Positions 1 to 64,000 of a DNA stretch of 64,000 bases are shown here, in pieces. The notes under the pieces are model-generated. The model did no database searches, was not told the DNA's origin, and saw only the letters and a program-made list of their open reading frames with translations. A program made the position numbers and the translations under genes. The stretch covers positions 19,679 to 83,678 of the forward strand of contig KV419429.1 in the NCBI GenBank assembly GCA_001630475.1, given 5' to 3'. How positions within the stretch are numbered: the first letter of the stretch is position 1; every line of letters starts with the position of its first letter. Origin of the DNA: Sistotremastrum niveocremeum HHB9708 (taxonomy: Eukaryota > Basidiomycota > Agaricomycetes > Sistotremastrales > Sistotremastraceae).

Positions 1-50
1 GCACCCTCCGGAGGTCAAAAGTCCAGTCGTGACTGGACCTCAGAACACTA
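1..50. repeat. Right end of a CAACCGG-family hAT-type MITE
   Basis: The first 50 bases end in a sequence close to the terminal inverted repeat seen complete at 28613-29118 and 56013-58281 (reverse complement of TAGTGTT..AGGTCCAGT). An inverted GTCCAGTC/GACTGGAC pair is also present. The left end would lie before the window, so neither length nor target duplication can be checked. Confidence 0.5.
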
Positions 51-152
51 GAAGGAGTTGAGGCTCAGATTGAGAAAACTCAGCAGGTTGCCGAAGAAGA
101 TATCAATTTGGCGGTTGAAGTAGACTCGGACTCTGAGTGGGAGGATATTTAG
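48..152 (+). CDS. C-terminal tail of an unidentified acidic protein (partial)
   Basis: An open frame runs from the repeat end into a stop at 150-152. It encodes about 34 residues that are acidic and helix-prone and end in SDSEWEDI. I do not recognise the family. Acidic tails of this kind are common at the ends of transposase genes and of nuclear proteins. The repeat end at 1-50 abuts it directly, so the MITE may have inserted into the gene, or the frame may simply start inside the repeat by chance. Real coding status is uncertain because the rest lies outside the window. Confidence 0.3.
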   Translation, partial: LEGVEAQIEKTQQVAEEDINLAVEVDSDSEWEDI

Positions 153-1433
153 ACGTACATAGCGGCCAAGTCTTCTTCGAAACAAATATACTCGTGATCC
201 CGAGCAGACAAGGATGCTACATTAACCAGCCCGACCCGACCCTTTCCTACACTAGTCTAGCCGTCAATCATCAATCTCAAATAATCATGTATGCCATTCT
301 ATTCTGCTTAACCCACGGAGATCATGAGAACAACCATGAACAAAGTTAGAACAAAGTTTGTCAGTTGCGAACTTGTGCGGCGGAGTTTGAACAGGGGGCC
401 TATTTCGACTGTCATCACGGCGAGTTTCAAACTTGTTGTAGTACAGAATTTGACGGTGAGAAACCAACGGAACGTTGATGCAGAGTCCTATGGCGAATCG
501 TAGCGTGAAGGTGAAGCCGGACGGTTTCACTGCATGGCGAATACTAGTAGTACGTAATCCTTTGCAGCCGGATCTTACCTTCGCCAGTCGGTCGGGTCTT
601 GGGATCGCAGAATCTGAACCTAAGGATTGGCCTCGGGGAAACTGGCCTGGGAATCGAAGTCGAGGTTCAAGCTTGGAAAAAAAAATCGGGCAAAGTCTAC
701 TACAGACTCGAGGGCGACCGTACAAGTGTCGGAGTTTGGAGTTTCAGCCTGCCGGCCGATCACTTCCGAACCAGATCAAGCAACCGATCCAACGCTCTAT
801 CGTGGGTATAGAGTCCAAGCGTTGATTTCCAAACCCGACGGACAAATCCGACGGATCACCGAGTTATCAACGTTCCTATTTGACTCCTCTGCCTAATAAG
901 CACTATTGTAAAGCATATACTAGTATTCTTGAAAAAATGCTTGGAAAAAGGAGAGAAAATGAGGAGGAGAAGGTCGGGAATAAATCTGATACCTCCAAAG
1001 CCAAACAAGCCAGTGGCGGTTTAACTCCGCTTGATTTAGCTGACTCACGGAGAAAGCGGACCGTCTCTCTGCTGACCTTTTTGAGCACTGCTGACTACCA
1101 TTTCAAAAGGATTGGCAATGGAAGATTAGCGGTTAGCATTAGATAGGAATGAGTTTGTAACACGACTTCAAAGGCGCAGACAGCGAATGAAATGATCTTA
1201 TTTGAAGATAACAGCAAATATACAGGAAAATATTGAAAGCACAAAACATAGCAGGCTTAGCAAAGATATAGAAAACAACTTGAAAGATTCCAGTGCTCAG
1301 GTTACATGACATGACAACATGAGAGTCCACAAACTGAATATTTGACTGCTTTGCAGTTATCTGAATCAGGAACAAGAATCAGATAGAGCAACAAACAGTT
1401 GAACACAAAGACATTACATTGGGATTAAGTATC
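153..1433. other. No gene seen
   Basis: Short overlapping frames on both strands show no family motif, and no consistent exon chain was found. The stretch 1139-1433 is downstream of the Ras-like gene and may hold its 3' untranslated region. Confidence 0.4.
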
Positions 1434-2252
1434 TTAGTGCTCCGTTTGCAGGGCTCGCAGCTCACGGACTACCCTGTGGAAAAGGGTGTCCACATTGATG
1501 CCAGCCTTGGCAGATGTCTCAATGAAGCTGCATTGATAATGATCAGCAAGGTCCTTCCCATCTTGCCAAGTAACTTGGCGTTCAGTGACCAAGTCGGACT
1601 TATTCCCAACCAACATCAAGATGCGCCCTCCATGACGAACAACAGCCTGTTGAAACAATTCAATACCAACAAAAGACTCGCGAGATGTCATAGAGTAGAC
1701 AAGGATGCATGCATGGCTTTGACTGTGGGAGAATCATATCATTAGAGCACTTCGTCATAGTGAAATGCGAACATACCGGATCCATTCGCTTTGAAGGGAA
1801 GCGTATTCCTCTGTGAAGCAAGCATTAAAGTGCAGCAGTTCATCAAGAAACAAAACATACCCTGGCCTGCGGTATCGACAAGCTCTATGAGACAATGACG
1901 GTCATCGACGAGGTCGGAGCGCAAATATGTATCCTCGATGCTTGGGTCGTATCCCTATCAAGGCAGATGTGATCATGGAGGAATGACAACATTCATCATT
2001 CACAAACCTCTGGATGAGTTGTGATCAAGGTCAAGTCAAGTTGAAAAGAGGAATGTAAACATACCGACAAAGTTCCTCTGCGTGAACTGGATGGATGGAT
2101 GCGTCAAAATGGTGCTAACATGATACCAAGAAATTTTACCTTGACTGCCAAGGCAGTCTGCAGCCCAATGAGATAGAGAAGATATTAAATTCGACTTCAC
2201 GTACCTTTCCGACTCCCCCCTCTCCTAGTATGGTGATGCACCGGCGATCCAT
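1434..2252 (-). CDS. Ras-like small GTPase, no CAAX box
   Basis: Six exons on the minus strand: 2205-2252, 2140-2157, about 2065-2086, 1861-1954, 1777-1810 and 1434-1722. The start is the ATG at 2252. The classic boxes are in order: P-loop GEGGVGKT split by the first intron, switch I with YDPSIEDTY, G3 DTAGQEEY with the catalytic Gln, G4 NKSD and G5 ETSAK. This is the GTP-binding fold of the Ras family, which cycles between GDP and GTP states to control signalling. Agaricomycetes carry expanded sets of short Ras-like genes with this start. Oddities: the protein ends in LQTEH with no prenylation cysteine, so membrane anchoring of the usual kind is absent. At the third intron the strong donor GTATGT gives a frameshift; only the weaker GTCGGT donor, four bases earlier, keeps the frame, at the cost of switch I residues. 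It may be a recent pseudogene or an atypical soluble paralogue. Confidence 0.82.
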
Positions 2253-2300
2253 TTTCCCAGAGCTTCCAACCTCGGCTTGGATGAAGTGATTCAATTGAAT

Positions 2301-2590
2301 GTAGGGGCTGAGTAAGAAGCAGAACGGCTAGGTAGGCTTTAAGAAATCGCATGAAAGAATCAATGGCTAACCTTTGCACGAAAGAGAGGTATGGCCCTAG
2401 AAGATGGACGCGGCGGGTATGGCAAGAGCGGGAACAGAAGTATTTGTAGGGGCTGAATGCGGATCAGAACAGCTGATTAAGCTTTGAAGAATCGCGTCGA
2501 AGAATCAATGCCTGACCTTTGCAAGAAGAGGAGTCGTGCCCTAGGGTGGACGCGGCCGGTCGGGTCTGGCAAAAGCTTGAACAAAGGACA
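2301..2590. repeat. Tandem duplication of about 147 bp upstream of the Ras-like gene
   Basis: Two imperfect direct copies start with GTAGGGGCTGA at 2301 and 2448. Both go on through similar blocks (GAATCAATG, ACCTTTGCA, TGGACGCGG). They lie just upstream of the GTPase start. On the minus strand each unit holds a possible donor (GCAAAG followed by GT), so the duplicated unit may be a 5' leader exon. Confidence 0.7.
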
Positions 2591-3561
2591 AGCACGATTG
2601 AAACTCCGCTTCACTCCGCTCAATGATTCCGAAGATGGGAGGCACTCTGAGTTCAAGAGATGGACCTTCTGCGGTTAGCTTGCATTTCCTTAATCGAGAT
2701 CTTTCTACAGCCCACGAACTCGTCGGTTGCTACGGGAAGAAACTCCATCAAAAAAGGAAAAGGAAATTGATCTGCGCACAGAAAAGCGCCCAATGTTGCT
2801 TGGTACTCGCTGCGAGCGCACGAACACACGAACATAAGAGCGCGAGACGGTTTCGCATCGCATCGGGTCGTAGTCTATGAGGAAAAATTATCAGATTATT
2901 CGGAACGTTTTGAATATCGGGTAACTGGGCTTACTTCGACACGCCTCCAAGGCCAGAAGTGCCTTCCATGATGGAGGAATGCTTTCAGAATGTGCTGACG
3001 TCCGAGCCGTGCGGAACCGTTTAGAACAGGTCAACTCCCTTCAGTCCCTGGACGTTGATCATGACGACCTTTGCACGTCGGAGGGATATAATTCTTATAA
3101 AGCAAGAGGAGATTATGCTCGGCATACGTACCTCTATCTTGGTTGCCCGTTTGGTATTCTGCGGGTGTCATTCGTCTGCTACGGTTCGAAGTGAAGCCAA
3201 TGTTGGCCAAAAGAGATTCGAAACAGTGAAAAATAACGGCATAAGTACCGATGGCTTATGGACTTGCTTGCTCACGCGCTCACAATAATTGGCAGAAATA
3301 TAGATCGCATTATATTATGTTCTACGAAGCGCTTGATACATGCGAACGACTGTGTAGCAGCTACGGCTGAAGAACCGTAAACGAAAGCGAAGCCAATAGG
3401 AATTATTCAGTGCAACCGGTAGTCAGAACCACATATACATCAAAAATGCGCCTCGATCAGGTCTCAACAAGGAAGCTCAAGATGAAAACGATAACTAGGG
3501 GACAGCACGTAACTATCAACAAAAAGTCGCATAGTATATCTATGATCCTAATCGTCGCGAT
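2591..3561. other. No gene seen
   Basis: Only short frames without motifs on either strand. It separates the Ras-like gene's upstream region from the 3' end of the gene at 3562-5679. Confidence 0.4.
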
Positions 3562-5679
3562 TCATAGGTTGTCGACTGGCCGTCTCCAAACAGGAAGACG
3601 ACGAGGGAGTACTGGAGCACGACCGTATACTTGAACGAAAGTTTTACAATAGAACGATGCCAACTTTGACTCGAGATGCCTCACGAATGTCGGATAATTA
3701 GCCGTGGGCGACTCTGCATTAAGCTGCCCCCGCAACTCGAATGGAGCGTTGGGCCATTGAACAACGATCTTGCGGAGACCTTCAAGCGCATAGATTCGCC
3801 GCTGAAGGTCATGTGATCCCAGACCGAGATCTTCTTTCGGGCAGTGATCAAAGAAATATCCCGTTTGATCGCTATAATTTGGGTTCCAACGAATGGGCGA
3901 GATGCTGCGATTGGAGGATTGAGAAGAAGAAGATCGCGAGGAGAGATATTGATCCAACTGTTGGAGCTCGAAACGAAAGTTGATCTCCGCGAGCTCCCAG
4001 AGAATAGCTCGTTGGAGGAGGAGATCGGTCTCGGGGTTGACGTAGAGGTGGCTCCCGCACCAACGAACACCATTCGTTGGGTCAAAATCGGGGATATCTC
4101 CTATCAAAGAAGCAAAGAGCTGCTGAATGCGAAAGCGATTGATGGTATTAGCGGTAGCATTGGCAGGAGCCTTTGCATTAAGCGGACCACGACTTCGAGA
4201 AAAGCTTAGGAAAGATTTCCATTCAGAAGCGGAGAGGACCTGAACTGCCGGTGAGCTCAAGGTATTCAGCCAAGCCTCACGCACAGCCAGCCAATTGAGA
4301 AAATAATGGCGCTGTCGGTCATCTGCTATCCCGACAAACCAATCGGGAACTGGTGCACAATATGGATGCTGCTTCTTCTCCCGAGATTGGGGGCTCGAAA
4401 TGTCGATAGCCAGGAGAGCCTCTGACCAAACTTCTATGGGCGGAGGGAGGAGAGTGATATCCGCCGTCGAAAGGGGAGTCAAAATGGTACTCCTTGATTT
4501 CTGGGGTGAATCAGACGTTGTCGCGGCTGGACGATCATCTGGTGCTTATTTTAGTACTGTAGGTCTTCTCAGAGTCGGTAACTTACAAGGTCTTCTACCC
4601 CGCTTAGCACGAGAAACTACAGGGATTCCATCTGATCTTGAAGTTGCGACGCTGAATAAGGGATTCACCAGCTGTTCGTGACGACAGTCGATGAAGTCCT
4701 TGTGCTCGACGCTTCCCTCGAAGATGACGGGGAAAGGATCCAGTCCCTTCTCCCAATGCTCGGTCACAGCTCGGCAACTTGTTCCCATAGGAACGACTTT
4801 GTCACAATAGATATCGTTGCATACGTCGATGTCGGAGAGAGAACGGATGAACCAAACGGGGACGCCAGCCCGGAAGAATCTTTGAAGCAGCACGTCACGT
4901 GTGGTGAAAGCACCGAGGATCGGTAGGGGAGATTCTGTGGAGTAATCTACTCCATCATTGAGGCGGGGGAGGATGTCCGTCATATACGTGATGAGGCCGC
5001 AGATTTCGAGAGCTGTGCGCTGCAAGTTTGTGAATGTCTGCAGGGTAAGCTTCCAAGTCTGGACCTTGAACTCGAGGTGCTCCATAAGATTGTTGAGGGT
5101 GGCTTTGAGTTGGTTCCCATATGACACACAATTCTTCTTCAACTCGTCACGGTGCCAATCCTTGATTGACTCGGACATACGTCGGATATGGAAATCGACA
5201 TGTAGACGTGTTTGTAGGCGGGTGTTCTCTGATAAACGACCCTTGCCAAGAGAAAGGCTAGAGAGGGGGGGGGCGGTGTCATCAAAGTCGAACCACACCT
5301 GGTTCATATTCTCCCATAGGAATTGAAACTCGGGTGTTTGGGGTGCGTGAGCTCGAGTAGGGATTGCGATCAGATGGGGGTGAGACACAGAATAGATCTG
5401 GGGATAAAGTGTGAAATCCTCCAAGCCGAATCGAGCATCAGCACGGAGGTACACGCGACGGGTGCCCAAAGGCGGTTCGGGGACGAAGCATTGATTTGGC
5501 GTAGATATCCAATTAGTGTCCGTCAGCTGGGCAGCTGCTAAAGCATCAAATGGGCGAAGTGGATCTGAAGAAAACGCGTCAAAGAGATTTTTAGAGTTTT
5601 GAAGAGTAATTGACATACCTGGTGGTTCCTTCCGCCCAAAGATAGCCGCAGTGAAGGTGACGACACCAGAGGACGACAT
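3562..5679 (-). CDS. 671-aa protein of unknown function, paralogue of 35804-37909
   Basis: Three exons on the minus strand, 5619-5679, 4587-5564 and 3562-4538, join in phase to give 671 aa. Introns are canonical (GTATGT..CAG, GTAAGT..CAG). The start at 5679 is chosen because the first intron links it to the block shared with the paralogue; an ATG at 5745 in the same frame is possible. Shared landmarks are FDA.AAA.L, NWISTPN, FVPEP, AGVPVWF, PFPVIFEG, a basic patch before the second intron and a C-terminal half with NWL.VREAW. The second intron lies at the same place and phase in both copies. I do not recognise a catalytic domain. The basic patch suggests a nuclear or nucleic-acid role, but this is inference. 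Such multi-copy families in mushrooms are often lineage-specific. Confidence 0.75.
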
Positions 5680-6926
5680 ACAACGGCCGTGAATTCTGTT
5701 GATGTTCGAGAGAAGTTGATCAGATATCGCGAAGCAAATTGCCACACGATATGCACCTTTCGATCAGTTCACAACGTGAAGTGATCTAGCTGGAGCTGAT
5801 AGAGGGCGCAGCTTACGGCCGTGCCCTCTTCTCTGATCAACCGGTGAATTCTGCGGGATGAGGACTGCATATTTGTCAATCCTATATTCCTAGATTGAGA
5901 TGATCAAGGATTGGCTTGCTTACCGTTGCTCAGCAGGCTTCAGTGGAAGCTCGTCCGTCGTACCAGATGATGGAATGAGCCAAATAGCGCCAAACAGCGG
6001 AACACAAGTATTAGACTAGAATTCCTTGATCTTGTCCTTGATACAGTAAGCAGCTTTGCCGAACGAACTTGGTTCCAGCTTTCACAGTCTCCCACCCGAG
6101 TATCGTTCAGTATCTCTTCCGAGACAGAGGGCAAGGGCAGGTGCGATATGGAGGCACGGAGATAACGGGATGTAACGTCGGAATCACATGACAGTCTCGT
6201 CATATGCTCTTAGCGCTCACCCCGTTCCCCTCCTCTCTCTGAGGGTTGACCAAACGTGTAGAAGTTGAATCGTACTCAGGGCGTCAAATGGACCTCTTGT
6301 GGTCGTCGCCGTCCCACATCAGGATACTGTGAAATTTCTTATGGTCCTTTGCATCTTCTGAGCGACTTTGATCCCGGGACCCTATTTCCTGATGCAGTAC
6401 TTCGTGATATCGCTTGTTTCCGACACGTCATCTTTAGGCAAGTCTTTAAGAGTTCCAAGTCTTAGGGCCTTGAGGTCCCACATCCGCTGTCTGGTCCAAA
6501 AACGCTAACTTCGACCTTCCGATATATGTGCAATCTCAAGAACAAAAAGGTGAGTGAGACCAGGGAGCGCTTGAATATATTGATCGGTGAACAGGAGACG
6601 ACGAATTTGAGGCTCGGTGTGTTCTGCTATGCTATCAAGAAGTTGAGGTGACGACGTACAGATCGAACCAATATCGCTATCCATGCCATTTATGATGAAA
6701 CTTCTTCAAGATCCCGATTAAGTCGAAGGATCTAGAGCGCCAGTTAGACGCTCGTGCGAGCAAATCGAGGTTGGAGAGCTGGTTGCCAACGATGGTGAGT
6801 TTGATATGTTGTAGCGCAGTCTCAGCATGATAATATGCCAATTCTAGGTCTCCTTGCGTCTGAGTCTCATTCTCAACCACAATTTGTGTTACTTGGGCCA
6901 CGTCATCCGATTTGAAGTCGCTAATA
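5680..6926. other. No gene recognised
   Basis: Contains the upstream region of the 671-aa gene and scattered short frames. A minus-strand frame at 6677-6949 is leucine-rich but runs into the MITE at 6927 and has no recognisable motif. Confidence 0.35.
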
Positions 6927-7184
6927 CTGTACATACACGACGGTAACATACTGTTACGGCCGAACTCGCTGTATGTGGAATTGGCGTAACGTTACGCCAA
7001 AACGCTGTCGAGATATGTTAACTTTGAAATTTGGGCGAACCGGCTACGTCGGCTGTTATGTCCGGGCGTCACTCTATGTCAAAAAATCCAAACGTTACGG
7101 TGATATCTTTGCGACTATGGTGAAAATCCTGTTCCTGAGATCGCTACGGCGTTACGGCCGCATGTTATGCTCGTGTATGTACAG
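6927..7184. mobile_element. 258-bp MITE with TA target duplication
   Basis: The termini CTGTACATACACGA (6927-6940) and its exact reverse complement (7171-7184) bound the element, and TA flanks both sides (6925-6926, 7185-7186). Inside are more imperfect inverted blocks (TAACAT, GTTACGGCCG) and a perfect 20-bp palindrome at 6981-7000 (TTGGCGTAAC and its complement). No coding capacity. The TA duplication suggests mobilisation by a Tc1/mariner-type or similar transposase; none is seen in the window. Confidence 0.85.
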
Positions 7185-9000
7185 TAAGTCTCTTACAGTT
7201 CTCAGTGGATGACATCTCTGGAACTTACGACCTCAAGAGGTTTGCCACAACTTCTTCTCTCTTCACATGAGAATGCGGCTCTCTCTTGGCTCTGAGGCGT
7301 CCGATCTCAGATTCTCATCAAGACATCTGTCAACAGGGCCACGTCGTCCGCAGGCTGCTTCGATTCCTTGTAGGACGCCTGTGCGGTCTGTTATTGATCG
7401 TTTTGGAAGACTTGGGGCCTACTTTCGTCGTCCCAGTCGTCTTCATTGAATAAAGAATCGATTGTTCCCGTGCGACAATGGATGACATTGGGTATGGAAA
7501 TCCTCAATTCTGACTAGAAGATTTATCTTGTGATTCTGCGACATCAAATCATCCCTCAGATGTAATAATACTCTTGCAAACTGTCAACGCGTCGATATTC
7601 GCCTGAAATTGGTGAAAACAGAGGCTGTCACCTAAATAGACATCCCATGCCACCGATGAGCTGTGATACCAGATTATCGGACCATATTTCGAAGACTGTC
7701 ACTGCCCCCGACCTATTTTTGAATGCTTGCTGCCCAAGGGTTGACCAAGGATATTTTCCTTCTTCATTCTCAGTCCTTCTGCGACTTCAAAAATCGCCGA
7801 TTACTGATAGATAGCCTCGAAGTTCAAGCTGCGACAATATCATGACCCTTGCTGTCATTCATCCTTCACTTCAGCTACACGCTGGATGCACGACCTTGAC
7901 TTTGTAGCTTGTGTAAGGTATCCTACCTTAGCCATGTGGTAGGTCCTTCACATTCGTTCTCGCCTTCGTTTTGCTTCGTCGAGTCCAGCGCCTAATCTGC
8001 CCGTGATCACGTTCGAAATTCAAACTCCGCTCTACGCCCTTCGAGCTCATGGAATACCTCGCCATCCGACCCTCATGTAAACTCGACGCCGGAGACGTAC
8101 ATACTCCGAGACTTTCCTTCCAACTATCGCCTGTACGAGCACCGCACTGGAGATTCTCACGATCCAACAATTCACACGTACCTCTACAGGCTTTGCGGGT
8201 CCAGACTTGGGTCCAGAAATGGATATCGATTTCGATCTCCCGAAGAGTTCTAGCCTCACGCAGCTTGGTTGATGATTACCGCCTCGAAGCCGTCCGCTTC
8301 AGATGATATCAGACAGTCGATGGAATACAAGTGTGAATGTCGATATTGTGAGAAAAGGGGTCGAAAGAGAGCCAGAACAGAGTCGCTATAATCAATTTTC
8401 CGGTGAGTGAACTTAAAGGTAAGTGATGATAACCGAGTTAATGAGGCTGTTAGCTCAGTGCCATGAAATATGCGGAGGATGTTTCTCCGCATCTACACCC
8501 GAGAATGCTTGCCGTTCGATCCCATTCTCAATTCGGTTCTCCGATTCTTTATATCTCCCCATCTCCTTTGTTTTCCCCCCTTCGCAGTTTATTCATATTC
8601 CAATTCCTACTTTCTTAGATTGATCAATACGTTTCGAGTAGCGAAACTTTCTTTTGACGACTGACTCAGATCAGTAGAATATTTGTTCTTGATATTCAGA
8701 GTGCTACTTTTGGTCCGATCTTGATTGTCATAACTTGTTTCAGTCCCAACAGAGGGATTTGTCCTTTGATAGACATACCTAGATAATAAAGTCGTTTTCC
8801 GTGATATATTGCGTCGTCATTGGAGTCATGATAATAAATTGCTCTTTGGCGCCCACGTTGGTCCTCTTATTCCCATGTGGACTCCCGTGCGTTCATCTGG
8901 ATGCGGGCGAGAATATGTAGATCAACTGACAGGGACATCGTTTGGCAAGATACTCACGCCTTCTTTCCCTTCTTCTGTCTCCGCCATCATTCTATCAGGA
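7185..9000. other. No gene recognised
   Basis: Many short frames on both strands but no motif or exon chain. At 8453-8518 there is a chance-looking resemblance to tRNA promoter boxes, which is discussed under rejected items. Confidence 0.4.
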
Positions 9001-9584
9001 ATGACCAGATTTATACTCGGGCTGTTCAGCCTGTTCTGCCTGACTCTCCTTGCGGCCGTCACCCCAACGACTCAACGTCACTCAGATGATGTAGCCTTAC
9101 TCAAGAGGTCCGAGGAGGATATCTGTCTTTGAGCTGGCGTCGATATTTCCGAGACCCTTCAAGCATTCGGTGCGATTTTCCTTTTAGCCCAGTTTCTTCC
9201 GATGTCATTGAAACACTGATAGCCCAAGCGACAGCCGTTGCCGATGTGAAGACAACCTTGCAGAATTTTACATCCAGTTTTCACGAATGTATACTGGGTA
9301 TCCAAGGAGCAGAGAGCGACGCACCATTCGACATTTCGAAAATTGCCCCGCCGTCCGTTATTGTGATAAACGTGCCTCCCTTCAGCTTCAAGATATGTCA
9401 GACGAAAAGCAGGAGCGAGGAATCGTACCCACAGGACATTGCAGCTACGCTCTCGGCGCATCTAACTTTAGCTTCCTTTCCCACTATAGTCGGTACTGCG
9501 GGATTAGATGCTCAACTGAGAGCCTTCCATATGGCGCTCGACTTGCTCAGCGTAATGACTCACATCGTAATTGGTCAAGTGTGA
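9001..9584 (+). CDS. Possible small secreted protein, interrupted or badly spliced
   Basis: An ATG at 9001 opens a typical signal peptide (Met, Arg, then about 17 hydrophobic residues ending LAAVTP), followed by LLKRSEEDI. A second frame from about 9190 reads as an amphipathic helical protein (VADVKTTLQNF, GIQGAES, GTAGLDAQLRAFH). Its style recalls a widespread mushroom family of secreted proteins of about 200-300 aa, with helices and no cysteines; function unknown. No good donor joins the two frames in phase (candidates are weak GT sites near 9108 and 9128), and the 3' end near 9584 may continue past an intron. It may be a decayed gene. Confidence 0.38.
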
Positions 9585-12239
9585 ATTACTCCGTAGGCCT
9601 GCTGGTGAATATTGCTAAACCTTAATTGGTTTCCAGACTTACGACTCGGATCTCCGTTCTTCAGATATTTGCCGATGTGAATGCATTGCAATTTCTCAGC
9701 GGCTTGAGATTGAGCCCAGTTGTCATTACGAATTTGGGATTGATAGGAAGAATTTGAGAGCAGCTGCGGATGATCGATTCCGCGAGCGAGTATGAAGAAA
9801 AAGTTTTGGAAAGTGTCGGGCAATGTGCAAAGCCGTCAAGGAATTTTCACTGGTTATGACGAGGAGCATATCGAGATGTGGATCTTAGTCGTGAGGTGTG
9901 AGAACAAGTGTTGAGAGCCAAAACAAGTCCGGATTCGGTATGGCGAATAACAGACGACGAGACGAGCTTTGTACAGTAATCCTTCGTCAACCCAGATGGT
10001 TCGGATACGCGCGGATACTGAGAATTTCCTAGCCTTGAAAAGAATGTTAGTTATCTCAGCTTCAACGATATGTAAGATCAAACGCGGAGAGCATGATGGG
10101 ACGACTATGGGCGGGGATATTGGCCCATTATTGGGGTCTGGGCAACCTGAAAACCATACGTTGTGTGCCCAAGAAATTTGAGAACACGGACAGTCACTGC
10201 ATGGTATGGAGCACGAGATCAACCTGAGGGATATGAAAGGCAATGCTTTGAACGTCAGATTATTTTGATGAGGTTGACCGATGCACGGCTCGGAGAGACC
10301 CTTATGTGACGGTGTGACATGCTTCCGGACGCGTCCTGAGCGCAGCCGTTTCTCGACAACATCCACTACTTTCCTCGTCCTCCTCTCCGCTTTCCTTTAC
10401 TTTCTCTGTACATAGGACCTTGTGTATTACCCATCCATGCTTATCAATATTGTCCCAATTTTACGTGGGCTGGTTCGCCGCCTGCGAGCATGCTCTGGGA
10501 CGATGATCTCATTGAGCTACGGATGTACCCCTTGAACGTTGACAATTGGTTTGTGTCGTCGTCTGTGTCACATCTCGTGCTATATCAAATTCATCATAGA
10601 TTTCTTATGACCCATTCTCTCGATTTGAGTTTTCATTATCGGCTCTCTCGAATTGCCAACATCAGCGACGCCATAAAACTACATAGGCGATCTTCTACTA
10701 GTCGAATCGGATCTCGAGCGATATAGAAGGATCCTATACCTGAAGTATTCTCCGACAAGTTTCCTAGGATGAAGATAGGCTGGGCGTAGCCTGGTGAGTA
10801 CCGCTTGCAAAAGTCGAATTGCTGTCTCTTACCAAGACTGTAATTAGGTTGATGAATGACGTGCACGAATGTCCGAAGTCTCCTCAGCGCTCGTGTGAAT
10901 GGAGATAGTACGAGTCTCTGTCCTCGATTCGTCAAGTTTCTCAACATGGAATTGGGGGTGCGAGCCTGTGGAATAAGGTGCATCATCGTGACTGCTTTGC
11001 AGTTGTCAGCGAATAAAGGCAGAGAAGCTACGCAGTGTTAGGAACCTGAAGGAGAGATACCACTTCTATCAAGGTACGAATCATGGCGTTGTTACTTTCA
11101 AAACTTCATCACTGGTTCATTAGCTGGGATGAAGATTTGGCTGGCCCGATGTTGGTTAGCTATGCGACACCGTCTCCTCCCTAACAAGCCCCAGGGTGAC
11201 GGGCGTGAAGAGCATAGTCTCGGATACCGTGGACGCAGCTACTGTCTTCGGTATGTATATATACGTGCTACTTCTCCGTACATTCTGGCCGACAATCTGG
11301 CAGTTATAGTCAAGCTATCCTCAGTAACTCAGTCAACATCCCGACCATCAATATGTCACGCATCGGAGAAGACGGAGGACACTTGCGATCTACAATGCTA
11401 GATCCTGGGTGCAGGAAGCATTAAATCGGAATAACGGGTTAACTCCTTGATTGGTATTCCTCTCACGCACATGTATGTTTGATCTTTCTCGATTATCAGA
11501 TGTCAAATTGACGGTACGCCAAGCACAGCATGTCGCGGTAGGATGATGTGGTCATCTGGTGTCCTCACCACCGGGCATTTCCTCTCCCCATTTCTCTCCA
11601 CTCTCCCCACCTCCTGTTCTTCAACATTTATCTTCCAAGGCTTCAGGTTCATTCCTCGCTCCGAACTTCGCCGTTGCGATGGAGATGATGAGGGACGGTG
11701 CTCGAGTCACAACGGAGGTTGAGTGGCTAGTTTGGACGGTGAAGACCCGGTCGTCAAGCGTCAGGCTTGGCATGAGCTTTGACCTATTTTCCTTCATTCG
11801 CTCGGCGCCATCATCCTCTTCGCTTGACTACACACATCGTCAAGATCTCATCACCTCCAATCTCCGGCGTCTCGGTCTCGAAATTCCGCCTTCACTACTC
11901 TCGCGCAGGAGGTTCATCATCATGTTCCACGTCCTCGCAAGTCTCTTCCAATCGAAGAGTTTAGTCCCTAGTCTCAACTTCTCCTTCCAGACGAACGAGA
12001 TCAGCGTTGAGTCAGATTTCGAAAGGGACAGGATGCATTTCCAATGCCAATTTGATATGCCCGGAATTTTGAAATGATCTAGATATCATATTCTGATTTA
12101 TCGATTTCGGAGAGGATCTCGTCCTTCCGAACCCCGAGAGGCTCAATATCAGGAGAGGAAATAATCTCGAAAACTCCGACCAGTGTCAACCAGTGAGCTT
12201 GGTCGCGAGCACCCTCAATATGCGATGGGGTTCGTACCT
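9585..12239. other. No gene recognised
   Basis: Frames at 9854-10366 (minus) and 11559-12077 (plus) are open but have no family motif. The first contains splice-like signals and may be part of a multi-exon gene. I could not build a convincing model. Confidence 0.35.
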
Positions 12240-13900
12240 CTTTTTTTTCCTTGGTTGCTTCTTGATTGACTCCTTTGAGCAGGCGGTCCACAATAGCAGC
12301 TCGGATGAAGGAACTCAACGTCATCACAGCCAGAAAGCGGGATATGCCTCTGTCGGCGGAAGAGATCGTTGAGGCCGTTGCCATCGAACTCGCCAGCGAT
12401 ACAACTTGCGGTCGAGGTCCTGCAAATATTCAGGCATCTTTGAAGGCAGACGGAATACATGTACCTTTTCTAGACATTAATCTAACATACCTCTTTGATT
12501 AAATTAGGAATGATGTTGAGGATATTATGAGAGAGCTAGCCCCTGACGGCTTTGCCTGGCGCCACCCTCATAAAGGCCCACCCGTCAAGCATACCCGTAC
12601 TGTCACTGTATTGGGACCGCATCATAAGTGGTATGTGGACGGGCACGAGAAACTCGCACCAATGGGATATCCGATCTATGGCATTCGTGACGCTCGGGGG
12701 AACATTCATTGTTAATGGGTGGTTCCAAACGCAAGAACCGAAGTAATAATTGAGTAATCTTTACCTCCTAACAGTTCAGATTTTTTTTTAAAAAAACTGG
12801 AGGTACGTACCAGTCATTCTGGCGTCAACAACATCCCATTCCTGACATATTATCTGCATGCCCAGGCGTACCAATAACCGTAACTTCGGATAAGGACACA
12901 GTGACAGGAAATTTGTATGCTCTTCAGACATCAATCCGGTGAGATATTTCAAGTTCTTTCGCCGTGAGATCACTACTTACGTTCTCGTGGATTCTTCAGC
13001 GAGGAAGCCGATCCGACCATGGATACTGATGTCGTTCCTGCCCATCTCTTTCTTCGAAGTCTGAAAAATATTGTAATCGAAAGATCTTGGAAAGACTGGT
13101 TGCGAGAAAGAGGGCGTAATCTGGGCTTATTCTTCACTCGTAACTCTGGTGTTGCGGGGTTTGTACCTGAAAATCCTATTCATCGGTGAGTTTTGCTGAT
13201 ATAAAAAGAAACAAAACTGACATCGGTGCAGTTGTCTTGCCAATTGGATATGGGTTCCACTCATCCAGCAAGAACTCGACAAGTTCGTATCTAAATACAA
13301 CTCTCGGAAGATCCGCCGGCTGAAAGAGAAGGTAGGGCCATCGGGTGCCTCTCACAATCGCACGTTCAACTTCCCGGAACTATTTGACGGGAAGAGTCAG
13401 CTTATAGAGGTCGATGGAAAGGTGATTGATATCTTACTTGCTGTTCACGAGGGCGGGAGTTGGTTCGGTTTGTTCCAGAGTGGTTTGAGATCATGGCTGA
13501 CGAGGCTCACAATCATCTTGGAAGTCCTGACATTTATCTCGAAAATACTTGGGCTATTTTTCCCGAGATTCTGCGTCTGATTTGTGAGTTACTTAGACAC
13601 AATGAAGAACAGAACACACTGTACGAGGGGGGATAGTTAGGATTAGTAATCAGTCATGAATAGCAGTCTGTCAAGTTGAGAATCCTCATCGGATCAGTCG
13701 AACGAGTGACCTAGATGTCTGTTCAAAGTTACAGTGATTTAGCAACGAAATATCTTGGACTTGCGGTGATTTCTCAAAGCGCAATGTGATCCTTTCAAAC
13801 GTTGAACAACGCGTGTACGATGCTGGCGGGGCCTATCAGGTATTGTGAATATTTTTGATCTGTGATACAGCTATCAATCAACTCTCTCTGTTTACAAGAA
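12240..13900 (+). mobile_element. Decayed integrase-like (DDE, rve-type) element
   Basis: The pieces follow the order of a basidiomycete protein family with an integrase core. An N-terminal helical part contains DTTCGRGPANI (12300-12480). A core with HHKWYVDGHEKLAPMGYP follows (about 12620-12680), where the first catalytic Asp is expected. A C-terminal part (13070-13440) contains NWIWVPLIQQELDKF and a basic stretch. The copy is broken at several places and looks old. The family may derive from LTR retroelements or from a cut-and-paste transposon; the window does not decide. A second remnant lies at 27188-28211 on the other strand. No terminal repeats were found. Confidence 0.62.
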
Positions 13901-14286
13901 TTCAAAATGAGACCTGGTCAACAAACACTCGAGAAACTCGTATGCGCTCGGGACCTGAAGTTACGCCCAACAGGTCGGCGCGTCCAATGACACGCGTGAT
14001 GCCGAACTCCCCCTGATCTCCAAAAGCCGATCGGAAGATGCCGAGGCTGAGTTCAGGCGATGCTCTCGTTCATTGAGGGTTGGGCGCATAAAGTTTTTGA
14101 CACTATGGCTGACGTTTGAGATATCCTACAGTATGCCGGCGCTATAGTACAGCCCGAGCCTCAAAACAAGAAAAGTAGGTCACCTTGGGCCGGTGACGTG
14201 TTCTGGTCTTCGGCGGACGGACCCTGTGATAGCCGGGCCTCGCTTGTTTTTTGTCCTTGGACCCTCTTCTAACGATACGCCGTAGG

Positions 14287-15668
14287 GCTATACGACTTCC
14301 CCGCAACATCCAGCTATCTCAAGCCACACGACCGCGCATATCTAGTCTGGCGTCAAAGTGATCCCCTCATCTCCCACCCTCTTACCGAATGATATCAACA
14401 GCGGAATAAAATATGCTTATTCCTGTCAAGGCGAAGATCCAAAATTCACATGGCAATATGTCGAGCACGCATTGACGGATTGGCAAGCCTTTACATATCC
14501 GCTTCTGTAAATGACCATCGGCGGCCCTCGTGAGTCATCCCGCCGTACCATAGCTTGGCTGAGTGTGGTCGATTGACCCATCGCTCAGTTTATGCTGTCG
14601 CTCCGGGTGTCGTCAAGAGGTAGAAACATTCTTTGATGCGTGTATTTGAGATTGACTGGCTTTGTTAGTTTCGGATTCAATACTGCCGATACGTAGTTGA
14701 TGACCGTACCTCAAGTAAGTCTACTCCTCATCATCGCGATCAATTCAATTCTAACGCTGTCTAGTACGTCTTCGCAAGTACGTCCTCATGAGGCCAGCGT
14801 CATTCAGATAATTGATCCTCCATCCAGCCATAGTACTCCTCTTCAACGCATACTGGTCCGACCGAACCCGTCTCCGCTCGTACGTCCGCCTTCCCCCCTC
14901 CTCCCATCTCCATCCTGCATCATGAGCATTAAAGCGCTCATCAATAGCCCATTCATCCTCTTTTCCCTCACACTCAACATAATAGGCTACTCAACTCTCC
15001 TCTCGAACGTCAAATGGTCCGCGCACTACCTCGGAATATACTCCATACTCGCAGGTGGATATTCTGCTTTTCCAATCATGATCTCCTGGTTCGTTACCCC
15101 TCCATCTCTCCTCTCCCTCTCCTTCCTATCTGCCTTGTCTTAAATTTCAATCGAGGTACTGATGGTTGATGGTTTCGGTGTGTAGGGCAAGCAACAACTT
15201 CGCAGGCCACTACAAACGTTGCGTAAGCATGGCACTCCAAATCGGCCTCGGCAATTTCGGCGGAGCCAGATCCTCAGACGTATACCGAACGCAAGATGCG
15301 CCCCGATATAAGCTCGGCTGTACGTCTCTCCCCTCTTGCCCCCTTCTCACTTCCCACTTCCCACCTCCCACCTCCCCCTTTTCCTTTTCCCTTTCTTTCA
15401 TCCATTTTCTTTCTTACCGTAATTGACCTGATGATGATGATGGCAGACGGCAACATATCCATGTTCGAACGGTTCGTAATAATCGCAACAATAGTGAGTA
15501 TCCTGCTCTATCGTCATATCAACGCTAAACGCGCAAAACTCGTTGCCGGAGATTCCAAAAGAGGAAAAGAAGGGGTGAAATTGAGCCGGGAGGAAACGAG
15601 GAGGTTGGGAGATAACGCGCCTACGTCCCGATATAAATCTTTAGAAGTTCGTGGTTACGTAATTGAGT
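14287..15668 (+). pseudogene. MFS transporter pseudogene (allantoate permease type), C-terminal half
   Basis: Exon-like blocks match the second half of fungal Dal5-type MFS transporters: a cytoplasmic loop (LKPHDRAYLVWRQ, about 14315-14360), GEDPKFTWQYVEHALTDWQ (about 14440-14490), FGFNTAD (about 14672), membrane segments (14930-15090), NNFAGHYKRCVSMALQIG with YRTQDAPRY (15190-15310), and a final helix followed by YRHINAKRAK and LGDNAPTSRY. The N-terminal six membrane segments are missing. In-frame stops occur after FTYPLL (about 14508) and inside the FGFNTAD block (about 14694), so it cannot encode a full transporter. It points towards a second decayed copy at 15939-18100. Family members move allantoate, ureidosuccinate or small carboxylates across the plasma membrane; the substrate here cannot be told. 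Confidence 0.75.
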
Positions 15669-15938
15669 TGCGAATAGTTGGGTTATGGACTGGTATCATA
15701 ATGATATTCGTGACAGTCTCCATGTTACTAATACGTCTTTACAACTGCGAATACCCGCGCGAATCACGAAACAACAATTCATCTTATTTGTCGTCCCTAT
15801 CCTTCAAATATCATTGCCGTGAGTACACGGTGCACCGGGTTCCTGATCCCGTCTCGATACCGCACGAGACTGACGACCATTAATTACCCAAGACCCATGC
15901 ATATGAAGGCGCAATCTTGAGACTACACACACCAAAGA

Positions 15939-18100
15939 CTACAGATTATATTTAAACGTAACAGCCTTATCACCCAACCTCCTCATCTCTTACGCACTCA
16001 CCTCCATCGTCGCGTTCGCTTCCCTATTAACAAGCATCTTCTCCCGTCTCGCATTAATCCGCCGATACAAAGACACGTTCAGGAGGACGATGAAGATCCC
16101 GGGCCAAGTAGATTCTATCCCTATCGCATCGCATCTACCCAATCATTAGCGATCGTTGTAGCGAGAACGGAGAACATAACAACACAAGAGAACGCAAAAC
16201 AGAAGGGGAACAGAATGAGAAACAGAAGGGAAGGGAATATAAACCGTACGTCCAAAGATATACCGCGGCGCGTCTTTCGACCGATACACATTCGAGAACA
16301 TTGCCCCCGAGAAATTCTCAATGCCAATATGAAGCCCCATAGCTAGATATCCCTTATACTGTCCCGCAAAATTATGACTTGCCCTTCACAGAAACATTTC
16401 GTCAGTAGTGCGGATAGTCAGAGGAGGGGGGAAGGGCACGCACCGAGAGAGCATTAGGGGAAACCCGGCATAGACGCCTGCGATAACGAGGAAGAGGGCG
16501 AAGTATTTGACAACCCATCCTACAGCTGGCAAAAGTATCGAGAAACCCATCACATCAACGTGAACGAGAATAAAAGAAACGGCCTGCAAATAACATCGTC
16601 AGCGTCATGTTGACGTTATTCAAGATATAGAAATTTCAGACTAGTACAATCCGAGAAATAGGAGTTTGTGAGGAGTACAAGCGCTGGACGGACGCGAAAT
16701 CAGCGTGCTTCACGACCTCGTAAAGCTAGACGAAGGAGAACGTACCTGCGCAGACATACTAAGTTTAAGTTTAGCCAAACATTAGCAGATGCTGCGAAGT
16801 AGTTGAGAGGTACGTACGAGGGAGACAGTCATAAGTTGTTTATCAGGTGTATTGAATCCAAATCTGATGTGTGATTAGTCAATCATAATAGGTGGTGTGG
16901 GTGTTGAAGGGGGGCTTACGTCTTACCGACAGTCCTCTAGTTCAATACTCGGTGTCAGTATGTCATGTAATGCGGCTGAGTGAAGGAGGTGCTTACGGCG
17001 TGAAGAATACGATGCCATATACTGTCAATGAACAATAATCAATCATCAATAATCGATCAGCATTCAGCAGAGTCCAGTCGAATTGAAGGGAAGGATGAAA
17101 GAGGGGAGAGGGGACACTGATAGGGCGTTGGCTGCGAAAGGAGGCAAGGAAGGGAGGTACGCGGTCCAACAATAGACGTATACAGCAAAACATGCGTCCA
17201 GACTTGCCGATCTATGACTGCATCTCTTACATACATCCATGAAATGTGGACATCTTCGCCTGCTTCCGAATATGCATATTCTATTCTCATTCGATCATTA
17301 TTATATGGGAGAGGGGAGGGGGAGGCGGACGTACTTTGACGCCAGACGAGATAAGCACGTTCGGAATCCGTAAGATAGGTAGCAGTCGATCGGAAAGCAT
17401 AGAGTACTACAGATGTTGAAAGAGTCATCAGCATCGGTATTTAGACCCGAGAGTAGGCTAGATTGCGTACCGAGGGAACCGAGGAGGCCTGCGGTGACTG
17501 TTGTTATTCCTTCTAGGATCCATAGACGCGGCGTGAGATCGAAAGAAAGAAAAGTTATGGAGGATGGATGGGACGGAAGATCGAATGCGACGAAAAGACG
17601 AAGAAAGGATGGAGCCAAGCGAGGGAAGAGCAAGTCAATGAAAGACTCCGCGGGATGCGAATGATGAAGGATGATGACAAAGGACGAGGACGAGGACGAG
17701 GATGCATATGAGGACTTGATAGGTACGAATATCCACTGCCAAGCATATAACCCCTGTATCCATCCATAAACGATATCCTATACGCAAGCAATCCACTGAA
17801 GGCCCCTCTACAACCATTGATCAGCTTCTCATCCTCACACAACCTCGACGAAGGGGCGGAAGAAGGAAGAGGGAGGGAACATACGACATCGACGCAGCAG
17901 CGAAAAATAATCCGATCCGGAACGAAAGCTCGAGTCGGGGTCACCAAAATGTTAAATGATATATTACACCTACACCCGCACATCATCCTCTCGTCAGTAT
18001 CCCTCACCACATAAATGGAAGGAAGGGCCATACCAGGAAATAAACCAGCTTCAGCAGTACCGAGACACGCACGGACAGCTACGAGCTCTGAGAATTGCAT
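15939..18100 (-). pseudogene. MFS transporter, truncated and probably decayed (allantoate permease type)
   Basis: Reading on the minus strand: VRACLGTAEAGLFPGM (about 18040-18085), GAFSGLLAYRISFMDGYRG (about 17760-17805), LEGITTVTAG (about 17490), LTDSERAYLVWRQ (about 17335-17375), EDVHISWMYVRDAVIDRQVW (about 17200-17260), YGIVFFTP, FGFNTPDKQLMTV (about 16825-16865), two membrane segments (16430-16580), NVYRSKDAPRYIFG (about 16250-16290), YRRINARREK and LGDKAVTFKYNL with a stop at 15939-15941. Introns separate the blocks. The first membrane segments before GTAEAGLFPG are not recognisable, the GLLAY block is out of frame with the next one, and a stop precedes the last block near 15980. So it is probably a pseudogene, though better kept than the facing copy (FGFNTPDKQLMTV is intact here). 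Confidence 0.68.
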
Positions 18101-18842
18101 GGCGACGAGTACGCATTCGTCTTTGCATGATCGTAAGCTCTGAATAGTGAGGAGTAGGATACGTTAGGATGATGGAAGTGAAGCTTCCGTGAGCGGTTTC
18201 TAAGATTAGGACGACGAGGCTTGCAACCACCGTCGTGGATGTTTGGTTCCCAACTTGAGACAGCTCTGTGAGCGTTCTCAGAGCGTAATTGAAGGTGCCT
18301 TTGACATGAACGGAGAGCGTTGAACGAACGATGGGCGAGTCCAGACGATCAGATACAACTGCTGCGAAGTGAGACAGAGAAAGGATTGCCATAGGCTCAT
18401 AGGACGAGGTTGTGTCCGAATTCAGAAGGAGTAAAGAAGTAACTGCAAGATTGTTAATGATTAGAACGAGGTTGTGTTTCAGTCAAACGTACACGTACCA
18501 CGGTCAAAGGGAAAACAATTCTTTCTACCCGTCCTCAATATCAAAATGCGATCTCTTGAAGAAGGTAACGGAGTGGAGCGCTTGCTCCTAGTCTCGACCT
18601 GGCTGATCTTCATCTCATGGGACCAAGGCATCACGTGGGGCATGTGTATAGGGTTCTGCTGCAAACTGCTGCAAAAGTCACCATATATCTTGATCACAAT
18701 AAAAATTCGCTTCTGATCCAACCGGGTGCATGAGAAAAAAGGTATTCCGAGAGGAACTGCACGATGCCCTGGCGGTAGCTACCATGATCATATTGTACAA
18801 GATTATATTGAAGATTCTGAGATAATCACTAAGAGATAGTCA
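18101..18842. other. No gene seen
   Basis: An open minus-strand frame at 18051-18392 does not resemble the missing N-terminal half of the transporter. The rest has no motif. Confidence 0.4.
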
Positions 18843-21800
18843 CTAACGAATCGTCTGATCGCTAATAGAAATCAAGAGATCAAGAATACTCGTAAAATCA
18901 TCGATGAAGGTCTGAATCTCAGCCATGGCATCGGCAGAAATGCTCGAATTATTCGAGGCTGTTATATGTGGGTTTGGGAACATCCACGAAAGGCTAAGCA
19001 AGAGAAGCAGTATACCACAAGGTCCCGAGCTGTTGAGGTATTTCAACATCTCAGAATCGCAGTTCTTGAAGTCGGTTGATAGGGGCCAATCATTACCACG
19101 CTTTCCGTCGAAATTTGACATGTACCAAGTCTTCCAGTCATCCATGTACTGACGCGGGTCCAGAATGGTAGGATATACATCGATCCCGCGCCCGTTATTG
19201 ATCCAAGTGGTGACAGGAGTTGGACGCACTTTGGTAACCTTCAGTTTAGATCTTGTACCCTGCAAATAATTCAGTACAGCGTTCTGGGACGGTTGGACCT
19301 GACTCGCCTTTCCTGGATACCCGTGCAACTTCTCGAACAGGGCGACTTTGTGGACAAGAAGTGACCAGCTTTCGTTCGAGCTGCGCTTAGGGAGCTCCCG
19401 GATAGCCTGCTGTAATTCGTCTCCTGCAAGGGAATGATCTACCTCACACGGATATTCCAATGTCCGACTAGCAGGAAGAATAGGTCGGCGATCATTATAG
19501 CCAGCCGGACTCTGATTGAGAGATGGCTTCGCAGGCACATACTCCGAAGGCTCATCAGCTTTCGCCGATGGTTCCAGAAGATGAGACGTCTTTTCCACGC
19601 TTGGCAATTTGTCAAAGGGCCGTGCTGGATCGGTACAAGAAAGCCCGTTCTGGTCTTCCTTCTTCAATGGCATTTGAAGCGCTGCATGGTCGTCCATCAC
19701 ATCCGGTTCGACTTTGTGAACACGAGAGAGTTCAGCATTGGCTGCCTTAAATGTGGCGGATTCGAGAATGGGTTGCTCTATCTGACAGTCTTGAGCCTCT
19801 TGAGAGCGCTTCGCGCTCGAGAACCCGGGGAAAGTTCCCTCGATTAATTCAACATGATCTGGAGCTAGTTCGCTCAAAGCGATTCCCTTCGACTGATGAT
19901 GACGGTACCAATGGACTTTGATGGCTCCCAAGGTTTGTCCGTGGAAGCAGGGAGCTAAGAAGCATTTCTTGCCAGCGGCGCAAGACGTACATGATTGACT
20001 CTTATGCTTGCAATCGCGGACAGGGCATATCCAGTACTTGGCTGGTTTATTCAGTTGTACAACCACATCCCTAGGGAAACCCTTGGCTGTACGCAGACAT
20101 TAGCCAGAGATCGGGAAAACACGAATGATACATACTTGGGGGGATCTTCCAACTCCGTGGATGCCAAGAATCGGCATGTGCTTTATACGGTCCCTTGATC
20201 AGCTCGCCACATTCCATACAAACTTCACCAGTGATTTGCTGCCGTGGATCACTGGGTTGTGGCGGCTCTTTCGAACCGGGGAGATCAGACTCTACACACT
20301 CGAATGGGGTCTCATCAACACCTGAACCAAAGACAGGCGAATCAGTACCAAAATCGCGCTCGTACGCGATGCGGTCTTGACCCAATTGAGAACGGGTCGG
20401 CGTATGCGTTACTGGTTGGAACGGTGAAGGCGAAAGATGTTTGACCCCGGCAGAAGCTATCGGACGTGCCATGCGGGATAGAGAAGACTGCTGATCATTG
20501 AACATTGTGACGATTGCGCCGCTAAGTTGCTTCAGCTCACGTATTTCGCTTTGCTGAGTCTTGGCCAACAACAGAAGCTGCTTCATGTCGGAGGCCATTG
20601 CCATCACGATACTGTTAAGATCGCGTGCAGGTGGGCTTCCAGAAGGGAGGTCTGCCTGAAGTACTTCTTTGCCATCTTCATCTTTACCAGACCCGTCCAC
20701 GATATCTCGGTCGGTACCAAAGCCTTCCCCAAAGCCAAGGATTTCGTGCCATAGCTTTGTTGCACGCATCTTGTCTTGGAAAAGTTTGGTTACGACTTCC
20801 GGAGAGTTTGAGTTCGTGCGACCATAATAAGCCCCTGCAGTATTTTCTCCATGGCCCGCCTGCATTATCATGGCAATCGCCAAAGGGTTGGAGTGGCTAT
20901 GCGAAGGATCCTCAATCAGGGCTGCATTGCTGAGGCCAATAAGCTCGCGTGCGAACGTAGTATGGATTTGGCGGTAATCAGCAATCCCAAATTCGACTCC
21001 TAGAAGTGTTCTAGTATATAGCTTAATGTCCTGACCAAGGTGATTCAGAAGCTTTCCATTGGAACACCATATCCGTCGCCTGTATAGATTGATCGCTGCG
21101 GCAGATTCTGTCTCGCCGTGAATCAACGGCATGAAGTCCATCTCGACGGGAACGATCAGATAGAACATCAACCCCATCCACTTCGACAGTATGGGAGGGA
21201 GAGGGCGAGGATGGGGCTTCTCAATGCCGTGCATATGAGTACCTTTCGTGTAATACCCGAGCGGAATAAACTCTCCGTTCATGACCACAATGTTTCGCCG
21301 GCGCTCGGGAGTATTTCGGAACAGGTAATGCTCGAATTCTGTCCCCCGAGCGGGTCCTCCACCCAGAAAGTGACACAAAACCATTAAAATGCGTTTGAAT
21401 TTTTCAACAGATCTGAGCCAGGTATCGATGCCGCCTGGTTTCGGAATGGCTTTGCCATCTTTGTCGACGCCATTGGAGCATAGACTTTCAAGCTGATTTG
21501 CAAGGGCAAGCTTGAACTTTTGCAGATTTTCGTTCGAGTCGAAAGTGCGGTTGGTGCCTTTCTCTCTGATATTGTCTTCCAGATTGTGGATGTGGATATC
21601 CAATTCCTCCGATACAGGGTCCATATCCGCGCCGAGGAACACCTTCTCGACCAGAATTTTCTTCGCCTCCTCGAAAAGACGAATCAAGAATGCCTTGAAT
21701 TGCGCCCACGTAAAACTCTTTCCGTTGCAGGTGATGGTTTGTGTCAGGGGATCATAGATAGTGTTAGGAGGGAGGGGCGTTGATCGAGCGTATCTTTGAA

Positions 21801-24375
21801 TGACCGCGAATGTATGTTGCCAGTACGAGAATGGCATTGTGATGTCGGAATGAATCCGAATGAGAGGAAGTAGTGAGTCAAGATGGCTATACATCAATTA
21901 GCAAAACAACGATCACACGCAGTGGTATACACTCACGCTTCAAATCTCCCTTTGCGACGTTTGTGTCGCAAGATCGTCTCTTTCAACACACATTCGCGCA
22001 TAACGTAGTCGAAGAATGGGAGTCGGGTACTTATAGCGTTGGGCTCTCTGAATCCACAAGCATCGGTGACGGGATCATGGCTTATGCTGTCGGCAAGAAT
22101 GAATAGTTGCAAAGGACAACTAAAAGGGCTGGTCGAAATGTCATCCTCCCAAGTCCCTAGGCTGTCAAGCAGTACGCAATGGAGGGCCTGCAAAGCCGGA
22201 GCAGCAGGATTACAGTCTTTGCCGTCGTCTTTACCGAATAAATGAAACTCCTCGGGCTTTAAAGGAGCGTCCACAAGAATTGAAGAAAATTCTGGGTCGG
22301 CCGACATATCCTGCAGCACAGTATCAGCTCCACCTGAAGTCAGATCGTCGAGCTGCTTCCAGGCAGCTTCTGCGCGTAGATGCTCCTTCCGGAGCTTCTT
22401 CACTTTCTCTTCCGCTTCAGCTTCCGTCTCTTCAACGCGAGTGTCATCCGAAGCAACACTTGGAACGTCATCGCCAACACCATCGCCGGCGTCATTATCG
22501 CTCATGCTGACATCATCCCCATCAGCACCACTGACACTAGAATCATTGTTAGAACCAGCGTCGCTGGATGCTGAGCTTAGTGCTTCTTCATCGTCGCTCT
22601 GGGTCGGAACTCCTTTGTCGAGCGAACGAGGACGACAATCGGTGAAGTAGTCGGAATGTTTATCGTGGACTTCTACAGCGGTTCGCTTGATTTTCGAGGG
22701 GTTCTTCGCATCCTTCCTTGCGGGTTTGTAAATATAATCAGGATTTTCGGATATTTTGTAGCGTATGAGCTCGTTGACTTCATCTTTCAGTTTGAGTAAA
22801 CTGGCCCTGAGCTCATCTGACATGACTACAGGAAATTCGGCGATCGGATAGAGGAGAGATTTGAGGAGAAATAACAGCATATCGTTCGTACGAGAAGCGT
22901 AGCCCTCTTCAGTGTCAACCTGTGAGACAGGTCTGAACTGGTCATCGGGTGAGGGTGGGATGCTGGAGGGAGAGTGAGAATCTACAAAGCAACAGCAACG
23001 AAAATCAACTCACATGCCCAAGGATTTTAACTTTACAAGAGCGGGGCCACTGACGAGGGGGTTGGATCCCTGCGTTCCAGAGATCAATGCTCTAGTGGAG
23101 AATAAGTATTCGCACAACATAGCCTTGAGCGTATCAGAGAATAGGGTTCCACGACCGAATGTAGCTGCGTCGTGCAGAGCACTCAGTTTGACGCCGCTGA
23201 CTCGATTGAGCCACTGCAGGTCACCAAGATAGCGTACGACGTCGGCAGGATCATCAGGCAACTGGTACGGGGACTCTGGTGGCTCATCCTGGGGCGGGAA
23301 CAGGCGAGCCCATGCTGTGCCCGTAGTCACCGATGTCATCACCGTCGGTTTGTGGACCTCTATGGTACCTCCGGTGTTGCTGGAGCCGAGACGTTGCACA
23401 AGGCATGGCCGAATGAGGCACTGGACATTTTTGACGCCATTGACGTGGTGAGTCTCCTTGATGTGTTTCTGTACTCCGCTCTTGGCACGTTGAGCAAACA
23501 GACACTGGTTCCCATCTGAGTCGCGGAATTGACAACGAAATCCATCTTGTTCGGGCTTGAGGAACGGGAAGCGCTCGGTGGGCTTCCAAAGCTTGAAAGG
23601 ATCGGAAGGATCGTTAAAGATCCTCATTTGGCTGAGCTCTGGTAGTAGTCCCGTCATCCCAATATTGTGAACGTGCCCCGTTTTGTCCGCTTTACCATGA
23701 TCGCGAAGATGCGTTTGAAGCTGAGATGGGAAGACTACGTTGCCGCACTGGGGTTTGGTGCAGATGAGAACGTTCCGGGAAGGATCACCCGTCGTAAACC
23801 CGTCAATGCGATGAGGACAGATTCCTATCGCATCTAGTCGTGCAGCATGCGGGAACTCCGTCGGAGAAACCTTCAGCTTACGCCAACTGATCTATGCAGA
23901 GTGTCAAGGCATTGGACGGGCGTGAAGAAGGACAAAGACTTACCGGTATCCATTGACACGTCCTTGCATGCTTGTGGTAGCGATCACGCGCATGTACTTC
24001 CAGTCTCTCTCTTATCTCCACTGTCTTTCCGACGTCCTTGAAATCGAGACCACAATGGCGGCACCGAAAATGCTGAGGCTGCCCAGGTTTACTGAGGGGA
24101 GGGTCCTCAATCCATCCATCGGGCTCATCTTCCCACTCATCATCTCCCGTGTCCTCGACCTCTGAATCACTGCACTCCCCCCCTGATTCGTCTCCCCCTG
24201 ATTCGTCTCCCTCAGATCCGTCGCCCTCCGAGTCCGGGACTGCTGGTTTCCACCAGATTTTGACCGGTTTGGGGTGATTTGTAGCCACATGCCTTTGCAT
24301 GAGTGGGTAAGAACTACGTTTGACGCTACAGCCTTTGGCCTGGCAGAAAAGAGTTGGCATAGTCGCGACAGTCAA
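18843..24375 (-). CDS. 1,776-aa zinc-finger protein with a tyrosine-recombinase-like core
   Basis: Five exons (23944-24375, 23014-23891, 21937-22962, 20136-21886, 18843-20086) join in phase with GT-AG introns and no internal stop. The N-terminus has a finger-like C-x4-C..H-x4-H (residues about 9-35), an acidic stretch, a second Cys/His pair near HFRCRHCG, and more Cys/His pairs up to residue 300. A Ser/Asp-rich linker follows. The core begins near residue 760. GGPARGTE (about 958) fits the first catalytic Arg box of tyrosine recombinases; YTKG gives a candidate Lys; DYRQIHTTFAREL (about 1084) fits the second Arg box; QAGHGENTAGAYYG (about 1122-1135) has His followed nine residues later by Tyr, the spacing seen in lambda integrase. 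After it come a helical part and Cys/His-rich segments (CMECGELI; WICPVRDCKHKSQSCTSC). Similar cores are known to me from fungal RecQ-linked proteins, but no helicase is present here. Role inferred: DNA strand exchange by a mobile element. Confidence 0.72.
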
Positions 24376-25347
24376 CGGAGAGACGTGGACGTGAAGAGAA
24401 AACGAACGAGGGCCACGTGTCGCTGTAACGGCTATAGTCTGTCGCTAACTAGCCGACATACACGTGACGTTACTGGGGCCGAGTGTGGATGGATCAAACG
24501 TAAAATATGGAACTCTACGCATCTACACCGCACGACACCAACTCCAAGTCCAATGGCGTGGAACGCTCGACGAGTTCCACGCAGCCTTAAACAGTCCACT
24601 TCAACGAACATACTGAAGGCTCGCTTATATTAAAGTGCTCGGTTCTGGACCGGACATAAACCTTCGAAGTAGTAGAAGGACAGGGGCCGTCAAAGTTGGA
24701 GGCAGCGGAGATCCGCGAAGATGATGGTGTTGGTCGGAGCATGGTTGACGGCAGAAAGCACGTCGATCTGAGAACTGATAGAGCCAAGCTGCCTATGAAC
24801 TGTGGTGGTCGCTTGGCTGGGAAGATGGAGGATCTACAAGCGAGTGAGACAGTGCGTCTCTTGAGTGTGTAGATGGAGCTTACAATAGATCCCAACGAAA
24901 CGAACGCGCGGGAAAAAGTGTGTTCAGCATCCCTCTGGGCATCTCAGACCATTGCGAAGAAGGGAGTTTGAACACATATGGAGAAACGTGAGACATCTAA
25001 GCAACGGAATGGGGGAGTAAGGAAGGGGGGAATAGATTTGAAATGTGTCGCTACAAGGGAAAATGCTAACAACATAAAAGATGGGAAGAACGATTGAAAG
25101 CATGTCCGTAGTGAATGAAATTATTGCAACGTGGACATAAGCGATGTGAGACAGTGACGAAGTGGGGGTGTCGGCCAAGAGATGAAGGGGAGCTACGACG
25201 AAATGAGGAATGCACGGGGAAACGTGTCGGAGGACAACGGTGGGATCATGATCGATGAGAAATCGAAAGAAGGTAGATAAGGAGATCGTCTCCCATCCAA
25301 TGAGGCGACAATGCCGCGTTCATCGAGAACAATACGATAGTATCATT
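24376..25347. other. No gene recognised
   Basis: The upstream side of the 1,776-aa gene, then frames on the minus strand (24587-25178) rich in hydrophobic residues but without a motif. Confidence 0.35.
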
Positions 25348-25880
25348 CTAACCATCGGCAAACTCTATGAGCACACCGAGGTCGATGGGATCTGGTCCAG
25401 TAGGATTGGCGGCCCGATCTTGTCGGATTGAGACCTAGTGTTCTCATCAGCAGAATATCAAACAACGCTTAAAGGGAGCGTAAAGGGACGGGGGTGGATC
25501 GTAAGACGCTCACCGAGAATCGTCCATCATGCAGACACAGATCGATAAAACGTGCTCCAATGAGAATTAGGCCACGGAGGATATAGATATCCGACCTAAT
25601 GTTCCAATCAGTAGATATCATAATCGGAGAGAAATAGGGCATGGGTCTAGGGGATAGGTCTCAAACGCTCACCGAAGACAATGGGTCTCCTCGGAAAACC
25701 AAGCAATCTGCAAGCCTATTAACTCGGTGCAAATGGCGAGAATCGCAAATCAGACCGGCTTGATAACACTCTAGCGCCTCATGGATGCGTCGCAGGCGAA
25801 AGACTTGGAGGCGGCCATCGACTGTGAGCAACGAGACAGCCTCAGCACGTTTACGGGGACAGAGAGAAGCATTAGAAACT
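25348..25880 (-). CDS. Doubtful multi-exon gene, C-terminal part
   Basis: Three blocks on the minus strand look coding: about 25675-25875 (FRLRRIHEALECYQAG, VNRLADCLVFRGDP), 25514-25595 (DIYILRGLILIGARFIDLC, HDGRFS) and 25348-25434 (VSIRQDRAANPTGPDPIDL, ending EFADG and a stop). Each is bounded by good splice signals (TCG/GTGAGC twice, CATTAG, CACTAG). The first junction does not keep the frame with the nearest sites, so either another site is used or the gene is broken. Upstream exons are not resolved; a branch-point-like TACTAAC near 25895 suggests one more intron. I do not recognise the family. The helical, Leu-rich character recalls scaffold or repeat proteins, but no call is made. Confidence 0.35.
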
Positions 25881-27187
25881 CGCCGTATTGGTTAGTACTC
25901 CAGTAGGATTGGGTCAAACGGCGAGGAGAGACACGTCAGTCAAGCAGGGAGTGATGTGACGAGTGAGGAAGCATCGGTGTTCAGTCTCCGACCAGGCGCC
26001 GGGCCTTATCTCCGCTGGCTGACAAACACGCTCAACGCGTCAGCATGTGTCTCGCCATCTTATCTCGCCATCGTCTCTTTTGCTGTCGATTCAACATCTC
26101 GCGAATACCTCTTCGAGCAACCAAGATCCTCGTCATTTCAAGTTGCGTAATCTCTGATACTCTTCCTTTACAGGTTTTACGATGCATTCACGTCATCTCG
26201 ACTGGCCTCGGTTCTGATTCTTCTGAAGATCGGTCGAGTGAGTTTGATAATGTGAACGTGATGGGAAGAAATGCTGCGGGTCTCTTTCAATGATACGGTG
26301 TGTCTCAACGTGCTTTCCTCTTAATTTTCCGTGCTGATACCGATAACCCTTCATTTTCGATCGGTATAGCAGTTCCGGCTCATTTGGATGTTATCCGGAC
26401 TCGTCCTTACCCTGACGTTGGCGGATCGTTCGCGGATGGATTCTGAGTTTCGTGCCGCGGCTTCCCATTATCCGGTCATTCATCCACTACATCGCGATAT
26501 TGAAGAGTCTTAGACTTCATGATAGGAGTAGTGTTTAGGACAATTCGAGATTTTCCGTATAATCACCAAAATGAGAAACATTTGAGGACGGTTTGGTATC
26601 GTACTGTATACTTGTAGTATAATCTGATGCAACTCAATATTCTATTAGTCGAAGACCCTCCATGAATACAACTTTCATTAGTCTATCCACTGAGAGCGGG
26701 GCGCGTGGGGCTGGTACGCGAATGACTGTCGGTGGTGTGGCATGGTCCTAGATATATGTAGTATGTGGTTGCATTGCGAGGCTTTGTGGTTTACGATACA
26801 TTCGACTGTCAATAGAGAAGTGTAAAGAACCGATACAATTATCCAATGGCTAAATGTCAAGAATGTTGGAGTGAATGGGCGAGATCAGGGAGTTGGTTTA
26901 TTTATTTGATTGGGTTGAATGAGTGGAATGGTTTATTGTGTTCGAGATGTCCTTACCGGGTGTCTTCTAGAGGCTTATATAGACGTTGTATCTCGTATAG
27001 ACTAATAAATAAATGGAGAAAGCTCTGGAGTAATGACTGGAAGGAGGAGGAATATAATGCTGAATATTCCGCTGAGTGATGAATGACTGATTGAGACGAA
27101 TGGGGAATTGATAGGATGTCATAGACGAGCCGTAGATCGATAGAATATGATGGAACGATGTCGAGGATGAATATATTGACAAAATTT
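25881..27187. other. No gene recognised
   Basis: Short frames only. The part from about 26560 is more AT-rich and has no motif. Confidence 0.4.
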
Positions 27188-28211
27188 AACAAAGAACAAC
27201 CCAAGCATCCGCCGGGGCAGAGATCAATAAGGCGGTCACCATGCGTTGGAATACGGTCCATGCATTTTTAGACGTGACAACCAAGATGTCAGCGCAATTT
27301 GCTTCATATACTGGACCAGCGATTTCGTCAAACGCGTCAGGAACCCATTGGAAAGCCTCCTTGCGTGAATTCGGCAGATTGTGTTGTCGTAATGCCGCTA
27401 TCAGGTTGGGCGAGACAGGATTGAAAAGTGGTATACCATTTGTTTCCTCCGGACACATGTAGAGACTTATTGGAGTTGCTCCAGAAGGTAGAGCTTTGTT
27501 TCGTTGCAGCCGAAGGCGATGTGAATTCCATTCCACAGCGAATTTGTCAAGTTCCTTCTGGACGATAGGTGGCCAAAGCCATCGAAATAGATTGCTGTGC
27601 AAGAGTCTTTAGGTCTGGAATAGGCGTCCAATACGAAAGGCTTACATATGGATAGGATTAGATGAATTGAAGACAGTATGTCCGGAGGTGACATCCAAAT
27701 AGAGAGTGCGACCAATGGATTCTCGAAGCCAATGCCAGAATCCTTCGATGGGTGTGTTTTGCGTACTCTTGAGGGCCATCCAAGCCGAATACACCGTATC
27801 GTCAATATCTGGTGTGAGTTGTCCCCCGCAGAAAGCATGAGGGCAACATAGATGATCAAGGGCGTTGGGACATTACCGTAGTGAGGTGTGGATGGCGTAC
27901 ATAAACCCGGTCTCCGAACCCTTGTCAACCGTTATTTGTAAAGGAAACTCTGTTGATGGGTCTTCAAGAACTGGTATCCAACACCGCATCCGATGCACTG
28001 AAGCAGTTCCTGAGGTCGTTTCCATTAGGCACTATCGACATCAGAAAAAAAACATTTGACGTACTAAGAGCAACTTGTACTCGTTGGAATCTTTGGGAAC
28101 GGCAGCCAGTTTCTTGCATTTGGGACAGAGGCCTTCCGTGTCTCGATACTCGAAGTGCTGGCCACAGGAGGGGCATAGATTGAGGTCGTGCGTGTGGTTA
28201 TGCTGAGCCAT
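27188..28211 (-). mobile_element. Partial integrase-like element with an N-terminal zinc ribbon
   Basis: On the minus strand the reading begins at an ATG at 28209-28211 with MAQHNHTHDLNLCPSCGQ and CPKCKKL, a Cys4 zinc-ribbon pattern. Next come blocks of the same integrase-like family as 12240-13900: DKGSETG (about 27925), MALKSTQNTPIEGFWHWL (about 27740-27785), LFRWLWPPIVQKELDKF (about 27545-27595) and LPSGATPIS. The first catalytic block is missing, so this is a partial and old copy, probably broken. The zinc ribbon may be a true domain of the family or a neighbouring gene piece. Origin (LTR retroelement or other) is not decided by the window. Confidence 0.6.
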
Positions 28212-28219
28212 GGGAGCAC

Positions 28220-30290
28220 TACTGGAAACCTCTAAAGGGGGGGCTAATAGCTACATCCCCCCATATTGCAAAACCCATCTGAGATAGCCCCCCCTTGCTC
28301 CCCTACAAAATGCACTTGCTACCAACCATGGTAGCTACCCACTGTGCTTCCCTGATTTGTAGGTCGCAAGTCCATCCAAGGCTGGCACTTGTTGGTAGCT
28401 ACCAGTGATTTTCTCTCGAGTGTCTTGGAGTGTTCTGAGGCCCATTGATAGGCTGTTGGTAGCTACCTGTTTGTTGCTTATGAGCCCCTTGGTAGCCAAT
28501 GGAAGCTACCAGAGTAAGTTTTATTGGGGCCCATGAGCACTGATTCATCAACACTGGGTGCCAAATGGTAGCTGCTGAGTGCTTTCCAGTGGTAGTGAGT
28601 GGATGTTGCTGGTAGAGTTCCAAAGTCCAGTCACGACTGGACTTTTTCCAAAACTCCTTGTGACTGGCAACTGCGACCGGTTGCCAAATCCCAAATTTGC
28701 CATGACTGGCAACTGCAACTGCAGTTGCGGTCCGGCAACCAGTCATCAAATGACCAGTCACAACCAGTTGCCTGCCCAATATATTGAATATTTTAATCAT
28801 TAATATATTGTTTTACCCTATTATATATCGTCTATTGGTGTCTATTGATCATATATATACTGTATATACATCATATACCATGAATACATGACCATACATG
28901 AGGAAAATACCACTACATTACCCTCTGAGCACCCTGTTTGGGGACCCTTAAGGGTCTTCCCTGAGTATCGGTCGCGACCGTGGTCACGACTGGTCATGAC
29001 TGCGGTTGCTGGTTGCCTGATTTTCAGAAACCGAGGCAACTGGCAACTGCAGTCCAGTCGCGACTTCGGTCCGGTTGCCCAATACGACCAGTCACGTGGA
29101 CTGGACCTTGGAACTCTAGTTGCTGGTATCTACCAAGCTCCAATTGTCCTGTTATGTTTTTCACCAAGGTCTTCACTGGGGGCATTTGAAGGTAATATTC
29201 CTTGTTCAGCTTCAGCTTCAAGTTGGCTGCTCAGAAATTTTCAAGGATTTGAGTGCAGTGTTGAATGTTCATACTCTTCTGCAAAGTCCTGGTCCTGTTT
29301 TCAAGGATTCAATTTTGGAAACTGATACACTTCCATTATCTAGCTAGGTACTTGGCAGCAGGGTCCGGTAGCTACCCAGGGCTCCGGCATCCAAAAGTGC
29401 TGCAAGGCCCCAGGAGTTGCTGGTGTCTGCTATAGCACTAGATACAATGTGGAGGACATTGGTAGCACTTTGCAGTGCCAGGAAGTGTATGGTGGCAGGC
29501 GGTACCTACCAAGAATCACACCTGCATATGCAACGAACATCATTGGAACACACCTTCCAGCTACCGGCACCTACCAAAACTATGTCGCCATTCACTCTCT
29601 GTAGAAGTCTGTTCAGTAAGCCAGGGGGGTAGCACCATGCAGGCTCTGGGAGCTACCAACCCTTGGCCAAGAAGTCAGTTGACTATTCAGTCTGCTGCTG
29701 GTAGCTCAAGGAAGGTACCCACTATTGCCCCAAGATTCTTCATGAGACCAATATATTGGTTCAACGGAGACATGTCTGGTACTAGGGGAGCAGCTGGTAG
29801 CAAAGAGAAGCTGCAGATTTTCTTGAGGGAGCGCAAGATCTGCTAAATCTGTGGAGGGATGCTTCCGGTAGCTACCAGCTACCCATGTAATCTATTCCTG
29901 TTACAAGTCAGCATTCCAAAGCAGTCCAGCGCAAGACATGGTAGGGTATGGTAGCTACCGCATTGTTACAGTCGACTGATGCATGCCTATCCCAAAGGTA
30001 CTACAATGCTCTGGTAGCTACCTGATGTCTTTTTGGAATGAGCTGGTAGCTACCAAACACCACACTAGTCAAGTATCTTCAACCCATCCTCACTCGGTAT
30101 GTACTGGTAGCTACCAAACCCAATGACTTCATTCGGGAAACCCGATGGCCCGCTCATTTGGAAGGAGACGGTACCTCGTGGAATCTACCAGTACCCTCCC
30201 TAAGGCGGTTGAACTGGGTAGGTACCAGTCACACCTCACGCATCACACTTAACTACTCTCAAACTAAGGGAGGTAACTACCTAGTGCAAC
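28220..30290. repeat. GGTAGCTACC palindrome-rich repeat block
   Basis: The self-complementary 10-mer GGTAGCTACC occurs at least nine times without error (for example near 28330, 28402, 28449, 29368, 29870, 29949, 30012, 30043, 30104), along with many degenerate copies. Spacing is irregular, so it is not a satellite. No coding frame is credible. A hAT-type MITE (28613-29118) has inserted into it. A weaker relative lies at 45630-45950. Confidence 0.75.
28613..29118. mobile_element. 506-bp hAT-type MITE of the CAACCGG family, complete with 8-bp duplication
   Basis: Terminal inverted repeats TAGAGTTCCAAAGTCCAGT (28613-28631) and the reverse complement of TAGAGTTCCAAGGTCCAGT (29100-29118) agree at 18 of 19 positions. 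The 8 bases GTTGCTGG stand directly on both sides (28605-28612 and 29119-29126), an exact target duplication. Eight-base duplications and termini starting TAGNG are typical of the hAT superfamily. The interior has short inverted tracts (CAACTG, CAGTCACGAC), an AT-rich centre and no gene. Confidence 0.88.
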
Positions 30291-30400
30291 CAACACTTAT
30301 CCTTCGATGATCCCATCACTCCAACTCCTTGTCTGTTCTCCGCGCAGACCGTCCCTGATGACTTCCGGTCTCAATTCATTTGTTTCACCTTTGCTCCATG

Positions 30401-33400
30401 TCAGCCATACCTTAGGAATTGAGTGATCCGGCCGCTAACCTTCTTGTCAAACCATTTTGGCGGGAACTTCGCCATCGCCATCATGCGGGTGACCTGTTTC
30501 TTTCTCTTTTCCTTAGGTAGAGCTAAGATGTTTTGCCAGATGATGGTGTCTTCGTCATCATCTTCGTCATCATCCTCGTCATCCTCCTCGTCATCATCTT
30601 CGTCTTCACGTTTGTTTTTGCTTCCGCCTGCACTTGTATCTTTTGCTTTCGTCACGTCTTCAATCGTAGCTTCAGGGATCGTGGATGGGCCAGGCCTGGC
30701 GTGGTTTGTGAAGCGGTTTGGCTGGGACGAGGTCTTCGTGACTTGCTTTGGCCGAGGTTGACTATCACAAGTATTGAAATGTAAGCTGACAAGCGAAGAT
30801 TGAACACTGGCTTTGACGTACCTCATGCTTGCTTCGGGATGATCACGCGTCACTTGAGTCTTCCCTTTGTCGACACTAGATATTACAATGAGATCGCGTG
30901 AGTCGATGTCAAGGGAAATACCCACTAGTCGATCGGTGGCAGTGGCATACGACTCTCCAGAGTTTGGACGAAGTCTGGCATCATGAACATCCCCTGTAAA
31001 TCAAATTGGAGGATTAAACTTACGTTGATGAGTTGGCCGTGGTGGAGGAGGTGGAGGACTAAATGAGGATAAGGCAAACACATTTCAGCGCTAAGAAGTG
31101 GGGACGTACACTGCTCGGCGCAAAGCTGCGTCCTTGACCTTATCAACAGGATTGCTGGAGATACAGTGAGTTCGTGACAGTGGGATGAGATAGCATGCGC
31201 TACGGACTTGTTCATGACTTCAAGATCCGTATTCGTTGCTTTGCCCTTGCCCTTGCCTGACGCTTGACTGAATGACACGATGAGCTTTGTTACAACGACA
31301 ATGACCTGAAATACGAACTTATGAATGTCCGAGACGTGTGTACTGACTTCAGGAGCAGAGGCTAGATTCAGCTCGTGAGTATGCAAAGAGAAGATATTAA
31401 CAGTGAACAAACCTCGCAATGTTTGATCGGAGACGGGTACGATATGCGAGGAAGGCCTGAAAGAACAAATGAATATGTATGATTGATAGCTTAGGCGAGT
31501 ACCACGAACGCGGGATGAGGTCGAGCGAGTCCCTTGGCCCTTCCAGCAGTCGTGCTAAGAGGCGTGTGAGAATACGGCCAGACAATGGGGCGAGAGACGA
31601 ACTGAGAAGACTTCTTCTTTTGGGTATCCTCTGCGATCGAAGTAAGAAACAAGACATACATAGATGCAAGTGCAGACAACATACCAATCGGAGCATGCAG
31701 GTTTGCCTTCAAGTTCAAACGCGAGTCGCTATCGGAAGTGTCCTCGTCTGAACTGTCATCCTCGACCGTTTGCTTCGTGGCGGTATCTGGTTTTGAGGGC
31801 TGAGTGACGATGGTACTCTTTGGAAGTTCTGTGGCATCAGAACGGGGGGCGGAAGGACGAGGTTTGGGGATAACGTGAGGCACCGGTGAGGAAGAGATAT
31901 CGGGATCAGTGGAGGGATCACGGCGAGGAGGTGAGGGAGGAGGAGGAGGAGGATGGATGGGCTGCATATTGCGCATTCTCTTAGTCTTCTTCGCTGGTCG
32001 TCCAACCTCGTCTTCATCAGCATTGTCCACATCATCCCTCCCTCGTTTCGCCAACGCCGTTGTCCCCACGCTTCCCTTGCCCTTGCCCTTCGTTGAAGTG
32101 TCCATCTCCTCCGTTTGGTCGATCTCGTGCGTCTTCTTCGACTTCTCTTTCTCTGTCCTCGTGTCCTTCGCCTTCGCCTTCGTCTTCGTCTTCGTCTTCT
32201 CCCTCTCCTTCTCTTTCCTCAACTCAGCCGTCCTTGACTTCTCTTTGGCCTTCAACTGCTCTGTCTCGTCACTCTCGTCATCGGCGTCAGATGGTACGAA
32301 GACTTGGGACTTCTGGCTACGAGATCGTTTGGCATTGCCAGCGCCCTTGGCTCTCTTTGACGTGCCTTCTTGAGGTGAGTCTGAAGGTTGATCTGCATCT
32401 GTATCAGCCGAGACCTTTCTTTTCTTGGTCGAAGGATTGGGGGTGTTCTTGCCGTAGGCCTTCAACCAGACCTTGGCATGACGAACGAAGAGCATGTCGT
32501 TATCCTTCTCGTCACGGACGAGGCAGATGTTACCTTGCTCGGCGGGATCGACTGCCTTCTCGGCTAAGGAAGACAACGACAATCAGTGTGTATTGGGGGA
32601 AACGGAGAAGACAGCCAAACCTTTCGACCACTCCTCAATGTGTAGCCCTTCCCAAGTGGCTTGTTCTTCGCTCGATGCCTGGGAGAACCGTACGATTTGA
32701 TCGTAGAAGATGTCGATCGTCGTTTGATTCATCTTGGCGGCATCGTAATGACGGATGTCGGTGCTCAGGAGGCAGGACCAGCCGACGACGCGCAACTGGT
32801 GAGCAAATAATTTGTCCAAGATGTTTTTCCAGAGGACTTTCCTGGGATCCGTGTTTCCGGTCCAAAATGCTGATATAATGGCGTTAGTCTGATAAATCGC
32901 AAATTGGTAACGAGCAACGAACCAAACTCTTCTTTGATCAAATGAGATGGAAACCGACGTTTGAAGTCGCGATCTCCACGAGTCTCGGTGGGTAATGTGT
33001 ATCGTGGGCGTTTGGTGGCAGCCTTGATGAGTTCCTCTTTCGTGACAGTCTGAACAGGGGAGACATCTTCTCCATTGGCCCGAGCGAGTATTTCTTTGCG
33101 GATCTCAGCGCTGGCCAAGCTGCAGACAGTCAAGAATGAGTATGGACGGTGATAAGTTATTCAAGCCAAACTCACCGAAGCGCTGCTTGTCTAACAAGGG
33201 CATGATCGTGAAGGAGATCGGCGCGATCGCGAATCAGTCTCTGCCATGTAGAGCCAGCGCCGAACGACGAGATAGAACCACGACCTGGAAGATCCAGGCT
33301 GCCGTAGACTTCGCCGACCACGACAACTCCATAGTTAATCAAGAAATGCTTAGCCTGATATGCCATGAGCACGAAGATAAGAGCACGACGGATAATCGAC

Positions 33401-35581
33401 TTACGAAATCAGATAACTGACTTGAGATTTCGTTAACGGATTTGTTGTCTGAGGCAGCAGTCTGATTGGCCTTCATGTTGTCTCGAAGTTCTTGTTCGAA
33501 TTCTTCAATCAAACTCTTTTCCCACTCTTCTCGTTCACCCAGTTCCTCGTAAGCGTCCCGAACGGCGTAGAAGGTAGCCATGCATTCCTCGTTCCAATTC
33601 TCATCGGGATAGACTAGACAGGTGGTCTAAGCTAAGAGATCACTCGACGGAAGATTGAGGATACGCACGTTCTTTCAATAGTGGAATCTGTTCACAAACA
33701 GCGGCGACCATTGCTTTCCACGCGTTGTCGGTGCGAGTCTTAGTCTTTATCCACTTGGGCTTAAACCCGGCTTTGCGAGCGACAAAATTTAGAGACTTTC
33801 CGTGAAGGACAGCGAACTCCTCGAGGCTCGTTTCGGCAGTCTGCCATATGAGCTGGAGCTGCTTGAGCGCCTCGACACTGAGGGGGCCGGGTCGAATCTT
33901 GTATTTGACGCCGGTGTTGTCGTCACCATCGTCGTCAGAGGGGGGGAATCGAATGAGATTGTCGAGATCGGATGGGGATGGACTCTGCGGGCGTTCGACG
34001 GCTTTCCCCTTGCCCTTAGCTCGTGACTGCTCCTCTGCAGCCACTTCCGCCTCAAATTCCTGTTGGTCTATCGCGTCTGCCTCTTCCTGAGTGACGAGAT
34101 GCTTGAATTGCGTTTTCTTCCGTTTATGTTCAAAGGCCTTGGTTTCTTTCGCGGCTGTCTTCTCGAAGTCGTTGTCTGAGTCATCATCGCCAGAGGACTC
34201 GGACAGAAGTCGAGGAGAGTGGGGCGGAGGGTGGTCGTCAGCGGCATGTGTGGGCTCTGGCGTCAATGGCGTATGTTGTTGTGTGTCTCGATATTCTTGG
34301 TCGTCACCGTTCGCAGGACCATCAGGAGGATGAGCGTCCTCCAAAGACGAAGATGACCCAGTGTCGTCCTCGGAGGACGAAGAGGACTCAACAGCGTCCT
34401 CAGTATCGATCGGAGGACGATATTGAAGGCCCCTGCACGGGTGGCTGTCAGTGGAGTCGAGAGTAGAACAAACGCGTGCGTACCTTGGATTTACAGTTCT
34501 TCGACTCTTAGCCTTGGATCTTTGTCGAGATGTGGATGGCCTGGCCCTCATAAGGACAATATGAGGTTGGGGAACCTGGAGTGGCACTTACGAATCATCT
34601 TGTTCATCTGCTTCACGTTCTTCTTCTTCCTCTTCCTCTTCCTCTTCCTCTTCCTCTTCCTCTTCCTCTTCCTCTTCCTCTTCCTCTTCTGCGTCTTCTT
34701 CATCTTCGACTTGCTCTTCTTCGACTGCGTCCTCTTCTGTACTATCTTCAGCGTCTGCTTTGTGTTGCTTTTGTCCGTGTTCATTGTCCTCTGGGTGGTC
34801 TTGTGCGCTTGCGTCTGGGGCGTCTCTGCATTCGTGATCGCCGTGAGCTCGAGGCTGGGTCTGCTCGTCATCCTCTGCCCACTGATGCTGCTGGAGAAGT
34901 TGGCGCCCGCGTTTTTCATCTTCGTCGTCTGAGAGTTCGGCACCGGCGACGTCGAATGGATTGGGACTGGGAGCTCGGACAGATGGAACAGGAATTATCT
35001 TATCAGCGGGGGCATCGTCCTCCGGCTCTTGGACTTCGTGAACGATCCTGTGATCGAATTTAGTATGCCGCACGAAGCTGTATTGATCGGTATACATACT
35101 TGAGTTTGTTTTTGGTTGTTGGACCCATGAAACCGTCCTCGGCGGCAGCTCTCCTGCTTTGAACCTTTTCAACCGTCGTCTGTTTTGGTCTCGGTCTCTT
35201 CGGACGTTGCGGTTCGACTGGTGGCATATCCTGAGGCGATTCAGGTGCGTGGTAAACCTTCTGAGAAATGTTGAGCAATGTGGGTATTCTGGAGAGAGAC
35301 TCAGACTTACAACTCCGGATTTCCCGTGTGGCAAATCTTTCACGCGAGTTTGAGACTTAGGAGTCTTTTGCACGGCCTGTGAAGTCTGCAGGTGGGTTCA
35401 AAATCGACTTGAGTATGAAGGACACAACACTTACGCCACCACGCCACAGAGTATTGGGGAGTTGAGAGGTGGCATCGTCTGGTTCGTCCAGACGGTCCTC
35501 CGGTTCCTGAGCAGGAGGATGCCCAGCCTGAGCAGCTTGTGCATCCTCTTGCTTCTTTCGAAAACGCGTTGTCATCCACAT
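30401..35581 (-). CDS. 1,424-aa, 18-exon nuclear-looking protein of unknown function
   Basis: Eighteen exons on the minus strand run from an ATG at 35581 to a stop at 30401. Every junction I could check keeps phase with GT-AG borders (first exons 35435-35581, 35311-35376, 35100-35230, 34592-35047; last exon 30401-30761). The protein starts basic, then has a run of about 27 glutamates from the TCTTCC microsatellite at 34620-34692, Ser/Asp-rich acidic parts, a folded middle (LKQLQLIWQTAETSLEEF through YGVVVVGEVYGSLDLPGR to KVLWKNILDKLFAHQLRVVGW), a Lys/Glu/Thr-rich basic linker, and a C-terminus with an Asp/Glu run and WQNILALPKEKRKKQ. No catalytic motif is recognised. The layout suggests a nuclear, chromatin- or DNA-associated factor; this is inference. 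It lies tail-to-head with the 666-aa gene and near the KDZ transposase, and may belong with them. Confidence 0.75.
34618..34692. repeat. TCTTCC microsatellite coding for poly-Glu
   Basis: About twelve near-perfect copies of the hexamer, inside exon 4 of the 1,424-aa gene, where they encode a glutamate run on the minus strand. Likely length-variable between strains. Confidence 0.9.
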
Positions 35582-35803
35582 GGAGATAAGTCGAAGTAAA
35601 GGTTGGAGTTCAAGTCTGTAAACAAGGGTGATTGAATGAGCAAACAATAGAGCGACAAGCCAGAATGGACAAGTCCGAGAGGGATCACGTGATCGCCAGT
35701 GCATCCCACAATGAAGGCCGAACGACTTCGTCATTGAAGATGGGTGTAGATATTTTGCATTACAAAGATTGTACATCACACATTATATTATTTGAAACGA
35801 GCA

Positions 35804-37909
35804 TCAAGCTCCTCCTGTGACAAAGTGAGCGAAAGTTATGTCAAATAGAAGCGAAGAAATACCTGATCCCTGCATGGGCATGAGATGTGGTACTTCGGGA
35901 GGTCGACCGAGCAAATCGTAGGCTTTCAGGACGTAAAACTCCGCGCACTCTCGATACACACGAAATACGATAGCCGGATCGGTGGTGGATTTGATGTCGA
36001 CGTGAACACTGTTCGGTAGTCCGGACCAATCGACCATCAAGTCACGAAAAGCTTCGATCGCTCTGACTTGTGCTTCCCACAATGCACTCCCAAGACCGGC
36101 GCTCGCACTAAGATCATCTTGCGTGATCAGACGAATTCCTCCCAGGGCTATCGACCGGCGAGTGAACTCAACGGTTTCTCGCGCTAGTTCCTCTTCGTTC
36201 ATGAGTTCATATCTCCTTTCGTGATCATCAACGGCCGTGAACTCGAACACGAAGTTGAGATGTATGAGCTCCCAGAGTATGAGCTGCACCACTTCGTCAT
36301 CAGGCATTCCGTTCTGCCGAAATACACTACGTCCCCCAAATCTTAGTTCGCCGAAGTCTCTCGCCCCGTTCCACCCGATTCTGACAAACGCAGCTAGACG
36401 ATGTTGCATATTCGCACGAGCTTCTTGAGACTTGGTTTTGACCGCAGGTTGAAACACCCGTTCCTCTGGCATCCAGCTCAGAAAGTCTCGCCATTCTTGA
36501 GGTCTCAGAGGGCATCCATCTATGTCATTCGCAAGCAATCCAGCGAACCAACCCTCGCGAACTCGCAACCAGTTTGAAATGTATGTCCGTAGCCTAGCTT
36601 CATCTACTGATGCGAAGAGACGGGCTGGAGGAACCGAATATCCCCCAGCGGTCTCGCGTAGGGGAGGCTTATCGCGAACCCCTAGAGAGTCCAGAGCGGT
36701 GACCCATGTGTGCACAGCACTTGGCATAAGTTTGCTGATCGGATCAACGAGCTTCAGCTTCTGATCGCTGTTCATCACACGAGGACGTCGAGCTTGACTT
36801 GCCGGATCTGATAGTGCGGAGGCAACCGTTAGTCGTGCAATTGAGACTATGCGAGGACACTTACATGGCTCATAATGGTCGCCTTTCCGTTTTCTACCAG
36901 GCCCAGTCTTAGTTTGGCCTAGAGACAGTTCTGAGGGAGTCGCCTTCAAGTCGAAAAGGGGTCGACTCGAGCACGACGATCTCGTGAACTGATATCGGCA
37001 GTGGACGAACTTGATATCACTGGCGGGGCCACGAAAGATCACTGGATATGGTGCTTCCTTCGGATAGCGTTCTGACCAAGTGTCCAAACAGACACTGGCG
37101 CGACTCAGATCAACGACGGCTTTGACATTGATTTGAGGAGTGAGCTCGTAGGAAGGCCTAAGATACCAGACTGGGATACCGGCCGAAAATAATGCTTGAA
37201 CTTGGTTGGGTTCGGTCACGATCACACCCATCAAGTCCTCGCAGACGGGATGGTCAACATTTCGTGCATCGCGAATGCGGGGCAGATAACGAATCATATA
37301 TTCCAACAGCCCAGAAAGCTCTAACCAATGTCGTTGAAATTCGGTAACATGACGAATAAGGTCTCTATAAGTCATGGGGATGTGTGCGAGTCTGCTCAAG
37401 ATTCGCTCGAGCGACAAATGGAACCAGCCTGCTCCACGTGACAGGCCTTGGACCTCAGAATGCCTGTCCATGATTTCCTGCACAGGAGCTTTGAGAATGT
37501 CGAAGGATTTCTCCAATTGTTTGTAGTGCACCATACGCAACCGAAATATGCCTGGTACGCTCGAATTTTCGATGGAAGTGAACCAGGTTAAGGAAGGGTC
37601 GGAGAAGATGAGATTGATACATGAGGCACTTTCAGTAGGTACATGGAAAGAAAATCTCATAGGCGACCGCGGAATACATGTGAGATGGGGGGTTTCGGTG
37701 TGGTATCGTTGTGGCCATCGGGTATAATCATCGAACCCATAACGACCGTCTGCTCGCAAACGGACTTCGCGAGCGATGGCGTAGGGTTCTGGAACGAATG
37801 GCATGTTGGGAGTGGATATCCAATGATCGCCATCCAGTTCTGCCGCCGCACGTGCATCGAATGCACCTATGGCACGTTCTGGGCGATATTGAGGGAATCT
37901 TAGGGGCAT
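35804..37909 (-). CDS. 666-aa protein of unknown function, paralogue of 3562-5679
   Basis: Three exons on the minus strand (36865-37909, 35863-36807, 35804-35814) give 666 aa with canonical introns; the last exon holds only the final residues. Landmarks shared with the 671-aa protein are FDARAAAEL, DHWISTPNMPFVPEP, AGIPVWYLRP, PYPVIFRG, a GPGRKRKG basic patch at the conserved intron, NWLRVREGW and a C-terminal helix pair before LLGRPPEVP. The first intron has the same position and phase as in the paralogue. No catalytic residues recognised; I looked for the HxD..H pattern of TET/JBP dioxygenases that accompany KDZ elements in mushrooms and did not see it. It starts 36 bp from a stem-loop array (37946-38056) and is divergent from the KDZ transposase. 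Confidence 0.78.
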   Translation of the reverse strand: MPLRFPQYRPERAIGAFDARAAAELDGDHWISTPNMPFVPEPYAIAREVRLRADGRYGFDDYTRWPQRYHTETPHLTCIPRSPMRFSFHVPTESASCINLIFSDPSLTWFTSIENSSVPGIFRLRMVHYKQLEKSFDILKAPVQEIMDRHSEVQGLSRGAGWFHLSLERILSRLAHIPMTYRDLIRHVTEFQRHWLELSGLLEYMIRYLPRIRDARNVDHPVCEDLMGVIVTEPNQVQALFSAGIPVWYLRPSYELTPQINVKAVVDLSRASVCLDTWSERYPKEAPYPVIFRGPASDIKFVHCRYQFTRSSCSSRPLFDLKATPSELSLGQTKTGPGRKRKGDHYEPCKCPRIVSIARLTVASALSDPASQARRPRVMNSDQKLKLVDPISKLMPSAVHTWVTALDSLGVRDKPPLRETAGGYSVPPARLFASVDEARLRTYISNWLRVREGWFAGLLANDIDGCPLRPQEWRDFLSWMPEERVFQPAVKTKSQEARANMQHRLAAFVRIGWNGARDFGELRFGGRSVFRQNGMPDDEVVQLILWELIHLNFVFEFTAVDDHERRYELMNEEELARETVEFTRRSIALGGIRLITQDDLSASAGLGSALWEAQVRAIEAFRDLMVDWSGLPNSVHVDIKSTTDPAIVFRVYRECAEFYVLKAYDLLGRPPEVPHLMPMQGSGISSLLFDITFAHFVTGGA

Positions 37910-37945
37910 GATCGATCGATTGTGCTCGACGGTCTTGATTCAGGA

Positions 37946-38056
37946 GAGCAGCTCCACACCAAGTAGCGCTGCTCACTGACGAAGCGTAAGCACGAGACGA
38001 TCCACACCAAGTAGATCGTCACGGCCTCGAATACTGCACAACACCAAGTTGTGCAG
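37946..38056. promoter_or_regulatory. Left array of three ACCAA-loop hairpins
   Basis: Hairpin 1: GAGCAGC (37946-37952) pairs with GCTGCTC (37968-37974), and an inner CAC..GTG-like part closes the loop. Hairpin 2: GACGATC (37996-38002) pairs with GATCGTC (38014-38020), then one mismatch, then AC/GT. Hairpin 3: CTGCACAAC (38034-38042) pairs perfectly with GTTGTGCAG (38048-38056). All share ACACCAAGT with loop ACCAA closed by C-G. Stems are unrelated in sequence. On the minus strand, in the sense of the adjacent 666-aa gene, the loop reads UUGGU. Confidence 0.85.
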
Positions 38057-38129
38057 TAACTATGCGAGTTCTTGCTCTTCTTGAGGGCGAGAGTCTACAT
38101 TAGGCCGCATACGTATAAGTCTACAGTCC

Positions 38130-38652
38130 TCAAAAAGACACAGCGAGAGAAACGAACCTTGGGACAGAGAGAGACTGCTTATCGCGCTTGCGACCTCCGG
38201 TGGACGATTCCTTCGATATCACCTGGCTTCAAGTTAGAGACTTTGAATCGATTATATTATGGGCCTAACGTACCTGAAAGGGATGGACGGACTCAGCCCA
38301 CGATGAGCGCCTCTAGAACTCTGGCGTGACTTCGACCCCCTTCCTCTGAATTGGACTCCTTGGAAGATTTTTGAGAAGCTAATCTGATGGATCGCAACTG
38401 ATTATTACACGAAAGAACAATCAATACTCGAATAATTGCTCACCGACCAGAAGAGGGCGCCTGTCGAGCTGATTGCCTGCTAAAGCTGACGCACGGTGAT
38501 CTTGAGAATTGAGCCTGTCAAATGGAATTTGATGATCAGAGATAGACTAGATAGGAGAACGGCAAGGAAATTTACCTTAGGTGCTGAGACCGACGATGTC
38601 TCAGACGGTCGGTGAGGGATGATGGGTGCACGGACCAGTGTCTGTCACTCAT
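38130..38652 (-). CDS. Candidate small 4-exon gene between the hairpin arrays (122 aa)
   Basis: Exons 38576-38652, 38444-38514, 38274-38397 and 38130-38226 on the minus strand join in phase from ATG to stop. The introns are bounded by GTAAAT..CAG, GTGAGC..CAG and GTACGT..AAG. The protein starts MSDRHWSVHPSS and is rich in Arg, Ser and His; no family is recognised. If the third intron instead uses the CAG five bases further on, the frame stops at once (91 aa). It could equally be a set of 5' leader exons of the 666-aa gene on the same strand, with a chance open frame. Keeping frame over three introns favours a real coding sequence but does not prove it. Confidence 0.42.
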
Positions 38653-38957
38653 TAAGATGTCACGGCGCTTGGACCTCTGCCCGCTTTGACACGTAGCATA
38701 ACGCCGTTACACACTCCTCATCTACCCATCATCTCGAAGAACCACGGTGAGCGATCGAATCCAGCCTCTATGACCGGGTGCTCTCTCAAATTGTCTTTAG
38801 GTATCATACATCCTCAAACATCTTCCCCTCAAGATCACAAGTCCAAAATTTCTTATCAATTTTTTGTAAGTGGTCCATCATTATTTTACGCCCTTATTAT
38901 CGACACTGACATCTACACAGCGCTGGTACATCAGATACAAGATATCCCAACGACCGC

Positions 38958-39055
38958 CGGACTTGGTGTCTGAGCATTCGGTTACGCTGAACGATGGCAA
39001 CTTGGTGTTGTCATGAGTTCATACGTAGATAGGGGATCGACTTGGTGTCGAACCC
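38958..39055. promoter_or_regulatory. Right array of three TTGGT-loop hairpins, mirror image of the left array
   Basis: Hairpin 4: CGGAC (38958-38962) with GTCTG (38968-38972), one G.T pair. Hairpin 5: ATGGCAAC (38994-39001) with GTTGTCAT (39007-39014), one G.T pair. Hairpin 6: GGGATCGAC (39033-39041) with GTCGAACCC (39047-39055), one A.A mismatch. Every loop is TTGGT closed by C-G. The loop spacing (39 and 47 bp) mirrors the left array (48 and 37 bp). An intron-like GTAAGT..ACACAG on the plus strand (38866-38920) just upstream suggests that plus-strand transcripts, perhaps the KDZ 5' leader, run through the array. Confidence 0.82.
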
Positions 39056-39387
39056 TCCTCATCTCTCGCTCATACCTCCCTGGCCCATCTCGGGGGAGAC
39101 CATCTCCCACCACCCCCATCCCCATTCATTTCCCCATCCACATCCTCGAATTTCTTTCAACTCCCTATCCCCCTCCATTTATCCGTTCTGTTGAATTTAC
39201 TTCTGTAATTTACACTCCCCCCTATCGCAACAATAAACGAGCGAGTGCATGTTCGTCTCAGTAACAATCAGTCTAATCTATCACTTGTACAAGCATTGTG
39301 CACCCGGTCTATAAGCACCTGTCCTCGCCGAGATGCCGAGAGTAGGAAAGTTCGCGACTTTGCCACCCCGTCTCCTACCTCCAACCC

Positions 39388-42300
39388 ATGTCGAGACGCA
39401 CCCTGAAGACGAAGAAGAAATCTTCAAATCGCCAAAATACTCTTCCTGAAACGCCTGAGAAAGCTTTCACTCTCCACACCCATCGCAGTGCGAAAAGACC
39501 AAGTGTGGCCTCCGACCTTCTTGGTGGCCCCCAACTACCCATTCGCGATGTATTCCGGAACGAAGTCACCATTCACGGAGCTGGACCTGCCATCTATCTC
39601 GATACGAATGGTAACAGACCCAAACCTCCCAAGCAGAAACGGACGGTGGTCGGCGGTGGAGTGACCAGGCACGTCTTGGCTCTTCCAGACGATGCCGTGC
39701 CACCCACTCAAGCCGACGAGCCTGAAACCCCAGCTCCAGACGCGACGTCCCCTCAACCCCCTCATCATGTCCACGAAGGCCACAACCTGATTCACGAAGA
39801 TGATGGTTTCAGCTTCCCCATCTTCTCCCACGAAGATAACCCTCATGTCGCTCTCCCACCAGCGCCATCCCATCATCAGAAGAAAACTAAGCAATGGAAA
39901 CGCTGGACTGACGAAGTGATACCTTCGATGGAACCTCTTTATCGAAAGCTCTTACGGGAGACTGACTCGCTCAAGCGTCAACCTCCAGCGTATAAGACTC
40001 CCGCGTGCACTTGTGGCGGCAAAGTGCGGAATATTAAAGTGAAATGCATCATGTGGGATGGTCAGTACTCTTATCAATTCTGCTTATTCTAATACTAATA
40101 GCCGTCCAGCTATCAAAGACCTTACAATCCCGAAATGCGCATGTCGACCAGCCTCTAGCCAACTACTAGCTCGAGGCTTATTCCCCTGTGCCCCGCTCGA
40201 ACCTAGTCTAGCAGTACAGATTCCTGTCCTCCAGTTGGTTACGAAACTATTTCTTCGTGTAGCCCCGAATATATCCGCATTCTCCGAAACACTAGAAGAA
40301 TTCCTTGCCGATCGCAACTACAAACTCAAAACCAAGGTTTGCTCATCCATTGAATATTCCTTATGAGGCAAGACTCATACCGGCTCGCAGGACTCTCTAC
40401 GACGGCGATTTAGTAACGCGTTGTTATGGTTCAATTACCTTGAGGACACCCTTGAGACGAACATTGATCACTTAATCCACGCCGACTCAACGGATTCATC
40501 CGTTACCCACGACCACTCTCAGGAATCGAACCCCCCTTCACGCACCGCCGATCTGCATTCCGTCAATAATTCGGATGCCATCATCCCTCCCACTTCAGAC
40601 CCTCCGAGTGAAGCGGACACAAGCTTCTTCTCAGACGAAGAGGACCCCAATTCGTCCGAGGCCCCTCCCGATCTGGCGTATCTCTCCGATGATGACGATG
40701 ACGAACCTCGTGCATCCGGTCAACGTCAAGGAGAGAGAAGTACAAGTTCATCGTCCGACGATCACGACGGGGACACCCAGAACTCTCGTACTCAACCCAG
40801 TGCATATCTTCGCGCTCGATGTCCGCTGTGTTTTGGAGGTGATTGGTCCAAACGGACTCGAAAACAGTAAGTCATCAGCTCCACACCCATTGACCTGGTG
40901 CTAACCGTCTCCATCAGACTGCTTGACGTCCTCCTGGAACTCGACGCATGTTTCACTCAAAAATGCAAGAAGTCCTCGACCACCGATATCCCGCGTTCGT
41001 ACCCTGACAGCAGCTTCATCGACCCCGAAGATCTCAAGCAGATGGAAGAGGAAGTTTCCTCGAAACGACCGGCGAAACCCAAACGCAAGAGGGACGATGC
41101 TGCTACAGATCCAGCAGTAGACCACGTGGAACCAGGAATGCGACTCCCTACCTCTGTCCTCGACGACTGCGAGAAGACTTTCATAGCAGCAGATGAGCGC
41201 CGAATCAAAGCCTCCACCAAATATTTCGGCGACACCGGCCTTATGGCTATCCTATGTCGTCACGATATTCCTCTCTTCATTGTCAATATGACTTCTGCAG
41301 GCGAGAAACAATACTACGCACTCGCTCTCATCAAGAAAGTCTTTGAACACCTTCCTGACGATGCGAAGATCGGCGTCCTCTACGACATCGGCTGTCAACT
41401 ACACCGCAGCTGTGTCAAGTGGGGCTTCCTGAAAGAATTCCTGCCCCGTTTAATATTCGCCTTAGCCGTTTTCCATGCCTACGGTCATCAGTGGGCATGT
41501 CAGGTTTTATATCACCCTCGCAAATGCGAACACTTCGGACGCACGGACGGCGAAGGATGCGAACGCTTCTGGAGTGTGATCAAGCATTTGATCCCCGGTC
41601 TACGTGTCTCAGGAGTGAGTCCTTCTGTTTGACTTCGCTAATTTCAGATACTAACCATTATGCATAGCATCATAGACGGCTGTACGTCCTAGACACACAA
41701 GTGGTCCATATTCGACGTAAAGCCTTCGACAATTTGGCGCATTGGTTAGCTCGCAAATATCACCTGTGCCTCAAAGCTCAGAAGGAGGCCGACGAAATCA
41801 TCGCCAATTGCGGGCACGATGTCGAGACGCTCCGGCGACAATGGGAAAAGCAAGTAGCCCATCAAACCAAGCCTTTGCAGCGTGAGTGAAGCCCGGTTAA
41901 TGATGTTTCAATGGCAGCTCATCATCTTGACAGGTCAATCTGCGAAGAACGGTGTACGAGCTGTTGAAGACATCTTATTGCTCAGGGACAAAGTTGCGAG
42001 CCTCACTGCCGAACTTCAAGATCTGAGAGATCAAGAAATTGAATTACTCGATGACTCGGATGCCGAAGACGAACAGAGAGCCGACGTTCTCTCAAAACTG
42101 GAGCGTGCGACGAAACAATTAGAACGCGCCGAGAAGGCCGTGCGCAACAAAGAAGCTTCTTTAGGTCTGGATGCTCAAGCCCATCTCCAAAAGATGAAAC
42201 ATTCAAAATACATTACTGTTCGTGCCAACTGTCGTGCCGTCAAGTACCGTCTACGTGCTCGACTTCGCCAGCGAAAGTACGAACTTCAACGGATCGAGAA

Positions 42301-43319
42301 GCTCTGCCGTAATCGTATGAATGGTATGTAGCCTAGCTTTGAGGCATACTGTTTAATCATATTCATCATGCCACAGACGACAAGCTCTCGAAGCAGATAA
42401 ATACGGGCGTTGGGCACCGTGATGGTAGCATAAAAAATACAGCAAACACCTACAACAAGCTGGTATCCCAGCTTGAAGAGCTGAAGCGTCAAAAGAAGGC
42501 TCCACCAGGTGCCATACTGCCCGTTCGCCTCGAGACTCAGGGCCTCTTCCTACTCGATGTTGACGATGACATCTGGCAGGATCTCGGTTTGGATGACGAA
42601 GAGGAGGAAGATGAGGAAGCAGACGCCGAGACGGAAGGAGCGGAGGGAGATGCTGAGAGGAAGACGTCACCGAAATGGTTGTCTGATCCGAATATTAGAG
42701 ATGGAATTGTTGGAATGTTGCAGGCCGATCGTTGTGCGGAAGAGTTCATCCGTTTAGAGCAGGAACGTCGAGCCATGCAGGAGTGGTTTATGCGAGAGTG
42801 GGAAAGTTTGGAATGCGCGATTGAAGATACAGGTGCGTATTTTCGACATGTCTCATCTGGTATTTCCCAACTGATTGTAATCCAGATGACTTGGATCTTC
42901 TCTATGCCCTAGGTTTACGACGAACACGGTATATCGACCTGTGTCGAAGATGGCAGGAGGCCGTAGTGACCCTTCCTTCGCCTGCGGATCTCTCAAGCGA
43001 TTGGGGACCTACGAGAGAAGAGTTGAACAACGCTGCAGCCGAAGCCATTCAACCAGCCGTAGATCTTTTTGACACCGACTCAGAATCTGATGAAGAAGAA
43101 AGACACCTCGGACTAGCCGATGCAGACGAAGAAGAAGAAGGCAATCTATTTGATGCCTTGGACGAAATTGAACGCATAGTTGTATCTGATGATGATGAGG
43201 GAGAAGATGGTGAAGAAGATGACTTTATTATTCAAGCGATGACACCCCGAACGCCAAGGACCGGCCTCACTGCTAATGACGCATTCTCTTCGCCGACGAA
43301 ACGGCTGCGTCATATGTGA
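39388..43319 (+). CDS. KDZ transposase, CxC1 type, intact (1,188 aa)
   Basis: Eight exons (39388-40060, 40110-40336, 40391-40866, 40918-41614, 41668-41881, 41934-42323, 42377-42832, 42886-43319) join in phase without a stop. The N-terminal half carries the CxC1-type cysteine cluster (CTCGG, CKCA-like CACRPA, GLFPCAP, CPLCFGG). The transposase core has RHDIPLFIVNMTSAGEKQYY, LYDIGCQLHRSC with a catalytic Asp, HAYGHQWACQ, YHPRKCEHFG and DGEGCERFW with the expected catalytic Glu, then YVLDTQV after an intron. The C-terminal part is coiled-coil (about residues 700-900) and ends acidic. KDZ elements are DNA transposons expanded in mushrooms, sometimes with TET/JBP genes; none is seen here. All core motifs are present, so it may still be active. 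Element ends were not found, though the hairpin arrays upstream are candidates. Confidence 0.92.
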
Positions 43320-44209
43320 GCGAGCACGAGTACTGTAGACTTTCAATGTCATTGAATCCAATCCCTTCGTGCACAACATAACCATATGTTTCGGTTTCGA
43401 GTTATGAGTCACTCAAGGATCATATTCCTTTTGTTTCTGAGGTGGATGCCTTCGTATGTGCACACTGGCGAGACTCAATCGTGCTTGTCGTATTCTGCAA
43501 GTCCCTTCTTCGTTCATCCACTCGGTGAGTAGAATATCTTTAGCTTGATTGTCGATGGTCGTGACAGTGTGCACTAGAGCCACGGAGGAGTGTTGCACTA
43601 TCAGCACTTCAGCTGGTGCCATTCATGCGACCGCTCCCCAAGTCTTTGAGGTCAGTAATCGTTGGCATGAACATTTACGTCGCCGTTGTAAACGCACACC
43701 AGCTGGCTCAACTAATGCCTCTCTGTAGCGATACATTACTCGATCCGATGATCTACCAGAGGAGATGCATAGAACAAACGTAGAATCTAATCGACTGCAC
43801 TAATGTGCTTACTCAACGGAAAGCTCAGCAAGAATCAATTGTCTTGTCGTCCAGCTCTTGCACCGCACTCTCTGATGCTTGCATTTTGTTCGGGAAGTTC
43901 AGTCTGCCTCAAACTGAGAATGTGATAACAGACTGAATCGCGTGAAGAATGAATGACGAGCGGGAATAGGATGCAAGGGGACGTCCGATTAACTGCCTCT
44001 GTGTACAGTTCTTATCTAGAACGACGGAAATTCATCTCAGGCCTTGACTGAATTTGCGCGAGCCTCTGCTCTTGATACCATCTCTCGCGCAGTGGTCATA
44101 TCTTCAGTGATTCTCTCATCTCCTCCCCCACGGGACACCTTCGCGACGCGAGCCGAGCTCAGATCCGACGCCGTCGCCATCTTCAACCCAGTAATCTCAA
44201 GTCTAGTGA
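43320..44209. other. No gene seen
   Basis: Downstream of the KDZ gene; no inverted copy of the upstream hairpin arrays and no motif found. Confidence 0.4.
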
Positions 44210-44800
44210 ATGAACCCAACGAGAAGGAGCTCCGCAACGCCTAAGGCATATCTGGCCTGCGATCAATGTCGTCGTGAGTGTTCTTCGAATGGTATGTAGG
44301 GGAATGGAGTGTGATGACGTGGTCTTCGTAGATGCAAAGACGAAGTGCAACGAAGGTCGTCCGTGCACTCGTTGTGCTCGTTTAGCCCAGACTTGCGAAT
44401 ATCAGTCAATGTACGCTCAAGTCCTTGAGGGATACAATTCACATCTGACGTACGGGCGATTCATTCAGAAGGAGACGCCGGGGTCGTGGCAAGCAGGCTC
44501 AAGGAGACAGGGGCGAGGGAGGAGTTGATCGTGCGTAAACTATACTATCTTATAAAGTCAGACTTGATCTGATCTATCCTTTATTGATTAGGCCAATCCC
44601 GCGATAGCCAAGGCCTAGTCCAGCCGGCCTCGTCAAATCCTGCACCGATGAACCCTCACGCCATCATGCCATCCCATCATGAACCCAAGCTCATCCGCCT
44701 GCCGCCGATACAGTCGCAGGTGCCTACTGAAATGCACGATGTTCAAGGCCTTCCTTCCTTCGCAACTCTCATGCAGCAACTGCGTGCACCATTAGAGTAG
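44210..44800 (+). CDS. Zn2Cys6 (fungal binuclear cluster) protein, small
   Basis: Exon 1 (44210-44273) starts MNPTRRSSATPKAYLACDQC. After a 58-bp intron, exon 2 (from 44332) reads HAKTKCNEGRPCTRCARLAQTC. Together they give C-x2-C-x6-C-x5-C-x2-C-x6-C, the complete DNA-binding zinc cluster of Gal4-type factors, preceded by a basic stretch. In this frame exon 2 stops at 44526-44528, giving about 97 aa with no activation or Fungal_trans domain. An open block with good acceptor (ATTAG) at about 44593-44800 (Pro/His-rich, ending LMQQLRAPLE) looks like a third exon, but no donor before the stop joins it in frame. So either the protein is a very short DNA-binding factor or the gene has lost its frame. 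Confidence 0.68.
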
Positions 44801-45629
44801 ATTGTACTTCGTTCAGCGCGCTGACTTACCACTGGCCGGCCTCATGTCTGCACTCTCGGATTCTGTTCTGGTGGGAGACAATTTAGTTTTGTTCGTAGAT
44901 TGCGCAAGGAAATAAGTGTAGTTGAGTTCAAGGTGCATGCGATATGGCCTACCTGTGTTTAGAGCAAGACGTTGAAAGACATTCAGGTCAGAAATAATCT
45001 TCGTTTTGGCGCTGGCTGGCTCACAGAGTGATATGGCACGTGCTGCTTATTTTCTGAGGGCTCTCGTTGCGCACATTTCGTACTAAAGAATTCATCCAGC
45101 CTACCCCCTCCTTGCGGCTCGGTCTCCTTTCAAGGCGCCAGTCAGGCTTTTGACATGTCAAAGCCCCGCAATCTCACACGCATATGAGACAGAATCATAG
45201 ACTGATGTCCAGAATCCGCGCTAATCTTATGTCAAAATCTTCTCTTGAAATTTCCAATTCTAATCGTGCAGTCAGTAGAGGTGGGATTTCCAGCCGGAAG
45301 GTCATCAATTGTCCACCAGAGCTGCAAGCAGACAATCACTTGCAGTCAAATGCCCGACTCACGTCCTCACTGTGCTGTGTCATGCCGTACCATGTTATTG
45401 TCCAATGAACTCATCACAACTGATGCAGTCAATAAAATCCAGGTTTTCTAGTAAGGCAATGGCAAGATCTAAGATTCTGAATGCCTGTATACTTGGAGAT
45501 GTGATTTATCAGCTGTGTATTCAACAGATGCATGTCATGGCACGAATATGATTTGTGAGTATGTCAAGGAAGAAACCTACAAGGGCTTTGGGAGGGCGGA
45601 GAAGGGTAAAGCTTGTTGCTTAGCAAAGC
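44801..45629. other. No gene seen
   Basis: Short frames without motifs on both strands. Confidence 0.4.
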
Positions 45630-45950
45630 TCCTTTGAACAGCACAGTGGTAGCTGCCGGAGATAACCAGGACAGACGTGCGCAAATTGGAAACAAATGTG
45701 TGTATAGTGCACCATAGCTACCAGAGACTTCCAAAGTGGCAACCATCTGGGCCATGGTATGGTAGCTGCAACACACTACCAATCATCATGAAACACATCT
45801 GAGGATACAGGAATGCAGCTGAGATTTCCTACCACAAGCTACCAAACAGTACCCAGAGGGCACCTGGTAGTAACTGGGTTGTGAGTCAGTCGGTAGCTAG
45901 GGACCAGTTAGACAGGTCTCATGGCATGACATGATGCATCTACCAGACCC
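45630..45950. repeat. Diverged GGTAGCTACC-type repeat
   Basis: Half-sites and near-palindromes such as GGTAGCTGCC, ATAGCTACCA, AAGCTACCA and CGGTAGCTAG recur over about 300 bp. It resembles the 28220-30290 block but has no perfect palindrome, so it looks older. Confidence 0.55.
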
Positions 45951-47250
45951 CTGTTCTGATATGCCAGGGATGCATGGGAGGAGGTGAGAGTCGGGATCAA
46001 GGAGCGGCGATGAGCCTAGAGGAGCATCTTGGGTCTATATATAATGGGAAATTAGCGGGTGGCATAGTTGCCTTGCAACACCGGTGGCACAAACATTCAT
46101 TGCTGATCCTTTGGGTAAGAATCTCATGCGAATTATATTCGGAAATTTGCCGTGACGCGTTGCATATGTTGGAGTGATGACAAACGGGACAAGGAACTCG
46201 CCCATTGTTCTAGTAAAATCACTGCTACCATGGATTGTCGAGGTTCAGCTTGATCGCGATTTCGTATAGGACGCCAAGACTCACATACATAGGTCGGCCT
46301 ACAACCTTGGGTCGACAGATCCGCAGGCAAGATTCCATAGATGCCCAGAGAGCCAGAAATAGGTGCGAGAATCAGGATGGGGAGGATGGGGAGGACATGT
46401 CTCGGTAACGATAGATCGAACCGCTACTTTTTGGGCGATGTCAGTCAATGCATATGCGTCGTAAGAATAACAGCGCTGCTTACTCGTTCATCTCAACATT
46501 CAATCACGTCCTTTCAACACTCTGCATGCGCAGAAGTCGTATAGCTCTGGTTGCGTGATTGGGTAGTAGGAGGATCTGGCACCGGGCTCAACGGCTAGAT
46601 TAGATCTGAGATTGTTTGGACCTTACTTTCAATCGGATCTCCTCATACGGAACGGTCGCGTAATTTTGAAGAAACGCGTCGTCCGTAGAGGCGACTCCTC
46701 TGCTACAGCGAAAGGAAGCCTGAGAATACAAGCCTGAGACTTGAGGTCTGAGCCAGTGCCCCGTACGACATAGGAACCTTATCACATGACTCAGCCCAGC
46801 CGAATGCCGGCTCCAGCATCCGGATAATTTTGGTTCTCTCCTTTGGATTTCGTGTCAAGTTGTATAATATATCAGAGAGCACAACACCGTTATGAAGACA
46901 GCTGTATTCAAGTAACCAATTGGCTCGAACACCTCTCCCAGAGTCACCGTGGCGCGACGCGTCAAACTCAAAGTCCGGAGTCTCAAATCCATCCGCGAAC
47001 CAACCGCTTACCGTACCTTACCCTCGTCTCGTCAACGTCGTATCAGTCACACTAGCCACCATTTCCCTTTTCACGATTAATCTTTGTTGCGACATCTTAT
47101 TCGACCTAGATACTGTTCAATGAAATCGTTCTTGTGCTGAATTCTCGTTTATCGCGTGCCGGCAAAATTTCAAATAATCACCGCTTGTAGGTACCAAGTA
47201 TAACAATAGCCGTGATCCAAAATAATATTAATATTAATAAAAGGAGGCGT
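45951..47250. other. No gene recognised
   Basis: Short frames only; the last 50 bases are AT-rich (AATATTAATATTAATA). Confidence 0.4.
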
Positions 47251-47331
47251 CCGAACCGAAGTCCGGTTCGAGGTTCGGGCACAAAGACTCAAGCGCTCAA
47301 GGATCGGACCGAACCGGACTTCGGCATCACT
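47251..47331. repeat. Short hairpin element, copy 1 of 2
   Basis: CCGAAGTCCGGTTCG (47256-47270) has an exact 15-bp inverted partner at 47309-47323, about 38 bp apart, followed by CATCACT. The same unit recurs at 60645-60716. No coding capacity. Confidence 0.7.
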
Positions 47332-47376
47332 TCAATTTCGAACGTTCCAAAGGTTCCATAGCCGGCCATAGGTCCC

Positions 47377-47400
47377 GTTGCCGTTGCCGTTGCCGTTGCC
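47377..47400. repeat. GTTGCC microsatellite
   Basis: Four exact copies of the hexamer; in the minus-strand frame 47327-47713 it encodes a repeated Arg-Gln run after a hydrophobic segment. Confidence 0.85.
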
Positions 47401-47784
47401 GCGCTCGACGATTGCGAAAGAAATATATTAGTAGAGGCAAAGCAATGGCAATAATACATGATGCTTTCACATTATATTGAGGGGCACGCGAAATCACAGC
47501 GGCTCTATACAGTGCGATTGAGAAACAGAAAGTAGATGCGTGCGCATTATTACTGAAGTCAAATCGCCTGGAAAGGAACGCAGATTGAGAGGACGAAACG
47601 CACGAGATCGAGGCTTTGCAGGGAATTATCGATATTGATGGAGAAGGGGAGCACTGCGCGCTGTTGTGGAACTGAGAATGGAAGGAGCGCATGCGAGCGC
47701 ACTCTCGTGACATGGGGATTAATTCGGGTCTGAATATCTGAGAGAAGAGTCAGAGTACTGACAGCGAGACCAGTACGAGGGAAC

Positions 47785-48165
47785 TCACCAGTGTTGCCGA
47801 ACCTCAACGAGATCGTCAGACACGTCTCGCATGACCACATCCTCGGTGTCCACATCTGCCATCTCAACATCCTCAGATGACGACTGATATCCCATCTCGA
47901 CATCCTCTGACACAACCCGACATCCCATTTCAGTGTCCATAGTTTCATTTTCCTCGAGTTTCCGCATTTCCGCGTCTCCTACGTGGTCTTCCGGGTCCAC
48001 CATTTCGAGGTCGGGGTTGACGAGTTGCGGGGCGGTCGGTTCCGTGGCATCTCCCATCGCAATATCGTATGTATTCTATCAGAATGGTATAAGATAGGTC
48101 GAGAAAAGAATGAAGAGACTCACGTTTAACGCTGAAGGAGGCTGGTGTTCCATTACGACTCGCTG
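47785..48165 (-). CDS. Possible small acidic protein with EDVEM repeats
   Basis: An open minus-strand frame at 47785-48057 encodes an acidic protein with repeated EDVEM, EDVVM and DVEM units and many Met, Asp and Glu residues. A short leading exon MEHQPPSALN with a donor GTGAGT lies at about 48124-48155, and a donor GTGAGT near 47785 may lead to a further exon. No family recognised. The bias and repeats may reflect a disordered acidic protein or a chance frame. Confidence 0.35.
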
Positions 48166-49508
48166 GTGAGGGTTGTTGGCGTCGTTGACGGAGTCTCCGA
48201 CGAGGCGCTCGGCGCCGAAGCGATCAACCGTTCAGCGAGGCGAAGAAGAGCGCTCAGCCACGCAGATTGAGCACTCTTCTGTTACAATTTTGATGTCGGA
48301 TGAGAGATCTGAGTCTGCAGAGCAATGCATGTCAGTCAGTGTTCGAGCACAGAAATAATGGAGAAAAAACGACCGACCGACAAGATTGCGCAAGGTATGT
48401 TTCGCTACCTTCCCTCAGCTCGTTTATCTAGGAAGAACTAACGTCCTTTCTTGCGTCTGAGCTTTGAATCTCGCAACTCTTAGTGCTCTCTCGCTCCTCG
48501 ATTTCATCTCGACCCTCGTAGGTCCCATCTCTTTCGTAATCCACTACCAATTCTCATACATCTCGAGCCTCGGACGACTTTGCGAACGCTGAGTTGGACG
48601 CTGCTTCTGGGCCACGAACCCTGTGCTCCATCTCGATGACTGTCAACGTGCTTGGCAGTGCGATCCTTGGGTCCATGCTGTATTGAGAATTTTCTTCAGA
48701 CTGCTTGGGCCATTCTGCACACGGTTGTATGTGTTTCTGATGACAACCACACACTGAAGTCTTGATCAGAGCAGGTCGAAGAATCACGGTAGAGGGGAGA
48801 ACGCACCGAAATTTCGTGAGATGACTACTACGTCCAGGAGCCATGTCAATCAAAGCCACAACTGCTCTTATCACGCTGGTGAGCTGCAAGGATAACCGCC
48901 AATTGTCAGTCAATGCTAAATGGACTGATTACTAATTATATACTTCTTTGTGGCCTAGTGGAGGGTCGGACCTATACCAATTGTCGACTGAATTTAGTGG
49001 TGCCTAGCAGAGCAATGCTTTATGAGTTCTGCGTGCTATAGTAACATAAGATGACGAACTCAGTATCCATCCGCTGATTGCAGTATATTTCCCCAATGGT
49101 TCGAGCGGACGTTTGACAGACACTCTGAGATGTGCAGCGACTCTTGATAAGAGAGCGAAGGCATTCAGCTTTCCATGCAAGGAATTGATATGGTGATGGA
49201 AGAGAATTACTGGTGTGCCAGGTGCCAATGTCGATTTTCAGGCCATGATTGGTTTAGCGAGGCGGGAGGTTGGAAGTTCTTGGAATATTGCCCGATTGCT
49301 CCAGACACATCATCAGGTCCATTCTATTCTCTGCAGAATAGCCATAGGGGTGTGCATGTGCGAGCAGAGCACAGGAGCGAAAAGGGTACAAGGAACAAAT
49401 GAACACGTCACGTGCAGGCAAAAAAGCTTCCCACCAGCCAAGTCGAACAATATTAATCCTCTACTACTACTATTACTACTACTCCCGTACACCAATCTTC
49501 TCTCAGTC
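48166..49508. other. No gene recognised
   Basis: Short frames on both strands. A CTA trinucleotide tract lies at about 49459-49483, just upstream of the coiled-coil gene. Confidence 0.4.
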
Positions 49509-50189
49509 ATGTACACTCCAGCTCCCAAGACTCGCGGTCAGAGCGCATACTTCGGAACGACCATGTCACCCGTGTTGCCCTTCTTGGCTTTCACTCCACA
49601 AAGGTCTGCTCTTCGAGCTCCTACCTTCAAATCCCCGAGGCCACGGGCGACTCCACTACCCTCTCGTAGTTCCAAGACTACATTGTCTGTCGATCACCTC
49701 ACTGCACCGCCTTCGTCCCCCCTCGTTCCAACGCACAAGCTCAATGAGCTTGGTCTCGAAGCAAAAGCCGGAGATCACTGGGTGCGTGCTTAGCAATTGG
49801 AGCTCTTTCTGTCTCATCTTTTATAGATAGGTGCATCGTCCGATATCGAGAAGGATGCTGAGCTTCTTGCTCAGCATCAGCTAGAAAGTGCTCGTGAGCG
49901 CTGCGTTGAACTCCGGGCTCGTATCGACAATGCGAAGAAACAACTTGAACTCAGCAAAGCCATTGTGAAGACTCAAGAAAAAGATATTTCGCATGCATCG
50001 GATGAGCTGCGGAACGTTGAGGAGGAGATTGGGCATTGGCGGGGCGTGTTGCACGACAAATACGTGTCGCCTGCTCTGTTGGCCATGGATGATAGCAGTG
50101 AGATGACTGCGGCGTCGGGAGAGGAGGATGGGGAAGGGGAGGAGGAGGAGGAGGAGGAGGCAACTGGCAAAGTTGAAGGTGATGCCTAA
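49509..50189 (+). CDS. Coiled-coil protein with acidic tail, 211 aa
   Basis: Two exons, 49509-49781 and 49827-50189, join in phase across a 45-bp intron (GTGCGT..TATAG). The first 90 residues are Pro/Ser/Arg-rich and probably disordered. From about residue 95 to 165 the heptad-like pattern (LLAQHQLESARERCVELRAR, then KKQLELSKAIVKTQ) predicts a coiled coil. The last 30 residues are acidic with a Glu run from a GAG repeat. No family recognised. The build resembles small scaffold or kinetochore/spindle-type proteins, but that is only an impression. Codon use and intron look normal for a resident host gene. Confidence 0.78.
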
Positions 50190-50995
50190 TCCGTCCCATT
50201 CTCTCCATTGTCGGTTTCACTTCGTACTATGTTTACTCATATCACGATTCTTCGCACTACATGCCCGAAAGTGATAATAAGTCTAGAACAAAAATGTATT
50301 GGATTGTATATAATTTGGTTTCTTGTCTATGCACTAGTGGGCTAAAAGATGGAAAATGTGTTTGTCAGTATACTTATTCCAAAGAAATCGCGTGGATAGC
50401 TCCATGCTGGTAGAGCAGGAAAGTCGTCTATCAGCGCTAAGGCCAACCCATGGGATGAGAAGTGCAGGTCTCCGGATTCGCGCAAGGTCGATAATACCAT
50501 CCATACGAGAGCCATGGGTGTGTCTAGCACGCTGAAGAATAAACATGCCGGTGACTTGATGGGGTTGGCGAAGAGATCTACGATTTACTTATATTTGAGG
50601 TATCACATCAAATCGCTCCATGTACGTGAGGTACGGAACTACGAAGCCTTGACGCTTGAGGGAATCAGAGTAGATCGGCTGGAATAAAATGCGAACCTGT
50701 CCGATTAAATGTCCTAGACGTTGAAACCAGACTCAGAGATAGTATGACGATAAGTAAATGTACGCACGATTACCAATACGAATAGGATCCCCAGGAGAGT
50801 CTGTAAGAGTCTCCAGCGTCATTGATCGCGGTGACTGTGTCGTAGAGGCTCTCTTGTGTTCATCTGACGGAGGCGACGCTTGACGATCCTCTGACGGCAA
50901 CACCGTGCCGAATCGATCGCGAGTCTGAATTCTCATCCAGAACCAAATGCGAATATGAGAGAATGGGAGTTGACAATCAGCTGATGAGCGCAGGC
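50190..50995. other. No gene recognised
   Basis: Short frames on both strands with no motif; may include 3' parts of the Plavaka remnant. Confidence 0.35.
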
Positions 50996-53268
50996 GGCCA
51001 CCAATTACGTGCTGATTTGGTACCCTGGGCAGATTAAAATAGTCCCTAGCGCGGCGCGAAGATCAGGAAGGGCGAAGAGATCTGCCGCTTCTCCGATGGA
51101 GAGGCTGGATATGCTCGGGGCATAGGTGAAATGGAAAACCGTGGAAGGGGCGCAGAAAGTGAAGGGCAGTTTGAGACGCGATCCCGGAGCCCGAGGTAGG
51201 GATTTTCTCCTTTCAATCTCAGAGCTTGCTCAAAATTATTGACAAAATAGTTGGTTATCTTACGACTAGTTCCAAGGAATTTACGGCCAACAGTCTCTTC
51301 TACGGAAACCTTGGGAGTGAGAGATTCGTTCGAGTCATCAGTGAGATCCATTGTACTCGGTGGCGGCATGCGATACTCTTCCTGGATCGAAACCATGATC
51401 AAATATTGGAGTCGCTTCTCCATACGATCCAATATCCGAAACAGTTCCGAGTGATTATTGCGGCGATTCGATAATCGATAGGGGACCTTGACGACTTCGA
51501 TGTGAGCATTTTCTGTCCTATCATTTGAGTATTGGTAGGGGCACTCATCATGCGAATACTGGGAATGATAGGATGCATTCGCTCGAGTTTAGGAATAGAC
51601 CATCCCTGGACCTCGCGATACTTATGTTCAGGGTTGTTGATGATGGCTTTGAGGCGATGGAATTCAGCGAGAGACTCCGTGATACGAGTGGCCTCTGGTT
51701 CGCTGATATCGTCGGCTTGCGTCCGATAGCGGAAATCCATCAATGCTCGCAATGCTGTCAGAATATGTGCTGTCCATGCATGCGATAAAGTATTTCTCCA
51801 TTTTTCTGACCTCTTGCATAGTGATCTATTTGAGGCTGCTGATCCCCTTGTGAAACGAACGGAATTCGACTCGAGGCTGCAAAAGCTTTTATCGGAAGTC
51901 TAGTTCCAGTGGGTTGAGGGCTTTCAGCGCCCATTTGAGATCGTGATCGAAGAACTGGTTATGAAGACCATGACTACCCCTAACGAAGTCGCGCCAACAG
52001 GTAAACATTTCTGCGTGATTGTCATCAGCAACGAAGTTTATCGAAAAGGCAATGCAGATGCTGTTACTCACCTGTACATCCCACGGGATCTGGCCAGTCA
52101 TCATTTCGTTGTACGTGCGAATGGAATGATTTTCGTCAAGTTATTCTCGACGAGGGATCAAGTCAAGATGATCCACAAACCGGGGATCTGCAAACAACGG
52201 CTCGATGCATTCTAGGCCGTCTCGATAATATACGACAAGGGGTGTTCTAGTCTCGTAACCCTGAAACTCGATTTCTTTCCATTTTCATTGAGCTCCTGCA
52301 GGGAGAATTTCGATCAGTTCACGTACCCGCTTTGCCGAACGAAAGCTGACGGGTATGTTGGTATTTTTGAACTAGTGACTCTCGTAAGGTTCTGTACAGT
52401 CTAATGACAATCAACGAGATCACTTACGAATTCTGAAGGGAGCAAATTGACTTCCGCATTTGAAAGCCCAGAGTCATTCAACATCGGCGCGAGCTCGGCC
52501 TCAGCTCTGTTTTTGTAAGTCTAATACAGACACTTTCTGCGCTGTCTGGAAACTTTGTCTCTGCCAAATCTGCTGCTTGCAGTCTCGCCATTGACAAGGC
52601 CATCGAAAGAGACAACCGCAGCCAACCGCAGCTGCGGTTGGATGTTCGACGACGTATCGGTCTCTCTCGTTCTGATATGGTCCTAGGTGCCGCCGATATC
52701 GAGATTGTCGAGGCACTGGATGGGACGAAGAGGTCGACGCTTCTGAAGGGGAGGAGCTCAGATGCTCGTCACTCTCATCATCTGATGAACTTGAAGAGCC
52801 TGTATCATCTGCGTCTGAGCTATCAGAAGCATCGATTTCTGAGTCCTCCGAGCTTTCTTCGATGTCGCTATTCCACCATCGAGCTCCAGCTCCATCTATA
52901 TCGTCTTCTGGCCGCGTTCTGTTCAAGTCGATGTCAAGGTGAGGATGATACTCCGTGCCTCCACTGTCTTGGATGTCATCGATTGACAGATCCTGAAGGC
53001 TTTTGATAAATATCTCCTCCAGTTCGGCGAACTTCTTCTCAACAGGATGCAACGTCGCGGATGAGAGATAATCCCCTGCATCCTGGCCCTCACTTTCGTC
53101 GTCCGATGTCTCTGAGGCAAATCTTGAAACCTTCGGAGCATTCCGGTTACGGGCCGCGAGATTGTCTCCGCATCTAGTGATGGCCAAATACCTGGAGACC
53201 GAGGACGGTTTTGTGAAGCCTTTGAAACAGATAGGGCATGGATAATCTTTTTGCTTTCGATCAGGCAT
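50996..53268 (-). mobile_element. Plavaka-type transposase remnant
   Basis: Minus-strand pieces follow the order of Plavaka transposases, cut-and-paste DNA transposons common in mushrooms. The N-terminal finger is YPCPICFKGFTKPSSV (about 53190-53240), where one zinc ligand is Tyr instead of His. An Asp/Ser-rich stretch follows, then YYRDGLECIEPLFADPRFVD (about 52180-52240), IRTYNEMMTGQIPWDVQ (about 52062-52112), HNQFFDHDLKWALKALNPLEL (about 51895-51955), RALMDFRYRTQ (about 51720-51750), LAEFHRLKAI and WSIPKLERMHPIIPSIR (about 51550-51610). A C-terminal basic part runs to about 51046. Stops lie between the CIEPLFADP and YNEMM blocks, and the central catalytic part between YNEMM and FFDHDLKW is largely missing. 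So the copy is inactive. Element ends not found. Confidence 0.68.
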
Positions 53269-53667
53269 AGAAGGTATCTCGCCGCAAGAATTTTTTGGAG
53301 GACTGCCAGCCGAAGAGTTGAACTACTAGTACGACGCTGGAATAGACCTAGAGTACCCCATGCTTTCTGTTGGCGGTGTTTGGCAGTGTTTTGCCTTGCT
53401 TTCCGAGGTCTGTGCAATCCGAATCACGGTACACAGTTGTGGAACGAGTAGAAATTTTGATACGGCGTCTGAAGTCAGTTGATAGATGCCTTTAAACTTC
53501 AAGAAAGTGCGACTTTTCTTTTATTAAGGCCTCTTCTCGCTACCCGCCTACCTGACATCTCGGCATTTGCCGCTGGGTCCCCTTGGTTGACCGCCTATTA
53601 ACACCGGGCGCCTGAAAACCATTGCTTTCTCAATCCGCCACGTACCCACCACATCGCCCGCGCTACC

Positions 53668-55180
53668 ATGCCTCTGCACTCTTTTTATAACACGTCCAGC
53701 CCCTTCCGTGTTCGAGCTCGTCTGGACCCAGGTGTCTATGATCTCTATGACTTCAATAAGTAAGAAACGTGGAACGACATCCAAGCGACGTGAGACTTAC
53801 TAGATTTTTCTTTTCCTAGGGACGTCAGAAAAGCCGTTTCCGCGCTGGTCTGGGTTATGTTGCGTGTGTTGGGAGAGCAAGGAGATGCGAGGCTTGACGG
53901 CAGCACTCGTTATCCCGCCGCAATCTTTCAAAGGATTGTAAGCTTTGCGAGCGCGGTACGTCTCTGGCCGTTTTTCTCCATACACCTCCCTTTACACTTC
54001 CACGCTATTTAAGTCAACGGAGAGACCACTATCTGATTGCTTCACAGATTGATAAAGATGAATGGGCAAAAGTCCAATTGCAGGCCTACGCCGACGGACG
54101 TGGCACGGAACCGCCCACTCCTCTCTTCTACTCTGAGGTCTTAATGGGTGTTGGCCAGGAATGGATGGATCTACACCGTGTGATCAAACAAATGCTTTTC
54201 TGCAGGCCTGTTAGTTGTCTCTCATCGTGTGTCGCTTCATTCTTAACTTAATTTTACTAGGTAATCAGCGACCTTATCAATCATGTCCATACCTATCGTG
54301 ACGACGACACCTATGCTCATCTGGTCGGTTACTGGTTCTCGGCTGAAGACTGGGTGGTTATCGCGGCTTGCAATCTTGTATTGGATGTAAGTGATTCGTC
54401 ATCTTTGTATCACAACTGCTCAACTCGGCATTCTTTTCAGTCAATGAGCAACTTGTACAAACTGCTGGCAAATGAGGAGGTCACTCGCGGAGTGACCTCA
54501 ACACTCCTCCTCATTTCCAGGACTGCTTACTACGTCGGCAGCCTTCACGGAAGGTATCGGGCATCGTGGTTCGCACCTGTCTTCTTTCGCCTCGCCTCAC
54601 TCCTTCGAGCGTGGCACCTTTACACCGGTCCCCTTGATTCACTCTATGCCAGTCTATGTGAGTTTTTGAAGTTCCCAACCTGTTTGTTGCTTATGATTCT
54701 TGCCACAATCAGTTCTCCATCCCGGATGGGGCCCCGGCTATTTATATTCTGTGTGGGCTGAGGCTGGTACACCAATGGCCACCCTTCATCGTCGATTTGT
54801 CCGAATTGTGAGCCATGTTTTGCTATCTCCTTTGTTATTGTTCTGACTTGCTTTAGGTTCTTGCACAGAATGACCTGGACGCCGATTTGCCCAATATCCA
54901 GAGAGTAGAGTGGGAAATTCTTATCTACCTTCGCAAGCTCTGTGGTATGCCTCCCTACATCACGACTACAAAGCATGATCTCTGGCGCGTGAGTTCTTGA
55001 AGTCCCGAGTCCTTTATTCGACTGACTTAATCTCTTCAGGAATATTATGGGTGTAACCTTCCCTACTTGTATACAACATTTCAAGCGCTGCACATGCCGA
55101 TGATAGCAAGAAGGGCAGAGGGGCGACGTTTAAGTTATGAAAGAGAACATTTTCCCATGTTCTATGCACCCTCGATTTGA
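53668..55180 (+). CDS. 366-aa protein of unknown function, eight exons, intact
   Basis: Exons 53668-53759, 53820-53955, 54048-54209, 54261-54386, 54441-54657, 54713-54807, 54857-54988 and 55040-55180 all join in phase with GT-AG introns of about 46-92 bp. The start is the first ATG of the open chain. The protein is mostly helical and rich in Trp, Tyr and Leu (GQEWMDLHRVIKQML, VGYWFSAEDWVVIAACNL, LLRAWHLYTGPLDSLYASL, HPGWGPGYLYSVW, WEILIYLRKLCGMPPYIT, EYYGCNLPYLYTTF). It has no signal peptide, and no membrane segment is certain. I do not recognise the family. It is divergent from the Plavaka remnant, with 400 bp between starts. Intact frames with eight clean introns argue for an expressed gene. 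Confidence 0.8.
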
Positions 55181-55416
55181 ATAAGACAATTCTTTTCTCG
55201 TCACAACAAATCTTCTTGTTTTCACTTCTTTTAATCCTGATTTTCTTCTGTACATAATTTATCATTTAAAAGTTGTATTGTACATAGCATTGTTCTCTTA
55301 GTTGTCTCAAAACAAAGTCTGTTTTCTTTTAGCTTTTCTATATCTTGGAAACAGAACCATGAGATTCTAATTTCACCTGGATACCAAGTCAGCAGAGTTT
55401 CACTGTCGTCCATTGA

Positions 55417-55620
55417 TAGGGTTCCAAGGTCTGGTCAGGGGTGCCGACTGGAGACCAATATCGGTTGCCGGTTGCACTCAAATAGGCCAACCGGCAACTG
55501 CGACCATGGTCTACGGTCACAACCGCCGGTCTTTGGTCTGGTTGTGGTTGCTCGACCAGTCACCTTCATGACCCACTGCAAGGGGATACCGGAACCTTAA
55601 TTTTGGAACAGGGGTCAAGG
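55417..55620. repeat. Fragment of the CAACCGG-family MITE
   Basis: Starts with TAGGGTTCCAAGGTCTGGTC, close to the family terminus, and continues with the GGTTGC/CAACCGG-rich interior. No matching right end or target duplication was found. Confidence 0.6.
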
Positions 55621-55961
55621 GGCATGCGTAATAAAATTTTTAGACACGACGTCGAAAAATTTCTGTAAGGCCTGTGAGATCCTGAATCCTGAAATTTAAA
55701 CTCCGATAAATACTAAATATATTCCTATGAGGTCTATAGTATCTATACAGCATGTAGCACGATCAGACACCCGGTCAATGTCCTTAAAATGTATTCTGCT
55801 TGCGTTTCACAGCAACTCCTGCATTTTTCTGACATATTTTGTCGCAAAACCAGTCGCGCTCCGGAGCCGTTAACATTTGGACGCAAGTCAGGTGGTACTG
55901 TGATTGTTGGAGATAACTTAGAATAGAGTAAATGATATGATAATGAATCGACATACCCAAT

Positions 55962-58599
55962 TAGTGTTCCAAGGTCCAGTTGCTGTGACCAGTGGCAACC
56001 GGCAGTTGCGACTAGTGTTTCGAAGTCCAGTCACGGCAACCGAAAATGACCGGCAACCGTGACCGGACCGGAGCGGTCGCAACCGGACCTGCGGTTGCGG
56101 TTGCGCCTCAGGAAAAATTAAGAATCCTGGAAAGGCTCCATAGGCCTCATAGTACTCTAACAGGTCTCAAATAGGACTTGAAAACATCTCAAAAGGTCTA
56201 TCAAGGAGGCCCCCCCCTCTAATTTTTCCTGACGGCAGGATTTCAACCAGTCGCGGTCTCCGGTCAGCGATGTTCTCGAAATCTTCTGCAACCGGTCGTG
56301 ACCGGTCGTGACCGGTCACGACCGCTGAGAATAGAGAAGAGTACGAGTGCGTGTACGATCCGACTACTGGCGACAGCCGGCGCTCAGAATATGACTTGCA
56401 ACGAAATACGAGAGGAGAAGAATATGAGTCTCGAAGGGTATGATAGGATAAGGACGGGGAATCTGGTCCATGTGAAGAAGATAACACCTGAGTAGAGCAA
56501 ATGTCAGTCAGGTTCTAACATACTGTGCGAACGATCGCGGTAACGCACATCAGAAAAAATTAGAGCTCCTATTTCAACTCTGGAGTACTCTTTGAGTTAT
56601 CAGAATGTGGCACATTCTGATAACTCCTCTGCATTGGCCACACCCTCGTTCCATACCTTCCGTAGCTATCCACACCAATAAAAACCGTCTCATCCGGAGA
56701 TCTTAATGTTATTACTCTTCCGTCAGCGGGCTACAGTGAAGCGAATGAGCGCAGTGCATGTTGGAGGCGACAAGCGTGGCTAAACGCGTTTGACGAGTCA
56801 TGATGGGGTCGAGACGATGAGAAACCTCTGAGTGATGTGATGAGAAAGGGGGGACAGTGAACATGTGCGTAAGTTTTCAGGATCGTGCGTAATTGTGCTA
56901 GGATGTGGAACTCTTGTTGCAAGACGGAGACTAAGCGACCCAGTCACGATGGTCTTCGAGACGATAGAAATAGGGTCTTGGTCATAGCGAAAGGTGTAGA
57001 TCAATATTATGTGTTGACAGAGAGGAGTTGGTGTTGTCCGATTGATGAACGTTGAACGACGAAAAGCCAGAGGCCGAGGACGGACGCGTCTGAACGGAGT
57101 CCGGATCTGCGTGCGCCTATTTCGGATGGGGAGACTCTGAGAGCACGACTGGGCTCATACTCTTTACATTCGTCCCATCAGCCTCTGTCAGCATTTCTTT
57201 CCAACATCCTCATCTCAGCAAGCACAAGATCCACACCAGAATTGAAGGGGTGGGACGAACTAGATCGATCAAGAAACCTGCGTGAGTATACCTCTCTCCA
57301 CTACTTCAGAAGATAATTGCCGTCGACTAACGAGTCCAAATTTCAAGTCTCGTTCCCCCAGATCCTTGCCAATCCAAGAGTAACGGAAAGGAGTAGGAGA
57401 GTGCGGATGCGATACAAAGTGAGTGTGATGCTTGGTTATCGATGCGACCCGAAGCTAATGCCTTTTTTCTTTCACTCTGCGTCCCAACCTCATCCCAATC
57501 ATACAATCGACCTTCGTCCTTTTCTCAATAACTGCTCCCCATCATTTGTCCGACGATCATTCCAGTGAGGCCGTCCTCCTCTCAGCCCTACGATAAGCCG
57601 CTGTTTGCAAGTACGAGATGTAGTGCGGGATAGTGCGAACGCTGGTGCAAGACTGATTCGGGCATAGCGATGGGCTTCAAAGGTCCGTTTCCTACTTGTC
57701 TTCTCTAATTGATCGTGCTAATCTGTGATCTTCCTTCCTCAAAAACCAACATCCCCAACTCTGACTCACGAAATCGACAACACCCATGGTACCAACACGC
57801 TATCACCCAGTTACGATCACTTGCATATACGTTTGGCCCCATGTATTCTCCCCGATTCAACTTCTTCCGTATCGATCAAGCCCCTTCCACCTCTGTTTCG
57901 AACACGACCCTCCGCTCATCCAAGTGCTCATCCATTGTGCCTCGTAACGTCTGTCGGTAGCCTCGTCCTTCATGTTTTTGGTGAGTGCGCATAGTGTGTC
58001 CATCTCGAATGAAGAACTGTAGCAGAATATAGAGTAGCGGTAGTCATAGTAATATAGCTTGTTGTAGTGATATTGAAATTCTAAAGCAACCGGTCTCGCA
58101 ACTGGTCATCGAGGCAACCGGTTCATGAACCGCGACTGGACCAGCAACCACCGGTTACGACCGGAGACCGCGGTCACGGTTGCCGGTTGACCCAAAAGGG
58201 TGCGACCGGCAACCGATACCGGTTTCCGGTCGGCGCCTGCGGCGGGCCAGGGTCCGGTCGTAACCGGACTTTGAAACACTAGTTGCGACCGGACCGCAGT
58301 TGCCGGTTGCCAAGGTTCTTGGAAAATCAGGCAACCAGCAACCACAGTCATGACCAGTCGTAACCGTGGTCGCAACCGAGGACCCTTAAGGGTACCCAGA
58401 GGGTATTTTGGGTCTCAAATGGGTGTTTATGGTGACATATCTGGTATATATTGGTCTCTATATGCATGTACCACATCATATGAGGTGTATATACAGCGTA
58501 TATAATATAATAATGATTAAAATATTCATAAAAGACCAGTTGTGACTGGAAAAACTGGCCATGACTGGTTGCGCAACTGGTTGCAGCCGTTGAAACACT
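55962..58599. mobile_element. Older CAACCGG-family MITE, split by a younger copy
   Basis: The left part (55962-56012) starts TAGTGTTCCAAGGTCCAGT. The right part (58290-58599) continues the interior in the same order as the reverse complement of the complete copy at 28613-29118 (for example AAAATCAGGCAACCAGCAACC and GACCCTTAAGGG). It ends in a diverged terminus GTTGAAACACT. Between the parts sits the younger element 56013-58281 and one copy of its target duplication. No outer target duplication is visible. Confidence 0.72.
56013..58281. mobile_element. 2.27-kb nested hAT-type element with 8-bp duplication
   Basis: Termini TAGTGTTTCGAAGTCCAGT (56013) and the reverse complement of TAGTGTTTCAAAGTCCGGT (ending 58281) face each other. 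GTTGCGAC lies directly outside both (56005-56012 and 58282-58289). Closing the gap restores the interior of the older copy. Both ends carry CAACCGG-rich tracts, but the middle (about 56340-58070) is non-repetitive DNA with no recognised gene, which may be captured host sequence. Caution: GTTGCGAC is a frequent word in this family, so the match is a little less telling than usual. Confidence 0.75.
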
Positions 58600-58684
58600 T
58601 GAAAGCGACGAGAAGGACTATTATTCCAGAGAATATCCAGTGACGGACAATACTCCAGAAACAAATCCCAATAATCGCTAGTAG

Positions 58685-59574
58685 NNNNNNNNNNNNNNNN
58701 NNNNNNNNNNNNNNNNNNNNNNNNNNNNNNNNNNNNNNNNNNNNNNNNNNNNNNNNNNNNNNNNNNNNNNNNNNNNNNNNNNNNNNNNNNNNNNNNNNNN
58801 NNNNNNNNNNNNNNNNNNNNNNNNNNNNNNNNNNNNNNNNNNNNNNNNNNNNNNNNNNNNNNNNNNNNNNNNNNNNNNNNNNNNNNNNNNNNNNNNNNNN
58901 NNNNNNNNNNNNNNNNNNNNNNNNNNNNNNNNNNNNNNNNNNNNNNNNNNNNNNNNNNNNNNNNNNNNNNNNNNNNNNNNNNNNNNNNNNNNNNNNNNNN
59001 NNNNNNNNNNNNNNNNNNNNNNNNNNNNNNNNNNNNNNNNNNNNNNNNNNNNNNNNNNNNNNNNNNNNNNNNNNNNNNNNNNNNNNNNNNNNNNNNNNNN
59101 NNNNNNNNNNNNNNNNNNNNNNNNNNNNNNNNNNNNNNNNNNNNNNNNNNNNNNNNNNNNNNNNNNNNNNNNNNNNNNNNNNNNNNNNNNNNNNNNNNNN
59201 NNNNNNNNNNNNNNNNNNNNNNNNNNNNNNNNNNNNNNNNNNNNNNNNNNNNNNNNNNNNNNNNNNNNNNNNNNNNNNNNNNNNNNNNNNNNNNNNNNNN
59301 NNNNNNNNNNNNNNNNNNNNNNNNNNNNNNNNNNNNNNNNNNNNNNNNNNNNNNNNNNNNNNNNNNNNNNNNNNNNNNNNNNNNNNNNNNNNNNNNNNNN
59401 NNNNNNNNNNNNNNNNNNNNNNNNNNNNNNNNNNNNNNNNNNNNNNNNNNNNNNNNNNNNNNNNNNNNNNNNNNNNNNNNNNNNNNNNNNNNNNNNNNNN
59501 NNNNNNNNNNNNNNNNNNNNNNNNNNNNNNNNNNNNNNNNNNNNNNNNNNNNNNNNNNNNNNNNNNNNNNNNNN
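58685..59574. other. Assembly gap (890 N)
   Basis: Unknown bases. The gap starts shortly after the older MITE copy and cuts the open frame on the right side. Confidence 1.
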
Positions 59575-60215
59575 CAAAGCTCAATGTGAACTTCAACAGG
59601 AATAGGAGGAGGGGACTGAAAACGAGGCATCGGAATGGTTGAAGTGAGGATATTTTTAAGAACTAATTTCTTCTTTGTCAACCATTCCTTCAATCGATAT
59701 GTCCATATTCCTCGTAGACATACTAGCCGCAACGGTAGAAATCCCACATCGAATGGAATTCCGATGCTTCCTTTACGACAAGTGACAGTTATAGGTCGTC
59801 GAGTAGCCGACCCAGATCCCGGTAATCCTAGCGAATAGGCGAATTCGACATCGAGTTTGATATCTCGTGCTCGAAACCATACGATCTTCGCTGAATGGTT
59901 GATCATGACACATTCGGTGATGATGAGAGTGCCAAAATTAGGAATACTGAAGGGTTTGTTGTAAGAAAAACGGGGGAGACCGTTGAGCAAAACCCATACC
60001 ATCCGAAGCCATACACCATCTCTCCTATACACCGCTCCTCCCATCCGTTCTTCTACTGTCAACGGCTCCAAGATATGCGGCTTGCGCAACAAGTCCTCCT
60101 TGATATTGGAGATGTACTCCGGCACTTCATAATGGACTTCATCCAGACGACCGTCGCATCGACGAATGAGGGATTCGGCTGGGTGGTAGACATCTGATCG
60201 GACGAATGACATCAT
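59575..60215 (-). CDS. Unidentified protein, N-terminal part cut by the gap
   Basis: An open minus-strand frame of about 213 codons starts at an ATG at 60215 (MMSFVRSDVYHPAESLIRRC) and runs without a stop into the gap. It is basic to neutral with mixed helix and strand character (FGTLIITECVMINHSAKIVWF; RGIWTYRLKEWLTKKKL), no signal peptide and no recognised motif. Introns may exist inside. The length without a stop supports coding. The frame cannot be followed through the gap. Confidence 0.5.
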
Positions 60216-60604
60216 GTATGGGACAATGCGAGGTGTTGATCAGATAAGATGGGATAAGGTTCAAGGGTGGTGGAAGCACTGCGATGTGCGCGACTGGCGG
60301 TGATCGGTATAATTCCGAGATAGACTTTGCGTGCGAATAAAAGTTGATTTAATCTGATTTTTGAAAAATAATAAGATTTGGGATGAACGTGGAGTTGAAT
60401 CCGATGTTCAATGGCATATCTCAAAGTGAAGCTGAATGAATATTTGGAAGGGGATTGAGTGGGGAATGAGCTTGCGTGTTGAACGCGTCGAATGTCCGGT
60501 AAGGCCGATGGATACCATATTGAGAGTCGGAGTTGAAAATGGAAAGAAATGTGAAATCTTGAAGTCCGAAATAATGTTGCATATGACATATCTCGCAACA
60601 ATGC

Positions 60605-60641
60605 GTGATACCGGTCACGGCAACTGGACCTTGGAACACTA
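60605..60641. repeat. Solo right end of the CAACCGG-family MITE
   Basis: CAACTGGACCTTGGAACACTA ends at 60641 and matches the family terminus; upstream is only a short CCGGTCACGG tract. Its left partner is not found; it may be truncated. Confidence 0.6.
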
Positions 60642-60644
60642 GAC

Positions 60645-60716
60645 CGAACCGAAGTCCGGTTCGCGGTCCGGGCTCGAGAGGTCAAGGACCGAACCAAACC
60701 GGACTTCGGCATCACT
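60645..60716. repeat. Short hairpin element, copy 2 of 2
   Basis: CCGAAGTCCGGTT with an inverted partner AACCGGACTTCGG at 60697-60709, followed by CATCACT, as in copy 1 at 47251-47331. It abuts the MITE end at 60641. Confidence 0.68.
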
Positions 60717-60720
60717 ACTC

Positions 60721-60752
60721 GGTACCTGTAAAAAACGAAAAAGGCAGGTACC
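60721..60752. repeat. GGTACCTG inverted repeat
   Basis: GGTACCTG (60721-60728) and CAGGTACC (60745-60752) form a perfect 8-bp stem with a purine-rich 16-base loop. Confidence 0.6.
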
Positions 60753-61789
60753 TACTCAGGTTTATCCATGGGTCCCAATTTCTTTGCTATACTCGTGTTC
60801 ATCCTTACAGTGTATGGCCCAATATACCTTCTAGCCTCTTGTATTGCCTCTATTTCAGTGTATTCCACCCTCCTGAGACTGTGTTTGAGCCCCTGGATCA
60901 GTATATTGTCACTATATTGGCGATATACCTGTGGTTGGACAGCAGTATATTGTACTTATATCACCCTGATATTGGTCAAATATTGATCAAATATGAGATA
61001 TTTGCCTATATCTGGCTCAATACAGCATGTAGAGGATGTATATTGACTTCATACATATAGATTTGACAGAATAAAGCCCCTTACATGGCAAAAATAGGCT
61101 ATATATTGATTTTAGAGGAATGTATTGATATATATTGGTATATTGTATCACGATATCAGTATACAATATCAATATAAATGAAAAGTGGGCAAAATATCGT
61201 ATTGTATTGTATCGTACAACCCTAGTTTGCTGCTGATGGGACCCAACCTGATAGTGTTCATCTGGTTTCTGACCTGGCCCAGTTCATGAATAACACCCCT
61301 TGCATTCATTGGGAAGCTATTACACACATGGGAAACAGCAGGATGCCTTGGCCAGCCTGTAGGCTACGGTATAAGTGGGTAGTAGACCATAAGATGCAAA
61401 GTCACATAAAATGGACCCTAGAATTGAATTCTTCTCAAAAATCTGCTTCTGATGAATATATATGGTATTTTGGACTTTGTTTACTTTTGTTTGGTGCTGT
61501 TGATATCATATTTGGCCTCTCCCGCTCATTCCAATCTTAACAGTATGTATATGTCACTATTTGGTGACCCAGAGCAGGCAGACTGCACAAAGGTACCCAG
61601 ATAGAGATCCAATATATTGCAACATCCTCCCAAAACTGGAGGCCAGGGTCTTTTGCAATCAACACAACCATTGAAGTAAGCTGGGAACTGATTAACACAC
61701 TTGATTGATCTTGCACATGTAGATCCATCATTGGATCTGCCCTCAAAGACTGTCATGCTGAACAGACAGGCCCCTCCACCCCCCCCCCT

Positions 61790-61900
61790 CTCCTTGCAAC
61801 CCCTGTGGAGAATGCAGATCATGTCGGTTTGCCTTGATAGTGGTCTCAAAATGATTGGAGGAGTCTAGGCTATCATGTACACTCCTCCCCCAACCTGAAC
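61790..61900. repeat. Direct repeat, copy A
   Basis: About 110 bp starting TCCTTGCAACCCCTGTGGAG and ending CCAACCTGAAC; repeated at 62144-62254 with few differences. The 354-bp offset suggests a local segmental duplication. Confidence 0.85.
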
Positions 61901-62143
61901 AGTGCAGCCAATGCTTGTGAAAGCAACACTTTCAGCCTTGATGGAATGGGTAGAGGAGATGGCCCATCCCTTGTCCTTGCAACCCATCTTGAAGCTGTGT
62001 ATCTATATATATTCACTTGCAAGTAGTTCCTGACTATAGAGGGCAGTTATTCACACAGTTCTACATGCCTGAACATCCTAACTTATCAGTGTAGCTGTCC
62101 CAAAAGTTGAAATGTTGGAGAGGATGGCTCCTTCCCTACCCCC

Positions 62144-62254
62144 CTCCTTGCAACCCCTGTGGAGAATGCAGATCATGGCGGTTTGCCTTGAAAGTGGTCT
62201 CAAAATGATCGGAGGAGTCTAGACAATCATTTTCAGTCCCCCCCCAACCTGAAC
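62144..62254. repeat. Direct repeat, copy B
   Basis: Second copy of 61790-61900; both keep GTTTGCCTTGA, GTGGTCTCAAAATGAT and GGAGGAGTCTAG. Confidence 0.85.
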
Positions 62255-64000
62255 GGCTGATCGGTCATTGTGAACGGCTACTTTTTCAAGGTCGCCCTGT
62301 AGTTTTGAGGGACAACCCCCTAGGTCGTCGCCAAAGGTCGTGGATGATCGATCATCTTGTGGTCGAGTGATGTGCCAACTCCCAAGCTAGTTTTCATTTA
62401 CTGATAGCGACAGTTTTTCTTGTATATCGATGAGAGGTGAGTTGACAGTGCACTGACAGAGCATGGAGCAAGGAGAGACAATAGATGGTGTTAGATATTT
62501 TAAAATCTATAGGCATTTCCCTTCGGACCATTGTGACATACGCAAGGCACTATTTTAAAACGTCCTCAGGCGCCATTTTGTTTATGATTATCCAGGGAAC
62601 GTGAGGTGATCCCCTATGAGCACCGGGTGAGTAGGATCATGCCCATGATCCAGATAGTGAATATATGAGTGATATTTTCGAGATTTTTTTGAATATATGG
62701 AGGATTTTCTGGGTATTTTTGTAGCTCCTGATCCGCTGGTCCGTTCAGGGACATATGGGTACCGTTCTGATCGGGGAAGCAAGGAGAAGCCAAATATAGC
62801 ATCAGATCAACAAACAAACACAAATAAACAAAAAAAATAGCATGTAGGTGATTCTGGAGCGGAATTCTTGCCCCATTTCAACCGTGCTGGTTTCAGGGGC
62901 ATGTTTGGAGCAAACATATGCAAACAAAGGGTCCAAACAACATCATATATGATCCAGGGACCATTTTTGGAGCCCGGAACAATGGTGCTGCCTGTTTTGG
63001 GATATCTCAGCATCCAGGGGGCATTCAGGCACATATGTAGGTGATTCTGGGAGCATTTTCACAGCTCTATCCAATAGTGCTATCAGTTGCAAGATCTGCC
63101 CTTATGGGGGTCTACCACAGCTGCTCTAAAGCATTTGGGCCTTGCTGGGGCTATTATATATCAGACCCACTATAGTAGATGTACTTCAGTCCATTTGGTC
63201 TATCTCTATGTAGAATACACCCATTGGACATGATCTGGGCCTGGCAGGGGCATTCTTGGCCTGGCACTCTGGATATGGGCACTAAGGTGGTCCAGTACTT
63301 CATCCGGGTCTTCAATACCTCCCCATATGCCAATAGACTCTGGTTCATGTGCTCAACCCTTGCCCTTCTTCCCTACTTGAGCCAGGGGCTGTACTTCTGT
63401 TTCTGGGTATTCTCCTCTAGCAGAGCACTGACCAGGTGAAGGGCAGTGATTGAAATTGTTTGGGCATACACTTTCATCATCCTGACAAAGTTTGGGTCAC
63501 TCTCAATCAATATACACCCTTCTACAGTGCCCTTTGGCACATTAGGAACCAGTATCTGAATTTTGTAGAGCCAGGGAAAAATGCTGCACTAATGATACTC
63601 TGTCAGTGTATACCACTTATATATATCTACTCTCTGTCACTTAGATCAAGTCAATAGCATGTGTGGTTCTCATGTTATTGATTTATCTTTCTTCCATATT
63701 TGACGGACAAATGGTGACATGGTCAGGATGTATAAATGTAGGATCTTCTATCTGTATGTAGGTATAGTAGCCTTCAAAGCACTGACAGAGTTTGGTGTCC
63801 TTTGGTCAACTCTATGGGCCTCCACAAATTAAACAAATTTAATAATTCTGAGAAAGAACAGTGAATATCTCAGGAACCAGAGCAGCTATTCAAAATCTGT
63901 AAATGGATTCGAACTTTACTCAAAAAATGGCACATTTCATATTTTGGGGTATTTTGGGACTTTGGGAATTGAACACAAAGTACCTCAGAATGACCAGATC

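Follow-up and report, generated by a model that had tools for sequence, protein, structure and literature searches.

We identified six short hairpins that present one invariant loop on differing stems, in two arrays of three, within a 64-kb window (the whole stretch of DNA that was analysed). The arrays lie between two divergent genes, of which the right encodes a KDZ transposase with a CxC1 cysteine cluster, and every hairpin is oriented in the sense of the gene beside it. We propose, with a probability of roughly 0.55, that the hairpins are an RNA element, carried in three copies in the 5' leader of each of two genes of a KDZ transposon and bound by one trans-acting factor. To our knowledge, the means by which the large KDZ transposons of fungi regulate their expression are poorly understood, and covarying, loop-conserved hairpins in both leaders would show directly, at the level of sequence, that RNA-level control has been selected in a eukaryotic DNA transposon.

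Six hairpins share an invariant core

The core ACTTGGTGT was found six times in the window, on the minus strand at 37956, 38004 and 38041, and on the plus strand at 38961, 39000 and 39040. All six copies fall between the two divergent genes, against 0.37 expected in the window, and none of 100 shuffles reached six; no further exact copy was found elsewhere in the 64 kb. Read in the sense of the adjoining gene, all six units have the same design, in which AC, the five-nucleotide loop TTGGT and GT sit atop a private stem, the loop being closed by C-G and then by A-T in 6/6 cases. The hairpins are as follows.

37946..37974, minus strand: hairpin Lprox, 11 pairs over 12 positions with one G.A mismatch, loop TTGGT
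37996..38020, minus strand: hairpin Lmid, 10 uninterrupted pairs, one of them U.G, loop TTGGT
38032..38058, minus strand: hairpin Ldist, 11 uninterrupted pairs, all Watson-Crick, loop TTGGT
38956..38975, plus strand: hairpin Rdist (weak), 5 contiguous pairs, or 7 if one A is bulged, loop TTGGT
38994..39014, plus strand: hairpin Rmid, 8 pairs, one of them G.U, loop TTGGT
39033..39055, plus strand: hairpin Rprox, 5 pairs, one mismatch and 3 pairs, loop TTGGT

The original prediction, made from the same DNA, described six hairpins with a single pentaloop, and this is borne out by the five-nucleotide, C-G-closed loop in all six, as is its statement that UUGGU loops appear in the sense of each neighbouring gene (6/6). 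It also held that the arrays share little sequence outside the core. In agreement with this, the best plus-strand match between the sense leaders was only 14 nt long and was located at the core, and no extended inverted repeat was found between the arrays, the longest being 17 nt at 88%. The mirror-symmetric spacing that it claimed does not exist: the cores are spaced 48/37 in the left array and 39/40, rather than 39/47, in the right array. The arrays look like mirror images because the flanking genes are divergent. The six hairpins are real, and the overall observation is thus partly confirmed.

An inverted duplication of one leader was considered as a source of the two arrays and rejected, given the 14-nt best match at the core. 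Coding repeats were likewise rejected, since the core positions fall in different reading frames. No Rfam family matched the window at gathering thresholds, and no tRNA was found in it.

Stem pairing is kept while stem sequence changes

At loop offsets 3-9, standard pairs occupy 6 of the 7 positions in Lprox, 7 in Lmid, 7 in Ldist, 3 in Rdist, 6 in Rmid and 6 in Rprox. The resulting sum of 35/42 outer pairs compares with a background mean of 15.4, and was not reached once when six positions were drawn at random 2,000,000 times.

Covariation was scored on an ungapped alignment of the six hairpins over nine pairs, in which 47 of the 54 cells are paired. The two closing pairs are invariant, and the other seven of the nine are altered on both sides. 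Two-sided change in seven pairs was equalled by 5/500 shuffles, while neither the 16 cells with two-sided change nor the covariation of 0.719 (0.156 in shuffles) was reached by any of the 500, counts that are not probabilities, since the six sequences share one locus and possibly a common descent. Controls in which the pairing partners were slid by 1-3 columns, leaving 26-52% of cells paired, are the better guide. Judged against these, the stems differ and yet pair, as had been predicted.

When recurrent loop cores were sought de novo, the ACTTGGTGT group came out as the largest, with five of the six hairpins above threshold, alongside two other groups of at least three (4 and 3 copies); of six Markov-shuffled windows, five yielded no such group and one yielded a single group of 3. 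A covariance model of the six hairpins, scanned over the window, recovered the six members at 26.2-36.5 bits, and the next-best site, at 26579 (15.9 bits, E 0.066), was judged by eye and not counted. Of the checks put forward with the original prediction, the test for covarying pairs gave covarying stems, and the model scan gave no copies in the window beyond these six. Models of single arrays each detected members of the opposite array, which we count in favour of a leader element: with the model from the left three, Rprox scored 26.6 bits and Rmid 15.9 bits (E 0.077), Rdist being missed at E<=1, and the model from the right three found Ldist, Lprox and Lmid at 29.2, 20.3 and 17.4 bits, the score of Lmid being equalled by that of an unrelated site at 14171. 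No near-core with one mismatch and at least 5/7 outer pairs was identified in the window; four had two mismatches and 5 outer pairs.

The flanking genes and the borders of the putative KDZ element

The genes beside the arrays, and a relative of one of them, are located as follows.

35804..37909, minus strand: left gene, an open reading frame of 701 aa
39388..43319, plus strand: right gene, intron-interrupted, with KDZ transposase and CxC1; start at 39388 predicted from the open reading frame
3562-5763, minus strand: diverged relative of the left gene, with 27% identity across 350 aa (E 2e-35) and 23% identity across the second part (E 4e-16)

Within the right gene, 40871-41632 encodes a KDZ transposase domain (PF18758; 187.4 bits, cut-off 26.6; E 3.6e-55), and 40103-40366 encodes a CxC1 cysteine cluster (PF18802; 33 bits, cut-off 26.9; E 7e-08). 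The left 701-aa protein has no Pfam match at E<=0.1; its best match to a solved structure has E 0.18, and its AlphaFold model, from three sequences, was unusable (mean pLDDT 34.2). Neither ACTTGGTGT nor a recurrent hairpin group was found near the relative at 3562-5763, and none of the open reading frames scanned beside it is a KDZ gene.

Clusters of the word GGTAGC/GCTACC and a candidate target-site duplication point to the following borders for an element containing both flanking genes.

28217..30300, no strand: putative left end of the KDZ element, 29 GGTAGC/GCTACC words and 9 full palindromes GGTAGCTACC in 2,084 bp
45600..45972, no strand: putative right end of the KDZ element, 5 GGTAGC/GCTACC words in 373 bp, 0 full palindromes
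28209..28216, plus strand: left copy of the candidate 8-bp target-site duplication CATGGGAG, followed by CA
45973..45980, plus strand: right copy of the candidate 8-bp target-site duplication CATGGGAG, with TG just before it

The word reaches a density of 13.9 and 13.4 per kb at the two ends, against 0.13 inside (2 in the 15.3 kb between the ends, with 10 in the 46.2 kb outside), where each palindrome scores twice and the end regions were chosen after the clusters had been seen. These clusters (28330-28608, 29367-30217 and 45647-45892, with GGTAGCTACC on the left only) are probably subterminal repeats and transposase sites of a KDZ element, which we infer to extend, probably, from 28217 to 45972 (17.8 kb). 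In a duplication search that imposed CA..TG termini as a condition, wider end regions gave four 8-bp and two 7-bp pairs, with about one 8-bp pair estimated by chance; tight end regions gave two candidates, and one or more appeared in 24/2000 shuffles. A blastn comparison showed no long terminal inverted repeat, and 9 of 20 end bases match.

The arrays lie 9.7 kb (left) and 6.9 kb (right) inside these inferred ends, and are therefore not the termini. The suggestion in the original prediction that the hairpins are structured termini recognised by a transposase is accordingly not supported, with the ends placed at 28217 and 45972, no duplication longer than 4 bp flanking the array pair, and little sequence common to the two leaders outside the cores.

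The 17.8-kb element fits the KDZ superfamily, and we leave its lineage unassigned. The KDZ1-3 elements of Cryptococcus, as described in the part of PMC12810828 available, contain KDZ and CxC1 domains, with TIRs of 139-241 bp, duplications of 4-8 bp and lengths of 9-11 kb; the element here likewise has a KDZ transposase and CxC1 in one gene, but is longer, at 17.8 kb, and has no long TIR. Kyakuja, from the available part of PMC12730594, is reported to lack TIRs, to end in CA..TG and to make 7-bp duplications. Our element, which has no long TIR, would resemble it in its candidate CA..TG ends (imposed here by the search), whereas the candidate repeat here is of 8 bp. That candidate 8-bp duplication would match those of KDZ1 and of Zisupton, to which the same part of PMC12730594 attributes 8-bp duplications.

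Several minor features were noted in and around the putative element. Downstream of the KDZ gene and inside the inferred element, 44214-44528 (plus strand) includes a short stretch that resembles, by eye, half a Zn2Cys6 DNA-binding cluster (KCNEGRPCTRCARLAQTCEY). A gene at 27300-28214 (minus strand), resembling by eye an integrase-type mobile gene, starts in the candidate duplication, and TATATATA is present at the far flank, at 46036-46043; in a joined empty site, TATATATA would by eye face the ATG of this minus-strand gene from about 60 nt upstream. An inverted repeat of about 99 bp with 86% identity pairs 28968-29065, at the left end of the element, with 58281-58379.

Position and folding of the predicted leaders

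A pattern scan placed one intron in the predicted leader of each gene.

38223..38273, minus strand: predicted 51-nt intron in the leader of the left gene, GTACGT..CTAAC..CAG
38866..38920, plus strand: predicted 55-nt intron in the leader of the right gene, GTAAGT..CTGAC..CAG

Both arrays are downstream of a canonical predicted intron, by 26-40 nt on the right and by about 165 nt on the left, which suggests that they would be retained within mature 5' leaders. The pattern of the leader introns also matches introns within the coding part. One predicted intron per leader is not strong proof, since the window has 0.30 predicted introns per kb on each strand.

In the predicted left leader (313 nt), all three hairpins form at a pair probability of 1.0, Lprox doing so except at its mismatch, and the ATG of the left open reading frame (37909) is 36 nt downstream of Lprox in the sense of the gene. 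In the predicted right leader (467 nt), Rmid is near 1, and Rdist and Rprox are at 0.06 and <=0.14, respectively; when this leader was cut to 155 nt, the inner pairs of Rmid and Rprox were at 1.0. Two features count against a leader element on the right side. The predicted right leader contains four upstream ATGs, one of which opens an 83-codon frame, and a pyrimidine-rich tract (0.70-0.73 C+T) at 39080-39199 could mark a transcript start downstream of the right array, leaving that array in promoter DNA.

Such a position of the right array, upstream of the transcript start, would suit hairpins that act as DNA, either as cruciform or single-stranded sites bound by the transposase or a partner during internal assembly or replication, or as parts of a bidirectional promoter. 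The two arrays do form an inverted pair, and both strands are able to fold, the folding z-scores of sense and antisense being -6.66 and -6.81 in the left array and -2.37 and -1.50 in the right, so that the strands are not told apart on the left and only weakly on the right. The sense energy is below the antisense energy in 6/6 hairpins, which is largely an effect of base composition, since the left z-scores are about equal on both strands. The wobble pairs, however, favour a single strand, which is the gene sense in both arrays: four in-stem G.U occur on the sense strand, against no in-stem A.C, the form that an antisense G.U would take. The ends of the element also appear to be marked already by the separate GGTAGC/GCTACC clusters, 9.7 and 6.9 kb away, and we regard DNA-level sites as unlikely.

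RNA elements in both leaders recognised by a common factor, as the original prediction also envisaged, are supported, short of proof, by the orientation of 6/6 hairpins, the predicted introns, the covariation and the four sense-strand G.U pairs. Of the two readings offered by the original prediction, this one is supported and that of structured termini is not, so that its interpretation is partly supported as a whole.

A possible mode of action and comparison with known hairpins

If the arrays are transcribed, the functional unit would be a short hairpin displaying the invariant AC-UUGGU-GU loop, with a stem whose sequence is free provided that its pairing is kept. A trans-acting factor that reads this loop, which might be a host RNA-binding protein or encoded by the element, would occupy the three sites in each leader, probably cooperatively. 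Once bound, it could set the translation or the stability of both messages jointly, and the likely outcome would be that the transposase and its partner are held down, repression being the direction of effect that we infer. The hairpin element would supply a nine-base bait for its reader protein, and a searchable model for relatives.

It is rather doubtful that this reader is one of the element's own products, with the 701-aa or the KDZ/CxC1 protein binding the UUGGU hairpins of both leaders and limiting its own transposition. Such a circuit, if true, would be a case of post-transcriptional self-control by a eukaryotic DNA transposon, a counterpart of phage operator hairpins. The iron-responsive element and the MS2 operator are both leader hairpins that present a loop to one protein reader, with a stem partly free in sequence. 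The hairpins here are similar in presenting a loop near the start of a message, as predicted from our leaders, and differ in the loop itself and in being grouped in threes, with one such group for each of a transposon's two divergent genes.

Among the loop-reading systems described for fungi in the parts of the literature available, that of Smaug/Vts1 comes closest. The Smaug recognition element has the loop consensus CNGGN0-3 (PMC4053848, available part), and a yeast reporter whose 3' UTR carries three of these elements undergoes Vts1-dependent degradation (PMC3468468, available part), so that arrays of three can act. The hairpins here resemble these elements, as there described, in being short stem-loops with a non-specific stem, a G-G in the loop and several copies per transcript. 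In contrast, their loop starts with U in 6/6 cases, their AC/GU closing pairs are invariant, and they are located in a predicted 5' leader rather than in a 3' UTR as in the yeast reporter.

This likeness could point to host defence, with a fungal SAM-domain protein of the Smaug/Vts1 type destabilising the transposon messages through UUGGU in place of CNGG. The pentaloop has G at positions 3 and 4 and its stems are free, as in the Smaug elements described in the accessible text of PMC4053848, and the decay of the three-element yeast reporter depends on Vts1 (PMC3468468, in part). The same portion of PMC4053848 requires C at loop base 1, however, where U is present in 6/6 hairpins, so UUGGU is not a member of the Smaug element class; altered invariant loop positions there predicted Smaug binding less well. 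A site purely harmful to the transposon would moreover be expected to disappear, and we consider host defence of this kind improbable.

We found no description of hairpins of this kind in the open-licence literature, which included parts of two fungal KDZ papers; the word 'hairpin' is absent from the main text of PMC12730594 and PMC12810828, as far as that text was available. In the accessible open-licence literature, ACUUGGUGU occurs only in papers on other subjects.

We consider it as improbable as host defence that the ACTTGGTGT copies are ordinary duplex sites through which a transcription factor acts on a divergent promoter, their flanking stems being incidental. The 9-mer is fully invariant, and its six copies are in a single intergenic region, as such sites might be; the outer stems, however, pair far above chance and covary, which counts against this reading because a double-stranded site needs no pairing. 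Least credible of all, and very improbable, is a separate small element spanning 37946-39055 with the hairpins as its structured termini, for which the inversion of the two arrays might speak, but which has no direct repeat longer than 4 bp at its flanks and no extended inverted repeat (longest 17 nt, 88%), and in which each array adjoins, and points with, a gene of the larger element.

Search for related arrays in viral and prokaryotic collections

For the proposed RNA element, we searched for relatives with a three-core DNA pattern, which matched at least 120 stretches of viral contigs and a further 81 from prokaryote genomes. The 201 loci examined contained 482 matches, of which 436 had both gaps a multiple of three. 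Among the 46 matches without in-frame gaps, from seven loci, none reached 5/7 outer pairs at more than one core. At five loci (L005, L121, L125, L141 and L145), six matches had at least 5/7 pairs at all three cores, and a further 15 had at least 5/7 pairs at two of the three, in all cases with gaps in frame. We take these well-paired matches to be, probably, short repeats in coding sequence, a reading based on the translation of six loci other than these five. No relatives of the hairpin arrays were thus found in the viral and prokaryotic collections.

A KDZ protein pattern had no match in the viral contigs, and a pattern for the left protein matched 7 stretches, of which 0 were confirmed. The six-hairpin model was run against one viral record (L001), with no match and an uninformative result.

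Other features of the window

We additionally identified several features elsewhere in the window. At 58685-59574, a run of N represents an assembly gap. An OrsD-like domain (PF12013, E 2.4e-07) is encoded at 23010-23891 on the minus strand, and adjoins large open reading frames at 18843-23009 that have no Pfam match. Finally, at 6925-7186, inverted repeat arms of 25 nt, 88% complementary and 212 nt apart, resemble a small MITE.
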